Assembly: GCF_029017505.1 (NCBI RefSeq)
Contig: NZ_JAQGEI010000038.1
Location: 1-54,667, forward strand
DNA from: Sedimenticola hydrogenitrophicus
GTDB taxonomy: Bacteria > Pseudomonadota > Gammaproteobacteria > Chromatiales > Chromatiaceae
DNA length: 54,667 bases
Reading direction: 5' to 3'
Shown: positions 1-54,667 of the stretch, piece by piece
Numbering within the stretch: the first letter of the stretch is position 1
Layout of the letters: every line of letters begins with the position of its first letter
The notes under the pieces: model-generated
What the model was told of the DNA's origin: nothing
Databases searched by the model: none
Seen by the model: the letters and a program-made list of their open reading frames with translations, nothing else
Program-made: the position numbers and the translations under genes

Positions 1-14
1 GCCGTTCCGCAGGG

Positions 15-40
15 AGGGGGTAGCCTTCGGGCTACCTCCT
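15..40. terminator. Strong hairpin with TTCG tetraloop, possible terminator of an upstream gene
   Basis: Positions 15-25 pair with 30-40 in an 11-bp stem (one G-T wobble) closed by a TTCG tetraloop. There is no T-run after it, so it is either a weak intrinsic terminator of a gene left of the window or a repeat hairpin. Confidence 0.5.
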
Positions 41-64
41 ACCAGATTGCTTAATGGTGGCGGT

Positions 65-97
65 ATTCCTGGATTCCGGCCTGCGCCGGAATGACGA
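65..97. repeat. REP-like palindrome (GGATTCCGGC-ctgc-GCCGGAATGACG type)
   Basis: ATTCCGGC at 73-80 and GCCGGAAT at 85-92 form a perfect 8-bp stem with a four-base loop, followed by GACG. The same unit recurs at 16138-16157 and twice, in opposite orientation, at 26401-26471. The rest of 98-458 holds no gene I can support. Confidence 0.7.
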
Positions 98-458
98 AAA
101 TCCTGCAATTCGCCTTAAGTAAGTGCCATTTCGATCATGGTCGAATCTGGATGGTAATCAAAAAACCTTATAAAACACCGGTAGATAGTAATGGAATAAG
201 ATCTATTCCAACAATTGAATAACTTCATTCATCGACTATGATTAGGGTGCTCGCTCGATAGTAGCATCAGGTGCAAGGCAACCGCCCTGTTGTTTACCGG
301 CTCGCCTGTTACTCATCTGACACCCATTCGCTTCTTTCAGAGTAAGCATCTAAAGCTGTAGCCAGATTTGGCCACCGCACCCAAGTATTTGACCATGTGA
401 AGTTCAGGCCAAAAAAAGCCATCGCTGCTAGTCGCAATCGCTGGAGTTGGAGGCTGCG

Positions 459-1580
459 TTGAACTGGATAAAAGGAAAAATTACCGGTCTTTTCATGGTG
501 CTGCCTGGGCTGGCGGCATCCCCGGCCCAGGCGGATTTCGCCCTCAACATGCGCCAGGGTGTGACCCCGATCAGTCGCGAGATCTATGACCTGCACATGA
601 TCATCCTGTGGATCTGTGTGGTCATCGGTGTGGTGGTGTTCGGTGCCATGTCCTACAGCATTGTCCGGCATCGACGCTCCCGGGGCGCGGTGGCGGCAAA
701 GTTTCACGAGAGCACCCTGGTGGAGGTGATCTGGACCCTGGTGCCCAGCCTGATCCTGGTGGCGATGGCGATCCCGGCGACTCGCACCCTGATCGCAATG
801 GAGGATACCAGCGACCCCGAGCTGACCATTCAGGTCACCGGCTATCAATGGAAGTGGCACTACCGTTACCTGGACGACGAGATCAGTTTCTTCAGCGCGC
901 TGGCGACGCCGCGCGATCAGATCGAGAACCGTGCCCCCAAGGGCGAGCACTACCTACTCGAGGTGGATGAGCCGCTGGTGTTGCCGACGCGAAAAAAGAT
1001 TCGTTTTCTGCTGGGGTCCAATGATGTCATCCACGCCTGGTGGCTGCCCGATCTGGGCTGGAAGCGCGACGCCATTCCCGGTTTCATCAACGAGTCCTGG
1101 ACCTGGATAGAAGAGCCCGGCACCTACCGTGGCCAGTGTGCCGAGCTGTGCGGTCGGGATCACGGCTTTATGCCGATCGTGGTGGAGGCCAAGACCGAGG
1201 AGGAGTACCGGCAGTGGGTCGAGAGCCGGAAAGTGGCGCAACGCAGTGAACAGGCGATGGCGGAGCAGGAGTGGAGCCTGGAGCAACTGGTGGAGCGGGG
1301 CGAGGATGTCTACAACAAGACCTGCGCCGCCTGCCATCAGCCGGGGGGCGTCGGCATTCCCAATGTATTCCCGGCGCTCAAGGGCAGTCCGGTGGCGACC
1401 GGCCCGGTGGATGCGCATATCGCGATCGTGATGAAGGGAAAACAGGGTACGGCGATGCAGGCGTTCGCCGACCAGCTGTCCGACCTGGATCTTGCCGCGG
1501 TGATCAGCTATGAGCGCAATGCCTTCGGCAACGATAGCAGAGACATGGTGCAGCCGGCCCAGATAAAGTCAGCACGCTGA
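459..1580 (+). CDS. coxB: Cytochrome c oxidase subunit II with C-terminal cytochrome c domain
   Basis: Binds the CuA centre that takes electrons from cytochrome c. I chose the TTG at 459 because GGAGG at 449-453 sits five bases upstream; a TTG at 447 is the alternative. Residues 1-25 look like a signal peptide ending at a PAQA site. Two membrane helices follow at about 47-69 and 87-112. The CuA ligands are visible as C-x3-C-x3-H-x2-M (about C227, C231, H235, M238). A fused c-type haem domain carries CAACH at about 289-293, so this is a caa3/aa3-type oxidase with its own electron entry haem. It is the first gene of a seven-gene oxidase operon. Confidence 0.95.
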   Translation: MNWIKGKITGLFMVLPGLAASPAQADFALNMRQGVTPISREIYDLHMIILWICVVIGVVVFGAMSYSIVRHRRSRGAVAAKFHESTLVEVIWTLVPSLILVAMAIPATRTLIAMEDTSDPELTIQVTGYQWKWHYRYLDDEISFFSALATPRDQIENRAPKGEHYLLEVDEPLVLPTRKKIRFLLGSNDVIHAWWLPDLGWKRDAIPGFINESWTWIEEPGTYRGQCAELCGRDHGFMPIVVEAKTEEEYRQWVESRKVAQRSEQAMAEQEWSLEQLVERGEDVYNKTCAACHQPGGVGIPNVFPALKGSPVATGPVDAHIAIVMKGKQGTAMQAFADQLSDLDLAAVISYERNAFGNDSRDMVQPAQIKSAR

Positions 1581-1590
1581 GGAGAACCCC

Positions 1591-3186
1591 ATGACCGAAT
1601 CGGTACACGCACATGCAGATGAAAAACCGCCCGGTCTCTGGCGCTGGGTGGTGACCACCAACCACAAAGATATCGGCACGCTCTACCTGCTGTTTGCGCT
1701 GCTGATGTTCTTTATCGGCGGCAGCATGTCGATGGTGATCCGCACCGAGCTGTTTCAGCCGGGGCTGCAGTTTACCGATCCCCTGTTTTTTAATCAGATG
1801 ACCACCATGCACGCGCTGGTGATGATCTTCGGTGCGGTGATGCCGGCCTTTGTCGGCCTGGCCAACTGGCAGATCCCGCTGATGATCGGCGCGCCCGACA
1901 TGGCCTTCCCGCGAATGAACAACTGGAGCTTCTGGATTCTGCCGTTCGCCTTCAGCATGCTGTTGAGCACCCTGTTCATGCCAGGCGGTGCGCCCGCCGG
2001 GGGCTGGACCATGTACCCGCCGCTGGTGTTGATGACCGGTGACGCCTTCCCCTACCTGATCTTCTCGATTCATCTCATGGGCCTGTCGTCGCTGATGGGG
2101 GCGATCAATATCATCGTCACCATCCTGAATATGCGTACCCCTGAGATGAACCTGATGAAGATGCCGCTGTTTGTCTGGACCTGGCTGGTGACCGCCTTTC
2201 TGCTCATCGCCGCCATGCCGGTACTGGCGGGGGTGGTTACCATGCTGTTGACCGACCGCTATTTCGGCAGCAGTTTCTTCAACGCCGCCGGCGGCGGGGA
2301 CCCGGTGATGTTCCAGCACATCTTCTGGTTCTTCGGTCATCCCGAGGTCTACATCATGATCCTCCCCGCGTTTGGCGTGGTCTCGACCATCATCCCCACC
2401 TTCGCGCGCAAGCCCCTGTTCGGCTACGCCTCGATGGTCTATGCCACCGCCTCCATCGCCTTCCTCTCGTTCATCGTCTGGGCCCATCACATGTTCACAG
2501 TGGGCATGCCGCTGGCCGCCGAGCTGTTCTTCATGTACAGCACCATGCTGATCGCGGTGCCCACCGGGGTGAAGATCTTCAACTGGGTCTCCACCATGTG
2601 GCGCGGCTCCATGACCTTCGAGACACCGATGCTGTGGGCGATCTCTTTCGTGGTACTGTTTACTATCGGCGGATTCTCCGGGCTGATGCTGGCCATCACG
2701 CCCGCCGATTTCCAATACCAGGACACCTATTTCGTGGTCGCCCATTTCCACTACGTGCTGGTCACCGGTTCGGTGTTCGGGATCTTCGGTGCGGTCTATT
2801 ACTGGTTGCCGAAATGGACCGGGAATATGTACAACGAGCGCCTGGGTAAAATCCATTTCTGGTGCTCCATCGTGTTCTCCAATCTGCTCTATTTCCCGCA
2901 ACATTTCCTCGGCCTTGCCGGGATGCCGCGACGGGTGCCGGATTATGCCATCCAGTTCACCGACTGGAACCAGGTCTCGTCCATCGGTGGCATCGGCTTT
3001 GGACTCACTCAGCTGATCTTTGTCTATATCGTTTTCCAGGCCATACGTTCCGGCAGCAAAGCCCCGGCCCGGGTCTGGGATGGGGCGATCGGACTGGAGT
3101 GGAGCGTCCCCTCGCCGGCACCCTATCACACCTTCCAGGAGCCGCCGAAGCTGACGGAGGGTGAGTTGCAACGTGAGGGAATCTGA
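1591..3186 (+). CDS. coxA: Cytochrome c oxidase subunit I
   Basis: Catalytic subunit of the haem-copper oxygen reductase (ctaD). At 531 residues it has the usual length and 12 predicted helices. The HPEVYI segment supplies the CuB histidine and its cross-linked tyrosine, HHMF gives two further CuB histidines, and the AHFHYV segment holds the haem a and a3 ligands. The start is ATG 1591 after a GAGGAG ribosome site, 10 bases after coxB. It shows that the organism can respire oxygen, next to strictly oxygen-sensitive aromatic pathways further right. Confidence 0.98.
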   Translation: MTESVHAHADEKPPGLWRWVVTTNHKDIGTLYLLFALLMFFIGGSMSMVIRTELFQPGLQFTDPLFFNQMTTMHALVMIFGAVMPAFVGLANWQIPLMIGAPDMAFPRMNNWSFWILPFAFSMLLSTLFMPGGAPAGGWTMYPPLVLMTGDAFPYLIFSIHLMGLSSLMGAINIIVTILNMRTPEMNLMKMPLFVWTWLVTAFLLIAAMPVLAGVVTMLLTDRYFGSSFFNAAGGGDPVMFQHIFWFFGHPEVYIMILPAFGVVSTIIPTFARKPLFGYASMVYATASIAFLSFIVWAHHMFTVGMPLAAELFFMYSTMLIAVPTGVKIFNWVSTMWRGSMTFETPMLWAISFVVLFTIGGFSGLMLAITPADFQYQDTYFVVAHFHYVLVTGSVFGIFGAVYYWLPKWTGNMYNERLGKIHFWCSIVFSNLLYFPQHFLGLAGMPRRVPDYAIQFTDWNQVSSIGGIGFGLTQLIFVYIVFQAIRSGSKAPARVWDGAIGLEWSVPSPAPYHTFQEPPKLTEGELQREGI

Positions 3187-3189
3187 GTC

Positions 3190-3309
3190 GTGCAGTCGCG
3201 AATCAATGACCATCAGTCCAACCGCCGGCGCAACAATATCCTGTTGGCGTTGCTTCTGTTCCTGGCCGCACTGACATTTTTCGGTGCCATTATCCTGACC
3301 CATCTGTGA
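3190..3309 (+). CDS. 39-residue single-pass membrane protein in the cox operon
   Basis: GTG start at 3190, four bases after the coxA stop, and TGA at 3307-3309. The N-terminus is polar and basic (SNRRRNN). It is followed by one hydrophobic helix of about 20 residues (about 18-38) that ends in ILTHL. Small helices between ctaD and ctaG are common in proteobacterial oxidase operons and are annotated as small assembly proteins. That assignment rests on position and topology only. It is too short for ordinary ORF cut-offs. Confidence 0.7.
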   Translation: MQSRINDHQSNRRRNNILLALLLFLAALTFFGAIILTHL

Positions 3310-3312
3310 CCC

Positions 3313-3867
3313 ATGACGAGATCGGCCCGACAGCAGAGCAATCGGACACTGGCATTGAAGCTGGCCGGCATCACCCTGGCCATGTTCGGTTTCGGTTTTG
3401 CTTTGGTGCCGTTGTATGAGGTGTTTTGCGAGATCACCGGACTCAATGGCAAGGGGGTCAACCGGATCGTATCGGCCGCGGCGACGGCGGTCGACGACAA
3501 TCGTTGGGTGACGGTGGAATTTCTCTCCGGCAGCAACCTGGCCGGGAGCTGGGAGTTCCGTCCGAGCCAATCCAGGATGCGGGTGCAACCGGGCAGGCTC
3601 TACTCGGTGAGCTATCAGGCACGAAATCCCACGGATCAGGCGGTGACGGTGCGGGCGGTCTCCAGCATCGCGCCGGGAACCGCGGCGGGTTACATCAGCA
3701 AGCTGGAGTGTTTCTGTTTCCGGCAACAGCGTTTTGCTCCCGAAGAGCAGCGCATGATGCCGGTGCGATTTATGGTGGACAGGGCGTTGCCCCCCGAGCT
3801 GGGCACCATCAGCATCGCCTATACCCTGTTCGACAGCTTGAACCGGGAAGCCGCGCCCGGCTCGTGA
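3313..3867 (+). CDS. ctaG: Cytochrome c oxidase assembly protein CtaG/Cox11
   Basis: Copper chaperone that delivers Cu to the CuB site of subunit I from the periplasmic face. The 184-residue protein has an N-terminal anchor helix at about 16-36 and then a soluble beta-rich domain with the Cox11 copper motif CFCF. It starts four bases after the small membrane protein and precedes coxC, the normal proteobacterial order. Confidence 0.96.
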   Translation: MTRSARQQSNRTLALKLAGITLAMFGFGFALVPLYEVFCEITGLNGKGVNRIVSAAATAVDDNRWVTVEFLSGSNLAGSWEFRPSQSRMRVQPGRLYSVSYQARNPTDQAVTVRAVSSIAPGTAAGYISKLECFCFRQQRFAPEEQRMMPVRFMVDRALPPELGTISIAYTLFDSLNREAAPGS

Positions 3868-3908
3868 GGCGGGCGCGGATTTTCCAAGCCACAACGGAGC
3901 ACTTGGAC

Positions 3909-4784
3909 ATGTCTTCAGCAACCGAGAGATATTACTTGCCGCACAACAGCTATTGGCCGATCCTCGGGTCCATCGGGCTGTGCGCGCTGTTCGTAGGCTT
4001 TGCCCGCCTGCTCACCGGTGCGAACATCGGCAGTACCTTGATGATATTCGGCGGATTGATCATGGTGCTGATGCTGGTCGGCTGGTTCGGAACGGTGATC
4101 CGTGAAAGCCAGTCCGGCAGCTATAACCAGCAGGTGGGGCGATCATACCGCTGGGGCATGTGCTGGTTTATCTTCTCCGAGGTGATGTTCTTCGGGGCGT
4201 TTTTTGCCGCGCTTTTTTACGCCCGGGTGCTCTCCGTCCCCTGGCTGGGCGGCGAGGACAGCGGGATCAGCACCCACCTGTATCTCTGGCCCGATTTCAT
4301 CGCTGCCTGGCCGCTGCTGCAACTGCCCGACCCCAGTCAGTTCAGTGCGGCCAAGGCGCCCATGGAGGCCGCCGGGATTCCCGCGCTGAATACCCTGATC
4401 CTGCTCTCCAGCGCGGCCACGGTAACCTGGGCCCATTGGGGGCTCAAGGCGGAGCGGCGTCGCCAGTTGATCGTCGGGCTGATCCTGACCGTTTCGCTGG
4501 GGCTGCTGTTTCTCACGTTGCAGGCCTACGAGTACCGGCACGCCTTCACCGAACTCAATCTGGGTATCGGTTCCGGCATCTACGGTACCACCTTCATCAT
4601 GCTGACCGGGTTCCATGGTCTGCACGTAACGGTGGGGGCGATCATGCTGATGGTCGTTCTGGGGCGCAGTCTCGCCGGTCATTTCACCCCGCTCGGTCAT
4701 TTCGCCTTTGAAGCCAGCGCCTGGTACTGGCACTTTGTCGACGTGGTCTGGCTGCTCCTGTTTACCTTCGTCTACTGGTTATGA
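3909..4784 (+). CDS. coxC: Cytochrome c oxidase subunit III
   Basis: Integral membrane subunit (ctaE) that stabilises subunit I. The ATG at 3909 gives 291 residues and seven predicted helices. The reading frame is open upstream into ctaG, but that part reads as the shadow of ctaG. Family landmarks include a FHGLHV segment and a WYWHFVDVVWL segment near the C-terminus. Its stop overlaps the start of the SURF1 gene in an ATGA. Confidence 0.96.
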   Translation: MSSATERYYLPHNSYWPILGSIGLCALFVGFARLLTGANIGSTLMIFGGLIMVLMLVGWFGTVIRESQSGSYNQQVGRSYRWGMCWFIFSEVMFFGAFFAALFYARVLSVPWLGGEDSGISTHLYLWPDFIAAWPLLQLPDPSQFSAAKAPMEAAGIPALNTLILLSSAATVTWAHWGLKAERRRQLIVGLILTVSLGLLFLTLQAYEYRHAFTELNLGIGSGIYGTTFIMLTGFHGLHVTVGAIMLMVVLGRSLAGHFTPLGHFAFEASAWYWHFVDVVWLLLFTFVYWL

Positions 4785-5584
4785 GCCCGGCCCATCCCCA
4801 GCCCCATTCCCAGCGCCGTAGCGTCGCGCCGCGGTCGATCCGTGGTCTGCCGATAGCCCCGGGAGGTTACCGTTTCCGGCCGACCCGATGGATGACGCTG
4901 CTGAGCCTGGTGCTGGTTTCGCTGCTGACCTCCCTGGGTGTTTGGCAACTGCAGCGCGCGGATGCGAAGGCACGGTTGATAGCCCACTTCGAGCAGAACA
5001 GCGCCCAGCCGGTGCTGGACCTGAACGCCACCGATTTTACCGATCCACGGCTCATCAATCGGCTGGGAGAGGTTAGCGGCCAGTTCAGGGATACTCCCGT
5101 TATCCTGCTCAACAATCAACTCCTGGGGGGGCGGCTGGGATTTCACCGGTTCGCGCTGTTCCAGCTGGCGGGGTCCGACAGGCACCTGCTGGTCAACCGG
5201 GGCTGGGTCGCCGCGAGCGCCGAGGGCAAACCGCTGCTCGGCGACCCGGCTTTACGCCCGCGCGATCAGGAACTGCGGGGCATGCTGGTGGCCGCGCCGC
5301 GTCCCGGGATGCGGCTGGGGGAGTTACGCTATCGGGCCGACGCGCCGCTGCTGGAACTGCCCTATCTCGACCTTGCCTGGCTGCGCCAGGTACTGGCAGT
5401 GGATCTGCAGCCACTGGTCCTGTTGCAGGATGTGCGGATCATCGAGCAATACAGGCAGCAGCGGCAGGCCGCCTGGCTCAATCCGCAACGCCACCGGGGC
5501 TACGCGTTGATGTGGTTCTCGCTGGCGCTGGCCCTGGTAGTCATCTACCTGGTGACCAATCTGAAGCGAACCGACCCGGGTTGA
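4781..5584 (+). CDS. SURF1 family oxidase assembly protein
   Basis: Needed for haem a insertion into subunit I in homologues. The 267-residue protein has the SURF1 topology: an N-terminal helix after an RPTRWM segment (about 30-50, containing GVWQLQRA), a periplasmic domain with the NRGWV motif, and a C-terminal helix at about 240-260. It overlaps coxC by four bases, so translation is probably coupled. Confidence 0.92.
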   Translation: MSPAHPQPHSQRRSVAPRSIRGLPIAPGGYRFRPTRWMTLLSLVLVSLLTSLGVWQLQRADAKARLIAHFEQNSAQPVLDLNATDFTDPRLINRLGEVSGQFRDTPVILLNNQLLGGRLGFHRFALFQLAGSDRHLLVNRGWVAASAEGKPLLGDPALRPRDQELRGMLVAAPRPGMRLGELRYRADAPLLELPYLDLAWLRQVLAVDLQPLVLLQDVRIIEQYRQQRQAAWLNPQRHRGYALMWFSLALALVVIYLVTNLKRTDPG

Positions 5585-5656
5585 CCGGCCACGCGCGTGG
5601 CCGGAGCGAGGTCGGGATTGCCCACCGTGGAGGGTGGTCCACGGAGGAGGTTCGGT

Positions 5657-6142
5657 ATGGTGATGCATTATGAAATGCCCGATTCGCAGGGTGAGGTGTT
5701 CATTGTCCGTCCCAACAACTCTCTCAAGTGGCGGCATGCCAAGCTGTTGTTCAATGTGATTGCCGTGGTTATGCTGGGTGTCGGACTGGTGTTCTGGTCG
5801 CTGGGTGCCTGGCTGGTGTTGCCGTTTATTGTCGCGGAGCTGATCGTGCTCGCCTGCGTCTTCTACCGGACTTCGCTGAAGGTCTACTCCCGCGAGGTGA
5901 TCGCGGTCGAGCCGACGGCGATACGGGTGATACAGGGGGGCAATCATCCGGTGTTCCAGGTCAGGCCGCCGCTGGCGCGGGTCAACCTGCAGCGGGGCGA
6001 TAACCGGCTGGCGACCGCCCATCTCTACCTGCAATCGAGTGAGTCGGAAGTCGAGATAGGCGGTTGCCTGGTGGAGTCCGAGCGTGAAGCGTTGGCCAAT
6101 GATCTGTCCCGTGCCGTGGCCGCCTGCAGTTCGAAGCGCTAG
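5657..6142 (+). CDS. DUF2244 family membrane protein
   Basis: Start chosen at ATG 5657 because GGAGGAGG at 5643-5650 lies six bases upstream; the frame is open to 5597 but that part has no ribosome site. The 161-residue protein has two adjacent helices at about 30-70 and a soluble C-terminal part, the DUF2244 pattern. The family travels with oxidase genes in many proteobacteria. Its function is unknown. Confidence 0.85.
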   Translation: MVMHYEMPDSQGEVFIVRPNNSLKWRHAKLLFNVIAVVMLGVGLVFWSLGAWLVLPFIVAELIVLACVFYRTSLKVYSREVIAVEPTAIRVIQGGNHPVFQVRPPLARVNLQRGDNRLATAHLYLQSSESEVEIGGCLVESEREALANDLSRAVAACSSKR

Positions 6143-6332
6143 CCTCATCACCTGAGTTAACTGTTTCCGGCAGCGCGACCGGGCCAGCCGCGCTTGTCCA
6201 GACAACACTGGAAAATATGGGGTTGTGGTTCCAGTATAAGCTGATTCCAACAAGTTATTTTTGCAACAAACTGCCCGGCGTTAAGGTCAGTATCATCAAC
6301 GATAGGTATTTGTCAGGGCAGGGCTATACGCA

Positions 6333-7106
6333 ATGAGTAATATTATTCGCGAACGGGTCACCAGTGTGCACCACTGGAACGAAACGCTGTTCAGTTTCAA
6401 GACCAGCCGCAACGACTCTTTTCGATTCCACAACGGCCACTTCACCATGATCGGGATCGAAGTCGAGGGGCGGCCGCTGATGCGCGCCTACAGTATCGCC
6501 AGTGCGAACTACGAAGACGAGTTGGAGTTTTTCAGCATCAAGGTCCCGGATGGGCCGCTCACCTCGCGACTGCAGAAGATCCGGGCCGGGGACGAGTTGC
6601 TGCTCAGCAAGAAACCCACAGGAACCCTTATCGCCGATCACCTGCTGCCGGGCAAGCACCTCTATCTGCTCGCCACCGGCACCGGGCTGGCACCCTTTCT
6701 CAGCATCATCAAGGATCCGGATATCTACGAGCGTTATGACAAGGTAATCCTCACCCATGGGGTGCGGTATGTTTCCGAACTGGCCTACCGAAAGATGATC
6801 CTCGAGGAGTTGCCGCGGAATGAATACTTCGGCGACCTGGTTGCCAACAAGCTGATCTACTATCCCACCGTCACCCGGGAGCCGTTCCGTAACCAGGGCC
6901 GCCTGACCGACCTGATGGAGAGCGGCAAGCTGTTCGAGGACATCGGCCTGCCGGCGTTTGACCGGGAGAACGACCGCTTCATGATCTGCGGTAGCCCCAG
7001 TATGTTGCGAGATACCTGCGATATCCTCAAGGCGAGGGGATTCGAAGAGTCCCGCAATGGGGTGCTGGGGAGTTATGTCTTTGAGCGGGCGTTCGTCGAG
7101 TCCTGA
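6333..7106 (+). CDS. fpr: Ferredoxin--NADP+ reductase
   Basis: Flavoprotein exchanging electrons between ferredoxin or flavodoxin and NADP(H). The 257 residues carry the FAD-binding RAYSIAS motif (about 52-58), the nicotinamide-binding GTGLAPF loop (about 117-123), and a C-terminus of the VFERAFVE type seen in Azotobacter and Pseudomonas reductases. It stands alone about 190 bases after the oxidase operon. In this genome it could also couple NADPH to the low-potential ferredoxin used by benzoyl-CoA reductase, which is an inference. Confidence 0.93.
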   Translation: MSNIIRERVTSVHHWNETLFSFKTSRNDSFRFHNGHFTMIGIEVEGRPLMRAYSIASANYEDELEFFSIKVPDGPLTSRLQKIRAGDELLLSKKPTGTLIADHLLPGKHLYLLATGTGLAPFLSIIKDPDIYERYDKVILTHGVRYVSELAYRKMILEELPRNEYFGDLVANKLIYYPTVTREPFRNQGRLTDLMESGKLFEDIGLPAFDRENDRFMICGSPSMLRDTCDILKARGFEESRNGVLGSYVFERAFVES

Positions 7107-7124
7107 CAACGCCCGCCGTCAGGT

Positions 7125-7451
7125 TCAGCAGCGCCCCTTCTTGGCCTGCCCGGGAGGACAGAACCGGCTGGGTTCCCGGTAGCTGGGCAGTGGCTCGACC
7201 TCGATCACCCGGCGATGTTGCGCCGGCTTTTCGGGGTAGTCGCCCTGGGTATTGATCGTGGTACCGATGGCGGCCCCGGCGGCACTGCCTATGATGGCAC
7301 CTTCGCGACCCCCGATCTCCGCACCGGCGGCACCGCCCAGGGCGCCGCCAATGCCGCCACCTATGGCAGCATCCACGGTCAGATTGTCGGCATGAGCCAA
7401 GCTTGTCGCGGTGATAAGGAAAAGACAGGTCACTCCTTGTACAACGTTCAT
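7125..7451 (-). CDS. Exported glycine-zipper protein
   Basis: ATG at 7451 was chosen over upstream in-frame ATGs because it has GGAG eight bases before it and opens a clean signal peptide (about 1-22, ending SLAHA). Residues about 25-65 are a repeated Gly-zipper (GGGIGGALGGAAGAEIGG-like) followed by a basic, Pro- and Cys-containing tail. Glycine-zipper proteins of this size are usually envelope-associated. No specific function can be given. A 7-bp palindrome (TGTGTCG-TC-CGACACA, 7545-7560) lies upstream and could be an operator; the rest of 7452-7702 is empty. Confidence 0.7.
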   Translation of the reverse strand: MNVVQGVTCLFLITATSLAHADNLTVDAAIGGGIGGALGGAAGAEIGGREGAIIGSAAGAAIGTTINTQGDYPEKPAQHRRVIEVEPLPSYREPSRFCPPGQAKKGRC

Positions 7452-7702
7452 ATTCACAACTCCGGTGATGGTCATTTTTGTGCTCGGTGCAGGCGGATTT
7501 CGCATGCAAACGGGTGCAGGGTATCAGAAGGCGCGCCCGGATAGTGTGTCGTCCGACACAAACCTCGGGGCCGGTGCGCCAGGCGAACCATTGGCGACCC
7601 AGCAAAAAAATTGACCCCGGTCACCCGGCACGCTTGAGCATGAAGCTGGACAATACCGCCAGGCACACCCCTGTGCATGCCGGCGGGCAATGCCCTCTCC
7701 CA

Positions 7703-8173
7703 CTAACCGACGCTGCCCTGCACGCAGAATACCTTGCCTTTGTAGCCCTGACGGATGCGCTGGGTAATGGTTTGGCACTCTCTGCTGACATAACTGGAGG
7801 GGATGCCGTAGAAAATAAACCGCGCATCCCGTTCACCATCGGTCCCCCTGTCGAGAGCGATATAACTGGCCGGGATTTTCTCGTTCACGAACAGTTTCCT
7901 GTAACGTTCGCTGATCTCTTTTTTACAGTCTGACTTGACCTCCACCTCGCCCAGGGTTTTCAGCGTGTTTGCCCAGACCAGTGCCGCACGGGCCGTGCAG
8001 TCCGCCAACGAGTTCATTTTTCCGAAGCCGACCAGCTGCACATTTGAAGCGCGCAGGTTGATGCGGATCTCCGCATAGTAGGGGTCGGTGACCGTGGTCT
8101 GGAAGGGGGAGTGATTGTGGTAGATGTAGTAGCCTGCGGCTATCAGGGCCAACGCGATGATTATGCCTTTCAC
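7703..8173 (-). CDS. Unknown protein with N-terminal membrane anchor
   Basis: 156 residues. An N-terminal hydrophobic stretch (about 3-18) may be a signal anchor; the rest is soluble with four cysteines (in ADCTA, SDCKK, RECQT and VFCVQ contexts) that could form two disulfides outside the cytoplasm. I do not recognise the family. It stands alone, with no partner gene close by on the same strand. Confidence 0.6.
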   Translation of the reverse strand: MKGIIIALALIAAGYYIYHNHSPFQTTVTDPYYAEIRINLRASNVQLVGFGKMNSLADCTARAALVWANTLKTLGEVEVKSDCKKEISERYRKLFVNEKIPASYIALDRGTDGERDARFIFYGIPSSYVSRECQTITQRIRQGYKGKVFCVQGSVG

Positions 8174-8351
8174 GGTACGCTTCCTTGTGTTTCTGAAACC
8201 ATGTCAATGGGTAAAGGGGCGGCGATCAGTTGCCTGCGGATGCCGTCGGGCCGACCTCGCCCCATGCCGAGTTGAACAGTTGTAGCGTCACAACGATCCC
8301 GAATATATCAGACTTATCTTCCTTTATCGACGGCTGTTGTGAAGATTATTC

Positions 8352-8458
8352 GTAACTACCCACCTGGTCTGCAGTGATTGGCCTGGCTTGTTGGCCGATC
8401 TTGATCCAGCCATCGTGTGAGGCCTGCAAGGCAGGTCAATCACCCCGTGGGTAGTTAC
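8352..8458. mobile_element. MITE-like palindromic element, family A copy 1 (short form)
   Basis: Perfect 12-bp terminal inverted repeats: GTAACTACCCAC at 8352-8363 and GTGGGTAGTTAC at 8447-8458. The interior is also largely palindromic (GTGATTGGCCTG near the left end matches the reverse of CAGGTCAATCAC near the right). Read on the minus strand, it matches the outer parts of the 260-bp copy at 49924-50183 with the central part missing, so it looks like an internal-deletion derivative. It lies between the unknown gene ending at 8173 and the patatin gene. Confidence 0.8.
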
Positions 8459-8590
8459 GCTTATTCTTCTTTAGTCCTGGTATACCGGCCAGGCGCGGCA
8501 GAATCGAAAAAAGTCATTTGACCTTCTATCGCGGGGCGGTTAGTTTGGGGGCATGCACGATGCTGCAGTGCAACATCGGGAGATAAGGTC

Positions 8591-9622
8591 ATGGCGGATC
8601 GCAATCATGTCATCAATTTCGCCCTGCAGGGGGGCGGAGCTCACGGTGCCTTTACCTGGGGGGTGCTGGACCGCCTGCTGGAGGAGGAGTGGCTGGGGTT
8701 CGAGGGCGTCAGCGGCACCAGCGCCGGGGCCATGAATGCGGCGCTGCTGGCTTGTGGCTATGCCCAGGGTGGCAGGCCGGGGGCACGGCACAAGCTGGGC
8801 GAATTCTGGACCGAGCTGGGCACGCAGGCCAGCATGAGTTTCGTCAGTTCGGATCATGAACTGAGCAGGCAGGCGGGACACAGTATTGAATACTCCCCCC
8901 TGTATCAGGCGCTGATGACCCTGGGCTGGTTTCTGTCGCCGTATCAGTTCAACCCGCTGGCACTCAATCCCCTGCGCGAACTGGTGGAGCGGGTGATCGA
9001 CTTTTCGGCCTTCAGTGAGCCGGAAACGATCCGTCTGTATATCGCCACCACGCAGGTGAGAACGGGCAAGATCCGGGTATTCGAAAACCATGAGTTATCT
9101 CCCGATGTACTGTTGGCCTCGGCCTGTCTGCCCACCGTCCATCACAGCATCGAGATTGACGGGGAGCCTTACTGGGACGGTGCCTACAGCGGCAATCCCG
9201 CTATTTTCCCGCTGCTGAGCCAGAGCAACAGCGACGACATCATTATCGTGTTGCTCAGTCCGCTGCAGCATGCCAGCGATCCCGATACCGCCGCGCAGAT
9301 CCGGACCCGGGCACAGGAACTCGGCTTCAGCGCTGCGTTCCTGCGGGAGATGCGTGCCATCGCCGATATCAAGGAGCGTTACGGCAGGTCGCGCTATGTG
9401 CTGGGCAGACTCGAACGCAAGGTGCGTGATCTCAAGATCCATCTCATCGAGGCCAATGACCTGATGAACTCGCTGAACCATACCAGCCGACTGAATACCC
9501 ACGCCTCTTTTCTGGAGATGTTGCGTGACCAGGGCCGGGATTACGCCCAGGCCTGGCTGGCCGGCAACCGGCACCACCTGGGCCGGCGCACCTCGGTGGA
9601 TCTGCTGGAACTCTTCACTTGA
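8591..9622 (+). CDS. Patatin-like phospholipase
   Basis: Serine hydrolase of the patatin fold with a Ser-Asp dyad. The 343-residue protein has the oxyanion loop QGGGAHGA (about 13-20), the nucleophile elbow GTSAG with Ser44, and the DGA motif with Asp196. There is no signal peptide, so a cytoplasmic or inner-membrane-associated lipase/esterase is likely. The natural substrate is unknown. It is preceded by the family A element and faces the next gene convergently. Confidence 0.88.
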   Translation: MADRNHVINFALQGGGAHGAFTWGVLDRLLEEEWLGFEGVSGTSAGAMNAALLACGYAQGGRPGARHKLGEFWTELGTQASMSFVSSDHELSRQAGHSIEYSPLYQALMTLGWFLSPYQFNPLALNPLRELVERVIDFSAFSEPETIRLYIATTQVRTGKIRVFENHELSPDVLLASACLPTVHHSIEIDGEPYWDGAYSGNPAIFPLLSQSNSDDIIIVLLSPLQHASDPDTAAQIRTRAQELGFSAAFLREMRAIADIKERYGRSRYVLGRLERKVRDLKIHLIEANDLMNSLNHTSRLNTHASFLEMLRDQGRDYAQAWLAGNRHHLGRRTSVDLLELFT

Positions 9623-9662
9623 GCATTCCCGGGTTGCTGGCCGCCGAGGGCCTGGCGGCCGT

Positions 9663-10640
9663 TCAGGTCTCCTGGATGATGGTGGTGCGGCGAAACTCCT
9701 CGTCGGGGAATACGCGGCCCGATACCAGGGTCTCGAAGATGTGCTCAAACACCAGGCCCGGTGTTCCCGCCACCCTCCCGGTCCTGAAATAGGAGTGCCC
9801 CTTGGGAGTGTCGTAGATGTTGTTGACGTCATCGCAGTCCACCGCGTAGACGTTGGCCGGGGTGAGCCGCATATCTTCCGGACCGGTGTGTCCCAGGCGC
9901 CGCGAGGCGATCTTGTTCCTCAGGTTGGAGGCCTTGCTGGCGCGCAGGGCCAGGTCGTCGGAGGCGTAGTAGACAATCACATTGCGCGAGGCGTGGCAGA
10001 TCAATTCGCCCCGGTTGCCCTCCTGCAGGGATTCATTGACGATGTCGGCGGCGACCAGAAAGGTATTTCGGAAAATGAGCGGTACCCCGTCCGCCAGGTC
10101 ATAGCGGTTCCAGGCCGCCAGCGTCTCACGCAGTACCCGGTTACCCATCGAATGCGCCAGCACACTGATCCGCTTGAGGCAGGGGTCGGCCTGCGGGTTG
10201 TATTTTTCGGAATTTCGCCAGGCGACAAACTTCTCCAGGATGCGTGCGAACGAGTAGGCGCTGGAGTCGGCCGACTTCTGGTCATCCCAGTAGTCCTTGA
10301 CGATGCCGACATCGTTGTCGCAGGGCCAGATCAGCGGCACCACCAGCACCTCGTCCGGTCTCTTCTCATCGCACAGCGCCTGAAACTCCTCAACCGCGCG
10401 GAACACACTGGTCGGGAGATTGGAGAAGCCGTGCAGGTAGATCAGTAGCTGTCGCTGTGGAGCGAGTTTGAGCCGGGAGAGAAAGTCAATACTGCCGATC
10501 TCGGTATAGGCCTGGTCGCCGGTCTTTTCGCAGAAGAAGATGGAGTTGCTTGCCGCATTGTTATCCAGGTCGAAATCAAATTTGCGCCCGGCGCGGGAAC
10601 GGATGCTCTGCTTCGGGAAGCGATTGGTGATGAACAGCAT
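9663..10640 (-). CDS. DUF900-type alpha/beta hydrolase
   Basis: 325 residues. The IYLHGFSN strand-turn supplies the oxyanion region (about 67-74) and AHSMGN places the nucleophile at Ser164, the usual pattern of DUF900 hydrolases. There is no signal peptide. The gene runs convergent to the patatin gene, with 40 bases between the stops. Substrate unknown. The 250 bases upstream (10641-10893) hold no gene or clear signal. Confidence 0.8.
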   Translation of the reverse strand: MLFITNRFPKQSIRSRAGRKFDFDLDNNAASNSIFFCEKTGDQAYTEIGSIDFLSRLKLAPQRQLLIYLHGFSNLPTSVFRAVEEFQALCDEKRPDEVLVVPLIWPCDNDVGIVKDYWDDQKSADSSAYSFARILEKFVAWRNSEKYNPQADPCLKRISVLAHSMGNRVLRETLAAWNRYDLADGVPLIFRNTFLVAADIVNESLQEGNRGELICHASRNVIVYYASDDLALRASKASNLRNKIASRRLGHTGPEDMRLTPANVYAVDCDDVNNIYDTPKGHSYFRTGRVAGTPGLVFEHIFETLVSGRVFPDEEFRRTTIIQET

Positions 10641-10893
10641 CTCGCCTATCCTCCTGTTCTGTTCGTCTTATCGGGAGAGGTTCAATACCCTGCCGGCTTA
10701 ACCCTTGGGTTGACTGCTATACCCGCAGGCGGCCTGCATGCAACGATGCGGGATAACTCGCCTGGGACAGGAGCGTTGTGAGAGGGGTGCAGCATCCCGT
10801 CCGCGGGTTATTCCTTCCATCACTTAAGGAGATTAGCAGAGAATCAGCGCCGCATGCCGGCAAACGGTGGGTCCCGGCCGTGACTGGTGTCGC

Positions 10894-12171
10894 TTAACGC
10901 GCGGTCAGCTTGATCTCGATGCGCCGGTTCTGGCGGTAGGCCGCCTCGCTGTCGGCCGGGTTCAACGGGTGGAACTCGGCAAAGCCGGTGGCCGCCATGC
11001 GCTGTGGCGAAATGCCCCGTGCCGCCAGGTGGCGCAGCACGGAGACGGCGCGCGCCGTGGAGAGTTCCCAGTTGGAGGCGAACTGGGCGCTCTTGATCGG
11101 CAACCGGTCGGTATGTCCGTCGATGCGCAGGATCCAGTCGATCTGCTCGGGAATGATCTTGATCACATCGCGCAGTACCCGGGCCAGTTCATCGAGCTGG
11201 CGTTGTCCCGCCTCGCCCAGTTGGGCCGAACCCGAATCGAACAGCAGCTCCGACTGAAACAGGAAGCGGTCCCCCTTCACCTGGATGTACGGGTTCGCCT
11301 TGAGCAGGCCGCTGAGCTGGCCAAAGAAGTCCGAGCGATAGCGCTCCAGCTCATTGACCCGCCGCGCCAGCTCGACATTGAGCCGCTTGCCCAGATCGCT
11401 GATCTCGGCCTGCTGCGCCGTCTTCTCCCTCTCGGCCTGGGCCAGCGCCTGGTTGATCTCCTCGAGCTGGGATCTGAGCCCATCGATCATCCGCCTGAGC
11501 AGCGTCACCTCCGCCTGGGCATCGGCGGAGAGGCGGCGCTCCTGTTCCAGGGCCCGGGTCTGTTCACCGACCAGGGCGCTGAGGGCCTGGATGCGGATCT
11601 CGCGCTGTTCGACCTCCACCTGGGCCAGATAGGTGCGCTCGTTGGCCTCGGCCAGGCGCGCCTCCAGCGCCTTGCTGCGATCGCGCAGCTGGGTTGCCTC
11701 ATCGGTCTGCTGGCGGAGGTTGGCGCCGAGGCTGCCGATCTCCGCCTCCAGCCGGGTGCGTAGCTGCTGCAGCCGGTCGATGTCCTGCTGCAGGCTGGCG
11801 ATGTTGAGCAACTGCTGCTCGATCTGTTGGCGATCGGCCGCCTGCGCCTGGGTCAGCTGCTCCATCCGGCCGGCCAGTTCGAATTTCTCCTCCGTGAGTT
11901 GGGAGATCAGTCCGGAAAGGTCCTCGACGTTGGTCACCAGGGCCCGGTTCTTCTGCTGCTCCAGGCCGAGCTCCGCGGTCAGTTGCTGGAGGCGCTGCTC
12001 CAGATCGCCCAGTTCGGTCTCCTGGCTGGAGAGGATCTGGGACAGCATGAACTGGGCGAAGGTGAAGACCAGCAGGACGAAGATGACCAGCATGAGCAGG
12101 GCGGCCAGGGCATCGACGTAGCCCGGCCAGACATTGACGCTGCGGCGGTTGCGGCGTGAGATGGCGGACAT
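10894..12171 (-). CDS. MotB/OmpA-like peptidoglycan-binding stator protein with long coiled coil
   Basis: 425 residues: one membrane helix at about 18-42 with an Asp at about position 20, where MotB-type proteins place their proton-carrying Asp; a long coiled coil at about 45-260; and an OmpA-like peptidoglycan-binding domain at about 300-425 (DGHTDRLPI and RRIEI segments). It lies eight bases after the MotA/TolQ-like gene and forms a two-gene operon. No flagellar genes are nearby, so this is a non-flagellar proton-driven envelope complex of unknown job. Confidence 0.85.
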   Translation of the reverse strand: MSAISRRNRRSVNVWPGYVDALAALLMLVIFVLLVFTFAQFMLSQILSSQETELGDLEQRLQQLTAELGLEQQKNRALVTNVEDLSGLISQLTEEKFELAGRMEQLTQAQAADRQQIEQQLLNIASLQQDIDRLQQLRTRLEAEIGSLGANLRQQTDEATQLRDRSKALEARLAEANERTYLAQVEVEQREIRIQALSALVGEQTRALEQERRLSADAQAEVTLLRRMIDGLRSQLEEINQALAQAEREKTAQQAEISDLGKRLNVELARRVNELERYRSDFFGQLSGLLKANPYIQVKGDRFLFQSELLFDSGSAQLGEAGQRQLDELARVLRDVIKIIPEQIDWILRIDGHTDRLPIKSAQFASNWELSTARAVSVLRHLAARGISPQRMAATGFAEFHPLNPADSEAAYRQNRRIEIKLTAR

Positions 12172-12179
12172 GGGATGCC

Positions 12180-13040
12180 TCAGTCGTCCCCGGCACCGGG
12201 CCGCGCTGTCGCCGTGGCGTCATCCGCCGGCGGCCCCTCTTCCTGGGCAGATCGGCTGCGTTGATCCTGCTTCTCCCGCATCTGCTGGCTCAGGCGCTGT
12301 TCCAGATTATCGGCGTCTTCGAACAGGGGCTGGCTGCCGGGTTCGTCGATCAGCTGGGTGACGCCGGAGAGCCACTCCTCCAGGTCGTTGAAAAAACGGT
12401 TCTGGGCATGCCCGGCGAGGATGTCGAGGAAGCCGAGCACCAGGGAGCCGCCGAGACCGAACAGCGACGAGCTGAAGGCGGTGCCCATGCCGGTCAGGGG
12501 CTGCTGCAGCCCGGCCTTGAGCTGCTGGAACACGGCGGCGAACTCGCGATTGCCCACGTCCAGCCCGGCAATCACGCTGCTCACCGAGGAGATGGTCCCG
12601 AGCAGCCCCCAGAAGGTGCCGAGCAGGCCGAGAAAGACCAGCAGGCCGATCATGTATCGGGAGATCTCGCGCGACTCGTCGAGACGGGCGCGGATGCCGT
12701 CGAGCACCGTGCGCAGCGACAGTGCGGAGAGGCGGAAACGGTCCTTGCGCCGGCCGTGCAGATGCCGCGCCAGTGGCTTGAGCAGGCGCGGGCTCTCCGC
12801 CAGCGAGATCCCCGCCTCCCCGGTGCGGAACAGGGTGATCCAGCTGATCTCCGGTTCCAGGATCAGCACCTGGCGCGCATTGATGATGATACCGATCAGC
12901 AGGGCGCCCATGATCAGGGAATTGAAGCCCCAGTTGGCCATGAAGGCGGCCTGCAGCGGTGCAAACAGCAGCAGGCATACGCCCGCGACCACCGCCAGAT
13001 AGATGCCCATCCAGAGCAGGGAGTGACGTGGATTGCTCAT
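12180..13040 (-). CDS. MotA/TolQ/ExbB-family proton channel protein
   Basis: 286 residues with helices at about 8-30, 38-55, 128-150 and 190-210. The GLLGTFWGLLGTI segment and the later TGMGTAFSSSLFGLGGSL segment are the two conserved pore helices of the MotA/TolQ/ExbB superfamily. The C-terminal 60 residues are charged and poorly structured. It is the first gene of an operon with the MotB-like protein downstream. Confidence 0.85.
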   Translation of the reverse strand: MSNPRHSLLWMGIYLAVVAGVCLLLFAPLQAAFMANWGFNSLIMGALLIGIIINARQVLILEPEISWITLFRTGEAGISLAESPRLLKPLARHLHGRRKDRFRLSALSLRTVLDGIRARLDESREISRYMIGLLVFLGLLGTFWGLLGTISSVSSVIAGLDVGNREFAAVFQQLKAGLQQPLTGMGTAFSSSLFGLGGSLVLGFLDILAGHAQNRFFNDLEEWLSGVTQLIDEPGSQPLFEDADNLEQRLSQQMREKQDQRSRSAQEEGPPADDATATARPGAGDD

Positions 13041-13199
13041 CTCTAGAGAAACCTCCCGAAAGCCGAGCTGCCACCATACTCCGGGACGGAACCGGGTTCA
13101 ACGGGGGCACCAAGAGTGGCGCGGGGGTGGCCGCCGGCGGAGGGCGAAACTGTGACCGGAGTGGAACAACGGGTCCAATCCGATCTTCAGGGCGCTGAC

Positions 13200-14447
13200 T
13201 CAGCTGTCGGGCTCCGCCCCAGTCGAACCCGCCCGGCGGCGGCCGGTCGGTTCGCTGATCCCCAGGTGACGGAACAGCAGCGCCATGACGATGATACCGC
13301 CGGCGCTGACCAGCATGAGCCAGCGTGTCTCCTGCCAGCTCCCCGTATAGGTGGCGAGGGCCGCCAGGGCCGGCGGTCCCAATAGCTGACCGATGTGCGA
13401 CCCTTGAACCATCATACCGTTCACGGTGCCGATCTGCCCGCGGGTGGGGGCGACGGCGGGGGCGCCGGAGAGTGCCGCGCCGGGTGTCATGCCGCCGAAG
13501 AAAGAGAAGGCCAGGCACAACAGAAACCGGGTCGCATCGGCGAAGCCGTCGTTGAACAGCCCCAGGGCGGTGAGGCCGAGGCCGGCGCCGGAGATCATCA
13601 GGGCGGACCAGCGCGACACCCCCCAGCGCAACAACCAGCCGACCGCCAGGTTGCCGGGGATATTGGCGGCCACCACCAGCGCGGTCAGCAGACCGGTCAT
13701 CTCCAGGGACAGGCCGCGCTCCTCCACCATGTAGCTGGGCAGCCAGGCCATTAGTGAGATCCACTGTAACGTGTAGAAGCCGAAGCCGACGCTCAGCAGC
13801 CAGGCTCCCGGCGCGCGCAGGGTGAGCTGGATATTCTCCAGCAGGCCATGTTCGGGTGGGGCGGCCGCCTTGCCCGCTTGGCTGCCGTCGCCCTCTTTCC
13901 ACCAGATCAGGAACAGCCAGGCCAGGGTGAGGAGCGAGGTCAATACCCAGAGGACCCGCCACCCCAGGGCGGAAACCAGCAGCGGGGTGAATACCATGGC
14001 GAGGGCCATGCCCGCCGGCATGTAGGTGGTCCAGATGCCGAGCGCGAGCTGCAGATCCTTGGGCGCTGTGGCTCGCATGATCAGCACCGGAGCCGAGACC
14101 GCCACGGCGATGAACCCGAACCCCTCGATGACGCGGCTGAGCAACAGCACCTCGCCGGAACCGGCCAGGCCGCCGATCAGGCTGCCCAGGCTTAGGGTGC
14201 CCAGTCCGAGCATGGCCAACCGCCTGGCCCCGAGACGATCGGCGAAGGTGCCCGCGGCGATGCCAAGCGCCGTGCCCGTCAGGCTGAACACGGACATGAT
14301 CCAGCCGCCAACGATCAGGCTGATGGGTATCTGTGAGCGGATCTCCGGCAAAGCGCTCGGTGCCTTGCCGTAATGGGCCGCTGCAATAATGCCGGCCACC
14401 AGTGCAATGGTGACGGCGCCCCAGTTGGTCCTCGATGGAAGCTCCAT
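13200..14447 (-). CDS. MFS transporter (CynX/NimT-like)
   Basis: 415 residues with 12 predicted helices and the MFS signature in the loop between helices 2 and 3 (FADRLGARR). The family resemblance is to CynX/NimT-type carriers; the substrate cannot be told from sequence. About 50 bases upstream of its start lies the broken end of an IS1380-type transposase, so its native promoter may have been lost or replaced. Confidence 0.85.
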   Translation of the reverse strand: MELPSRTNWGAVTIALVAGIIAAAHYGKAPSALPEIRSQIPISLIVGGWIMSVFSLTGTALGIAAGTFADRLGARRLAMLGLGTLSLGSLIGGLAGSGEVLLLSRVIEGFGFIAVAVSAPVLIMRATAPKDLQLALGIWTTYMPAGMALAMVFTPLLVSALGWRVLWVLTSLLTLAWLFLIWWKEGDGSQAGKAAAPPEHGLLENIQLTLRAPGAWLLSVGFGFYTLQWISLMAWLPSYMVEERGLSLEMTGLLTALVVAANIPGNLAVGWLLRWGVSRWSALMISGAGLGLTALGLFNDGFADATRFLLCLAFSFFGGMTPGAALSGAPAVAPTRGQIGTVNGMMVQGSHIGQLLGPPALAALATYTGSWQETRWLMLVSAGGIIVMALLFRHLGISEPTGRRRAGSTGAEPDS

Positions 14448-14498
14448 GGGCCCTCGGTATTCAGTTCAGAGTCGGCCGGCTATCTTACCCGCACGGTC

Positions 14499-15806
14499 GG
14501 TTTATTTCACCGGCGTTTTTCGCTTATTGGTCAGGCCGTCAAGCGCTACACAAATTTCACGCGTGAGGTTGATGCACAAATTCTTCTTCGGCACGGCATA
14601 AAGCATTCCGATGTGCTGAAGAGCTATCTCGCCATACTGTGCCTTGGTAAAAACGACTTTGAAGCCATCAATACGATTGAAAGTGAATTCTATTTCATGA
14701 GTGCCATGGATATCGGCGATATCCCGTCCGAAGCCACCCTGCGCCAGCGCATGGACAATCATGCCGAGGCGTTCTTGCCCATCGTCGAAAAGGCGAGTCG
14801 GGATTTCCTGATCCATATTCAGCCAACGCTGGAGCCCTTGAAAACGGGCCACATTCCGCTGGATGCCGATGTCACACCCATGGATAACAGCGGCAGCCAC
14901 AAGGAGGGGGTATCGAGAACCTACAAAGGTTGCGATGGTTACGCCCCGATGCCGGTTTACCTGGGGCAAGAGGGTTATTGCCTGGAATTTGAGTTGCGCG
15001 CAGGCAAGCAACATTGCCAGAGGGACACACCGGCCCTGCTGGACAGGGCATTGCTCCACGCCCGTCAAATCACTGATCAACCCCTGCTGCTCAGACTCGA
15101 CGGCGGCAATGACTCGATTGAAAATATTGACCTGGTTCTTGAACACAATCAGGCATTCACCGACAGAATACCCGTGGACTTCCTGATCAAGTGGAACCCC
15201 CGAAAGGAAAGCAAGGACGACTGGCTTGCCTATGCCGAGCAGCATGGAACCTGGGAAACGCTGCGTGACGGAAAACGTGTTGCCGTATTCAGTGTCGACC
15301 ATCAACGGCAATGGAAAGGCTATGAGTACAGGGTGCGGCGTGTGATGCGCCTGGTTGAGCGAACCATCGACAGGAAAGGGCAACTGCTGTTGACGCCAGA
15401 GATTGAATTGGAAGGCTGGTGGACCAGTTTATCCATTGATGAACCAGAAGTGATACAACTCTACGCCGATCACGGTACCTCGGAGCAGTTTCATAGCGAA
15501 TTCAAGACAGACCTTGATATCGAGCGCCTGCCATCGGGAAAATTCGCCACCAATGCACTGGTATTGGGTGCCAGCATGCTGGCCTACAATATTTTGCGCT
15601 GGGTGGGTCAGAACGGCTTGCTGGGTCCCAACTCGCCAAAGCGAAACAAAGCGAAAAGACGGCGGATTAAAACAGTGATGCAGGAACTGATGTATGTGGC
15701 GGCGCGCATTGTAAGAACATCGCGTTCGATCAAGCTGTCGTTTGGAAAAGGCTGTCGCTCGCTGCATGCCTTCAGCGCCGTCTACAAAGCGCTGGCGTAC
15801 GGCTAA
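14499..15806 (+). pseudogene. 5'-truncated IS1380-family transposase
   Basis: DDE transposase of the IS1380 group: an LKSYLAILCLGKNDFEAI block, a SEATLRQRMD block, a first-Asp region (LDADVTPMDNS), a second (LLRLDGGNDS), and a C-terminal EQFHSEFKTDLDIERLPS block with the catalytic Glu. The family N-terminus (about 25-30 residues) is missing, and upstream in-frame sequence is the MFS gene's 5' region. No ATG precedes the conserved region; the next in-frame ATG is about 60 codons in. No left inverted repeat was found. A hairpin (15880-15917) may mark the right end. Probably inactive. Confidence 0.8.
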
Positions 15807-15879
15807 CGAAACGGGTACTTCCCTGTTGTTTGTTAATGTCGGATGGGATCGGTGTCAGTCGAATAAGGTAAGCCATTAT

Positions 15880-15917
15880 CATTTTCAGTTAACCGTGAAA
15901 AAAACAGACTGAAAATG
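15880..15917. repeat. Hairpin at the probable right end of the IS1380 remnant
   Basis: CATTTTCAGT at 15880-15889 is perfectly complementary to ACTGAAAATG at 15908-15917, with an 18-base A-rich loop. It lies 74 bases after the transposase stop. It may be part of the IS end or its terminator. No counterpart exists left of the transposase, which supports left-end loss. Confidence 0.5.
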
Positions 15918-16137
15918 GCGCTATCCGATACAAAACACGGGTGGTTTTGCTGAGTTCGTCTGAAATGGTATTTGTGGAGCGAGTGCGCTCGTGAAGCTAC
16001 GGATTCAGGTTTACCTCAGTTAAGTGAATTATGCTTAACTGGGTTGTACAAATCTATTAGACCACCTCAGAGTGGGTCCATATATGCACCGTTTACGGAC
16101 CTGAGGATGGAATCCACTCATTTGTTGAATCCCCTGG

Positions 16138-16157
16138 ACCCCGGCCTCCGCCGGGGT
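16138..16157. repeat. REP-like palindrome
   Basis: ACCCCGGC-ctcc-GCCGGGGT forms an 8-bp stem with a four-base loop followed by GACG, the same unit as at 73-92. The rest of 15918-16194 shows no coding potential I can support. Confidence 0.65.
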
Positions 16158-16194
16158 GACGACAATTTTAATTTCGTGCGTTTCTGGATGGACA

Positions 16195-16536
16195 CTACTT
16201 AGCTGAGTTCAAAACCTTGGTAAGCAGTGATCCCAAAGCGGGCAGTTCACCGGTGACAGTGCTCCAGACCACGTCTTTGTCGATATCGAAGTAACCATGG
16301 ATCAGGCGGTTTCTCATGGCTGTGGCGGCTCGCCAGGGGATTTCAGGATATCGAGCGCGTGTTTCAGGGGATACCCTATTTGCCGCCTCGCCAAGTATCT
16401 CGATGGCGCGAATCACTGCAAATAGCAGCATGCGGTTTTGGTCGAGATCGGGGCGTTCCCGGTTCTTCATAAACCCGATTGCGGTTTCGGTTGCTTCCAG
16501 CATGTGCTGTAGCCGAACACGATCTTCAGGCGGCAT
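16195..16536 (-). CDS. hepT: HepT-like HEPN toxin (DUF86)
   Basis: 113-residue HEPN-domain ribonuclease toxin. The catalytic R-x4-H-x-Y motif is visible as R75 to H80 and Y82 (RNRLIHGY). The E-x-LGEA helix common in the family sits at about 46-51. Its start overlaps the end of the antitoxin gene by 11 bases, the usual MntA-HepT arrangement. In studied pairs the antitoxin AMPylates the toxin at the motif Tyr; here that is by analogy. Confidence 0.88.
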   Translation of the reverse strand: MPPEDRVRLQHMLEATETAIGFMKNRERPDLDQNRMLLFAVIRAIEILGEAANRVSPETRARYPEIPWRAATAMRNRLIHGYFDIDKDVVWSTVTGELPALGSLLTKVLNSAK

Positions 16537-16828
16537 ATTGAACTTCTGCGGTGGACAAGATGCTCTCGCGGAACAGGTGACTCAGTTCGTTTGGAGTGCG
16601 GAGATCCACTTTTATTCCTTTCATCAGCTCTGACAGTTCCGCTTCCATCTCCGCAAGAGCGAGTAGGCCAGGTGTGTTGCCCGGCTCAAACTCGACCAGC
16701 AGATCTATATCGCTTTGCGGTGTCGCGGTCCCCTTGAGTGTGGAGCCGAACAGGGAGAGGCGCTGAATGCCGTGGGTGCGGCAAAAGTCGGCCAGTTCGG
16801 TCTGTTTGATGGGAAGCCGGGTTGGCAT
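16526..16828 (-). CDS. mntA: MntA-like minimal nucleotidyltransferase antitoxin
   Basis: 100 residues from ATG 16828; the frame is open upstream, but the sequence there reads as non-coding. The nucleotidyltransferase signature is G28-S29, then D40 and D42 (GS-x10-D-x-D), with a third acidic position in the KVDLRTP strand. It precedes and overlaps hepT. The pair sits between an IS remnant and the aromatic island, a typical place for a mobile toxin-antitoxin module. Confidence 0.87.
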   Translation of the reverse strand: MPTRLPIKQTELADFCRTHGIQRLSLFGSTLKGTATPQSDIDLLVEFEPGNTPGLLALAEMEAELSELMKGIKVDLRTPNELSHLFRESILSTAEVQYAA

Positions 16829-16930
16829 GGCGCTATGCTCGTTTCTGTTTAAATCACCTATAGCAGGGATTGTAGAAAGAAACAGGATTGAAATCCATTC
16901 GGCTGGAGAGTGCAGACGAAATGGAAGGGA

Positions 16931-16966
16931 GGTGTCGGAGTCAGCTTGCGGGCTGACTCCGACACC
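16931..16966. terminator. 15-bp perfect hairpin downstream of the CoA-ligase-like gene
   Basis: GGTGTCGGAGTCAGC at 16931-16945 pairs perfectly with 16952-16966 around a six-base loop. It lies 12 bases past the stop of the minus-strand gene ending at 16978 and may end the long pad-side transcription unit. It lacks a U-run. Its GTCGGAGTCA core recurs in the repeat at 19159-19330, so it may instead be a repeat unit. Confidence 0.55.
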
Positions 16967-16977
16967 TGGGTTACCCA

Positions 16978-19044
16978 TCAACCAAAGCGCCGCTTGATCT
17001 CCTCCGCCCGCAACCGCGCCCGGGTATAGCTGGACAGCGCCTTGACGCCGGCGCCGCAGGAGCGGAACACGCAGACGCCCCGGTCCTTCATGGCGGCCAC
17101 CAGGGGTTCATAGAGTTCACCGCCGTCGACAATGCCGATCAGCGGCTTGTCCAGTGCCGCCACCAGCTTCGGCATCTGGTGGGCGATGCTCTCCGCGTCG
17201 CTGATGTCGTAGCCGGGGCGCAGCTTGTTGTCCACCAGGGTGCGCATCACCGGGGACATGGGGTCCAGTCCCACCACCACGGCGTCGATGTTGGGATCGT
17301 TGGCCATCGCCTCCGCACACTGCAGGTGCGCCTCGTCGTCGGCGCCGGGGTTGATGTCCATCGGGTTCCTGATCTCCATCAGGGCGCCCAGCCGTTTGGC
17401 CTTGAGGATCTCGGCGATGCGCGCCTCGGTCTGCGGTGAAAGCGCGGCCACCTCCAGCGAAAATTCATCCACAGCGATATTGTCGGCCATGCCCACCGCC
17501 TCGAATCCGGCGCCGCTGACGGCGCCGAGCCGGTTGCCGCCGACGGTTTTGCCGTGTAGGCAGTCGGCGATATAAAACAGGTCGTTGAACTGGTCGAAGT
17601 CATCGCAGACGATGCCGCCGGCCTGGCTGATGACCGCCTCCAGGAGGGCAAAGTCGCCGGCAATGGAGGCGGTGTGCCCGAGGGTGGCGTTGCCGCCGGC
17701 CGCGGAGCGACCGGCCTTGTAGAGCACCACCTGCTTGCCCATGAGCACTGCCTTGCGCACCCCCTGGGCGAAGTGCAGACCGTCCAGGTCGCGGAACCCC
17801 TCGGCGTAGACGCCGATGGTGTCGATACCGTCCAGCCCGGCGAAGTAGTTGACCATGTCGCCGTGGGTGAGGTCGTTCTGGTTGCCCAGGGCGGTCATGT
17901 AGGCGGGATCGAGCCAGGGATTGTGGCTCAGACGGGTGATCATGAAGGCGCCGCTCTGGCTGATCAGGGCCGAGTTGCGCTCGGCCTTGCGCTGCCCCTG
18001 GGGCAGGCGGTTCTTGGGGATGAACCAGGTGTCGTACTGGCCCGGGTGGGAGACGATGCCGAGGCAGTTGCCGCCGAGGAATACCGGGCCGCCGGTATCG
18101 CTGCGGTGGGCTTCGTCGATGCGCTTCATCATCGCCGCCGCCTGCCCGCGGCTGGCGGCGGTCTCCCCCAAGCCGCCGGGGATCAGCATTACCGCCTCGG
18201 CGGCGTCGCTGGCGATCAACTCGGCCACCAGATCGAACACCGCGTCGGCGGCGATGGCCACCACGAACAGGTCCAGCTTGTGCTCCAGGCTGGCGAGGTT
18301 GTCGGCGCACTTGACGCCGTCGATTTCGTCTTCGTTGGGGCGGATGATGGTGATCTGCGAGGCCGGGTAGCCGCTGGCCAGGATGTTTTTGAGGATGATG
18401 CGGCCGAAGTTCATCTTGCTGCCGGAGACGCCGATGATGCCGATCGATTTCGGGTGCAGCATCTTGCCGATCCTGGTGGCCGGGCGCGGTGCCAGCACCG
18501 CGACGGGGCGGCTGAATTCGCAGACGCCCTCGCTGAACGTGATCCGCCCGTTGTGGAAGCTGAACGGGTTGAGTTCCAGGCGATCAAGTACGAACGGGGC
18601 CTCCGGGTTGCCGGGCGCGTAGTGCCGTCCCAGGCGGATGAAGGCATCGAAGCAGTCGATCAGGGCCTGGTCGCTGACGCTGCCATGCAACTGACGCCAG
18701 GCGATGGTGGCCTTGAAGGCGGCCAGCAGATCCTCGCCGTTGGTCAGCTCGGCGGCAGCGCGGACGCCGCCCTGGCCCTTGCGCAGGGCGCCGGCCAGCA
18801 ACTCGCCGTTCTCGCCACCCAGCCCGGCACTGATCACCATGCCGAATTCGCGGGTGTTGGTCAGGGAGAGGGCCAGTTCGAGGCCACTCGCCTGTTCACC
18901 GCGCTGTTTGCTGCCAAGGGGCAGGCCGGCCATCTCCAGGAGTTGTCGCAGCTCGGCGTCGTTCAGGGACTGGCGGCCATCGCCGGCGCGGGTCTGCAGC
19001 AGGGCGGTGATGCCGTCCAGGTCGGGTGTGTGGTGGTTGCTCAT
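16978..19044 (-). CDS. NDP-forming acyl-CoA synthetase-like protein with reduced ATP-grasp part
   Basis: 688 residues. From about 190 to 680 it has the CoA-binding (PKSIGIIGVSGS) and succinyl-CoA-ligase-like domains of ADP-forming acyl-CoA synthetases, including the GHTASIAG segment that carries the phospho-histidine. Residues 30-190 resemble only part of the ATP-grasp subunit: an N-terminal ELRQLLEMAGLP run goes almost directly to the REFGMVISAGLGG and LELNPF segments. The subdomain that normally carries the nucleotide-binding lysine appears absent. It is the last gene of the minus-strand aromatic block, after the thiolase. It could conserve ATP from an acyl-CoA, or be a CoA-binding protein that no longer uses nucleotide. 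Confidence 0.72.
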   Translation of the reverse strand: MSNHHTPDLDGITALLQTRAGDGRQSLNDAELRQLLEMAGLPLGSKQRGEQASGLELALSLTNTREFGMVISAGLGGENGELLAGALRKGQGGVRAAAELTNGEDLLAAFKATIAWRQLHGSVSDQALIDCFDAFIRLGRHYAPGNPEAPFVLDRLELNPFSFHNGRITFSEGVCEFSRPVAVLAPRPATRIGKMLHPKSIGIIGVSGSKMNFGRIILKNILASGYPASQITIIRPNEDEIDGVKCADNLASLEHKLDLFVVAIAADAVFDLVAELIASDAAEAVMLIPGGLGETAASRGQAAAMMKRIDEAHRSDTGGPVFLGGNCLGIVSHPGQYDTWFIPKNRLPQGQRKAERNSALISQSGAFMITRLSHNPWLDPAYMTALGNQNDLTHGDMVNYFAGLDGIDTIGVYAEGFRDLDGLHFAQGVRKAVLMGKQVVLYKAGRSAAGGNATLGHTASIAGDFALLEAVISQAGGIVCDDFDQFNDLFYIADCLHGKTVGGNRLGAVSGAGFEAVGMADNIAVDEFSLEVAALSPQTEARIAEILKAKRLGALMEIRNPMDINPGADDEAHLQCAEAMANDPNIDAVVVGLDPMSPVMRTLVDNKLRPGYDISDAESIAHQMPKLVAALDKPLIGIVDGGELYEPLVAAMKDRGVCVFRSCGAGVKALSSYTRARLRAEEIKRRFG

Positions 19045-19158
19045 AGTGTTGTTCTCTGTGCTGAATGAGTGGTTAGTCTGTTTTGCGTCCGCGGTGCCCC
19101 GCCTGGAAATTGGCTCCGGGCAGGCACAGGGGCCTGCCTATTGGCGGGTCCGTGCGGA

Positions 19159-19330
19159 GGGGTCGGAGTCAAGCCACCAACGAGTGGTGGGAAATACGTC
19201 CTGGCCGCTTTATGGTGGATGCGCCTACCGGCTTATCCACCCTACGTCCTGCATTCGAGGCTGATCGTAGTCAAGCCGCCAACGAGTGGCGGGATATATG
19301 CCCTGTCCTGCGCGGCTTGACTCCGACCCC
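19159..19330. mobile_element. MITE-like repeat with 17-bp perfect inverted ends
   Basis: GGGGTCGGAGTCAAGCC at 19159-19175 is perfectly inverted at 19314-19330. Inside lie a CAAGCCACCAACGAGTGG-type unit used twice (about 19170 and 19271) and a 70-bp unit at 19201-19270 that is repeated outside at 19361-19430. It fills the gap between the thiolase and the CoA-ligase-like gene. Confidence 0.7.
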
Positions 19331-19360
19331 TGGTTGTTTATCCTCGCCTGCAGGAGCGGC

Positions 19361-19430
19361 CTGGCCGCTTTATGGTGGATGCGCCTACCGGCTTATCCAC
19401 CCTACATCCTGCATTCGAGGCTGATGGTAG
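19361..19430. repeat. Second copy of a 70-bp direct repeat
   Basis: Matches 19201-19270 with only two visible differences (G/A in the CCTAC-GTCC stretch and C/G near the end). It contains a GGTGGATGCGC...TTATCCACC palindrome. Related GGTGGATAAGC units follow at about 19432-19460 and at 50252-50283. Confidence 0.75.
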
Positions 19431-19471
19431 GGTGGATAAGCCCGAAGGGCGCATCCACCGCATGGCGCTAA

Positions 19472-20677
19472 TCAAACCCGCTCGATCACCACTGCGATGC
19501 CCTGGCCGACGCCGATACACATGGTGCAGAGGGCGTAGCGGCCGCCGCTGCGCCGCAGCTGGTAGCTGGCGGTGGTGAGCAGGCGCGCGCCGCTCATGCC
19601 GAGCGGATGCCCCAGGGCGATGGCGCCGCCGTTGGGGTTGATGCGCTCGTCGTCATCCGCCAGCCCCAGGTGGCGGGTCACCGCCAGGGCCTGGGCGGCG
19701 AACGCCTCGTTGAGTTCGATCAGGTCCATCTGGTCAAGACCCAGCCCGAGCCGTGCCAACAGCTTCTCGCTGGCGGGCGCCGGGCCGAAGCCCATGGTGC
19801 GGGGTGGCACGCCGGCGGTGGCCATGCCGAGGATACGGGCGCGTGGGGTCAACCCCTGCTGGCGGGCCGCCTCTTCGGAGGCGATCAGCAGGGCGCAGGC
19901 GCCGTCGTTGACCCCGGAGGCGTTGCCGGCGGTGACGCTGCCCTCGGGGCGGACGATGGGGCGCAGTTTGGCCAGCTGCTCGATTTGGGTCTGGGGGCGG
20001 GCGTGCTCATCCCGGTCGAACGGGATCGGGTCGCCCGTGCGCTGGGGCAGGTTGACCGGGACGATCTCCTCGGCCAGCCGGCCCGCCTCCTGGGCGGCCC
20101 CGGTCAGTAGCTGGGAGCGCAGGGCGAAGGCGTCCTGGTCCGCGCGGCTGATGCCGAACTCCACGGCCAGGTTCTCGGCGGTCTCCGGCATCGAGTCGAC
20201 GCCGTACAGCGCCTTCATGCGCGGATTGATGAAGCGCCAGCCGATGGTGGTGTCGAAGATCTCCGCCTGGCGCGAGAAGGCGCTCTCCGCCTTGCCCATG
20301 ACGAACGGGGCGCGGGACATGGACTCCACCCCGCCGGCGATCATCAGCTGCGCCTCGCCGCTCTTGATGGCGCGGGCGGCGCTGCCGACGGCATCCATGC
20401 CGGAGCCGCACAGCCGGTTCAGGGTGGCGCCGGGCACGGCGTCGGGCAGACCGGCCAGCAGGGCGGTCATGCGCGCCACGTTGCGGTTGTCCTCACCGGC
20501 CTGGTTGGCGCAGCCGTAGATCAGGTCGTCCAGCCGGTACCAGTCGACATCGGGATTGCGTTCCATCAGCGCCCGCACCGGCAGGGCGGCCAGGTCGTCG
20601 CTGCGCAGGCTGGCCAGGCTGCCGCCGTAGCGGCCGATCGGGGTACGGATGGCGTCGCAGATAAAGGCTTCGGGCAT
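19472..20677 (-). CDS. Acetyl-CoA C-acyltransferase, 3-oxoadipyl-CoA thiolase-like
   Basis: Cleaves a 3-oxoacyl-CoA with CoA to acetyl-CoA and a shortened acyl-CoA. The 401 residues carry the thiolase nucleophile Cys90 in NRLCGSG, the GHPLGMSGAR histidine and the C-terminal CTMCIGVGQG cysteine. The sequence style (YGCANQAGEDNRNVARM, EIFDTTIGWRF) is that of PcaF/PaaJ 3-oxoadipyl-CoA thiolases rather than of general fatty-acid thiolases. Between the phenylacetate and benzoyl-CoA genes, its likely substrate here is 3-oxopimelyl-CoA, giving glutaryl-CoA for GcdH. A beta-ketoadipate role elsewhere in the genome cannot be excluded. Confidence 0.88.
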   Translation of the reverse strand: MPEAFICDAIRTPIGRYGGSLASLRSDDLAALPVRALMERNPDVDWYRLDDLIYGCANQAGEDNRNVARMTALLAGLPDAVPGATLNRLCGSGMDAVGSAARAIKSGEAQLMIAGGVESMSRAPFVMGKAESAFSRQAEIFDTTIGWRFINPRMKALYGVDSMPETAENLAVEFGISRADQDAFALRSQLLTGAAQEAGRLAEEIVPVNLPQRTGDPIPFDRDEHARPQTQIEQLAKLRPIVRPEGSVTAGNASGVNDGACALLIASEEAARQQGLTPRARILGMATAGVPPRTMGFGPAPASEKLLARLGLGLDQMDLIELNEAFAAQALAVTRHLGLADDDERINPNGGAIALGHPLGMSGARLLTTASYQLRRSGGRYALCTMCIGVGQGIAVVIERV

Positions 20678-20730
20678 GGTGGTGATCCTTTCCTATTGTT
20701 GAAATGGCGTTAATCGTTCGTTGTTTCGGG

Positions 20731-20916
20731 ACCGCGAAGCACGCAAAGTACGCCAAGAGATACGATGGCGTGCCTATATTTTCATCCTCGGCTCCGTTGT
20801 CGGTACATCCCTGTACCGCTCCTCCTGAACCGCTCCTCCGGTCCAACCCGGCAGGGGATCGATCGGAGCATACAAAACGGCTTTTTACTTCGCGTTCTTT
20901 GCGTGCTTCGCGCGGT
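20731..20916. mobile_element. Palindrome-ended repeat between the regulator and thiolase genes
   Basis: GCGAAGCACGCAAAG at 20734-20748 is perfectly inverted at 20897-20911, with ACCGC/GCGGT extensions. Inside is GGTACATCCCTGTACC (20808-20823), which also occurs at about 48092 in another palindromic element. No CDS is supported in 20678-21105. Confidence 0.65.
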
Positions 20917-21105
20917 TGAATCACGGACTACAGGGCCGCAATGATGGGATGCACGGGCTCTTCCCATGGGTAGCGGCTCAGCGGCGAAAACAGCTCGCGC
21001 CGGAGGCGCTCCTACCGGCTCGGCTTGGAGATAGAAGTTTACTGTGGGGAAAAGGTAGGGGATGGCCGGCAGGGCCGGCCAAACTTCAAAGCGAACGCGA
21101 TCCGG

Positions 21106-21999
21106 TCAGCCGCCCTGCAGATAGGGCGCGCACTGCTTGATCAGCACTTCGAGACTCTGCTCGATAGTCTGGCCCGAGGTCAGGATCTCGAAATTGGCCA
21201 GGCGGTAATCCGCTTCACGTTCGTCCAGTATCAGTTTCAGGTCATCCATCGCCTGCTGGTTGCCGGCCATGGGACGCATGTCACCCTGCTCGATGACACG
21301 GTTCATGTGATCCTCCGGCAAGGCGCGCACCCAGACGGTGTAGAAGTTCTCGCGCAGCACCCGGAAGGTCTCCGCCTCGGAGATCAGACTGCCGCCGGTC
21401 TCCAGCACCACGTGCCGGTAGTCGGTGATGGTCTGCTGCAGCGCCTGCAGCTCCAGCCGGCGGTAGTTGCCCTGGCCGGTGAGGGAGATCAGCTCGCCCA
21501 TGTCCATCCCCGCCAGTTGCGCGATCACGTTCTGCATGCGAATGAACGGCACCTGAAAATGCTTCGCCAGCCGCTCACCGAGGGTGCTCTTGCCACCGCC
21601 GCGCAGCCCGATCAGGGCGATGCCACGATAGGCCCCCTGGCCCGGCGAAAAGGCGTTGCGCAACAGCTGGAACGCCTTCTCCTGTGCCTCGGGCGTGAAG
21701 GTTTCGATCAATTCGCCCAGCGGCGGGTACTTGATGCAGCTCTCCTCCTGCTCCGGCAGCAGCGAGCCGATCCGCACCCCGAGGGCCTTGGCGATCCGCG
21801 ACAACAGGGCCAGTGAGACGTTGGCGGTGCCACGCTCCAGCTGGGCCAGGTAACGCTCTGAGACGTCTGAATGAAAGGCGAGGTTTTTGCGCGTCAGACC
21901 ACGCCGTGAGCGTACCGAGCGTACCCGCGCCCCGACCACTTCGGTCAGCTCCTCAATGCTTACCTCTTCCCCCGCGGGGGAGTTGACGATCTCAGTCAT
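21106..21999 (-). CDS. bzdR: BzdR/BoxR-type benzoyl-CoA-responsive regulator
   Basis: 297 residues with the BzdR architecture: an XRE-type helix-turn-helix at about 22-80 (SERYLAQLERGTANVSL), a short linker, then a shikimate-kinase-like domain at about 120-290 with the Walker A loop GLRGGGKST (131-139). In Azoarcus, BzdR represses the anaerobic benzoate operon and benzoyl-CoA relieves this; BoxR acts on the aerobic box genes. Here it lies downstream of the AOR gene, and no box genes are in the window, so control of the pad, kor and bcr operons is the simplest reading. No TGCA-N6-TGCA boxes were found at these promoters. Confidence 0.9.
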   Translation of the reverse strand: MTEIVNSPAGEEVSIEELTEVVGARVRSVRSRRGLTRKNLAFHSDVSERYLAQLERGTANVSLALLSRIAKALGVRIGSLLPEQEESCIKYPPLGELIETFTPEAQEKAFQLLRNAFSPGQGAYRGIALIGLRGGGKSTLGERLAKHFQVPFIRMQNVIAQLAGMDMGELISLTGQGNYRRLELQALQQTITDYRHVVLETGGSLISEAETFRVLRENFYTVWVRALPEDHMNRVIEQGDMRPMAGNQQAMDDLKLILDEREADYRLANFEILTSGQTIEQSLEVLIKQCAPYLQGG

Positions 22000-22090
22000 G
22001 CGTCACGTTCCTATTGGTCTCCTCTCCTGCCTGATATTAACATGATACTGATATTTGTACCTTTTCCACACGCGCTTTCTCTCTCTCTTA
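22000..22090 (-). promoter_or_regulatory. Upstream region of bzdR with direct repeat, candidate autoregulatory site
   Basis: CTGATATT occurs twice in direct repeat, 17 bases apart (22031-22038 and 22048-22055), in an AT-rich patch ahead of bzdR. A GAGGAG-type ribosome site follows near the start. No clear -35 was seen. A pyrimidine tract (CTCTCTCTC, near 22080) borders the next repeat. Confidence 0.4.
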
Positions 22091-22249
22091 GGGCCCGCGC
22101 AAGAATAATTCCGTAGTACCGAGGGCGTTCCTGGGCCACGCTGGCAAGGCACGCTTTGCAGGCAATGGCTGTTCCCTTGGCAAAAAGCGTAACGCTGCCA
22201 GCGGGGTCCAGGGGCGACCGAATACAGGAACTTATTCTTGCGCGGGTCC
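22091..22249. mobile_element. 159-bp palindromic MITE-like element next to aor
   Basis: Terminal inverted repeats of 18 bp with one mismatch: GGGCCCGCGCAAGAATAA at 22091-22108 and its inverse at 22232-22249. The interior is an imperfect palindrome too (TTCC.GTA, CCTGG, CGCTGGCA and ACGCTTT blocks recur inverted), so the transcript could fold into one long hairpin. It ends four bases before the aor stop codon and separates aor from bzdR. Confidence 0.75.
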
Positions 22250-22253
22250 TTAG

Positions 22254-24578
22254 CTACCCTCCCGCCAACATCGGCACCAGGCTCACCTGGTCGCCATTGT
22301 GCAGGGCCAGCCCCTGTTCCGAGGCGACCACCAGTTGATCGTTAATGGAAATGCCGAACGAGCTGTCCTGCAGCGCCTCGGCCGCCTGCGGCAGGCTGCT
22401 GATCAGGCGTTGTCTCAGCTCCTGGATATTCCTCACCGGCCGGTTGATGACCAGGCTGTGGCGTTTCACCCCGGGCAGCTCCGGCAGTTGCACCTTCAGG
22501 CTGTAGCCGGTCAGCACCTGGGAGAGCCGCTCCCACCAGTCGCTGCTGGGCAGGCCGTCCGGTTCAAACCCGGAGATCTCGTAGAAGCGCAATTTCAGCT
22601 CCGCGAACGCCTGCGGATCGATCTTCTCGCCGCTGAACGGGCCGGCGCTGTTGGGCTCCTCGAACCAGCGCCGGGGCAGGGTGTCGTCGACGTCGCCGAG
22701 GCCGCGGATGGCATTGATCATGCGCTCCACGGCGATCACGTTGCGGCCGCTGTTGAGCAGGTCGTCGCTGCTCATGTCGATCCCGGTCAGCAGCTTGAGC
22801 TGCTCGGCAAACTCCTCGGTCCCGGTGAGTGACGGGGAGTTGAACAGCTTGGTGGTGAAGCGGCACATGCCCACCGAGTCGCCGACCGCAAAGGTGTCCT
22901 CGCAGCGACGTACCGCGTACTCCTTGCCGCCGTACTGATTGGGTTCGGCCGACACCTGGCCGCCATACAGGGCGGTCTTGAACTCGGCGTCGTCGTTGAT
23001 GCGGGCATTGATCTCCAGGGTCACCCGGTTGCGCAGGTGGTCCATGCCGCGGGTGGCCACCGCCAGGCCCAGGGCGAACGCCTTGAGGATGCGGCTGTCG
23101 TGGGGGTCTGACTGGAACAGCCCCTTTACCGTCATGCGGTAGTCCAGTGCCTCCTTCGGATATTTGCCGGTGGCCACCGCCTGGCTGGAGTCGGCCACCA
23201 CGTCACCGAAGCCTTCGCGTTTGGCCAGCATGAACAGCAGTTTCTCCACCGCCTCATAGTTGCCCCAGCTCAGCTCCAGGCCGCCGGTGGTCTTCTGGTC
23301 GATAATGCCGCGCTGATACAGTTCCATGGCCCAGCCGATGGCGCCGCCGGTGCCGGCGGAGTCGAGCCCCAGGTCGTTGAGGATGTTGTTCAGGCGCAGT
23401 ACCTGCTCCGGTTCTTTTATGCCGATGTTGGGGCCGAACTTGCCGACGGTGACATACTCCGGGCCGTCGCCCTTGTCGTAGCGGTCGAACACGTCATTGC
23501 CCTTGATGCCCCGATAGCCGGCGTGATGTTCATGCTGTACCTCGGCCTGGGCGGTGTCGTAGCTGGCATTGCCGGTAACACCTTTCAATGCATTGGCGCC
23601 GAAGCCGCCGGTGGCCCCGGGGGTCATGTCGTTGAGTGGCCGGCACTTCACCGGGCACTTGTAGCAGCCATCCATGCCGGTGCGGTAGACATCGAAGTTG
23701 TCGGCGTCCAGATCCTCGACCCAGGTGTTCTCCTGGTTGTTCTTGGTGCCGATGGCGCCGAGGATACGGCTCGGTTTGTACAGGAACGGGGTGCCGACGG
23801 TCTTCAGGGCATTGTGGATCACGCTGGTGCCGATCACCTTGTTGCTGATCTCCTTGGCGCCCAGCTTGAACTCCCGGGAGGAGACGATCTTGCCCGGCGC
23901 GCCGTCGATCATGATCGCCTTCAGTCCCAGCGAGCCCATCTTGGCACCGGCGCCACCGCGTGCCCAGATCGCCTTGATGCCGCCCATGATGCCGGAGCTG
24001 AGCACCTGGTTTTCTCCGGCACTGGTGATGCGCGCCAGTGCCATGTCCTTGCGTTCGGTACGTTCGAAATCGCGCTGAATGGCCTCGGTGATATCCAGGT
24101 TATCCATTCCCAGGTAGGGGGTGGCGTCCAGAAACTGTATCTCTTCGAAAGAGATCTTCAGCAGCGTCCATTGGGGGTTGCGTCCATACAGCACCAGGTG
24201 GTCATAACCGTGGTGACGCATGAAGGCGGGGAAGTAGTCGCCGGCATTGCTGTCGAGGATGGCGTCGCTCTCCGGGGAGAGGCTGGTGACGTTGCCGCGA
24301 GTGGCGGAGGCCATGTAGCCGGTAAAGACCCCGCTGCCGAAAATAAGCGGGACTTCGGGATCGAGTGGTTCCACGTTGTCGCCGGAGAGCAGGTTGTAGA
24401 GCAGGAACATGTTGCCGCCGCGACCGCTGAGGAAGGTGGTCAGCACCTCCTTCGGCAGGTAGGCCTTGCGCTGGCTGCGGCGCTCCAGATCCACAAACAG
24501 GACGGCGCCCTGGGTGGGATACTGGGGGGCATCCGGCATGCGTTCCAGCAGGGCGTCGATACGGTCTCTGATGCTCAT
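22254..24578 (-). CDS. aor: Tungsten aldehyde:ferredoxin oxidoreductase fused to a C-terminal MoaD-like domain
   Basis: Oxidises aldehydes to carboxylic acids at a tungsten-bis-pterin site using low-potential electrons; phenylacetaldehyde is the likely substrate here. ATG 24578 was chosen for its AGGA ribosome site; the frame runs open to 24692. Of 774 residues, about 1-690 form the AOR core: a VLFVDLERR start, a CYKCPVKC cysteine run for the [4Fe-4S] cluster, a later Cys in VGMCRFTT, and a DSAGTGGAIGWAMEL helix. Residues about 692-774 resemble MoaD/ThiS sulfur carriers (FGISINDQLV, NGDQVSLVPML) and end exactly in Gly-Gly at the stop. AOR operons often carry moaD as a separate gene. No AorA- or AorC-like partner gene lies beside it. 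Confidence 0.9.
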   Translation of the reverse strand: MSIRDRIDALLERMPDAPQYPTQGAVLFVDLERRSQRKAYLPKEVLTTFLSGRGGNMFLLYNLLSGDNVEPLDPEVPLIFGSGVFTGYMASATRGNVTSLSPESDAILDSNAGDYFPAFMRHHGYDHLVLYGRNPQWTLLKISFEEIQFLDATPYLGMDNLDITEAIQRDFERTERKDMALARITSAGENQVLSSGIMGGIKAIWARGGAGAKMGSLGLKAIMIDGAPGKIVSSREFKLGAKEISNKVIGTSVIHNALKTVGTPFLYKPSRILGAIGTKNNQENTWVEDLDADNFDVYRTGMDGCYKCPVKCRPLNDMTPGATGGFGANALKGVTGNASYDTAQAEVQHEHHAGYRGIKGNDVFDRYDKGDGPEYVTVGKFGPNIGIKEPEQVLRLNNILNDLGLDSAGTGGAIGWAMELYQRGIIDQKTTGGLELSWGNYEAVEKLLFMLAKREGFGDVVADSSQAVATGKYPKEALDYRMTVKGLFQSDPHDSRILKAFALGLAVATRGMDHLRNRVTLEINARINDDAEFKTALYGGQVSAEPNQYGGKEYAVRRCEDTFAVGDSVGMCRFTTKLFNSPSLTGTEEFAEQLKLLTGIDMSSDDLLNSGRNVIAVERMINAIRGLGDVDDTLPRRWFEEPNSAGPFSGEKIDPQAFAELKLRFYEISGFEPDGLPSSDWWERLSQVLTGYSLKVQLPELPGVKRHSLVINRPVRNIQELRQRLISSLPQAAEALQDSSFGISINDQLVVASEQGLALHNGDQVSLVPMLAGG

Positions 24579-24791
24579 AGTGGTTCCTTTTGTCCGGCAG
24601 GCGGGTGTCAGCTCCGACACCGCCTGCTCCGATATGATCTTTCCGGATGGATTCGCTGCGCTTGTCCACCCTACCTGTTTTTTGTCCTGCACCGGCCGCC
24701 GCTGTCGTCGCAGGCGGGTCGGGCGTAGCCAGACATCCCCTGTCTGTCACGCCCATTCCCTGTGTTGCTCCCTTTGCCGGAAGCCCTGTAA

Positions 24792-24998
24792 TTACTTCTG
24801 TTCGAACAGATTGCAGCCGAATTCGCCGCGGGTCTGGATCTCGGCATATTCGTCATCGCTGCGCACCAGCGCGCGTAACGGGTTGGCGCGCATCTGATCA
24901 AACAGCTCGCAGAGGCCGAAGCCATCCTGTTCGCGTTCATTGCGCAAGACGACATTCTGCTCGAAGCGCCAGTGACTGCAGTCGTTGCAAAAGCCCAC
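24792..24998 (-). CDS. 68-residue four-cysteine protein between paaK and aor
   Basis: GTG start at 24998 with GGAG six bases upstream and 10 bases after the paaK stop. Cysteines at 4, 7, 30 and 62 (FCNDCSHW, LC, FGC) suggest a zinc or iron-sulfur site. It is acidic in the middle (NEREQDG). I do not recognise a named family. The position between phenylacetate-CoA ligase and AOR suggests an accessory or small electron carrier for one of them. The gap to aor (24579-24791) holds a partial GGTGGATAAGC-type repeat. Confidence 0.65.
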   Translation of the reverse strand: MGFCNDCSHWRFEQNVVLRNEREQDGFGLCELFDQMRANPLRALVRSDDEYAEIQTRGEFGCNLFEQK

Positions 24999-25008
24999 GC
25001 TATGCTCC

Positions 25009-26319
25009 TCACTTCTTGCGCAGATCGCGCACCCGCACCGCCTTGCCCTGGGAACGCGGCACCGCGCCGGTCTCCAGCACATTGACCGTGCAGGTGACGC
25101 CGATCAACGATTTGATGTGGTGTTTCACCTCGGCGCCGAGCGCCTGTTTGTCGCCGCCGAAATCGGGCTCTGCCTCGATGTCCACGGTCAGGGTGTCGAG
25201 TATGCCCTCGCGCCGGATCACCAGCTGGTAGTGGGGGGCGACGCCGTTGATGCCCACCAGCACCGACTCGATCTGCGACGGATAGACGTTGACGCCGCGG
25301 ATGATCATCATGTCGTCGTTGCGCCCGGTGACCCGCAGGATGCGCACGTGGGAGCGGCCGCAGGCGCACGGCTCATCGGTCAGCTGGGTGATGTCGTGGG
25401 TGCGGTAGCGGATGATCGGCAGCGCCTCCTTGGTCAGGGTGGTGATCACCAGTTCGCCCGCCTCGCCATAGGGCAGCGGCTGCAGGGTGTCGGGATCGAT
25501 GATCTCGAACAGGAAGTGATCCTCCCAGCCGTGCAGGCCATTCTGCTCGGTGCATTCACAGGCCACGCCCGGCCCCATGATCTCGGACAGGCCGTAGATA
25601 TCCATCGCCTTGATGCCGAGCTGTTTCTCCAGCTCGCCGCGGATCTCGTCGCTCCAGGGTTCGGCACCGAACACGCCGACGCGTAGCGGGCCGGCCGCCA
25701 GGTCCACCCCTTCATTTCTTGCTACCTCGGCGATGTTGAGGGCGTAGGAGGGGGTGGAGAGCAGCACGTGGGAGCCGAAGTCGTTCATCACCGCGATCTG
25801 CTTCTCGGTGTTGCCGCCGGACATGGGGGTGACGGTGCACTTCAGCCGCTCGGCGCCATAGTGGGCACCCAGCCCGCCGGTGAACAGGCCGTAGCCGTAG
25901 GCGTTGTGCACGATGTCGCCGGGGCGGGCGCCGGCGCAGGAGAGGCTGCGCGCCATCAGGTCGGCCCAGTTGTTGATGTCGCCCTCGGTGTAGCCGACCA
26001 CGGTCGGCTTGCCGGTGGTGCCGGAGGAGGCGTGCAGTCGCGAGACCTGCTCCCGGGGCACGGCGAACATGTTGAACGGGTAGGCGTCGCGCAGATCGTT
26101 CTTCACCGTGAAGGGAAACTTGGCCAGATCCTCCAGGCGCTCCAGGTTGTGCGGTTTTACCCCCTGGGCATCGAATGCCGCCCGGTAGTGCGGCACGTTG
26201 TCATAGGCGTGTTGCAGGCGCGTCTTCAGACGTTGCAACTGCAGTTGCAAAAGTTGCCCGCGTGGCATGCACTCGGCTTCGGCATCATAATAGTAATTCT
26301 CGGCACCAGTATTCGACAT
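25009..26319 (-). CDS. paaK: Phenylacetate--CoA ligase
   Basis: AMP-forming ligase activating phenylacetate to phenylacetyl-CoA (padJ in denitrifier pad clusters). Start at ATG 26319 with GAGGAG nine bases before it; an upstream in-frame ATG at 26355 lacks this. The 436 residues carry the ATP-binding SSGTTGKPT loop, a YGLSEIMGPG motif and the C-terminal GRNDDMMIIRGVNVYP hinge of PaaK enzymes. It supplies the substrate of PadBCD, encoded upstream on the same strand. Confidence 0.95.
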   Translation of the reverse strand: MSNTGAENYYYDAEAECMPRGQLLQLQLQRLKTRLQHAYDNVPHYRAAFDAQGVKPHNLERLEDLAKFPFTVKNDLRDAYPFNMFAVPREQVSRLHASSGTTGKPTVVGYTEGDINNWADLMARSLSCAGARPGDIVHNAYGYGLFTGGLGAHYGAERLKCTVTPMSGGNTEKQIAVMNDFGSHVLLSTPSYALNIAEVARNEGVDLAAGPLRVGVFGAEPWSDEIRGELEKQLGIKAMDIYGLSEIMGPGVACECTEQNGLHGWEDHFLFEIIDPDTLQPLPYGEAGELVITTLTKEALPIIRYRTHDITQLTDEPCACGRSHVRILRVTGRNDDMMIIRGVNVYPSQIESVLVGINGVAPHYQLVIRREGILDTLTVDIEAEPDFGGDKQALGAEVKHHIKSLIGVTCTVNVLETGAVPRSQGKAVRVRDLRKK

Positions 26320-26395
26320 GGTGTCACACTCCTCTATATTTGTTTTCATCATCAAACGCGCAAAAGGGCTCTGGCTTTAATGGCTTTCACGATGC

Positions 26396-26480
26396 TCGTC
26401 ATTCCGGCGCAGGCCGGAATCCAGGAATGCTGCCACCATTCAGCAGTCTGGATCCCGGCCTGCGCCGGGATGACGGTGCT
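26396..26480. repeat. Pair of REP-like palindromes in opposite orientation
   Basis: ATTCCGGC-gcag-GCCGGAAT (26401-26420) and ATCCCGGC-ctgc-GCCGGGAT (26452-26471) lie head to head between padI and paaK. The pair could stabilise the padI 3' end or reduce read-through into paaK. It is the same repeat family as at 73-92. Confidence 0.7.
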
Positions 26481-26514
26481 TCTTGGCTTAACTAAGTACC
26501 ATTCGGCTCCGCCC

Positions 26515-27843
26515 CTATTGACCCGCATAGCGTTTCAGGGTCCTTACCCGCTCATTGACCTGCTGCTGGATGCAAGCCAGCTGCTCCGCGTTGACGTGGC
26601 GGTACTTGCCACTCAGGTTCAGGTAGGCCTCTACCGGCAGGGGGTTATCGATGGGGTGGGTGAAGTGCAGGTCACCGCCCCGTTCATACTCCCACAAGGG
26701 AGCAAAGTTGGTCTCCACGCCCTTGCGGCACACCTCGATAGTCTGCGACGAGGGGAAGCGCCAACCGGTGGGGCAGGGCGAGTAGATGTGCAGATAGGCA
26801 AAGCCGCGCTCGGAGGCGGCCAGCGCCTTGTCCAGTTTCTCGTAGTAGTCCTCGACAAATGCAGTGGAGGCGGTGGCCACATACTCGCAGTTGTGGTTCA
26901 TCATGATCATGGCCAGATTCTTCTGGCTGGTACGCTTGCCTTTCATTTCGCTGCCGACCGGCGTGGTGGTGGTCCAGGAGCCGTAGGAAGTGCTGCCGGA
27001 CGCCTGCATGCCGGTGTTCATGTAGCCTTCGTTGTCGACACAGATAAACAGGATCTGGTCATTGCGTTCCGCCGCGCCGGAGAGCGACTGGAAGCCGACA
27101 TCACCGGCCCCACCGTCGCCGGCCAACGCCATGGCGGTGACGTTGCGGCCCATGCGGTTGTACTGTTTCTTCAGTCCGGCCAGCATCGAGGCGGTGTTGG
27201 TCAGCAGCGGGTGGAACACCGGCACCTTGGTGCCGGTGGTGCCGTTGAAACCGACCGAGCCCATGCCGGGGATACAGCCGGGCGGGGTGGCCAGCACCGT
27301 GTCCGGTCCCACCTTGCGCAGCGAGTGACGCATGATCATCTCCGAGTTGCAGCCCTGGCAGGCGGAGAGCCCGGGCACGAACAGATCCTCGCGTTCGTGT
27401 TGCTCGTTGAAGATGCCGGCCGAGGTGATGTAACTGAGGGCCCCGCTCGGGCACGCCTTGACACAGGCCGGGTCGCCGTCGCACAGGTCGCACTTGGCGA
27501 CATGCTTCAGTGTCGCATTGTAGGTGATGCCGCCATAGCTGCAGCCGACGGTACAGAGCAGGCAGTCGACGCAGAGGCTTTTCTCCCAGTCGATCAGGCC
27601 GGTATCCGGGTTTTTGGTCAGCGCGGTGGAAGGACAGCTCTTGACGCACTCCGGGTCGCCGCACTGGCGGCACAGCGCCAGTTCCGGAGGGTTACCGTTG
27701 AAGCCGGCGACGATCTTGATGCGCGAGTACAGCGGGTCGTCGCTGCCCGACTTGACCTGGGCGCAGGCGGTGATGCAGGCATCACAGTCATTGCACAGCT
27801 CGCAGCGTGACGGATCGAAGGCGATGGTGTTGTAGGCGGTCAT
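26515..27843 (-). CDS. padI: Phenylglyoxylate dehydrogenase, beta subunit
   Basis: 442 residues. An N-terminal region with several ferredoxin-type cysteine clusters (CELCNDCDACITAC, CGDPECVKSCP, CVDCLLCTVGC, CDLCDGDPACVKACP; about 10-155) is followed by the thiamine-diphosphate domain of 2-oxoacid:acceptor oxidoreductases (CQGCNSE, then GDGGAGDVG). With PadEFGH it oxidatively decarboxylates phenylglyoxylate to benzoyl-CoA with NAD+. Last gene of the tightly packed pad operon; REP hairpins follow. Confidence 0.93.
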   Translation of the reverse strand: MTAYNTIAFDPSRCELCNDCDACITACAQVKSGSDDPLYSRIKIVAGFNGNPPELALCRQCGDPECVKSCPSTALTKNPDTGLIDWEKSLCVDCLLCTVGCSYGGITYNATLKHVAKCDLCDGDPACVKACPSGALSYITSAGIFNEQHEREDLFVPGLSACQGCNSEMIMRHSLRKVGPDTVLATPPGCIPGMGSVGFNGTTGTKVPVFHPLLTNTASMLAGLKKQYNRMGRNVTAMALAGDGGAGDVGFQSLSGAAERNDQILFICVDNEGYMNTGMQASGSTSYGSWTTTTPVGSEMKGKRTSQKNLAMIMMNHNCEYVATASTAFVEDYYEKLDKALAASERGFAYLHIYSPCPTGWRFPSSQTIEVCRKGVETNFAPLWEYERGGDLHFTHPIDNPLPVEAYLNLSGKYRHVNAEQLACIQQQVNERVRTLKRYAGQ

Positions 27844-27858
27844 TAATCTGTTCTCCCG

Positions 27859-29112
27859 TTATCGCCAGGTGCTGGACATGAGGGCGCGGCCGGTCTCCAG
27901 CGGCCGGGCGATAAAGGCGTCTTTTACCGGGGTGAGATCGACCTTGCGCAGGATCAGCTGCCACATGATGCCGGCATCCATCTCCTGGTTGATACTGGAA
28001 ATACCCTGCAGCCGGTTCTCCTTGAGCAGGATCTTCAGATAGCGGCCGTGGTCCTCATCCACCCGGGTCAGCTCTTCCAGTGATGCGTCGGCCAGACTCT
28101 GGCCGACCGAGATCGCCTGCTGGCCGAAGAAGGTATAGGTATTGATCGGCACGCCGCCGATATAGGGTTTCAGGGCGTGGTCTTCGGTCATGTCCATGGC
28201 GGCCACGGCGCCCTGGGTGACCGCATCCGGCAGGATGCCCATCATCACCTTCTCCTCGCCGTAGAAATCGGCGGCCTGGGCGACGTCGCCGGCGGCCCAG
28301 ATATGCGGCGCGTCGGTGCGCATCCGGCGGTCCACCAGGATGCCCTGGTCCACCTGCACCGAGGTGCCTTTGAGGTAATCCAGTTGCGGTTTCACGCCGG
28401 TGGCGACCAGCAAGAGATCAGCCTCCAGGCTGTCGCCGTTCTCCAGGGTGATCCGGCAGCCGTCGCCCAACGGCTCCACCCGCACCACCCGGCTGCCCAT
28501 CAGCATACGAATGCCGTTGGCGTTGAAGGCGTGCTCGATCACCGCCGCGGCGCGCGCATCGAAATAGCCCGGCAGTACCTGGTCGCACATCTCCACGATG
28601 GTGACATCCAGTCCGGCATGACGCAGGTTCTCGGCGCCGTGCATACCGATCAGGCCGGCGCCAAGCACCACGGCGCGCTTCACCTTGCCGGCGTGGTCGC
28701 GCAGGTCGATGGCGTGCTGCATGGTGCGCAGCACATGGTACGGGGTCTCGCTGAGTCCGGGGATCGGCGGGATGATCGGATCGGCCCCGGTGGCCAGCAG
28801 CAGTTTTGCATACTGCCAGCGGTCGCCCGACTTGAGCGTGACCTGTTTGCCGGTCTCGTCGATCGACACCAGTTCGTTGTCGCTGATCAGGGTGACATTG
28901 TGCTGTAGGAAATAGTCCGCCGGACGCAGCACCACCCGCTCCGGAGCGCTCTGCCCCGACACCACGTAGGGCAGGATGGTGGGCGAGTAGGGCGCATGGG
29001 CATCGCGGGTCACCAGGGTGATGGGGGAGGTCTCATCCACCAGGCGGATGCGGTGCACCGCTTCCAGGCCGGCATGGCTGGCGCCGGCGACGAGATAGTG
29101 GGTCGTGTTCAT
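27859..29112 (-). CDS. padH: Phenylglyoxylate dehydrogenase, epsilon subunit (FAD/NAD oxidoreductase)
   Basis: 417 residues from ATG 29112 (GAGGAG upstream; an earlier ATG at 29130 is less likely). An N-terminal FAD-binding GASHAGLEA loop (about 10-18), the NAD-binding VVLGAGLIGMHGAE loop at about 145-158 and the IWAAGDVAQ motif place it in the pyridine-nucleotide disulfide oxidoreductase family. It passes electrons from the iron-sulfur core of the complex to NAD+. Confidence 0.93.
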   Translation of the reverse strand: MNTTHYLVAGASHAGLEAVHRIRLVDETSPITLVTRDAHAPYSPTILPYVVSGQSAPERVVLRPADYFLQHNVTLISDNELVSIDETGKQVTLKSGDRWQYAKLLLATGADPIIPPIPGLSETPYHVLRTMQHAIDLRDHAGKVKRAVVLGAGLIGMHGAENLRHAGLDVTIVEMCDQVLPGYFDARAAAVIEHAFNANGIRMLMGSRVVRVEPLGDGCRITLENGDSLEADLLLVATGVKPQLDYLKGTSVQVDQGILVDRRMRTDAPHIWAAGDVAQAADFYGEEKVMMGILPDAVTQGAVAAMDMTEDHALKPYIGGVPINTYTFFGQQAISVGQSLADASLEELTRVDEDHGRYLKILLKENRLQGISSINQEMDAGIMWQLILRKVDLTPVKDAFIARPLETGRALMSSTWR

Positions 29113-29122
29113 CGGGCGCTCC

Positions 29123-30361
29123 TCAATCATGCTCGTTCAGCCATACCGGACTGTCGAATTCGTCACCGGCCAGCAGCTGCGCGGTGCGCTCGATGGCGCG
29201 GGCAAAGTGACCCTCGGTGAGATCGGCGCCGGCCAGGCCGCCGATGAAGGAGCCGGCGGCAATCGGCTGGCCGGCGCGGTAGAGACAGCTCAACACCTCC
29301 TGGTAGAGGGGGCCGCAGTCCCAGCCGTAGTGCACCGAGCGATCCACCACGCCGACCGCCCGGACCTTTTTCAGCGCCCGGGTCATGGCGGCCACGGGGA
29401 ACGGGCGGAAGGTCTTGATCTTGATCAGACCGACCTTCTGGCCCCGCTCGCGAGCGCTGTCCACCGCATCCTTGGCGGCGCCGGTCATGGAACCGATGGT
29501 GACCAGGGCGTAGTCGGCGTCGTCCAGCCGGTACTCCTCCACCAGCGGCGCGTAGTCGCGGCCGAAGATTTCGGCCCAGTCGGCATGTGCCTGCTCGATC
29601 ACGCCGAGGGCGTTTTGCATGCCCTGGCACAGCCCCTTGCGGTAGGCGACGAACTTGGCCGGTCCGGGACCGCCGGCGCCGCCGGTGAGCGGATCCACCG
29701 CCATCGGCCGCAGCGGGTCGAGGGCCACGTGCCAGTTGATGTTCTTCTCTCCCAGGTAGTCGTCCACTGCCGACTGCTCCGGCACCTCCACCTGGGTGAC
29801 GCCGTAGGAGAGGTAGTTGCCGTCGTGGCAGATGTTCACCGGCAGCATCACGTCGTGGTGCTCGGCGATGCGGTAGGCCATCACGGTGGTGTCCAGCACC
29901 TCCTGCACGGTCTCGCAATAGATCTGGATCCAGCCGGTCTCCTTCATGGTCATGGCGTCCTGCTGGCCGCCCCAGACGCACTGCGGGGTGATGCCGTCGC
30001 GGGTCACCAGCGAGGCGACGATGGGCAGGCGCATGCCGGGCGTGCGCCAGTAGGGTTCGAACATGAAGGCGAGGCCGGGACCGCAGGTGGCGGTGTAGGT
30101 GCGGCCGCCCGCCAGGGCGGCGCCGTGCAGCGCGGAGAGCACGCTGTGCTCGCCCTCCACGTTCATCAGTTCCGCCTCGATCTTGCCGTCGGCGATGAAC
30201 TGGGAGACGTACTCCACCAGCGAGGACTGGGGGGTGATCGGATAGACCGCCACCACATCGGGACGGGCCAGGGCCACCGCCCAGGCGGCCGCCTCGTTGC
30301 CGTCGCAGACGATGGACTGGGCGCAGCCGGGGTGTTTCAGCTTCAGCGCGGGCGTGGCCAT
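29123..30361 (-). CDS. padG: Phenylglyoxylate dehydrogenase, alpha subunit
   Basis: 412 residues, homologous to the alpha chain of pyruvate:ferredoxin oxidoreductases: a DGNEAAAWAV start, YPITPQSSLVEYVSQ (pyrophosphate domain) and MNVEGEHSVLSALHGAALAGGRTYTATCGPGL. Start at ATG 30361, which shares one base with the padF stop (TAATG), so translation is coupled. Together with PadI it forms the thiamine-dependent catalytic core. Confidence 0.94.
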   Translation of the reverse strand: MATPALKLKHPGCAQSIVCDGNEAAAWAVALARPDVVAVYPITPQSSLVEYVSQFIADGKIEAELMNVEGEHSVLSALHGAALAGGRTYTATCGPGLAFMFEPYWRTPGMRLPIVASLVTRDGITPQCVWGGQQDAMTMKETGWIQIYCETVQEVLDTTVMAYRIAEHHDVMLPVNICHDGNYLSYGVTQVEVPEQSAVDDYLGEKNINWHVALDPLRPMAVDPLTGGAGGPGPAKFVAYRKGLCQGMQNALGVIEQAHADWAEIFGRDYAPLVEEYRLDDADYALVTIGSMTGAAKDAVDSARERGQKVGLIKIKTFRPFPVAAMTRALKKVRAVGVVDRSVHYGWDCGPLYQEVLSCLYRAGQPIAAGSFIGGLAGADLTEGHFARAIERTAQLLAGDEFDSPVWLNEHD

Positions 30362-30654
30362 TATTTGACCTCCTCGATCATCTGGATGGCGTTGTGCGGG
30401 CACTCGACGGCACAGATGCCGCAGCCCTTGCAGGTGTCGTAGTTGATGTCGAACCAGGCCGGCTTCTCAACGATGCACTGCACCGGGCAGAAGATCCAGC
30501 AGACGGCGCACTTGACGCACTTGGCGCGGTCCACCACCGGCCGCTCGGCGCGCCAGTCGCCCGGCAGCATGCCGTTTTCGATGATGGCGACCGGGCAGAG
30601 GTCGTCCGGCACCTGGCTCATGTCCGGCCTTGGATGGGCTCTCATCTTGCTCAT
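30361..30654 (-). CDS. padF: Phenylglyoxylate dehydrogenase, delta subunit (2[4Fe-4S] ferredoxin)
   Basis: 97 residues with two [4Fe-4S] motifs, C-x2-C-x2-C-x3-C in CVKCAVCWIFC...C and CKGCGICAVEC, in the second half. It is the electron-transfer delta chain typical of 2-oxoacid:acceptor oxidoreductases. It overlaps both neighbours by a few bases. Confidence 0.93.
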   Translation of the reverse strand: MSKMRAHPRPDMSQVPDDLCPVAIIENGMLPGDWRAERPVVDRAKCVKCAVCWIFCPVQCIVEKPAWFDINYDTCKGCGICAVECPHNAIQMIEEVK

Positions 30655-31250
30655 ACCCAGGTATCTCCCTGCCGCTGTTTGACGATCGATTCGTTGAAGC
30701 CGCGCTCCACCGCGATCAGGTTCTGCTCCAGGCCGGCGTCACGGAAGTTGGCCGACTCCAGGCCGGCGCGCAACCCGTCCAGGGTGACGATGCCGGTGGC
30801 CTTGGCGAAGGCGCCGAGCATGATGGTGTTGGTGATGGGACGCCGGAACACCTCCATGCCGATGGCGATGGCATCGCACAGCACCACCCGGGTGACGGCC
30901 GCCGGGCAGCTGAGGGACTCGGCCGAGTTGCGCGTGGCCTGGATCAGGGTGCTGTCGGGCTGTACCCCGGCAAAGATATCCACCGCCTTGGGGATGCTCG
31001 GATCGATACAGATGATGTAATCGGGGGCGTAGATATTGGTCACCGCGCGGATCGGCCGGTTGGAATAGCGCATGAAGGCGGCCACCGGTGCGCCGCGCCG
31101 TTCGAAGCCGAACGAGGGGATGGCGGTGACGTGTTGTCCGCTCAACACCAGGGCCTTGGCGAGGATCTTGGAGGCGAGCACCGCGCCCTGGCCACCGCGC
31201 CCGTGCAGACGCACCTCGTGGGTGATTTTCTGTTCTACAGCCGTGGTCAT
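30651..31250 (-). CDS. padE: Phenylglyoxylate dehydrogenase, gamma subunit
   Basis: 199 residues from ATG 31250; the longer open frame upstream overlaps padD. It carries the gamma-domain signature HGRGGQGAVLASKILAKAL at about 15-33 and a SFGFERRGAPV segment. In the alpha-gamma fused KorA of this window, the same domain sits at the N-terminus. Overlaps padF by four bases and padD by four. Confidence 0.92.
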   Translation of the reverse strand: MTTAVEQKITHEVRLHGRGGQGAVLASKILAKALVLSGQHVTAIPSFGFERRGAPVAAFMRYSNRPIRAVTNIYAPDYIICIDPSIPKAVDIFAGVQPDSTLIQATRNSAESLSCPAAVTRVVLCDAIAIGMEVFRRPITNTIMLGAFAKATGIVTLDGLRAGLESANFRDAGLEQNLIAVERGFNESIVKQRQGDTWV

Positions 31251-32146
31251 TGTGGCAATCTCCAGCCGGGTTTCAACCCGGGGCCGGGCTTGCCGCCGCC
31301 GCGCGCCGGGGTGTGTGAAATGGCATAGCCCTGGGAGTAGGCGGCGTGCAGGATGATCTGATACTTGCAGAACCAGCCGCACAGCACCATGAAGAATCCG
31401 GCCGCCGCCGCCAGCGGCAGCTGATAGGCGGGGTAACTCTTGCCCAGGAACAGCAACACGATCGGCGCGGCGACGCCGAGCAGGGCGATCACGCTATGCG
31501 CCCTGTCCAGTACCTGCAGGGTCGCCTCCGGGGCGTTGTTGGCCAATGAATAGCGGTAATTGATCCAGGCCGCCCCGCGCAGGAACACCAGGGCCAGGGC
31601 CAGGATCCAGCCGTAACCGCTGAACAGGGCCGCCACGTTGCCCTGCACCAGGCCGGCGAAGATCAGCACGATACCCATACCCTCGGTCAGTCCGGTGCTG
31701 ACGATGAGCGGGTTGATGGCGTCGGTACGCCAGGCCGGGATCCCCTTGGCCATGTGCAGGATACGCGCCTGGGCGTAGAGAAACAGGGCCGCCGCCACGG
31801 CGGCCATGATCAGCAAGGGGATCGACAGGGCGGTGGATTCGCTGAGGAAGGCGAGCACGCCGAGTGGCAGCAGCACGGTGGCCACCAGGCCCTCGCGGGT
31901 CATCCAGGAGCGGCGCGGGTTGCGGAACACGTTCATGGAGCGCAGCGGCCGGCCGATCTCCAGCCACACCAGGCCCAGGCCGGTGGCGACCAGGGCGCTG
32001 GCCAGCAGGGCGTAGCCACTGGCGTGCAGTCCGATGAGCGTCAGCAGGGCGGCCATGATCATCAGGCCGGAGCCGCTGCCGCCGCAGATGAAGTTACCGG
32101 CGGCGCGCCAGTCCCAGCGTTTCTGTAGGGTTGGAGCCAGCATCAT
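31247..32146 (-). CDS. padD: Phenylacetyl-CoA:acceptor oxidoreductase, membrane anchor
   Basis: 299 residues with eight predicted helices, of the DmsC/NrfD-type quinol-interacting anchor group. Start at one of two adjacent ATGs (32146 or 32143) overlapping the padC stop. It ties the molybdenum enzyme PadB-PadC to the inner membrane and probably passes electrons to the quinone pool. Confidence 0.9.
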   Translation of the reverse strand: MMLAPTLQKRWDWRAAGNFICGGSGSGLMIMAALLTLIGLHASGYALLASALVATGLGLVWLEIGRPLRSMNVFRNPRRSWMTREGLVATVLLPLGVLAFLSESTALSIPLLIMAAVAAALFLYAQARILHMAKGIPAWRTDAINPLIVSTGLTEGMGIVLIFAGLVQGNVAALFSGYGWILALALVFLRGAAWINYRYSLANNAPEATLQVLDRAHSVIALLGVAAPIVLLFLGKSYPAYQLPLAAAAGFFMVLCGWFCKYQIILHAAYSQGYAISHTPARGGGKPGPGLKPGWRLPQ

Positions 32147-32796
32147 TTACGCTCCCACAGGTAATAGAAGCCGGAGCCGGTCTCCAGCTCCGCATGCATC
32201 TGGAAGTATTCATGGGTCCGCAGCAGTTTGGATACGTTGCTGTCGGGATCTTCGATATCGCCAAAGGTCAGGGCGTCGGCGATACAGCTGTTGGCGCAGG
32301 CCGGGGTGGCGTCCGGGTCGATGCCCGGGATCAGGCCGTTGGCGGTGCCGTAGTCGATGCGCTCGACACAGAAGGTGCACTTCTGGGCCACCGCGCGACG
32401 CTCGCTGTGCGGTACCTTCTGCTCATGCTTCATCTGGCCGAACGCCTTGCCGTAGGCCTTGTTGGGGATATCCACCCGATCCCGTGCCTGGTAGGGGCAG
32501 GCCTGGATACAGTAGGCGCAGCCGATGCAGCGGTCGTAGTCGATGGCGACGATGCCGTCGGGCCGTTTGTAGGTGGCCTGGGTCGGGCAGGCGTCGGCGC
32601 AGGGCGCATCCAGGCAGTGGTTGCAGCCCACCGGGATGAAGGCGCGGCGCACATTGGGGTAGGTGCCCACCTCGAAATCCAGCACCTTGCGCCACTGCAC
32701 CCCGGGCGCGGTGGCATTGGTCTGCTTGCAGGCCGCGGTGCAGGTCTGGCAACCGACGCAGCGGTTGATGTCGGCGACCATCACATAACGGGTCAT
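32143..32796 (-). CDS. padC: Phenylacetyl-CoA:acceptor oxidoreductase, iron-sulfur subunit
   Basis: 217 residues with four ferredoxin-type clusters as in DmsB/NarH-like subunits: CVGCQTCTAAC, CNHCLDAPCADACP, CIGCAYCIQACP and CTFCVERI with a final Cys-containing CANSC segment. It wires PadB to PadD. Overlaps padB by four bases and padD by four. Confidence 0.93.
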   Translation of the reverse strand: MTRYVMVADINRCVGCQTCTAACKQTNATAPGVQWRKVLDFEVGTYPNVRRAFIPVGCNHCLDAPCADACPTQATYKRPDGIVAIDYDRCIGCAYCIQACPYQARDRVDIPNKAYGKAFGQMKHEQKVPHSERRAVAQKCTFCVERIDYGTANGLIPGIDPDATPACANSCIADALTFGDIEDPDSNVSKLLRTHEYFQMHAELETGSGFYYLWERK

Positions 32797-35531
32797 TTCC
32801 TGGTCTCTCCAATCTTCTTGACCTTGACCCTGGCCAGGTCCGCGCCGGAGCCGCTGGAGTCGGTCAGATCGAGCAGCATCGGCACCAGGGCGTTCATGCT
32901 GGGTACGTCGAACTCCTTGGCGAACGGGGTGGCCCAGTGGTCGAACTGGCCCATCAGCATCAGGGTATCGGGACGGATGCCCTCACGGGTGACCAGGATG
33001 CCGCGGGTGGCGCTGAGCGGGGAGGTGATCTCCACCCGGTCGCCGTCCTTGAGCCCCAGCTTGTGGGCCTGGCCGGTGTTCATCACCAGGCCGCCGTGGG
33101 TGCCGATGTTCTTCGACACCTCGCGGATCAACTGGATCGAGACGTTGCCGCCCCAGGCGTACTGCATGCTGCGCGAGGTGACCAGCCAGAACGGGTAGTC
33201 GCTGATATTGATGCCGAAGTTGCGCTCCAGCGCGCCCTCCCAGATCGCCTGGAAGTCCATCATCTCGGGCAGCGCCGCATACTCCTCCAGCTGTTCGTCC
33301 CACCAGCTGATGCCGCGCTCGTGCAGGCGCCGGCCGAGCTGGACGCCGACCCGCTTCAGGGTCTCCTGGTAGGGCAGTTCGTAACGCACCCCCTCGTCCT
33401 CCATCTTGGCGGTCAGATACCACTTGATGCGCGGGAAGCCGGTGAGGCGGTAGCCCTTCTCCTTGTAGTAGTCGAGGCCCTGGCTCTCCTTGCCGCCGGT
33501 GAGCTCGGCGCTGGCCGCCCTGCAGTTGGCCTCCCAGATGGTCTCCACGTCATGGGCCTGGTCCACGTCCAGGCTGAAGTCGTAATAGTCGGTCTTCAGG
33601 GCGACGCCGGCGGCGCCGCGGTTGAGCGCCTTGTTGTACTTCTCCAGCACGCCGCAGCGTTTCGCCAGTTCGGTGCTGATCCAGGTGAAGTCGCGGGTGT
33701 CGCCCAGCGGTTCGGTGACCGGCTGGCGCAGGGCGAAACCCTGGTGGTCCCAGAACTGTTCGATGAATTTGGTACCGCCGATGCGGATCAGCTGCAGCCC
33801 TTCCAGGTCGGTGCGGTCCGGCAGCAGGATGTCGGCCATGTGGTTGGTCTCGTCGCGGGTATAGGCGAAACAGACCGTGAACGGAAACGTGGCGATGGTC
33901 CGGGTGATCTGCTCGGTGTCCCAGAAGGAGACCGCCGGATTGGTGCGATAGACGAACCAGAGCGCCGGCTTGGTCGCCTGCGGCCAGTGCTCCGGCCCCT
34001 TCTCCTGCTGCATCCAGGCCAGATGGGTGGGGCCCAGGGCCTGGCTCCAGGCGGAGTTGCCCACCAGCGGCACCAGGGTGCGGTTGGCGTTGCGCACATC
34101 CGGGGTGGCCAGCCAGTTCTCCTTGTCGGTGGGATTCATCGGGTAGGCGAGGAAACCGTCCTCGGAGAGCTTGACGCTGTCGTTGCGGTCGGAGGCGGGC
34201 CGGTTGATGCGCACCGTGGTGCCGATGGTGCCGCCCGGCACCTCCAGGGCGCCCACCAGCACCGCCAGCATGGTGCGGGCCCAGCAGCACTGGTAGCCGC
34301 CCCAGCCGTTGTTGACCGTCTTGCCCAGGGTGACGGCGACCGGGCGCAGCGGCATGGTGCGGCCGTCGACCTCGATGGTCTCGCCGACGCGGGCGTGGTC
34401 CAGGTACTCCAGGGCGATGCGGCGGATGATCTTGTGGTCCACGTCGCAGACCCGTCCCGCCCACAGCGGGGTAAACGGCTTCATGTATTCGACCAGTTTC
34501 TCGAACGCGGTGGTGACCTTGATATCGCGGTGCTCCCAGCGGTCGTCATCGGCGCCCAGCTCGATGCCGCTGAGGATGTACTGCCCCTCCAGCGCCGGTT
34601 CGGTGCCGGGGGTGTCGAAGGGCACCGCCTGCGTGCTTTTCAGGTCGTAGATCAGCGGCTTTTGCGTCTCCGGGTCGCGCAGGTAGTAGCCGTTGGGCGC
34701 CACCAGGTACGGTGAGCCGGTACGGTCGCGCAGGAACACCTTGTCCAGCCGCTCGCGCTGCTCGTGCAGCAGCACGTGGATCAGGGCGAACATAAAGGCC
34801 GGGTCGGTCTTCGGCTTGATCGGTACCCACTCGGCGGAGGCGGCGCCGGTCTGGGAGAGGTGGGGCTCTACCTGAATCCGCTTCACCCCCCGGGCGCGGG
34901 CATCGGCGTGGCGTTTGACCCCGCAGACGCCGCCGGAGGCCTCGATGTTCATGCCGAAGGAGATGATGTAGTCGCACTTCGGGGTGTCCGGGGCGACGAT
35001 GAAGGCGCGGTGCCAGAGTTCGCCGTAGAGATGCTCCGAGTGGTAGCACTTGACCCCCTGGCCGCTGCCGAAACCCATGTCGATCGGGGTGAGGGTGCTG
35101 AGGAACGCGGGGAAGGTGCCCATGTAGTAGGTGGGGGTGCCGCCGCCACCGAAGCTGGCGGCGATCTTGGGATAGCCCGCCTCGTCGGTCTTGCCCTCGG
35201 CCTGGATCTGCTTCACCTTGTCGGCGATGGTGTCCAGCGCCTCGTCCCAGCTGATGGGGACAAACTTCGGGTCCTGGTCGCGCCCCTTGTTCGGATTGGT
35301 CCGCTTCATCGGGGTGAGGATGCGATGGGGATTGTAGACCTTCTGAATCAGCCCGAACGCCTTGACGCACACCTTGCCGCCGGCCGGGGTCACGGCCGCC
35401 GCGTCGAAGTTGGGTTGCACCTCGGTGGCGATACCGTCTTCCACCCGCACGTTGAGCAGGTCCGGCCCCGCCACGCACTGGTAGCAGTAGGTTGGTATCT
35501 TGGTCTTGCCGGTGGGTGATTCAGTGGTCAT
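32793..35531 (-). CDS. padB: Phenylacetyl-CoA:acceptor oxidoreductase, molybdopterin catalytic subunit
   Basis: 912 residues of the DMSO-reductase family, converting phenylacetyl-CoA to phenylglyoxylate with release of CoA. There is no twin-arginine signal, so the complex faces the cytoplasm. The likely Mo ligand is Cys162 in GVKCYHSEHLYG. The N-terminal cluster has C16-x2-C19 and C55, but the third Cys of the usual C-x2-C-x3-C is replaced (GPD at 22-24). The C-terminal domain shows the GHxTGL-like NTGQAHKLGLKDGD pterin-binding stretch. Second gene of the pad operon, 12 bases after the thioesterase gene. Confidence 0.92.
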   Translation of the reverse strand: MTTESPTGKTKIPTYCYQCVAGPDLLNVRVEDGIATEVQPNFDAAAVTPAGGKVCVKAFGLIQKVYNPHRILTPMKRTNPNKGRDQDPKFVPISWDEALDTIADKVKQIQAEGKTDEAGYPKIAASFGGGGTPTYYMGTFPAFLSTLTPIDMGFGSGQGVKCYHSEHLYGELWHRAFIVAPDTPKCDYIISFGMNIEASGGVCGVKRHADARARGVKRIQVEPHLSQTGAASAEWVPIKPKTDPAFMFALIHVLLHEQRERLDKVFLRDRTGSPYLVAPNGYYLRDPETQKPLIYDLKSTQAVPFDTPGTEPALEGQYILSGIELGADDDRWEHRDIKVTTAFEKLVEYMKPFTPLWAGRVCDVDHKIIRRIALEYLDHARVGETIEVDGRTMPLRPVAVTLGKTVNNGWGGYQCCWARTMLAVLVGALEVPGGTIGTTVRINRPASDRNDSVKLSEDGFLAYPMNPTDKENWLATPDVRNANRTLVPLVGNSAWSQALGPTHLAWMQQEKGPEHWPQATKPALWFVYRTNPAVSFWDTEQITRTIATFPFTVCFAYTRDETNHMADILLPDRTDLEGLQLIRIGGTKFIEQFWDHQGFALRQPVTEPLGDTRDFTWISTELAKRCGVLEKYNKALNRGAAGVALKTDYYDFSLDVDQAHDVETIWEANCRAASAELTGGKESQGLDYYKEKGYRLTGFPRIKWYLTAKMEDEGVRYELPYQETLKRVGVQLGRRLHERGISWWDEQLEEYAALPEMMDFQAIWEGALERNFGINISDYPFWLVTSRSMQYAWGGNVSIQLIREVSKNIGTHGGLVMNTGQAHKLGLKDGDRVEITSPLSATRGILVTREGIRPDTLMLMGQFDHWATPFAKEFDVPSMNALVPMLLDLTDSSGSGADLARVKVKKIGETRK

Positions 35532-35543
35532 GCCTGTCTGCCT

Positions 35544-35948
35544 TTAGCTGGTGGCTTTCGCGGCCTTTGCCTTGAGACGCGCGGCGGTCTGTTCGGTGTC
35601 GACGATAAAGCGCGTGTGCTTGCCCTTGGCGACATTATCCAGGGCGTCACGGGCGCTGAACTCATAGTTCACCATGCGGCCCTTGACCTCGCTGATGGTG
35701 GCCGTGATCTCGACCCACATGCCGAGCAGGGTGGCACCGGTGTGGTCCATCTCCACGCGGGTGCCGACCGAGTCCTCACCGGCGTCGAGATGCTCCAGCA
35801 GCAGGTTGCGGCTGGTCACTTCCATGTCGTAGATCAGGCTGGGGGTGGAGTAGACCGCGCAGTCGTCGCCGACAAAGTTCACGGTGCGTGGTTTGTCGAT
35901 CTCGTAACGATCGGTTGTTGCGAGTCCTGCCTGTAAGCTCTCTTTCAT
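35544..35948 (-). CDS. Hot-dog thioesterase, fluoroacetyl-CoA thioesterase (FlK)-like
   Basis: 134 residues from ATG 35948. The single hot-dog domain includes VGTRVEMDHTGATLLGM, the region that carries the catalytic acid/His in FlK-type thioesterases, and an EFSARDALDNVAKGKHTRFIVD tail. It is the promoter-proximal gene of the pad operon, before padB. It could hydrolyse phenylglyoxylyl-CoA or clear dead-end CoA esters. The function is inferred from fold and position only. Confidence 0.78.
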   Translation of the reverse strand: MKESLQAGLATTDRYEIDKPRTVNFVGDDCAVYSTPSLIYDMEVTSRNLLLEHLDAGEDSVGTRVEMDHTGATLLGMWVEITATISEVKGRMVNYEFSARDALDNVAKGKHTRFIVDTEQTAARLKAKAAKATS

Positions 35949-36049
35949 CGCCAATGCCTTTCTCTGTTTATTGTTCAAGTAAGGGTGCCGTACGCGGATT
36001 ATCGGTGGCAATCCGATACGGTTTTAAAAACTGTGTTTCTTATTATTAA

Positions 36050-36085
36050 TTAGTTTCAAAATAAACTAAATGGTTTTTACGTCAA
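36050..36085 (-). promoter_or_regulatory. Candidate pad operon promoter with overlapping inverted repeat
   Basis: On the minus strand TTGACG (36085-36080) lies 16 bases before TATTTT (36063-36058). The -10 is covered by a 7-bp inverted repeat with six-base spacer (TTAGTTT 36050-36056, AAACTAA 36063-36069), a good operator candidate. A second palindrome, ATGAC-atta-GTCAT, lies upstream at 36114-36127. Confidence 0.5.
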
Positions 36086-36210
36086 CCTCTTTTCGTTCTG
36101 ATCTTGCTTGTTTATGACATTAGTCATGAACTGTTGCCGCCAGTGCCGATGCATCTTTGGGTTAACCCGTATGTCGCACACAATCCTTTGTGGAAATAAA
36201 AGTTTCGCAG

Positions 36211-36279
36211 GTTGGGTTAGCGGCGCACAGGCACCACGCATCCAGAACACGACAACACCCGAGCGCCGCGTAACCCAAC
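36211..36279. repeat. 69-bp palindrome-ended repeat, family B copy 1
   Basis: Ends GTTGGGTTAGCGGCGC and GCGCCGCGTAACCCAAC are inverted with one extra base. The copy at 36606-36674 has the same length and nearly the same interior (CACGC-TCCAGAACACGACAA). Confidence 0.8.
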
Positions 36280-36347
36280 AAGTCCTTGACGGTCTAACCT
36301 TCCCTGCAAAAACCTCTGCTTCTCCACACCGTTTCTCAATGACGGAT

Positions 36348-36605
36348 GTAACTACTCACCCGGTTGGTAGGTGATTGGCCTGCCTTGTCGGCCTCACACG
36401 ATGGCTTGCTTCCTCGAATCAGGCCCCTTTTTCAGCGCCTGCCCAAGCCGCTCCCGGCCATCCATGGCCTCCGCGGCATAAGTCCATCCGTGGACAAAAC
36501 TCGCTTCGCTCAAACAAGGGCAGGCTTGAATCTGAAAAAGTGGCCTGATTCGAGGCGCCATCAAGATCGACCAACAAGGCAGGCCAATCACTTGCAGTTT
36601 CGTAG
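36348..36605. mobile_element. MITE-like element, family A copy 2, right end lost
   Basis: Starts with GTAACTACTCAC (36348-36359) and follows copy 3 (49924-50183) almost base for base through its interior. The right terminal repeat is missing: after GTAGGTTGGG the sequence runs straight into family B copy 2. No CDS is supported in 35949-36742; small open frames inside are by-products of the conserved repeat. Confidence 0.8.
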
Positions 36606-36674
36606 GTTGGGTTAGCGGCGCGCAGGCACCACGCTTCCAGAACACGACAATACCCGAGCGCCGCGTAACCCAAC
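36606..36674. repeat. 69-bp palindrome-ended repeat, family B copy 2
   Basis: Direct copy of 36211-36279, in the same orientation, both preceded by AGTTTCG-AG. The two copies bracket the family A element. Confidence 0.8.
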
Positions 36675-36742
36675 GAATCCTCTGCATCTGTCACGTTATA
36701 AACAACCTAATAAAAATGTTGCATAAGAAACCATCTATTCCG

Positions 36743-37261
36743 CTATTCGAGAAACTGGGGTGGATCCTCGTCCTCGTCCCAGCCCGCCTGCGGCAGTGGA
36801 TAATGTTCCCGTTTCTGTTTCAGGTAATCGCAAAAAGCATTCGCCTCGCGGGCGAAGCCGTGGGCCAGCTTCCGCACCTCGGGCAACTCCGTGTCACGTT
36901 CGATGTTGTCGAACAGGTCGGCGGCGCTCTGCTCCACATCGATCGCCAGGGTCAGGGTGTGATAGGGCGTCATCATGTAGTGGGCACTGGCATGGCCCGG
37001 TACCTCGATATTGATGGCATCATCCCAGTGGTAGTCCCAGGGCGGGATGTGCGGCAGCGCCAGGCCTTCGCTCAGATCCTGAACCACCTGGGTGCGCTCG
37101 CGCTGCTTCTGTTCCAGCCAGCGGAAGATCTCCGCCGCTTGCGGGTTGTTCACCACCTCCATCTGGTCGGCAAACAGGTCGTAGCGCTCCACGGTCTCCG
37201 ACAGCATGGTCAGGGTACGTGCCAGCAGTTCCGGCTTGTTGGCGATGCGTAGCGCGGTCAC
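36743..37261 (-). CDS. Ferritin-like protein encoded with korAB
   Basis: 172 residues from GTG 37261, whose start overlaps the korB stop (GTGA). It is predicted to be all-helical, with four long helices: about 11-35 (ARTLTMLSETVERY), 40-66 (EIFRWLEQKQRERTQ), 98-120 (DVEQSAADLFDNIE) and 126-150 (VRKLAHGFAREANAF). This resembles rubrerythrin/ferritin-like bundles, but the standard E-x2-H diiron pairs are not clearly complete, so metal binding is uncertain. Translational coupling to KorB suggests protection or maturation of the oxygen-sensitive KorAB. The C-terminus is acidic. Confidence 0.62.
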   Translation of the reverse strand: MTALRIANKPELLARTLTMLSETVERYDLFADQMEVVNNPQAAEIFRWLEQKQRERTQVVQDLSEGLALPHIPPWDYHWDDAINIEVPGHASAHYMMTPYHTLTLAIDVEQSAADLFDNIERDTELPEVRKLAHGFAREANAFCDYLKQKREHYPLPQAGWDEDEDPPQFLE

Positions 37262-38097
37262 AGGATGAACCCCTGCTCCAGCTCCGACAGGTGTTCCACC
37301 GTGCTCTTCAGCTCCGGCTGATAGGCCGGACGGTTGCCCTTGTACAGGGTACCGAGGAAGAAGTTGTCGTCGGTCATCAGCCGCTTGGCCGCGACGGCCG
37401 CGTCGGTGGTCGGCTCGACCGGGGCCGGGCGTACCATCTTCTTCCACTCCTTCTGCTCGGGACGGAAGGTGACGCAGGGGCTGAGCATGTGCACGAAGGA
37501 GAAACCGGGGTGGCGGATGGCATCCACCAGCACCTTGGCCGCGCCGTTGGGATCGGTGCTGGAGGCGCGGGCGATAAAGTTGGCGCCGGAGGCCAGCGCG
37601 ATCACCAGCGGATAGTAGGGATTGATCTTGGTGCCGTCCGGGGTCAGCTTGCTCTTGTCCCAGTCCGGATCGGTGGTGGGGGAGGCCTGGCCCTTGGTCA
37701 TGCCGTAGACCTGGTTGTCCATGACGATATAGGTCATGTCCACGTTGCGCCGGCAGGCGTGCATGAAGTGGTTGCCGCCGATGGAGAAACCGTCGCCGTC
37801 ACCGCCCGCGGCCAGTACCGTGAGATCGGGGCGCGACACCTTGAGGCCAGTGGCCACCGGCAGGGCGCGGCCGTGCACGGCATGGAATCCGTAGACATTG
37901 AGGTAGGCCGGCAAGCGCGAGGAACAGCCGATACCGGAGACCAGCGCGACGTTTTCCGGCTCCAGGTTCAGCTCGGACATCGCCTTGGTGATGGAGAGCA
38001 GCACACTGTAGTCACCACACCCCGGACACCAGACGGGCTTGGTGCCGGATTTGTACTCGTTCGGTTTCAGGCTGGGACAGCTGTTTGCGTTTTCCAT
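37258..38097 (-). CDS. korB: 2-oxoglutarate:ferredoxin oxidoreductase, beta subunit
   Basis: 279 residues. The thiamine-diphosphate domain shows CPGCGD (about 24-29), GIGCSSRLP, HGRALPVATGLK and GGDGDGFSIGGNH. ATG at 38097 shares a base with the korA stop (TGATG). With KorA it oxidises 2-oxoglutarate to succinyl-CoA and reduces the ferredoxin that feeds benzoyl-CoA reductase, as shown for Thauera. Confidence 0.94.
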   Translation of the reverse strand: MENANSCPSLKPNEYKSGTKPVWCPGCGDYSVLLSITKAMSELNLEPENVALVSGIGCSSRLPAYLNVYGFHAVHGRALPVATGLKVSRPDLTVLAAGGDGDGFSIGGNHFMHACRRNVDMTYIVMDNQVYGMTKGQASPTTDPDWDKSKLTPDGTKINPYYPLVIALASGANFIARASSTDPNGAAKVLVDAIRHPGFSFVHMLSPCVTFRPEQKEWKKMVRPAPVEPTTDAAVAAKRLMTDDNFFLGTLYKGNRPAYQPELKSTVEHLSELEQGFIL

Positions 38098-39860
38098 CAG
38101 GGGTGCTCCCACGCTTTGAGTTCGCTGTAGACATCATCGGGACGGATCATCAGGGGGCCCGGGATCGCCATGGAGCGGAGTTCGCCGGGCAGGTCGTAAT
38201 GGGCGCGCAGATAGTGATAGAACTGGGCGCCGTGACACTGCTCGACCACCAGGGTCCGCGTCACCCCGGCCAGGGCGGCGGCCAGTCGTTCCGGCTGTGC
38301 CGGCAACAGCAGGCGCATGCTGACCAGTCTGACCTTGCGGCCTTCCGCCGCCAGCATGTCGATCGCCTCGCTGACCGGCCCGGTGCTGGAACCCCAGGTG
38401 AGGACCGCGATGTCACCCTCGCCCTCGACCTTGGCCCAGTGACTGCCATAGTCGAACCGGTCCAGCTTGCGCTTGCGCTTGTTCAGTTGCTGGATATGGT
38501 CCTCGGCGCGGCTCGACGGGGTGCCGGTGGGCGAGTGTTCCAGGCCGTCGGCGGTGTACTGGCAGCCGGGTGTGCCGGGGATGGACATGGGCGAAACGCC
38601 GGACTCGTTGACCACGTAGCGGCGAAAATCCTCCGCCTGGCGGGTGATCTTGCGGCCACCGGAGACAAAGGCGATGTCCGCCGGGCGGTCGATCAGGGCG
38701 CGGGTCTGGCCGAGCGACTGATCGGAGAGCACGATGGCCGCGGTCTGCAGGGTCTCGGCCAGGTGGGTCGCCCACTGGGTGGTGAACAGGCAGTCGCCGA
38801 TCGACATCGGCGCCACCACGATATGCGGGGCGTCGCCGTGCAGCCCGTAGAGGGCGATATTGAGGTCGCTCTGCTCGGACTTGGTGGGGATCCCGGTGGA
38901 GGGGCCACCACGCATCACGTCGACAATCACCACCGGGGTCTCGGAGGCGACGGCCAGACCGATCGATTCGATCATCAGCGCCAGGCCGGGGCCGGAGGTG
39001 GCGGTGAGTGAGGGGGTGCCGCCGAAAGAGCCGCCGATCAGTTGGTTGATCGAGGCCAACTCGTCTTCCGCCTGCACCAGCACGCCACCGACCTTCTTCA
39101 GATTGGGCGCCAGCCACTCCAGTACCTCGGTGCCCGGGGTGATGGGATAGGCGGCGACGAAGCGGATGCCGCCGCGGATCGCGCCCAGGCCGGCCGCTTC
39201 ATTGCCGGTGATGCTCCAGCGCTCCCGCTGGCTGTTGGCGTCGATACGAAATGGCGGGATGTCGGGAATGGCCGAAGCCTGCTCGATACCAGCCCGTACG
39301 CCGGCCATGCTGGCCGCGATGGCCGCCTCGCCCTTCTTCGCCAGCGACTTGGTCAATCCCTTTTCCAGTGCCTCCAGCGGCAGGCCGATCAGCTGGGCCA
39401 GGGCGCCCAGCGCCACCATGTTGGGACGCCCGCCGCTGATCCCCTTGGCCAGTTCACTCAGGGGCAGCTCCATATAACGGCCGCCCATGGCGCTGATCGC
39501 CTCGGGCACCTGGCCACCCACGTCGCCGATCACCACGCTGTTGCTGTCCAGGGTGATCTCGCCGACGAAGCGGTCGGCGTTGAGCCAGTCGATGGCCAGC
39601 AGGATATCGAAACGGCCCTTGTGGGTCTCTACCGGCTGGGGCGAGAGGCGCAGCAGCGCGGCGGCCTCGCCGCCGCGGATCTGCGGGCCCGACGAGCGGG
39701 TCATCATGCCGTACCAGCCGGCCTGTCCCGCGGCATCCAGCAACTGCTGCCCCGCGGTCATGACGCCGGAGCCGCCGCTGCCGAGCATGGCGATGGAGAG
39801 GGAGCGGGGCGCCCCTTTGGATTGGGGGGGTGCTAGTGGGTTGGATGCAGAATCATTCAT
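38097..39860 (-). CDS. korA: 2-oxoglutarate:ferredoxin oxidoreductase, fused gamma-alpha subunit
   Basis: 587 residues: an N-terminal gamma domain (MLGSGGSGVMTAGQ, about 25-200) fused to the alpha chain (AAYPITPGTEVLEWLAP, then SGPGLALMIESIGLAVASETP). This fused form is standard for KorA. First gene of a three-gene operon reading away from the had-bcr operon; its predicted TATGAT -10 lies about 74 bases upstream of the start codon. Confidence 0.94.
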   Translation of the reverse strand: MNDSASNPLAPPQSKGAPRSLSIAMLGSGGSGVMTAGQQLLDAAGQAGWYGMMTRSSGPQIRGGEAAALLRLSPQPVETHKGRFDILLAIDWLNADRFVGEITLDSNSVVIGDVGGQVPEAISAMGGRYMELPLSELAKGISGGRPNMVALGALAQLIGLPLEALEKGLTKSLAKKGEAAIAASMAGVRAGIEQASAIPDIPPFRIDANSQRERWSITGNEAAGLGAIRGGIRFVAAYPITPGTEVLEWLAPNLKKVGGVLVQAEDELASINQLIGGSFGGTPSLTATSGPGLALMIESIGLAVASETPVVIVDVMRGGPSTGIPTKSEQSDLNIALYGLHGDAPHIVVAPMSIGDCLFTTQWATHLAETLQTAAIVLSDQSLGQTRALIDRPADIAFVSGGRKITRQAEDFRRYVVNESGVSPMSIPGTPGCQYTADGLEHSPTGTPSSRAEDHIQQLNKRKRKLDRFDYGSHWAKVEGEGDIAVLTWGSSTGPVSEAIDMLAAEGRKVRLVSMRLLLPAQPERLAAALAGVTRTLVVEQCHGAQFYHYLRAHYDLPGELRSMAIPGPLMIRPDDVYSELKAWEHP

Positions 39861-39933
39861 TAGATATACCTTATATATGATATATATCGCAGGATTTTGC
39901 TGGGAATTACCCGATTAGTTGCAAGTGAAATGA

Positions 39934-39962
39934 ATCATATTTCATGGAATCGGCTATGTCAA
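39934..39962 (-). promoter_or_regulatory. Predicted sigma-70 promoter of korAB
   Basis: On the minus strand TTGACA (39962-39957), a 17-base spacer, then TATGAT (39939-39934). The hexamers are a perfect -35 and a five-of-six -10. Confidence 0.75.
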
Positions 39963-39987
39963 AGGAAATATAGTACATATATTTAAG

Positions 39988-40015
39988 TTGACAAGAGGTG
40001 AAAGTGAAATATAAT
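39988..40015 (+). promoter_or_regulatory. Predicted sigma-70 promoter of the had-oah-dch-bcr operon
   Basis: TTGACA at 39988-39993, a 16-base spacer, and TATAAT at 40010-40015: both hexamers match consensus exactly. Such a strong core promoter needs tight repression when aromatics are absent. Confidence 0.8.
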
Positions 40016-40066
40016 TCATTAGCGCGGCGTTAGTGCGTGAAATAAGAATTTTGGAGACCACAGACT

Positions 40067-41140
40067 ATGAGTATTAACGGATACCGTTGGCAGATGACCG
40101 CAGTGGGTGCGCCTTTCGTTAAACAGGATTGCAGCTTCGAAACGCCGGTTGCCGGTGAAGTCACGGTGGAAGTGGCCGGTTGTGGGGTCTGTCATACCGA
40201 CCTCGGTTTTCTTTATGACGGTGTCCGTACCAATCATGAACTGCCCCTCACCCTGGGCCATGAGATCAGCGGCCGGGTAGTGGCCTGCGGCGAAGGCGCC
40301 GAGGGGCTGCTGGGCAAGGCGGTGGTGATCCCGGCGGTGATGCCCTGTGGCGAGTGCGACCTCTGCCAACGCGGTCTGGGCACCCTGTGCCGCGGTCAGA
40401 AGATGCCCGGCAACGATATCCAGGGTGGCTTCGCCAGCCATATCAGCGTGCCTGCCCGCGGACTTTGCCCGGTGGATGAGAAACAGCTGGAGGCGGCCGG
40501 CATGAGCCTGGCCGAGGTGGCGGTGCTGGCGGATGCGGTGACCACCCCCTACCAGGCGGCGCTGCTGGCCGGGATCAACGAGGGCGACCTGGCCATCGTG
40601 ATCGGTGTCGGCGGTGTCGGTGGTTACGCGGTGCAGATCGCCCACGCCATGGGCGCCCGCGTGGTGGCCATCGATGTGGATCAGGCCAAGCTGGACCAGC
40701 TGAAGGATTTCGGTGCCGAGCTGACCCTGAATGCAAAGGAGCATGACGCCCGCGCCATTAAACAACTGATCAAGGCGCATGTGAAGGCAAACGGCCTGCG
40801 CGCCACCGAGTGGAGGATCTTCGAGTGCTCCGGCTCGACGCCCGGCCAGGAGACCGCCTTCAGCCTGCTGACCTACGGATCGCACCTGGCGGTGGTCGGT
40901 TTCACCATGGCCAAGCTGGAGCTGCGGCTCTCCAACCTGATGGCCTTCAGCGCCCGCCTGCAGGGCAACTGGGGTTGTCTGCCGGAATATTACCCGAAGG
41001 CACTGGATCTGGTGTTGCAGAACAGGATCCAGATGAAGCCGTTCGTAAAACTCCACTCACTCAACGATATCAACGCGGTGTTCGAAGCGGCCAAGGGCCA
41101 CCTTCTGACCGAGCGTGCCATTCTGGTTCCGAATCTTTAA
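40067..41140 (+). CDS. had: 6-hydroxycyclohex-1-ene-1-carbonyl-CoA dehydrogenase
   Basis: 357-residue zinc alcohol dehydrogenase. The catalytic zinc site shows GCGVCHTD and LTLGHEISG; the structural zinc loop shows [18 protein letters not shown] binding shows [13 protein letters not shown] and the acidic residue in AIDVDQ. It oxidises the alcohol made by Dch to 6-oxocyclohex-1-ene-1-carbonyl-CoA with NAD+. First gene of the central benzoyl-CoA operon, with GGAG before its ATG. Confidence 0.93.
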
Positions 41141-41153
41141 AGGGGACGTTTTC

Positions 41154-42290
41154 ATGAGAGATTCAACGCGCAGCATTATCAACGATTCCAAGCCGGCCGC
41201 CGTGGTCGACCACAACCTGGTGCCGGAGCTCAGCTTCGAGGGCCTGTTGGTGGAGAAGCGTCCGGCCAAACGCCGTGACGGCAGCGTGGCGGAAGGGCTC
41301 TACAACCTGTGGATCACCCTGAACAATCCGGCCCAGTACAACTCCTACACCACCGAAATGGTGAAGGGTGTGATCCTCGCCTTCCGCGCCGCCAGCTGTG
41401 CCCGCGACGTCAACGCCGTGGTGTTCACCGGCGCCGGCGACAAGGCGTTCTGCACCGGCGGCAACACCAAGGAGTACGCCGAGTACTACGCCGGCAATCC
41501 CCAGGAGTACCGCCAGTACATGCGCCTGTTCAACGACATGGTGAGCGCCATGCTGGGCTGTGACAAACCGGTGATCTGCCGGGTCAATGGTATGCGTATC
41601 GGCGGCGGCCAGGAGATCGGCATGGCGGCGGACTACTCGGTGGTCCAGGATCTGGCCAACTTCGGCCAGGCCGGTCCCAAGCACGGTTCCGCGGCCATCG
41701 GCGGCGCCACCGACTTCCTGCCGGTGATGATCGGCTGCGAGCAGGCGATGGTCTCCGGCACCCTGTGCGAACCCTTCTCGGCACACAAGGCGTATCGCCT
41801 CGGCATTGTCTCGCAGATCGTGCCGGCGCTGAAAGTGGACGGTAAGTTTGTCGCCAATCCGATGGCGGTCACCGACCAGATGCTGGATGAGTACGGCCGC
41901 ATCGTGCATGGCGAATTCAAGAGCGGCGAAGCGGCCAAGGCGGCCAAGGCGCTGATCAAGCAGGGCGAGATCGATCTTAGCCTGCTCGACCAGGCGGTCG
42001 AGGAGCTCTGCGCCAAGCTGCTCGAGACCTTCCCCGAGTGCATGACCAAGAGTCTGGAAGAGCTGCGCAAGCCGAAGCTGGATGCCTGGAACCGCAACAA
42101 GGAGAACTCCCGCGCCTGGTTGGCCCTGAACATGATGAACGAGGCCCGCACCGGCTTCCGCGCCTTCAATGAGGGCAACCGCGAGGTGGGTCGCGAGATC
42201 GACTTCGTCGCCCTGCGCCAGGCCCTGGCCGAGGCGACCCCCTGGACTCCCGAGCTGATCGAGAGCCTGATGCCGGGCAGGGAGGACTGA
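41154..42290 (+). CDS. oah: 6-oxocyclohex-1-ene-1-carbonyl-CoA hydrolase
   Basis: 378-residue crotonase-family ring hydrolase; start ATG 41154 with AAGGGGA upstream. The oxyanion-hole segments are GAGDKAFCTGGNTKEYAEYY and NGMRIGGGQEIGMA. It is longer than ordinary crotonases, as all Oah proteins are. It adds water and opens the ring to give 3-hydroxypimelyl-CoA. It lies between had and dch as in other class I clusters. Confidence 0.93.
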   Translation: MRDSTRSIINDSKPAAVVDHNLVPELSFEGLLVEKRPAKRRDGSVAEGLYNLWITLNNPAQYNSYTTEMVKGVILAFRAASCARDVNAVVFTGAGDKAFCTGGNTKEYAEYYAGNPQEYRQYMRLFNDMVSAMLGCDKPVICRVNGMRIGGGQEIGMAADYSVVQDLANFGQAGPKHGSAAIGGATDFLPVMIGCEQAMVSGTLCEPFSAHKAYRLGIVSQIVPALKVDGKFVANPMAVTDQMLDEYGRIVHGEFKSGEAAKAAKALIKQGEIDLSLLDQAVEELCAKLLETFPECMTKSLEELRKPKLDAWNRNKENSRAWLALNMMNEARTGFRAFNEGNREVGREIDFVALRQALAEATPWTPELIESLMPGRED

Positions 42291-42293
42291 GAG

Positions 42294-43064
42294 ATGAGCG
42301 ATTCGCCGCTCAAGGTTTGGATGGACCGGGACGGGGCGCTGCTGCGGCTGCGCCTCAACCGACCCAAGGCCAATATTGTGGATGCCGCCATGATCGGCGC
42401 ACTGCAGTCGGCCTTCGAGCAATATGCCGGGCAGGCCGCGCTGCGCGCTGTGCTGCTGGACGCTGAAGGTCCCCACTTCAGCTTCGGCGCCAGCGTGGAG
42501 GAGCACCTGCCCGGCAGTTGCGCTGAAATGTTGCGTTCACTGCACCGGCTGATCGAGACCATGCTGGATTTCCCGCTGCCGATCCTGGTCGCCATCCAGG
42601 GCCAGTGCCTGGGAGGCGGCCTGGAAGTGGCCGCCGCCGGCAGCCAGCTGTTTGCCGCGAGCGACGCCCGCCTGGGCCAGCCGGAGATCCAGTTGGCGGT
42701 GTTTGCCCCGGCTGCCTCCTGCCTGCTGCCCGAGCGCATCGGACAGGCGCAGGCCGAGGACCTGCTGTTTTCCGGTCGCAGCGTGAACAGTGACGAGGCC
42801 CTGCGCATGGGGCTGGTCAACCAGGTGGCGGCAGACCCGCAGGCGGCGGCGATCGCCTATTTCGATAAATTTCTGGCGCCCCATTCGGCCTCCTCGCTGC
42901 GCTTCGCGGTGCAGGCGGTACGGAGCGACATGGTGGCGCGTATCAAGGCCAAACTGGCAAGCGTTGAAGCCCTTTATCTGGACGGTCTGATGGCCAGTCA
43001 TGATGCTGTAGAAGGTTTGAATGCATTCATCGAGAAACGTCCAGCCAAATGGGAGGACAGTTAA
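42294..43064 (+). CDS. dch: Cyclohexa-1,5-diene-1-carbonyl-CoA hydratase
   Basis: 256-residue crotonase-family hydratase with the CoA oxyanion segments DAEGPHFSFGASVEEHLP and IQGQCLGGGLEVA. It hydrates the dienoyl-CoA product of benzoyl-CoA reductase. It starts four bases after oah and ends three bases before bcrC. Confidence 0.93.
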   Translation: MSDSPLKVWMDRDGALLRLRLNRPKANIVDAAMIGALQSAFEQYAGQAALRAVLLDAEGPHFSFGASVEEHLPGSCAEMLRSLHRLIETMLDFPLPILVAIQGQCLGGGLEVAAAGSQLFAASDARLGQPEIQLAVFAPAASCLLPERIGQAQAEDLLFSGRSVNSDEALRMGLVNQVAADPQAAAIAYFDKFLAPHSASSLRFAVQAVRSDMVARIKAKLASVEALYLDGLMASHDAVEGLNAFIEKRPAKWEDS

Positions 43065-43066
43065 GC

Positions 43067-44227
43067 ATGAGTACTGCAGAGATTATCGCACGCTGTGAAG
43101 AGTTGTATGAAGATACCACCTTCGCCGCATCACGTGCCTGGAAAGAGGCGGTGCCCGGCCGCAAGGTGGTTGGGTTCATGCCGGTCTATATCCCGGAGGA
43201 GATCATTCATGCCGCCGGCATGCTGCCATTGGGAATCCTGGGTGGCGGTGACAACCTGGAAGTGATTCATGGCGACGCCTTCTATCAGAGCTATATCTGT
43301 CGCATCCCCCGCTCCACCATCGAACTGGGACTGACCGGGCGGCTGGATTTTGTCGACGGCATGCTGTTTCCCAGCATCTGCGACGTGATCCGCAACCTCT
43401 CCGGTATGTGGAAGCTGATGAAGCCGGGCGTTTACGCCAAGTACTTCGATGTGCCCCAGAACTACCGCGACGATATCGGCGGCGAGTACTACCAGAACGA
43501 GATGCAGGAACTGCGTCACGACATGGAGAAGCTCTCCGGTAACACCATTACCGATGAGGCGCTGAACAACTCCATTGCCATCTATAACGAGCACCGGCAA
43601 CTGGTGCGCGATGTCTACGCCATGCGTTCCGCCGAGCCCTGGAAGGTGCCCAGTTCAGAGGTCTATCTGGTGATGCGTGCCGGGCAGGTCCTTCCGGTGG
43701 AGGAGCATATCGTCATGCTGAAAGAGTACCTGGCAGCGGTGGTGAAAGAGGATAAGCCGATTCGTGATAAATGCCGCATCATCACCTGCGGTTCGTTCTG
43801 CGAGCAGCCGCCGCTGAACATGATCAAGTCGATCGAGATGGCCGGCTGCTACGTGGTGGATGACGACTACATGCTGGTCAACCGCTGGCTGATGGAAGAG
43901 GTGCCGACCGACGGCGACCCGATCAAGAGCCTGGCCGATGCCTTCCTGCATCACTCGGCCGACTCCTCGGCCAAGTACTGCGACACCCAGGAGAAGGTGG
44001 GTCAGTACCTGCTCGACTCGGTGATCAAGAACAAGGCCGAGGGTGTGATCTTCGCCGCCCCCAGTTTCTGTGATCCGGCCCTGCTGGAACGCCCCCTGCT
44101 GTCGGCCAAGATGAGCGAAAACAACGTACCGCACATCTCCTTCAAGTATGCAGAGAACTCGGGTCAGATGCAGCCGATCCGTGAACAGGCAGGTACCTTT
44201 GCCGACTCGATCAAACTGTGGAGCTAA
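43067..44227 (+). CDS. bcrC: Benzoyl-CoA reductase, subunit C (gamma)
   Basis: 386 residues of the 2-hydroxyglutaryl-CoA dehydratase D-component family. The FMPVYIPEEIIHAAGMLPLGILGGG segment and scattered cysteines (SYICRIP, FPSICD) bind the active-site [4Fe-4S] cluster together with BcrB. ATG 43067 preceded by GGAGG. Class I reductase genes here run C-B-A-D, the Thauera order. Confidence 0.95.
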   Translation: MSTAEIIARCEELYEDTTFAASRAWKEAVPGRKVVGFMPVYIPEEIIHAAGMLPLGILGGGDNLEVIHGDAFYQSYICRIPRSTIELGLTGRLDFVDGMLFPSICDVIRNLSGMWKLMKPGVYAKYFDVPQNYRDDIGGEYYQNEMQELRHDMEKLSGNTITDEALNNSIAIYNEHRQLVRDVYAMRSAEPWKVPSSEVYLVMRAGQVLPVEEHIVMLKEYLAAVVKEDKPIRDKCRIITCGSFCEQPPLNMIKSIEMAGCYVVDDDYMLVNRWLMEEVPTDGDPIKSLADAFLHHSADSSAKYCDTQEKVGQYLLDSVIKNKAEGVIFAAPSFCDPALLERPLLSAKMSENNVPHISFKYAENSGQMQPIREQAGTFADSIKLWS

Positions 44228-44234
44228 CACCATT

Positions 44235-45527
44235 ATGAATACCGCAACCAAGCCAGAAGCCATCAAAGACGCGTCGATGCTCAAGCAGAAAGCGATGATC
44301 GCACGCAACTACGATGCCCTGACCAGCGCACCCGAGACCGGCAAGAAGATCGTCTCCACATTCGTGCCGGGGAACCTGAACGAACTGATCAACAGTTTCG
44401 GCCTGCTCAATAACCTGCCGGAGATCAATGCGATCAACAACGGCATGCGCAAACAGAGCGGCGCCATGATCATGGACGCCGAGCGCAGCGGCCACTCCGA
44501 GGATGTCTGTACCTATGTGAAGGCGGATATCGGCATGATGTCCAAGGGCAACATCGCGCCCAACGGCAAGGTGATGCCGCCGCCCAATCTGTTGCTGCTC
44601 TCCTATACCGGCTGCTTCACCTTCATGAAGTGGTTCGAGCTGCTGCGCAAGGAGTACAACTGCGACACGGTGATGCTGCAGGTGCCCTACACCGGCGATG
44701 GCGTGATCACCGACAACATGCGCAATTTCGTGGTCAAACAGTTGAAGGAAGAGGTGATTCCGGCACTGGAGAAGACCTCCGGTGTGAAGTTCGATATCGA
44801 CCGGCTGCGGGAAAACATGGCCCGTTCCGCGAAGGCGGAGGATGACCTGGTGTGGGTGCTGGAGAGTGCCAAGAATGTGCGCTCGCCGATCGACGCCTAC
44901 TTCGGCGGCGTCTACTACATCGGCCCGATCTTCACCGCCTTCCGCGGCACCCAGGATGCCATCGAGTACTATCAGCTGCTGCGCGGCGAGATCGAGAAGC
45001 GGATGCAAGATGGTCTGGGTCCGGTCACCCCGGAAGGCGATATGGGCGAAGAGAAATACCGCCTGGTGGTGGAGGGTCCGCCCAACTGGACCAGCTTCCG
45101 CGAGTTCTGGAAGATGTTCTATGACGAGGGCGCCGTGGTCGTGGCCAGCACCTATACCAAGGTCGGCGGTGTGTATGATGAAGGTTTCCGCCATGACCCG
45201 ACCAATCCGCTGGAGTCGCTGGCCGATTACTGCCTGGGCTGTTACACCAACCGCAACATGCCCAGCCGTGTCGACCTGATCGAGAAATACATGAATGAGT
45301 ACCAGGCCGACGGTCTGCTCATCAACTCCATCAAGAGCTGCAACAGCTTCTCCGCCGGCCAGCTGATGATGATGAATGAAATTGAGAAACGCACCGGCAA
45401 GCCGGGTGCCTTTATCGAGACCGATCTGGTGGATCCGCGTTACTTCTCCGCGGCCAACGTCAAAAACCGCCTGGAGAGTTATTTCCAGATGGTCGACCAG
45501 AAACGTCGTTCAACCAGAACAGCTTGA
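44235..45527 (+). CDS. bcrB: Benzoyl-CoA reductase, subunit B (beta)
   Basis: 430 residues from ATG 44235; the open frame upstream overlaps bcrC. Second HgdB-like subunit; the cluster cysteines lie in [11 protein letters not shown] and the [17 protein letters not shown] segment. With BcrC it binds benzoyl-CoA and carries out the Birch-like reduction to the cyclic diene. Confidence 0.95.
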
Positions 45528-45538
45528 GGGGCCAGAGC

Positions 45539-46858
45539 ATGAAGTGTTATATAGGCATTGACCTGGGTTCCACCACTACCAAGGCCGTGGTGATGGATGA
45601 GTTTGGCGAAGTACTGGGGCGCGGTATCACCAACTCCCGCTCCAATTACGATACCGCCAGCCGCGTGGCCAAACTGGAGGCGTTCATCAGTACACGCCTG
45701 ACCCTGTTTCATCGCGCGCTGGAGGGACTCTCCGGCCTCGAGGGCGAGAAAATCGACCGCTTGCTGTTGAACCTGGAGCGCCACTTCCGCCTGGAGCTGT
45801 TCCTGGAGCAGCTGGAAGATCTGCACCAGACCTGCGCGGGTAACGCCGGTGACCTGCGTTACCCGGGGCAGAAGGCGAAGATCTGCGCGGTGCTGGATGT
45901 AGCCTTTGCCCGCCTGTGCGAAAAGCTGCAGGGGCTGTTCGCGCCGGGCGTGGTGCGCAAGTCGGACTTCTTCCGTGATCTGGCCGGTTCCGAGTATATG
46001 AACATCGCCGAACAGACCGCGAAGGAGATGGGTATGAATTTCGATACCCTGATCAACATCTACGACAAGTCGATCATCGAGGTGGAGAATCGTCCGCCGA
46101 ACGACGACATGGAAGGCAAATTCCTTCGCGCACTGACCAACGTGCTGGCGGAAGAGACCGACCTCAGCGTCAGTTCGGATGACGTGATGAAGGCGATCAA
46201 GAGCGTGCTGGACATGGACCTGGAGGAAACCTATGTGGTCGGTACCGGTTATGGCCGGGTGCGCCTGCCGTTCCCCAAGGAGCACATCCGTTCCGAGATT
46301 CTGTGTCACGGCCTGGGCGCGCACCTGATGTACCCCAAGACCCGTACCGTGCTGGATATAGGCGGACAGGATACCAAGGGTATCCAGATCGATGACAAGG
46401 GTATCGTGGTCAACTTCCAGATGAACGACCGCTGCGCCGCCGGTTGCGGACGCTATCTCGGTTACATCGCCGACGAGATGAACCTCGGCTTGCATGAACT
46501 GGGGCCGATGGCGATGAAGGCGACCAAGACGGTGCGCATCAACTCCACCTGTACCGTGTTTGCCGGTGCCGAGTTGCGTGACCGCCTGGCACTGGGCGAG
46601 AAGCGCGAGGACATCATGGCCGGACTGCATCGTGCCATCATCCTGCGCGCCATGTCGATCATCTCGCGCTCCGGTGGTATTACCGACGAGTTCACCTTCA
46701 CCGGGGGCGTGGCCAAGAACGAGGCGGCGGTCAAGCAGCTGCGCGAGCTGGTTCAGGAGAACTATGGCGACGTGCAGATCAATATCAACCCGGATTCAAT
46801 TTATACCGGTGCACTGGGCGGTGCGGAATTTGCCCGCCGTGCCGTTGAGGAGGCATAA
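45539..46858 (+). CDS. bcrA: Benzoyl-CoA reductase, ATPase subunit A (alpha)
   Basis: 439 residues of the ASKHA ATPase fold (BcrAD/BadFG family): phosphate loop [12 protein letters not shown] at about 5-16, a middle insertion (about 50-200) absent from Bcr[10 protein letters not shown], and the [13 protein letters not shown] segment whose Cys holds the [4Fe-4S] cluster bridging to BcrD. It hydrolyses ATP to push electrons to the ring-reducing subunits. Confidence 0.95.
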
Positions 46859-46860
46859 CC

Positions 46861-47703
46861 ATGACGACAAGTATTGGCATAGATGTGGGAACCGGTTGTA
46901 TCAAGACCGTGCTGTTCAAGGTCGACGGCGACAACATCGAATGGATCGCCCGCCGCAACGACAAGATCCGCCAGCGCGACCCGATGGAGCTGGCGCGGCG
47001 CGCCTACGAAGAGGTGATCGAGGAGGCCGGTCTGACCGAGGCCGATATCCAGTACACCGCCACCACCGGCGAGGGCGAGAACATTGAGTTTTCGACCGGT
47101 CACTTCTACTCCATGACCACGCACGCCCGTGGCGCCATCTACCTCAACCCCGAGTCCCGCTCGGTGCTGGACATGGGGGCCCTGAACGGCCGCGCGGTGA
47201 AGATGGACGAGCACGGCAAGGTGCTGACCTATCGCATGACCAGCCAGTGCGCCTCCGGCTCGGGTCAGTTCCTGGAGAACATCTCGCGCTACCTGGGCAT
47301 CGCCCAGAACGAGATCGGCGAGTTGTCCAAGCAGGCGGACGACCCAGAGAACGTCTCCAGCATCTGCGCGGTGCTGGCCGAGACCGACGTCATCAACATG
47401 GTGTCGCGCGGCATCTCCGCACCCAATATCCTGCGCGGTATCCACGACTCCATGGCGGGTCGGCTGGTAAAGCTGTTGCGCGTGATCAAGGCTGACGAAG
47501 GGGTCACCTTCCTCAGTGGCGGCCTGGCGCTGGATGAGGGGCTGATGGATTCGATCAACGCCTCCATGGTCAAGATGAAGATTCCGACCAAGGCGGTGAA
47601 CCACCCCGATTCACCCTATGCCGGCGCCATCGGTGCCGCCATCTGGGGTGCCTATCGCTACGACAAGCTGGCTGAGCAGGGCTCACTGGCCATCGCTTCC
47701 TAA
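46861..47703 (+). CDS. bcrD: Benzoyl-CoA reductase, ATPase subunit D (delta)
   Basis: 280 residues, the shorter ASKHA ATPase of the reductase. The phosphate loop is GIDVGTGCIKTV and the cluster Cys is in TSQCASGSGQFLEN; a FLSGGLALDEG segment closes the nucleotide site. It starts two bases after bcrA. Confidence 0.95.
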   Translation: MTTSIGIDVGTGCIKTVLFKVDGDNIEWIARRNDKIRQRDPMELARRAYEEVIEEAGLTEADIQYTATTGEGENIEFSTGHFYSMTTHARGAIYLNPESRSVLDMGALNGRAVKMDEHGKVLTYRMTSQCASGSGQFLENISRYLGIAQNEIGELSKQADDPENVSSICAVLAETDVINMVSRGISAPNILRGIHDSMAGRLVKLLRVIKADEGVTFLSGGLALDEGLMDSINASMVKMKIPTKAVNHPDSPYAGAIGAAIWGAYRYDKLAEQGSLAIAS

Positions 47704-47729
47704 CCCACTGTTTACGTAAGGAGAATACT

Positions 47730-47972
47730 ATGGCCCTTATGATCAACGAAGACTGCACCGCCTGTGACGCCTGCCCGACCGAGTGTCCCAACGACGCCAT
47801 CACCGCCGGTGATCCGATGTACATTATCGACCCGATGAAGTGCACCGAGTGCGTCGGCGCCGAGGACGAGCCGCAGTGCCAGCTGGTCTGCCCGCCGGAC
47901 TGCATCGTGCCCAATCCGGATTTCGAGGAGACCCGGGACGAACTGCAGGCGAAGTACGATACGCTGCACTAA
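47730..47972 (+). CDS. fdx: 2[4Fe-4S] ferredoxin, electron donor to benzoyl-CoA reductase
   Basis: 80 residues with two cluster motifs, CTACDACPTEC and CTEC...CQLVCP. The second motif has an eight-residue insertion (VGAEDEPQ), and a C-terminal helix extension follows; both mark the Allochromatium/Thauera type of very low-potential ferredoxin. It probably shuttles electrons from KorAB to BcrCBAD. It closes the core bcr operon; a palindromic element follows. Confidence 0.94.
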   Translation: MALMINEDCTACDACPTECPNDAITAGDPMYIIDPMKCTECVGAEDEPQCQLVCPPDCIVPNPDFEETRDELQAKYDTLH

Positions 47973-48003
47973 TTCTACTTGTCAGATTCTGATGCTGCGC
48001 GGA

Positions 48004-48154
48004 AAGCTTCCGGGCGAAAGGATTCCAAGACACGCCGTAAACCCATCCCTGGGGGCTCGGCGGCGGCAATGCATCCTCGGCTGCGTGAACGGTACATCCC
48101 TGTACCACTCCTCCTGCCGCCGACGGTCTTGGAATCCTCTCACCCGAAAGCCCT
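48004..48154. mobile_element. Palindromic MITE-like element after fdx
   Basis: A 20-bp end (48012-48031) is inverted at 48126-48145 with 18 of 20 positions matching, and weaker pairing extends outward to about 48004 and 48154. The centre holds GGTACATCCCTGTACC, shared with the element at 20731-20916. It may terminate or attenuate transcription between fdx and the GNAT gene. Confidence 0.65.
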
Positions 48155-48224
48155 GAGGGCCGCGGTCAGGCGGTGCACATCGGTGCATCCGCACGCTTAA
48201 CAAAATACCCGGAGGTGGGTTGAG

Positions 48225-49139
48225 ATGTTGGAAAGAAATTGCCAGATACAGCCATTGCAGGACGGTGATATTGAGCAGGTCATCGGACTGGACAAGAATC
48301 TCGGGGGCAGTGCGCGCCCGGAGTTTTTCCATAAACGCCTGCAGGCGATGGGACGCTCCCCATCAACCTATATCAGCTTCGTGGCCAGTGTGAACGGCCA
48401 GCTGTGCGGATTTCTGTTCGCCAATGTACTGAGCGGCGAATTCGGCACCCAGCAGCCGGTGGCGGTGATCGACGCCCTCGGCGTACAGCCCGGTGATCAG
48501 GGTTCCGGTGTCGGTATGCTGCTGATGAACGCGCTTAAAGATGAGGCGGCGAAACGTGGCTGCGGCAGTCTGCGCACCGAGGCCAACTGGCATCAGCAGG
48601 AGCTGCTGGCCTACTTTGCCAATGCCGGCTTCTCCCTGGCCGCGCGCAACGTGCTGACCCGGGACACCCGGCCACTGACACTGGCTGAAGAGGATGCCAC
48701 CGAGCTGCGTCCGGTGCGCTCGCTGGCCGCGTCGGATCTCGATTCGATCCGCCGCATCGACCGGCACATCACCGGAGAGGATCGCGCCGACTACCTGCAG
48801 CAGAAGGTGGCGGAGGTGATCTCCGACAGCGGTATCCGCGTCTCCATGGTGGCCGAGCAGGATGGCCTGGTGGCCGGCTTCGTCATGGCGCGGGTCGACT
48901 ACGGCAGCTTCGGTTGTGCCGAGTCCACCGCCGTGGTGGATACCCTTGGGGTGGGGCCGGAGTACAAGGGCAGCGGCATCGGATCCGCGCTGATGGCACA
49001 GCTGATGGACAACCTGGCCTCGCTGCAGGTGGAGCATGTGCGCACCGAAGTGGAGTGGGAGAATTTCGACCTGAACCGTTTCCTGGCCGGCTCGGGCTTC
49101 CGTCCCGCCCAGGAGCTGTCACTCTCCTGCGCACTCTGA
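48225..49139 (+). CDS. Tandem GNAT-domain acetyltransferase
   Basis: 304 residues made of two GNAT domains: each has the acetyl-CoA loop, ALGVQPGDQGSGVGMLL at about 86-102 and TLGVGPEYKGSGIGSAL at about 246-262. GGAGG precedes the ATG. It sits after fdx and four bases before the SDR gene. In Rhodopseudomonas, GNAT enzymes acetylate and switch off aromatic-acid CoA ligases; PaaK would be the local target by analogy. A small-molecule substrate is equally possible. Confidence 0.75.
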   Translation: MLERNCQIQPLQDGDIEQVIGLDKNLGGSARPEFFHKRLQAMGRSPSTYISFVASVNGQLCGFLFANVLSGEFGTQQPVAVIDALGVQPGDQGSGVGMLLMNALKDEAAKRGCGSLRTEANWHQQELLAYFANAGFSLAARNVLTRDTRPLTLAEEDATELRPVRSLAASDLDSIRRIDRHITGEDRADYLQQKVAEVISDSGIRVSMVAEQDGLVAGFVMARVDYGSFGCAESTAVVDTLGVGPEYKGSGIGSALMAQLMDNLASLQVEHVRTEVEWENFDLNRFLAGSGFRPAQELSLSCAL

Positions 49140-49143
49140 GGCC

Positions 49144-49857
49144 ATGACTATGTGGGATTTTTCGGGCAAAAAGGCGGTGGTTACCGGGGGTGCCTCCGGC
49201 ATCGGCCGTACCATCGCCGAGATGCTGAACGCGGCAGGTGCCGAGGTGCATATCTTCGACCTGAACGCGGGGGACAGCGGTTCCCTCCCCGGCATCTTTC
49301 ACCAGGTCAACATTGGTGATCCGGAGAGCGTCCAGGCGGTGGTTGACGAATTGCCGGAGGACGTGACCCTGCTGGTGAACAACGCCGGCATCACCCGCGA
49401 CCGCAGCTTGGTCAAGATGAGCGATGAAGAGTGGCACTCGGTGATCAATATCAATCTGGGGGGCGCCTTCTACCTGATCCGGGCGCTGGCGCCACGCATG
49501 CGCGAACAGTGCTATGGGCGGATTGTCAACATCACCTCGATCAACGGCATGCGTGGCAAGTTCGGCCAGGCCAACTACAGTGCCGCCAAGGCGGGCATGA
49601 TCGGCCTGACCAAGACGGCGGCCCGGGAACTGGGCGGCAAAGGGGTGACGGTGAATGCGGTCGCCCCCGGCATGGTGCTGACCGAGATGGCGAAAAAGCT
49701 GCCGGAGGAGTTCCTGCAGAAGGCGCTGGATGAGACCGTGCTGAAGGAGCTGGCCGCGCCGGAGGATATCGCCAACGCGGTGCTGTTCCTGCTCTCCGAT
49801 GCGGCACGCATGATTACCGGTGAAGTAATCAAGGTCGACAGCGGTCAATATATTTAA
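49144..49857 (+). CDS. Short-chain dehydrogenase, candidate 3-hydroxypimelyl-CoA dehydrogenase
   Basis: 237-residue FabG-type SDR: NAD(P) loop TGGASGIGRT (about 14-23), NNAG at 79-82, catalytic Ser132, Tyr145 and Lys149. It looks like a 3-oxoacyl reductase. In this operon the missing step between Oah and the thiolase is oxidation of 3-hydroxypimelyl-CoA, so that is the best guess. No other 3-hydroxyacyl-CoA dehydrogenase is in the window. Confidence 0.8.
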   Translation: MTMWDFSGKKAVVTGGASGIGRTIAEMLNAAGAEVHIFDLNAGDSGSLPGIFHQVNIGDPESVQAVVDELPEDVTLLVNNAGITRDRSLVKMSDEEWHSVININLGGAFYLIRALAPRMREQCYGRIVNITSINGMRGKFGQANYSAAKAGMIGLTKTAARELGGKGVTVNAVAPGMVLTEMAKKLPEEFLQKALDETVLKELAAPEDIANAVLFLLSDAARMITGEVIKVDSGQYI

Positions 49858-49923
49858 CAGGGCGGGTGGTAGGATGATGGCGAAAATGTTGGGGGCAGCG
49901 TCAAATTGGCTTGATTTTTTAAT

Positions 49924-50183
49924 AGTAACTACTCACGGGTTGATTGGCCTGCCTTGCCGGCCTCACACGATGGCTTGTCTCCTCGAATCCGGCCCCATTT
50001 TCAGCGCCTGCCCAAGCCGCTCCCGGCCATCCATGGCCTCCGCGGCATAAGTCCATCCATGGACAAAACTCGCTTCGCTCAGACAAGGGCAGGCTTGAAT
50101 CTGAAAAAGGAGCCGGATTCGAGGCGCCATCAAGATCGGCCGCCAAGGCAGGCCAATCGCTGTAGGTCGGGTGAGTAGTTACT
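49924..50183. mobile_element. MITE-like element, family A copy 3 (full, 260 bp)
   Basis: AGTAACTACTCAC at 49924-49936 is perfectly inverted at 50171-50183, and the flanking T and A extend the match to 14 bp, which also reads as a TA target duplication. The interior carries a CCATGG-containing second palindrome. It lies between the SDR and gcdH genes. The frames within it are not genes. Confidence 0.85.
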
Positions 50184-50251
50184 ATGAATGACTCTGACCC
50201 CTCGGAACCGGTGGATGCGGCCGTGGCCTGTCCCACCTACAATTGATGCAG

Positions 50252-50283
50252 ACGTAGGGTGGATAAGCGAAGCGCATCCACCA
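50252..50283. repeat. GGTGGATAAGC-type palindromic repeat ahead of gcdH
   Basis: GGTGGATAAGCGAAGCGCATCCACC-like palindrome (written here as GGTGGAT...ATCCACC with GCGAAGC centre), related to units at 19201-19270, 19361-19430 and 19432-19460. It leaves under 30 bases to the gcdH start, so gcdH's promoter is either within the repeats or it is read from upstream. Confidence 0.6.
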
Positions 50284-50309
50284 TTCTCAGACAACCGGAA
50301 AAAGTGGCT

Positions 50310-51503
50310 ATGAACTCAAAAACACAGGCAAGAGCCCCATTCAAATGGGAAGATCCCTTACTCCTGGATCAGCAGCTGAGCGAGGAGGAGCGGATGGTGC
50401 GGGACACCGCCTACAAGTACTGTCAGGAACAGCTGATGCCGCGGGTGCTTGAGGCCAACCGCCACGAACATTTCGATCACGAGATCATGAACGAAATGGG
50501 TGAACTGGGCCTGCTGGGCTGCACCATCGACGGTTACGACTGCGCCGGGCTCAACTACGTCTCCTACGGCCTGATCGCCCGCGAAGTGGAGCGGGTCGAT
50601 TCGGGCTACCGCTCGGCCATGAGCGTGCAGTCGAGCCTGGTGATGCATCCGATCTATGCCTACGGCACCGAGGAGCAGCGCGAGAAATACCTGCCGAAAC
50701 TGGCCGCCGGCGAGCTGGTGGGCTGTTTCGGCCTGACCGAGCCGGATCACGGCTCCGATCCGGCGGGGATGAAGACCCGCGCCCGCACGGTGGATGGCGG
50801 CTACTCCCTCTCCGGTTCCAAGATGTGGATCACCAACTCGCCCATCGCCGATGTCTTCATCGTCTGGGGCAAGGACGACGAGGGTGTGATTCGCGGCTTT
50901 ATCCTGGAGAAGGGGATGAAGGGGCTCTCCGCCCCCAAGATCGAGGGCAAGTTCTCGCTGCGTGCCTCCATCACCGGCGAGATCGTGATGGACGAGGTGT
51001 TCGTCCCGGCGCAGAACCTGTTGCCCAACGTGAAGGGGCTTGCCGGCCCCTTCGGCTGCCTCAACCGCGCCCGTTACGGCATCGCCTGGGGCGTGCTGGG
51101 GGCGGCGGAAGATTGCTGGCATCGTGCCCGCACCTACACCCTGGACCGGAAACAGTTCGGCCGGCCGCTGGCGGCCAATCAGCTGATCCAGCTGAAACTG
51201 GCCAACATGCAGACCGAGATCACCCTGGGATTGCAAGGCTGCCTGCAGCTCGGACGCCTGTTCGATAGCGGCCAGGCGGCACCGGAAGCGATCTCGCTGA
51301 TGAAGCGCAACAACGCCGGCAAGGCGCTGGACATCGCCCGCATGGCCCGCGACATGCACGGCGGTAACGGTATCTCCGACGAGTTCCATGTGATCCGCCA
51401 TGCCATGAACCTGGAGGCGGTCAATACCTACGAAGGCACGCACGATGTGCATGCCCTGATCCTGGGCCGTGCCCAGACCGGAATCCAGGCGTTCGCGCCA
51501 TGA
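50310..51503 (+). CDS. gcdH: Glutaryl-CoA dehydrogenase (decarboxylating)
   Basis: 397-residue acyl-CoA dehydrogenase from ATG 50310. The flavin and substrate landmarks are [27 protein letters not shown] and the C-terminal [20 protein letters not shown], whose Glu is the catalytic base. In this context it turns glutaryl-CoA from the thiolase into crotonyl-CoA, the exit of the benzoyl-CoA pathway. The end of its transcript is set by a strong terminator at 51555. Confidence 0.94.
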
Positions 51504-51554
51504 GGCTACGCCAATCGCCGGTCATTTAATCGCGTATTTCCCTGCTCTCATTTT

Positions 51555-51580
51555 GGCCCCATTCCCCGGGGCCTTTTTTT
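51555..51580 (+). terminator. Rho-independent terminator after gcdH
   Basis: GGCCCC (51555-51560) pairs with GGGGCC (51568-51573) around a seven-base loop, followed by seven T residues. It is the clearest intrinsic terminator in the window and ends the plus-strand aromatic block. Confidence 0.85.
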
Positions 51581-51585
51581 GGGCC

Positions 51586-51727
51586 CTATCTCATTTTTAT
51601 ACTGGGTGGGACTTATCCCGATCATTGCAAAGATCGGCCTGTAGGAGGCCCGCCCCCGGGCCGAAATCGCGGCGGGGCGCTGCTCCTACGGGTGCAATAA
51701 TGGACTTCACCAGCGGTGCATTCCAGT
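51586..51727. repeat. 142-bp direct repeat, copy 1
   Basis: Matches 51818-51959 with about two base differences. It contains GATCATTGCAAAGATC and GCCCGCCCCCGGGC palindromes. Together with copy 2 and a GGGTGGGCACG...GTGCCCACCC palindrome between them, it fills 51586-52049; no gene is seen there. Confidence 0.85.
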
Positions 51728-51817
51728 CGCGTAGGGTGGGCACGTAGTCTGTGCCCACCTTTTTGCCCCGTGCCGTACCTTCCGCGTGGGCACAAAAAGC
51801 GTGCCCACCCTACCAAG

Positions 51818-51959
51818 CTATCCCATTTTTATACTGGGTGGGACTTATCCCGATCATTGCAAAGATCGGCCTGTAGGAGGCCCGCCCCCGGGCCGAAATC
51901 GCGGCGGGGCGCCGCTCCTACGGGTGCAATAATGGACTTCACCAGCGGTGCATTCCAGT
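51818..51959. repeat. 142-bp direct repeat, copy 2
   Basis: Second copy of 51586-51727, offset by 232 bases in the same orientation. Confidence 0.85.
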
Positions 51960-52049
51960 TCGTAGGTTGGGATGAGCTTGCCAACCCCAACAAGGTCTCA
52001 TTCATTATCGTGGGGTGGGCACGCCTTTTGCGCCCACACCGTCACCGGC

Positions 52050-52967
52050 TCAGGCCGAATCGATCATGATCTCGGTCGAGGGTCCCGACTCGATGCCCCA
52101 GAGAGCACCGATCTCGCTAATCGCCGCCTGAATCAGAGGTTCGTTTTTGCGTCGCTTCTGCACGGCGAAGCTGAGCGCAATGGAGGGGACCTCACCGGAC
52201 CAGCGGCAGCCCACCCCCTCCCGTTCCATCCGTTCGGCGTCGTCCCGGCGCAGCAGGGCGATCCCGGAACCGGCCCGGATCAGTTCCCGGACCGCGTCCT
52301 CGCTGTCCGCAAAGGCCACCTTGTTGGGTATACACGAATAATCGCCGAACATCTGATTGCGCAGGGCGTAGAAGGGGCAGCTTTGCGAGGTATAGATCCA
52401 GGGCAGGGCACACAATGCCTCGGGAGTTGCCTGTTCCACCTGCTCTCGCCAGGCGGCCGGCGCCACCACCTTGATCGGCACTTGGGCCAATTCCAGGATG
52501 GCCAGGTCGGCGCTCTTCGCCGGACCGAAGAAAAACCCGCCATCCAGATTGCCCTTGCGCACATCGGGGATGTTGGTGGCCGACATGCCCGCCAGGAAAT
52601 GCAGCTGCACCCTGGGATGTCTGTTCGCGAAGTTTTTCAACAGGGAGGCAATGCGCACAAACTCGAAATCGGTATGCACGCCGAGCCTGAGTTCGCCCAC
52701 CAACTCGTCTCGCAGCGACTGGGCCGCCGATTTCAGCTCGTCCGCCGAGACCAGGATGCTTGCCGCCTTCCGGTACAGCAGCTCGCCCGACGGGGTGAGC
52801 AGCATCCCCTTGGGGGTGCGCTGGAACAGCTCGACCCCCAACTCCTCTTCCAGCGCCTTGATATGGGCGCTGATGGCCGGCTGGCTGGTAAACAACTGCT
52901 CGGCCGCGCGCGTGAGATTGCCTTCATCGGCGACCTTCACGAAGGTCTTGAGCTGATAGAGTTCCAT
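52050..52967 (-). CDS. LysR-family transcriptional regulator
   Basis: 305 residues: winged helix-turn-helix at 1-60 (NLTRAAEQLFTSQPAISAHIKALEEELG) and a periplasmic-binding-like effector domain at about 90-295. It is transcribed away from the DUF1127 gene. Its effector is unknown; closeness to gcdH does not prove a link to aromatic metabolism, since a strong terminator and repeats lie between. Confidence 0.9.
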   Translation of the reverse strand: MELYQLKTFVKVADEGNLTRAAEQLFTSQPAISAHIKALEEELGVELFQRTPKGMLLTPSGELLYRKAASILVSADELKSAAQSLRDELVGELRLGVHTDFEFVRIASLLKNFANRHPRVQLHFLAGMSATNIPDVRKGNLDGGFFFGPAKSADLAILELAQVPIKVVAPAAWREQVEQATPEALCALPWIYTSQSCPFYALRNQMFGDYSCIPNKVAFADSEDAVRELIRAGSGIALLRRDDAERMEREGVGCRWSGEVPSIALSFAVQKRRKNEPLIQAAISEIGALWGIESGPSTEIMIDSA

Positions 52968-53049
52968 GGCTTCCTCGCAGGGATCTTGGTGAGGAGTAAT
53001 TAAAGCAGATATCGGGCGGGCGGTGTCATCACAATTCCCGAAGGGCGGT

Positions 53050-53069
53050 ATCCGATCATACGATTGGAT
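53050..53069. promoter_or_regulatory. Inverted repeat between lysR and DUF1127, candidate LysR site
   Basis: ATCCGATC and GATTGGAT flank four bases (53050-53057, 53062-53069) with one mismatch. It lies in the divergent gap where LysR proteins usually bind. Confidence 0.4.
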
Positions 53070-53124
53070 CGGCTATCGGCGGAGACGTAGCTTGATCGCC
53101 AGGCAATCGGGATAAGGAGCGATC

Positions 53125-53346
53125 ATGACGACGCAGACCAGGCATCTCAATCCAGTGATTTCGGTTACTCGCCCGATCGGGTTAAGGCGACGGGTGAGCA
53201 TCTTTTTTCAATGGCTGTACGCCGCCTATGAGCGACAACGCCAACGCCAGGCGTTGCTCAAGCTTGATGACCGCATGCTGAGTGATATCGGCGTCAGTCG
53301 GGCGGATGTGGAGCGTGAGGGCAGCAAACCATTCTGGAAGGAGTAA
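53125..53346 (+). CDS. DUF1127 (YjiS-like) small protein
   Basis: 73 residues. The C-terminal half has the DUF1127 pattern, an Arg-rich helix (YERQRQRQAL) followed by LDDRMLSDIGVSRADVERE. Start ATG 53125 with AAGGAG eight bases upstream. Members are small basic proteins, some involved in RNA or phosphate metabolism. Divergent from lysR and a possible target of it. Confidence 0.85.
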   Translation: MTTQTRHLNPVISVTRPIGLRRRVSIFFQWLYAAYERQRQRQALLKLDDRMLSDIGVSRADVEREGSKPFWKE

Positions 53347-53468
53347 GCTTAGGGATTGAGGCGCCAGTATCGCAGGGTGGACACGCTTTTTGTGCCCACG
53401 CTGTGACTGGCTGATTCTCGGGGAGAGCCCGGAAAAATGGCAGTTTCCCGGTTTTTCCCATAGCTGGG

Positions 53469-53990
53469 TTGGGCTGCATGGGAGAAGGTCGTTTGACCGA
53501 ATCGAATCCCCTACAGGTTCTGCTGGATACGCTGCCCCAGGTAGGTCGCGTGGAGTGGATCGGGATCAGGCCGGCGCGCGGTGCGCCGATGATCACGCTG
53601 GAGGCCGTTACGATCGATCTTGATCACGGGCTTGAGGGTGATCGTTTCAGCGGAAGCGCGGGAAGCCCCAGGCAAGTGACATTGATGCAGCAGGAACATC
53701 TGGATGTTATCGCCGCCTGCCTCCACCGGGAACCCATCCCGCCCGCGCTGTTACGGCGCAATATCGTGGTTTCCGGCATCAACCTGCTGGCGCTGAAAGG
53801 CAAGTCCTTTCATATCGGCGAGGCAATCCTGGAATTTAGCGGTCTCTGTCACCCCTGCAGCAAAATGGAACGCCTGCTCGGTGCCGGTGGGTATAACGCC
53901 ATGCGCGGCCATGGTGGCATTACCGCACGGGTGTGCCGGGCGGGCCTGGTTCGCCTCGATGATTTGGTGCGTATCCAGGCACTGGGATAG
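53469..53990 (+). CDS. MOSC-domain protein
   Basis: 173 residues covering one MOSC domain: DHGLEGDRFSG, a RRNIVVSG strand, and the conserved cysteine in GLCHPCSKME (about 127-136). MOSC proteins handle molybdenum-cofactor sulfur or reduce N-hydroxylated compounds. Several ATG/TTG starts are possible near 53469-53493; the choice is uncertain. No moco genes adjoin. Confidence 0.82.
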   Translation: MGCMGEGRLTESNPLQVLLDTLPQVGRVEWIGIRPARGAPMITLEAVTIDLDHGLEGDRFSGSAGSPRQVTLMQQEHLDVIAACLHREPIPPALLRRNIVVSGINLLALKGKSFHIGEAILEFSGLCHPCSKMERLLGAGGYNAMRGHGGITARVCRAGLVRLDDLVRIQALG

Positions 53991-54029
53991 CGTCATCGGG
54001 TCGACGCGCCTTTTGTGTTTACGTGGCAT

Positions 54030-54440
54030 CTAGCGTGACGGCCTCCGCTCCACCTCCTCCATCCTGCTGGCCGGAACAAGTCGATTAATCAACTCCGCGA
54101 CAATAAGACCACAAATCACACCTGTGGTATTGGCCGCCAGATCCAGCCACTCCCCATACCGGTTCACATAGGGTTGCAACAGTTCGATTACCCCGCTGTA
54201 GGCAATAAACAACAGGCCGAGCACTATCCACCGGTCCGGCTTGCGCAACGCCACGGGAAACATGAGCGCCGCGTAGGCGATCAGGTGGTGGGTTTTGTCC
54301 GTTCCCGGAATCGGGGGTAGATTTTTCAGCGGCCAGAGGGACAGGGCCGTTATGGCGGCCAGGGTGAAGAGGGTAAGGAAAATCCAGTTGGTTTTTATCA
54401 GGGTCAGCATTTTGGTCGGGTTATGATGTATGTGCGGCAT
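54030..54440 (-). CDS. VanZ-like membrane protein
   Basis: 136 residues with four predicted helices (about 18-36, 50-66, 72-88, 103-125), a DKTHHLIAYAALMFP segment and a GEWLDLAANTTGV segment typical of VanZ-like proteins. A second start at 54410 is possible. Function unknown. Confidence 0.78.
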   Translation of the reverse strand: MPHIHHNPTKMLTLIKTNWIFLTLFTLAAITALSLWPLKNLPPIPGTDKTHHLIAYAALMFPVALRKPDRWIVLGLLFIAYSGVIELLQPYVNRYGEWLDLAANTTGVICGLIVAELINRLVPASRMEEVERRPSR

Positions 54441-54458
54441 GATTTTAGGGTTCGTTCC

Positions 54459-54667
54459 TCACCCCAATCTACGGGTTTCAGGTATATATGCCACAATGTC
54501 TTTCACTATCAGACGGCTTACGTCAGTCCGCTGGCTTGCATGCTCAAATGTTATTGCGCATACGCCTCCCTTGGCGTCGACATCAAGAATGGTGTTTTCA
54601 TCCAGGTCTCTCGATTCCGCGATGTTGTTGTCACGGAACTCTATATACAGGGTGTCGGTATCTTCAA
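54459..54667 (-). CDS. DUF2283 protein, N-terminus cut by window edge
   Basis: 69 codons visible, with the 5' end beyond the window. The reading frame (DTDTLYIEFRDNNIAESRDLD..., then DVDAKGGVCAITFEHAS) matches the DUF2283 pattern of an alternating D-x-LYI-F start and a D-x-x-G-x-V-x-x-I-x-x-x-x-A-S end. It ends at a TGA read from 54461 to 54459. Function unknown; small proteins of this family are often near toxin-antitoxin loci. Confidence 0.7.
   Translation of the reverse strand, partial: EDTDTLYIEFRDNNIAESRDLDENTILDVDAKGGVCAITFEHASQRTDVSRLIVKDIVAYIPETRRLG

Follow-up and report, generated by a model that had tools for sequence, protein, structure and literature searches.

The fusion of an aldehyde oxidoreductase (AOR) to MoaD has itself been known since 2006, when it was noted for Azoarcus with MoaD placed C-terminal to the aldehyde ferredoxin oxidoreductase, as in the protein described here (Iyer, Burroughs and Aravind, 2006, Genome Biol 7:R60, PMC1779556). 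In the portions of that paper considered, the account is confined to a single sentence, an item in a figure and a comment in row 3 of Table 1, and these do not extend to the Gly-Gly (GG) tail of the present protein, its changed active site, its insert or its aromatic gene context. Within the literature searched, part of it as excerpts, the fusion is described only there, and its breadth, the conservation of GG and the loss of Glu313 were not found in print in that same literature. Full-length orthologues about 65-66% identical to the present protein occur in eight Aromatoleum loci and in one of Azoarcus sp. Aa7. Aromatoleum evansii, in which recombinant tungsten AOR has been produced as an established practice (PMC9295118), has an orthologue of its own. 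AorABC(DE) of Aromatoleum aromaticum EbN1 (PMC6365974, PMC9295118; structure 8c0z) has the AOR fold in common with it but, on the evidence of parts of these papers, is a three-subunit enzyme with dedicated, separate MoaD-like AorD and AorE in its operon, whereas the fusion is a single chain without aorA or aorC of its own. The homodimeric AOR of P. furiosus (1aor) shares the fold (TM 0.87 on target), the four cluster cysteines, Thr243 and His448, but has neither the MoaD domain nor the insert, and its Glu313, Tyr427 and Tyr452 are replaced in the fusion. A fold match to the class II benzoyl-CoA reductase BamB (4z3w) was also obtained with Foldseek. MoaD of molybdopterin synthase (1fm0, 1nvi) shares the beta-grasp fold and C-terminal GG of the fusion tail but is a free 81-residue protein, whereas the tail is tethered to a client enzyme. 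A second AOR-like protein of Aromatoleum is mentioned in part of a 2025 review (PMC12096430, Fig. 2 legend); likened to the fusion by description rather than by sequence, it is at a guess a member of the same family, and the words MoaD, fused and fusion are absent from the review's main text.

The window analyzed here is the whole stretch of 54,667 nucleotides of contig NZ_JAQGEI010000038.1 from Sedimenticola hydrogenitrophicus. An ORF at 22254..24578 on its minus strand, to which the coordinates of all protein features below refer, encodes an AOR/WOR-family enzyme with a MoaD domain (774 amino acids, ATG at 24578, stop codon at 22254-22256). The start methionine is common to six aligned orthologues and, as read from the sequence, a likely ribosome-binding site, AAAGGAA (24584..24590, minus strand), ends 5 nt 5' of the ATG. 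Around the gene (21900-25400) there were no promoter-like sites (shuffle mean 0.6) and two terminator-like sites, which is not above the shuffle mean of 2.7, and Rfam gave no match to a Moco/Tuco riboswitch at gathering level within the window. Membership of the tungstoenzyme family is indicated by an AFOR_N domain (residues 25-226, 23901..24506; Pfam PF02730, E 2.5e-43), by AFOR_C domains 2 and 3 (residues 242-685, 22524..23855; Pfam PF01314, E 1.5e-88) and by Foldseek matches to 1aor, 8c0z and 9mqx. The AlphaFold model of the whole chain, built on a 55-sequence alignment, has a mean pLDDT of 84 and a pTM of 0.90.

A preliminary description of this DNA had proposed that the AOR is fused to its own MoaD-like sulfur carrier with a free C-terminal Gly-Gly, and profiles, AlphaFold and Foldseek concur on just such an arrangement: residues 691-774 (22257..22508) are a MoaD/ThiS domain, beta-grasp by prediction, and end in Gly-Gly (22257..22262). 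The Pfam ThiS match at residues 713-774 is weak in the whole protein (E 0.0015, 19.5 bits versus a cut-off of 22.5) and the NCBIfam MoaD models score far under their cut-offs on the fusion; the isolated 89-residue C-terminus clears the Pfam ThiS cut-off (E 4.4e-5, 24.4 bits), and the ThiS family (PF02597) is matched by 55 of 55 fusion C-termini at E 0.01 or better. When a profile of these 55 C-termini was compared with the PDB, the top matches were MoaD (molybdopterin converting factor subunit 1; 1nvi and 1fm0, E 1.2e-4), and the alignment extends through the final GG. Modelled alone, the domain has a mean pLDDT of 79.6 and retrieves MoaD 1nvi first in Foldseek (E 8e-5, TM 0.70-0.76), while the whole chain retrieves AOR structures and, separately, 1nvi (TM 0.77 on target). 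In the whole-chain model the last four residues have the lowest confidence within the domain (pLDDT 51), which predicts a loose tail. Thus the profile and structure comparisons that had been recommended both came out in favor of the fusion, and the protein combines a ThiS-family sequence, a predicted beta-grasp fold and a free C-terminal Gly-Gly, the features of a sulfur carrier. The objection anticipated at the outset, that the C-terminus might be an ordinary AOR domain, fails because 11 of 11 ordinary AORs end near residue 687, making the MoaD domain an addition; these ends, together with the MoaD profile and fold matches, exclude both an ordinary C-terminus and a chance resemblance. Below MoaD, Foldseek also ranks SAMP1, Urm1 and ubiquitin-like proteins, a resemblance that would suit a GG tail linking the enzyme to other proteins in conjugation or regulation, as in archaeal SAMPs; however, MoaD structures lead by sequence as well as by fold, and no E1-, E2- or JAB-type protein was found among the scanned neighbours (two overlapping sets of 10), so we give conjugation the lowest probability of any role weighed for the tail. 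An internal start yielding a free MoaD was considered and rejected, a conserved ATG being absent among 74 proteins: at any one position 75-104 codons from the end of the fusion an ATG occurs in at most 4 of the 74 (GTG and TTG were inspected by eye in 13 proteins).

The same fusion was sought elsewhere, as had also been advised, and was found in at least 78 loci, many of them metagenome assemblies, from Sedimenticola, Motiliproteus, Amphritea, Aromatoleum, Azoarcus, Geothermobacter, Geobacteraceae, Desulfuromonadales and other lineages. Two family-specific peptides served as seeds for the scan, which took one genome per species; since 80 of the 84 confirmed stretches were kept from such seeding, the 78 loci form a biased sample. 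Judged by sequence, the fusion is a widespread and conserved family. A further S. hydrogenitrophicus locus carries an orthologue 98% identical to that of the window, and the eight other genomes of the genus hold five full-length fusions and two fragments at contig ends; in the remaining one, which is near-complete, no fusion was found. Across the class (369 genomes, the window's own among them) there were nine matches to a full-length profile at E 1e-150, eight of which reach residue 774 while the ninth stops at a contig end at residue 619, and no unfused close relative was seen among the nine. The C-terminus is visible in 74 proteins from 73 loci (74 different sequences, some closely related), 73 of them ending in GG and one in GA, which argues that the tail is not a product of chance. 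Two loci contain broken fusion frames. A Rhodocyclales genome carries two fusion genes in one locus (3007-5328 and 10001-12322), both GG-ended.

Variation within the family bears on whether the domain does anything at all. Mean column identity is 56% in the C-terminal set versus 73% in the full-length set (55 sequences each), and the fused MoaD might accordingly be read as a passive leftover, retained for folding or solubility and of no further function, since it is more variable than the rest of the protein. Its dN/dS, however, was 0.21 and 0.27 in two of four pairs (dN was zero in the third and the ratio not computable in the fourth), beside 0.04-0.09 for the AOR part in all four, indicating that the MoaD domain is under purifying selection by these estimates, and this and the near-invariant GG make a functionless remnant very unlikely.

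The AOR half differs from its relatives in the surroundings of the active site. According to parts of the 2025 review, four second-shell residues are found in most AORs, Thr243, Glu313, Tyr427 and His448, and Glu313 is the proton acceptor for aldehyde oxidation in proposed mechanisms (PMC12096430). The corresponding positions, numbered as in P. furiosus AOR via the 1aor alignment, were read from an alignment of 55 fusions with 11 ordinary AORs and then from every one of the 74 orthologues whose end is complete. All 11 ordinary AORs are from genomes of the same class, and three fusion-carrying genomes contributed four of them; they form a narrow control to which the review adds a wider one. The motif C305-x2-C308-x3-C312 (23643..23666), equivalent to C288/C291/C295 of P. 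furiosus AOR, and C572 (22863..22865), equivalent to C494, are cysteine in 74/74 and presumably supply the first three and the fourth ligands, respectively, of the [4Fe-4S] cluster. Thr243 is retained in 73/74, as is His448 (H514, 23037..23039). At the Glu313 position, by contrast, where all 11 ordinary AORs have Glu, the window protein has V376 (23451..23453) and the orthologues have Val (48), Ile (16), Thr (8) or Ala (2), never Glu. The Tyr427 position, Tyr in 11/11 ordinary AORs, is occupied by H493 (23100..23102), with His in 73 and Leu in one of the 74, and that of Tyr452 by Arg in 73 of 74 versus Tyr in 11/11. Just ahead of the Glu313 region lies a conserved, family-specific insert of about 50 residues (318-369, 23472..23627), seen in the columns of the 55 fusions aligned with the 11 AORs and largely missing from the latter. 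Because a Glu-Tyr motif adjoining the Glu313 position (Glu in 71/74, Tyr in 68/74) anchors it in the alignment, the loss of Glu313 appears firm. The GA-tailed exception, from Holophagaceae (positions 8981-11935 of its own locus), is 42% identical to the window protein with a frame otherwise open; it also lacks the Thr243 and His448 residues and is the one with Leu at Tyr427, and is possibly an inactive or repurposed member.

Placement in the AOR/WOR family is sound, but to name the protein simply an aldehyde oxidoreductase is unsafe because the proposed catalytic Glu and Tyr are both missing. With Glu313 and Tyr427 replaced, it departs from the residue set given in parts of the review for sensu stricto aldehyde-oxidising AORs (PMC12096430), and these losses argue against standard aldehyde oxidation. 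We infer that the AOR half represents a distinct subfamily of W-bis-molybdopterin/[4Fe-4S] oxidoreductases, tungsten included. Its changed second shell offers a natural test of the role proposed for Glu313, as far as this is set out in the parts of the review considered (PMC12096430). Since the loss of Glu313 (74/74) and of Tyr427 (74/74, His in 73) accompanies the tail in every aligned fusion, the thiocarboxylated tail might be thought to work within the active site of its own enzyme, where it could bind tungsten, donate sulfide, stand in for the missing acid-base group or carry an aromatic acyl group; the uncertainty of the domain's last four residues in the whole-chain model and the aromatic-acid CoA ligase-like genes among the neighbours would fit such a role, yet co-occurrence within one clade may be mere shared descent, and we regard the idea as remote. 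More remote by a little is the specific version in which the charged GG tail enters the tungsten pocket as ligand, acid-base group or covalent aromatic acyl carrier. Were it true, the reaction cycle of this tungstoenzyme would include a thiocarboxylate bound to protein, the carrier taking part in catalysis as well as in assembly.

The fused domain is not alone in its cell. Five ThiS-family matches were obtained in the window's own genome, namely a MoaD beside MoaE (contig C11), ThiS (C4), a separate MoaD-like gene in an AOR operon (C19), a domain lacking GG (C8) and the fusion, along with one MoaE and four ThiF-family proteins; a ThiF/MoeB-family protein is encoded on the same contig as the fusion. 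In Thermovirga lienii, too, a MoaD-like gene directly follows an AOR gene. The search covered this genome and 11 of 15 further ones with a whole or partial fusion, the four incomplete ones being omitted, and in 12/12 there was another AOR-family protein and there were further ThiS-family matches. The tail is therefore not needed for molybdopterin synthesis, and the fused carrier is an additional, not the sole, carrier. MoaE is single in 11 of the 12, and a genome that is 93% complete (G120) gave no MoaE match. The tail-profile scores were examined for a sign that the tail is more closely related to the AOR-linked AorD than to a canonical MoaD, and none was seen: the C8 domain scored 22.2 bits, MoaD 21.3 (from a sequence lacking its first residue or residues), ThiS 17.6, AorD 16.6, the T. 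lienii MoaD 10.2 and MoaE, as a negative, 1.4.

That the genome encodes a canonical MoaD as well as one MoaE lends some credit to the view that the fused domain is a docking handle, recruiting MoaE or cofactor-delivery proteins by contact while the canonical MoaD provides the sulfur in trans. The C8 domain, which ends another protein (locus L004, 1471-2163, minus strand) and forms a natural contrast to the fusion, adds to this, showing that there can be other reasons for retaining such MoaD-like domains. A free GG, however, is needless for contact alone and has yet been kept in 73/74, and we consider docking by itself unlikely. A working tethered carrier is favoured because of the conserved GG, the separate MoaD genes beside other AORs and the activity gained with aorDE: according to parts of the published account, recombinant AOR had an activity of 4.5 U/mg, and of 16 U/mg once the MoaD-like aorDE genes were added (PMC9295118). 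The same source gives, for aorABCDE without added tungstate, a tungsten content of 0.39 versus 1.06 in aorABC (PMC9295118), so that, as far as that account goes, the MoaD-like genes do not simply increase the cofactor content.

We therefore hold, with moderate confidence, that the fusion carries a working MoaD, tethered to an enzyme of aromatic aldehyde/acid conversion with changed chemistry, charged by MoeB and used with the single MoaE. MoeB would adenylate the C-terminal glycine of the fused domain, and a sulfur donor would then convert the adenylated tail to a thiocarboxylate. The charged tail would dock into the cell's single MoaE, its probable partner, and pass its sulfur to the pterin precursor, after which the domain would be recharged. 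Tethering would hold molybdopterin synthase, and hence fresh cofactor, beside the apo-enzyme. The likeliest reading is a thiocarboxylated tail that provides dithiolene sulfur for the very enzyme carrying it. Since each active site takes two molybdopterins, and hence four dithiolene sulfurs, a lone tethered carrier must cycle at least four times per enzyme; these four transfers per site, and the canonical MoaD alongside, count against a strictly private supply. Supply would be in cis; the tail might also serve in trans. In our judgement, molybdopterin delivery to tungsten enzymes and sulfur carriers dedicated to a client are both poorly known, and a natural one-chain combination of enzyme and carrier makes both questions addressable through one tail mutation.

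As for the reaction itself, the oxidoreductase would serve anaerobic aromatic-acid catabolism, most likely by interconverting an aromatic aldehyde and its acid, with acid-base chemistry that would be altered because Glu313 and Tyr427 are replaced. Downstream of the fusion gene lies a gene for a helix-turn-helix plus shikimate-kinase regulator of anaerobic benzoate catabolism (21106..21999, minus strand; NF006015, 334.7 bits against a cut-off of 204). Upstream is a cluster (25009..35531, minus strand) which we take to be a pad cluster, beginning with a phenylacetate-CoA ligase-like gene, presumably of padJ type (TIGR02155, 606 bits, slightly under the cut-off of 646), followed by phenylglyoxylate and phenylacetyl-CoA oxidoreductase-type genes; beyond these, on the upstream side and still in the window, are what we assume to be ring-degradation genes of Kor, Had, Oah, Dch and Bcr type. 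Across the 78 loci, at least one counted aromatic-catabolism gene was present in 51 and none in 27, with the phenylacetate-CoA ligase family counted 25 times, indolepyruvate oxidoreductase 15, the aromatic CoA ligase family 13 and the regulator 11, plus others; these counts come from flanks of varying length, with identity thresholds chosen by the analyst and no random-locus control, and the profiled ligase matches all lie under curated cut-offs.

The initial statement that no AorA- or AorC-like partners are adjacent needs qualification. An AorC-like PadH (29% identity) and an AorA-like N-terminus of PadI (39%) are encoded two to three genes upstream, but as part of the phenylglyoxylate oxidoreductase genes; at tblastn E 1e-10, AorA/AorC matches occur in 5 of the 78 loci, all of them pad-type and all on PadI and PadH. 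A dedicated aorA or aorC, as in the three-subunit AorABC, was found neither in the window nor in the 78 loci, the flanks of which differ in length.

Several other elements of the window were recorded. A 68-amino-acid ORF with a CxxC motif (24792-24998, minus strand) lies between padJ and the fusion; it has no Pfam match, and counterparts 78-91% identical to it were found in six other Sedimenticola-type loci. A FlK-type thioesterase is encoded between the Kor-type and pad genes (35544-36011, minus strand). A HepT-like ribonuclease and an adjacent nucleotidyltransferase (16195-16981, minus strand) are likely a toxin-antitoxin pair, near which lies a transposase (14373-15806). Direct repeats of 74-221 nt and 93-99% identity were found at 36201-36681, 36372-36592/49941-50161, 51586-51959 and 19197-19430, the members of one pair being 13.6 kb apart.
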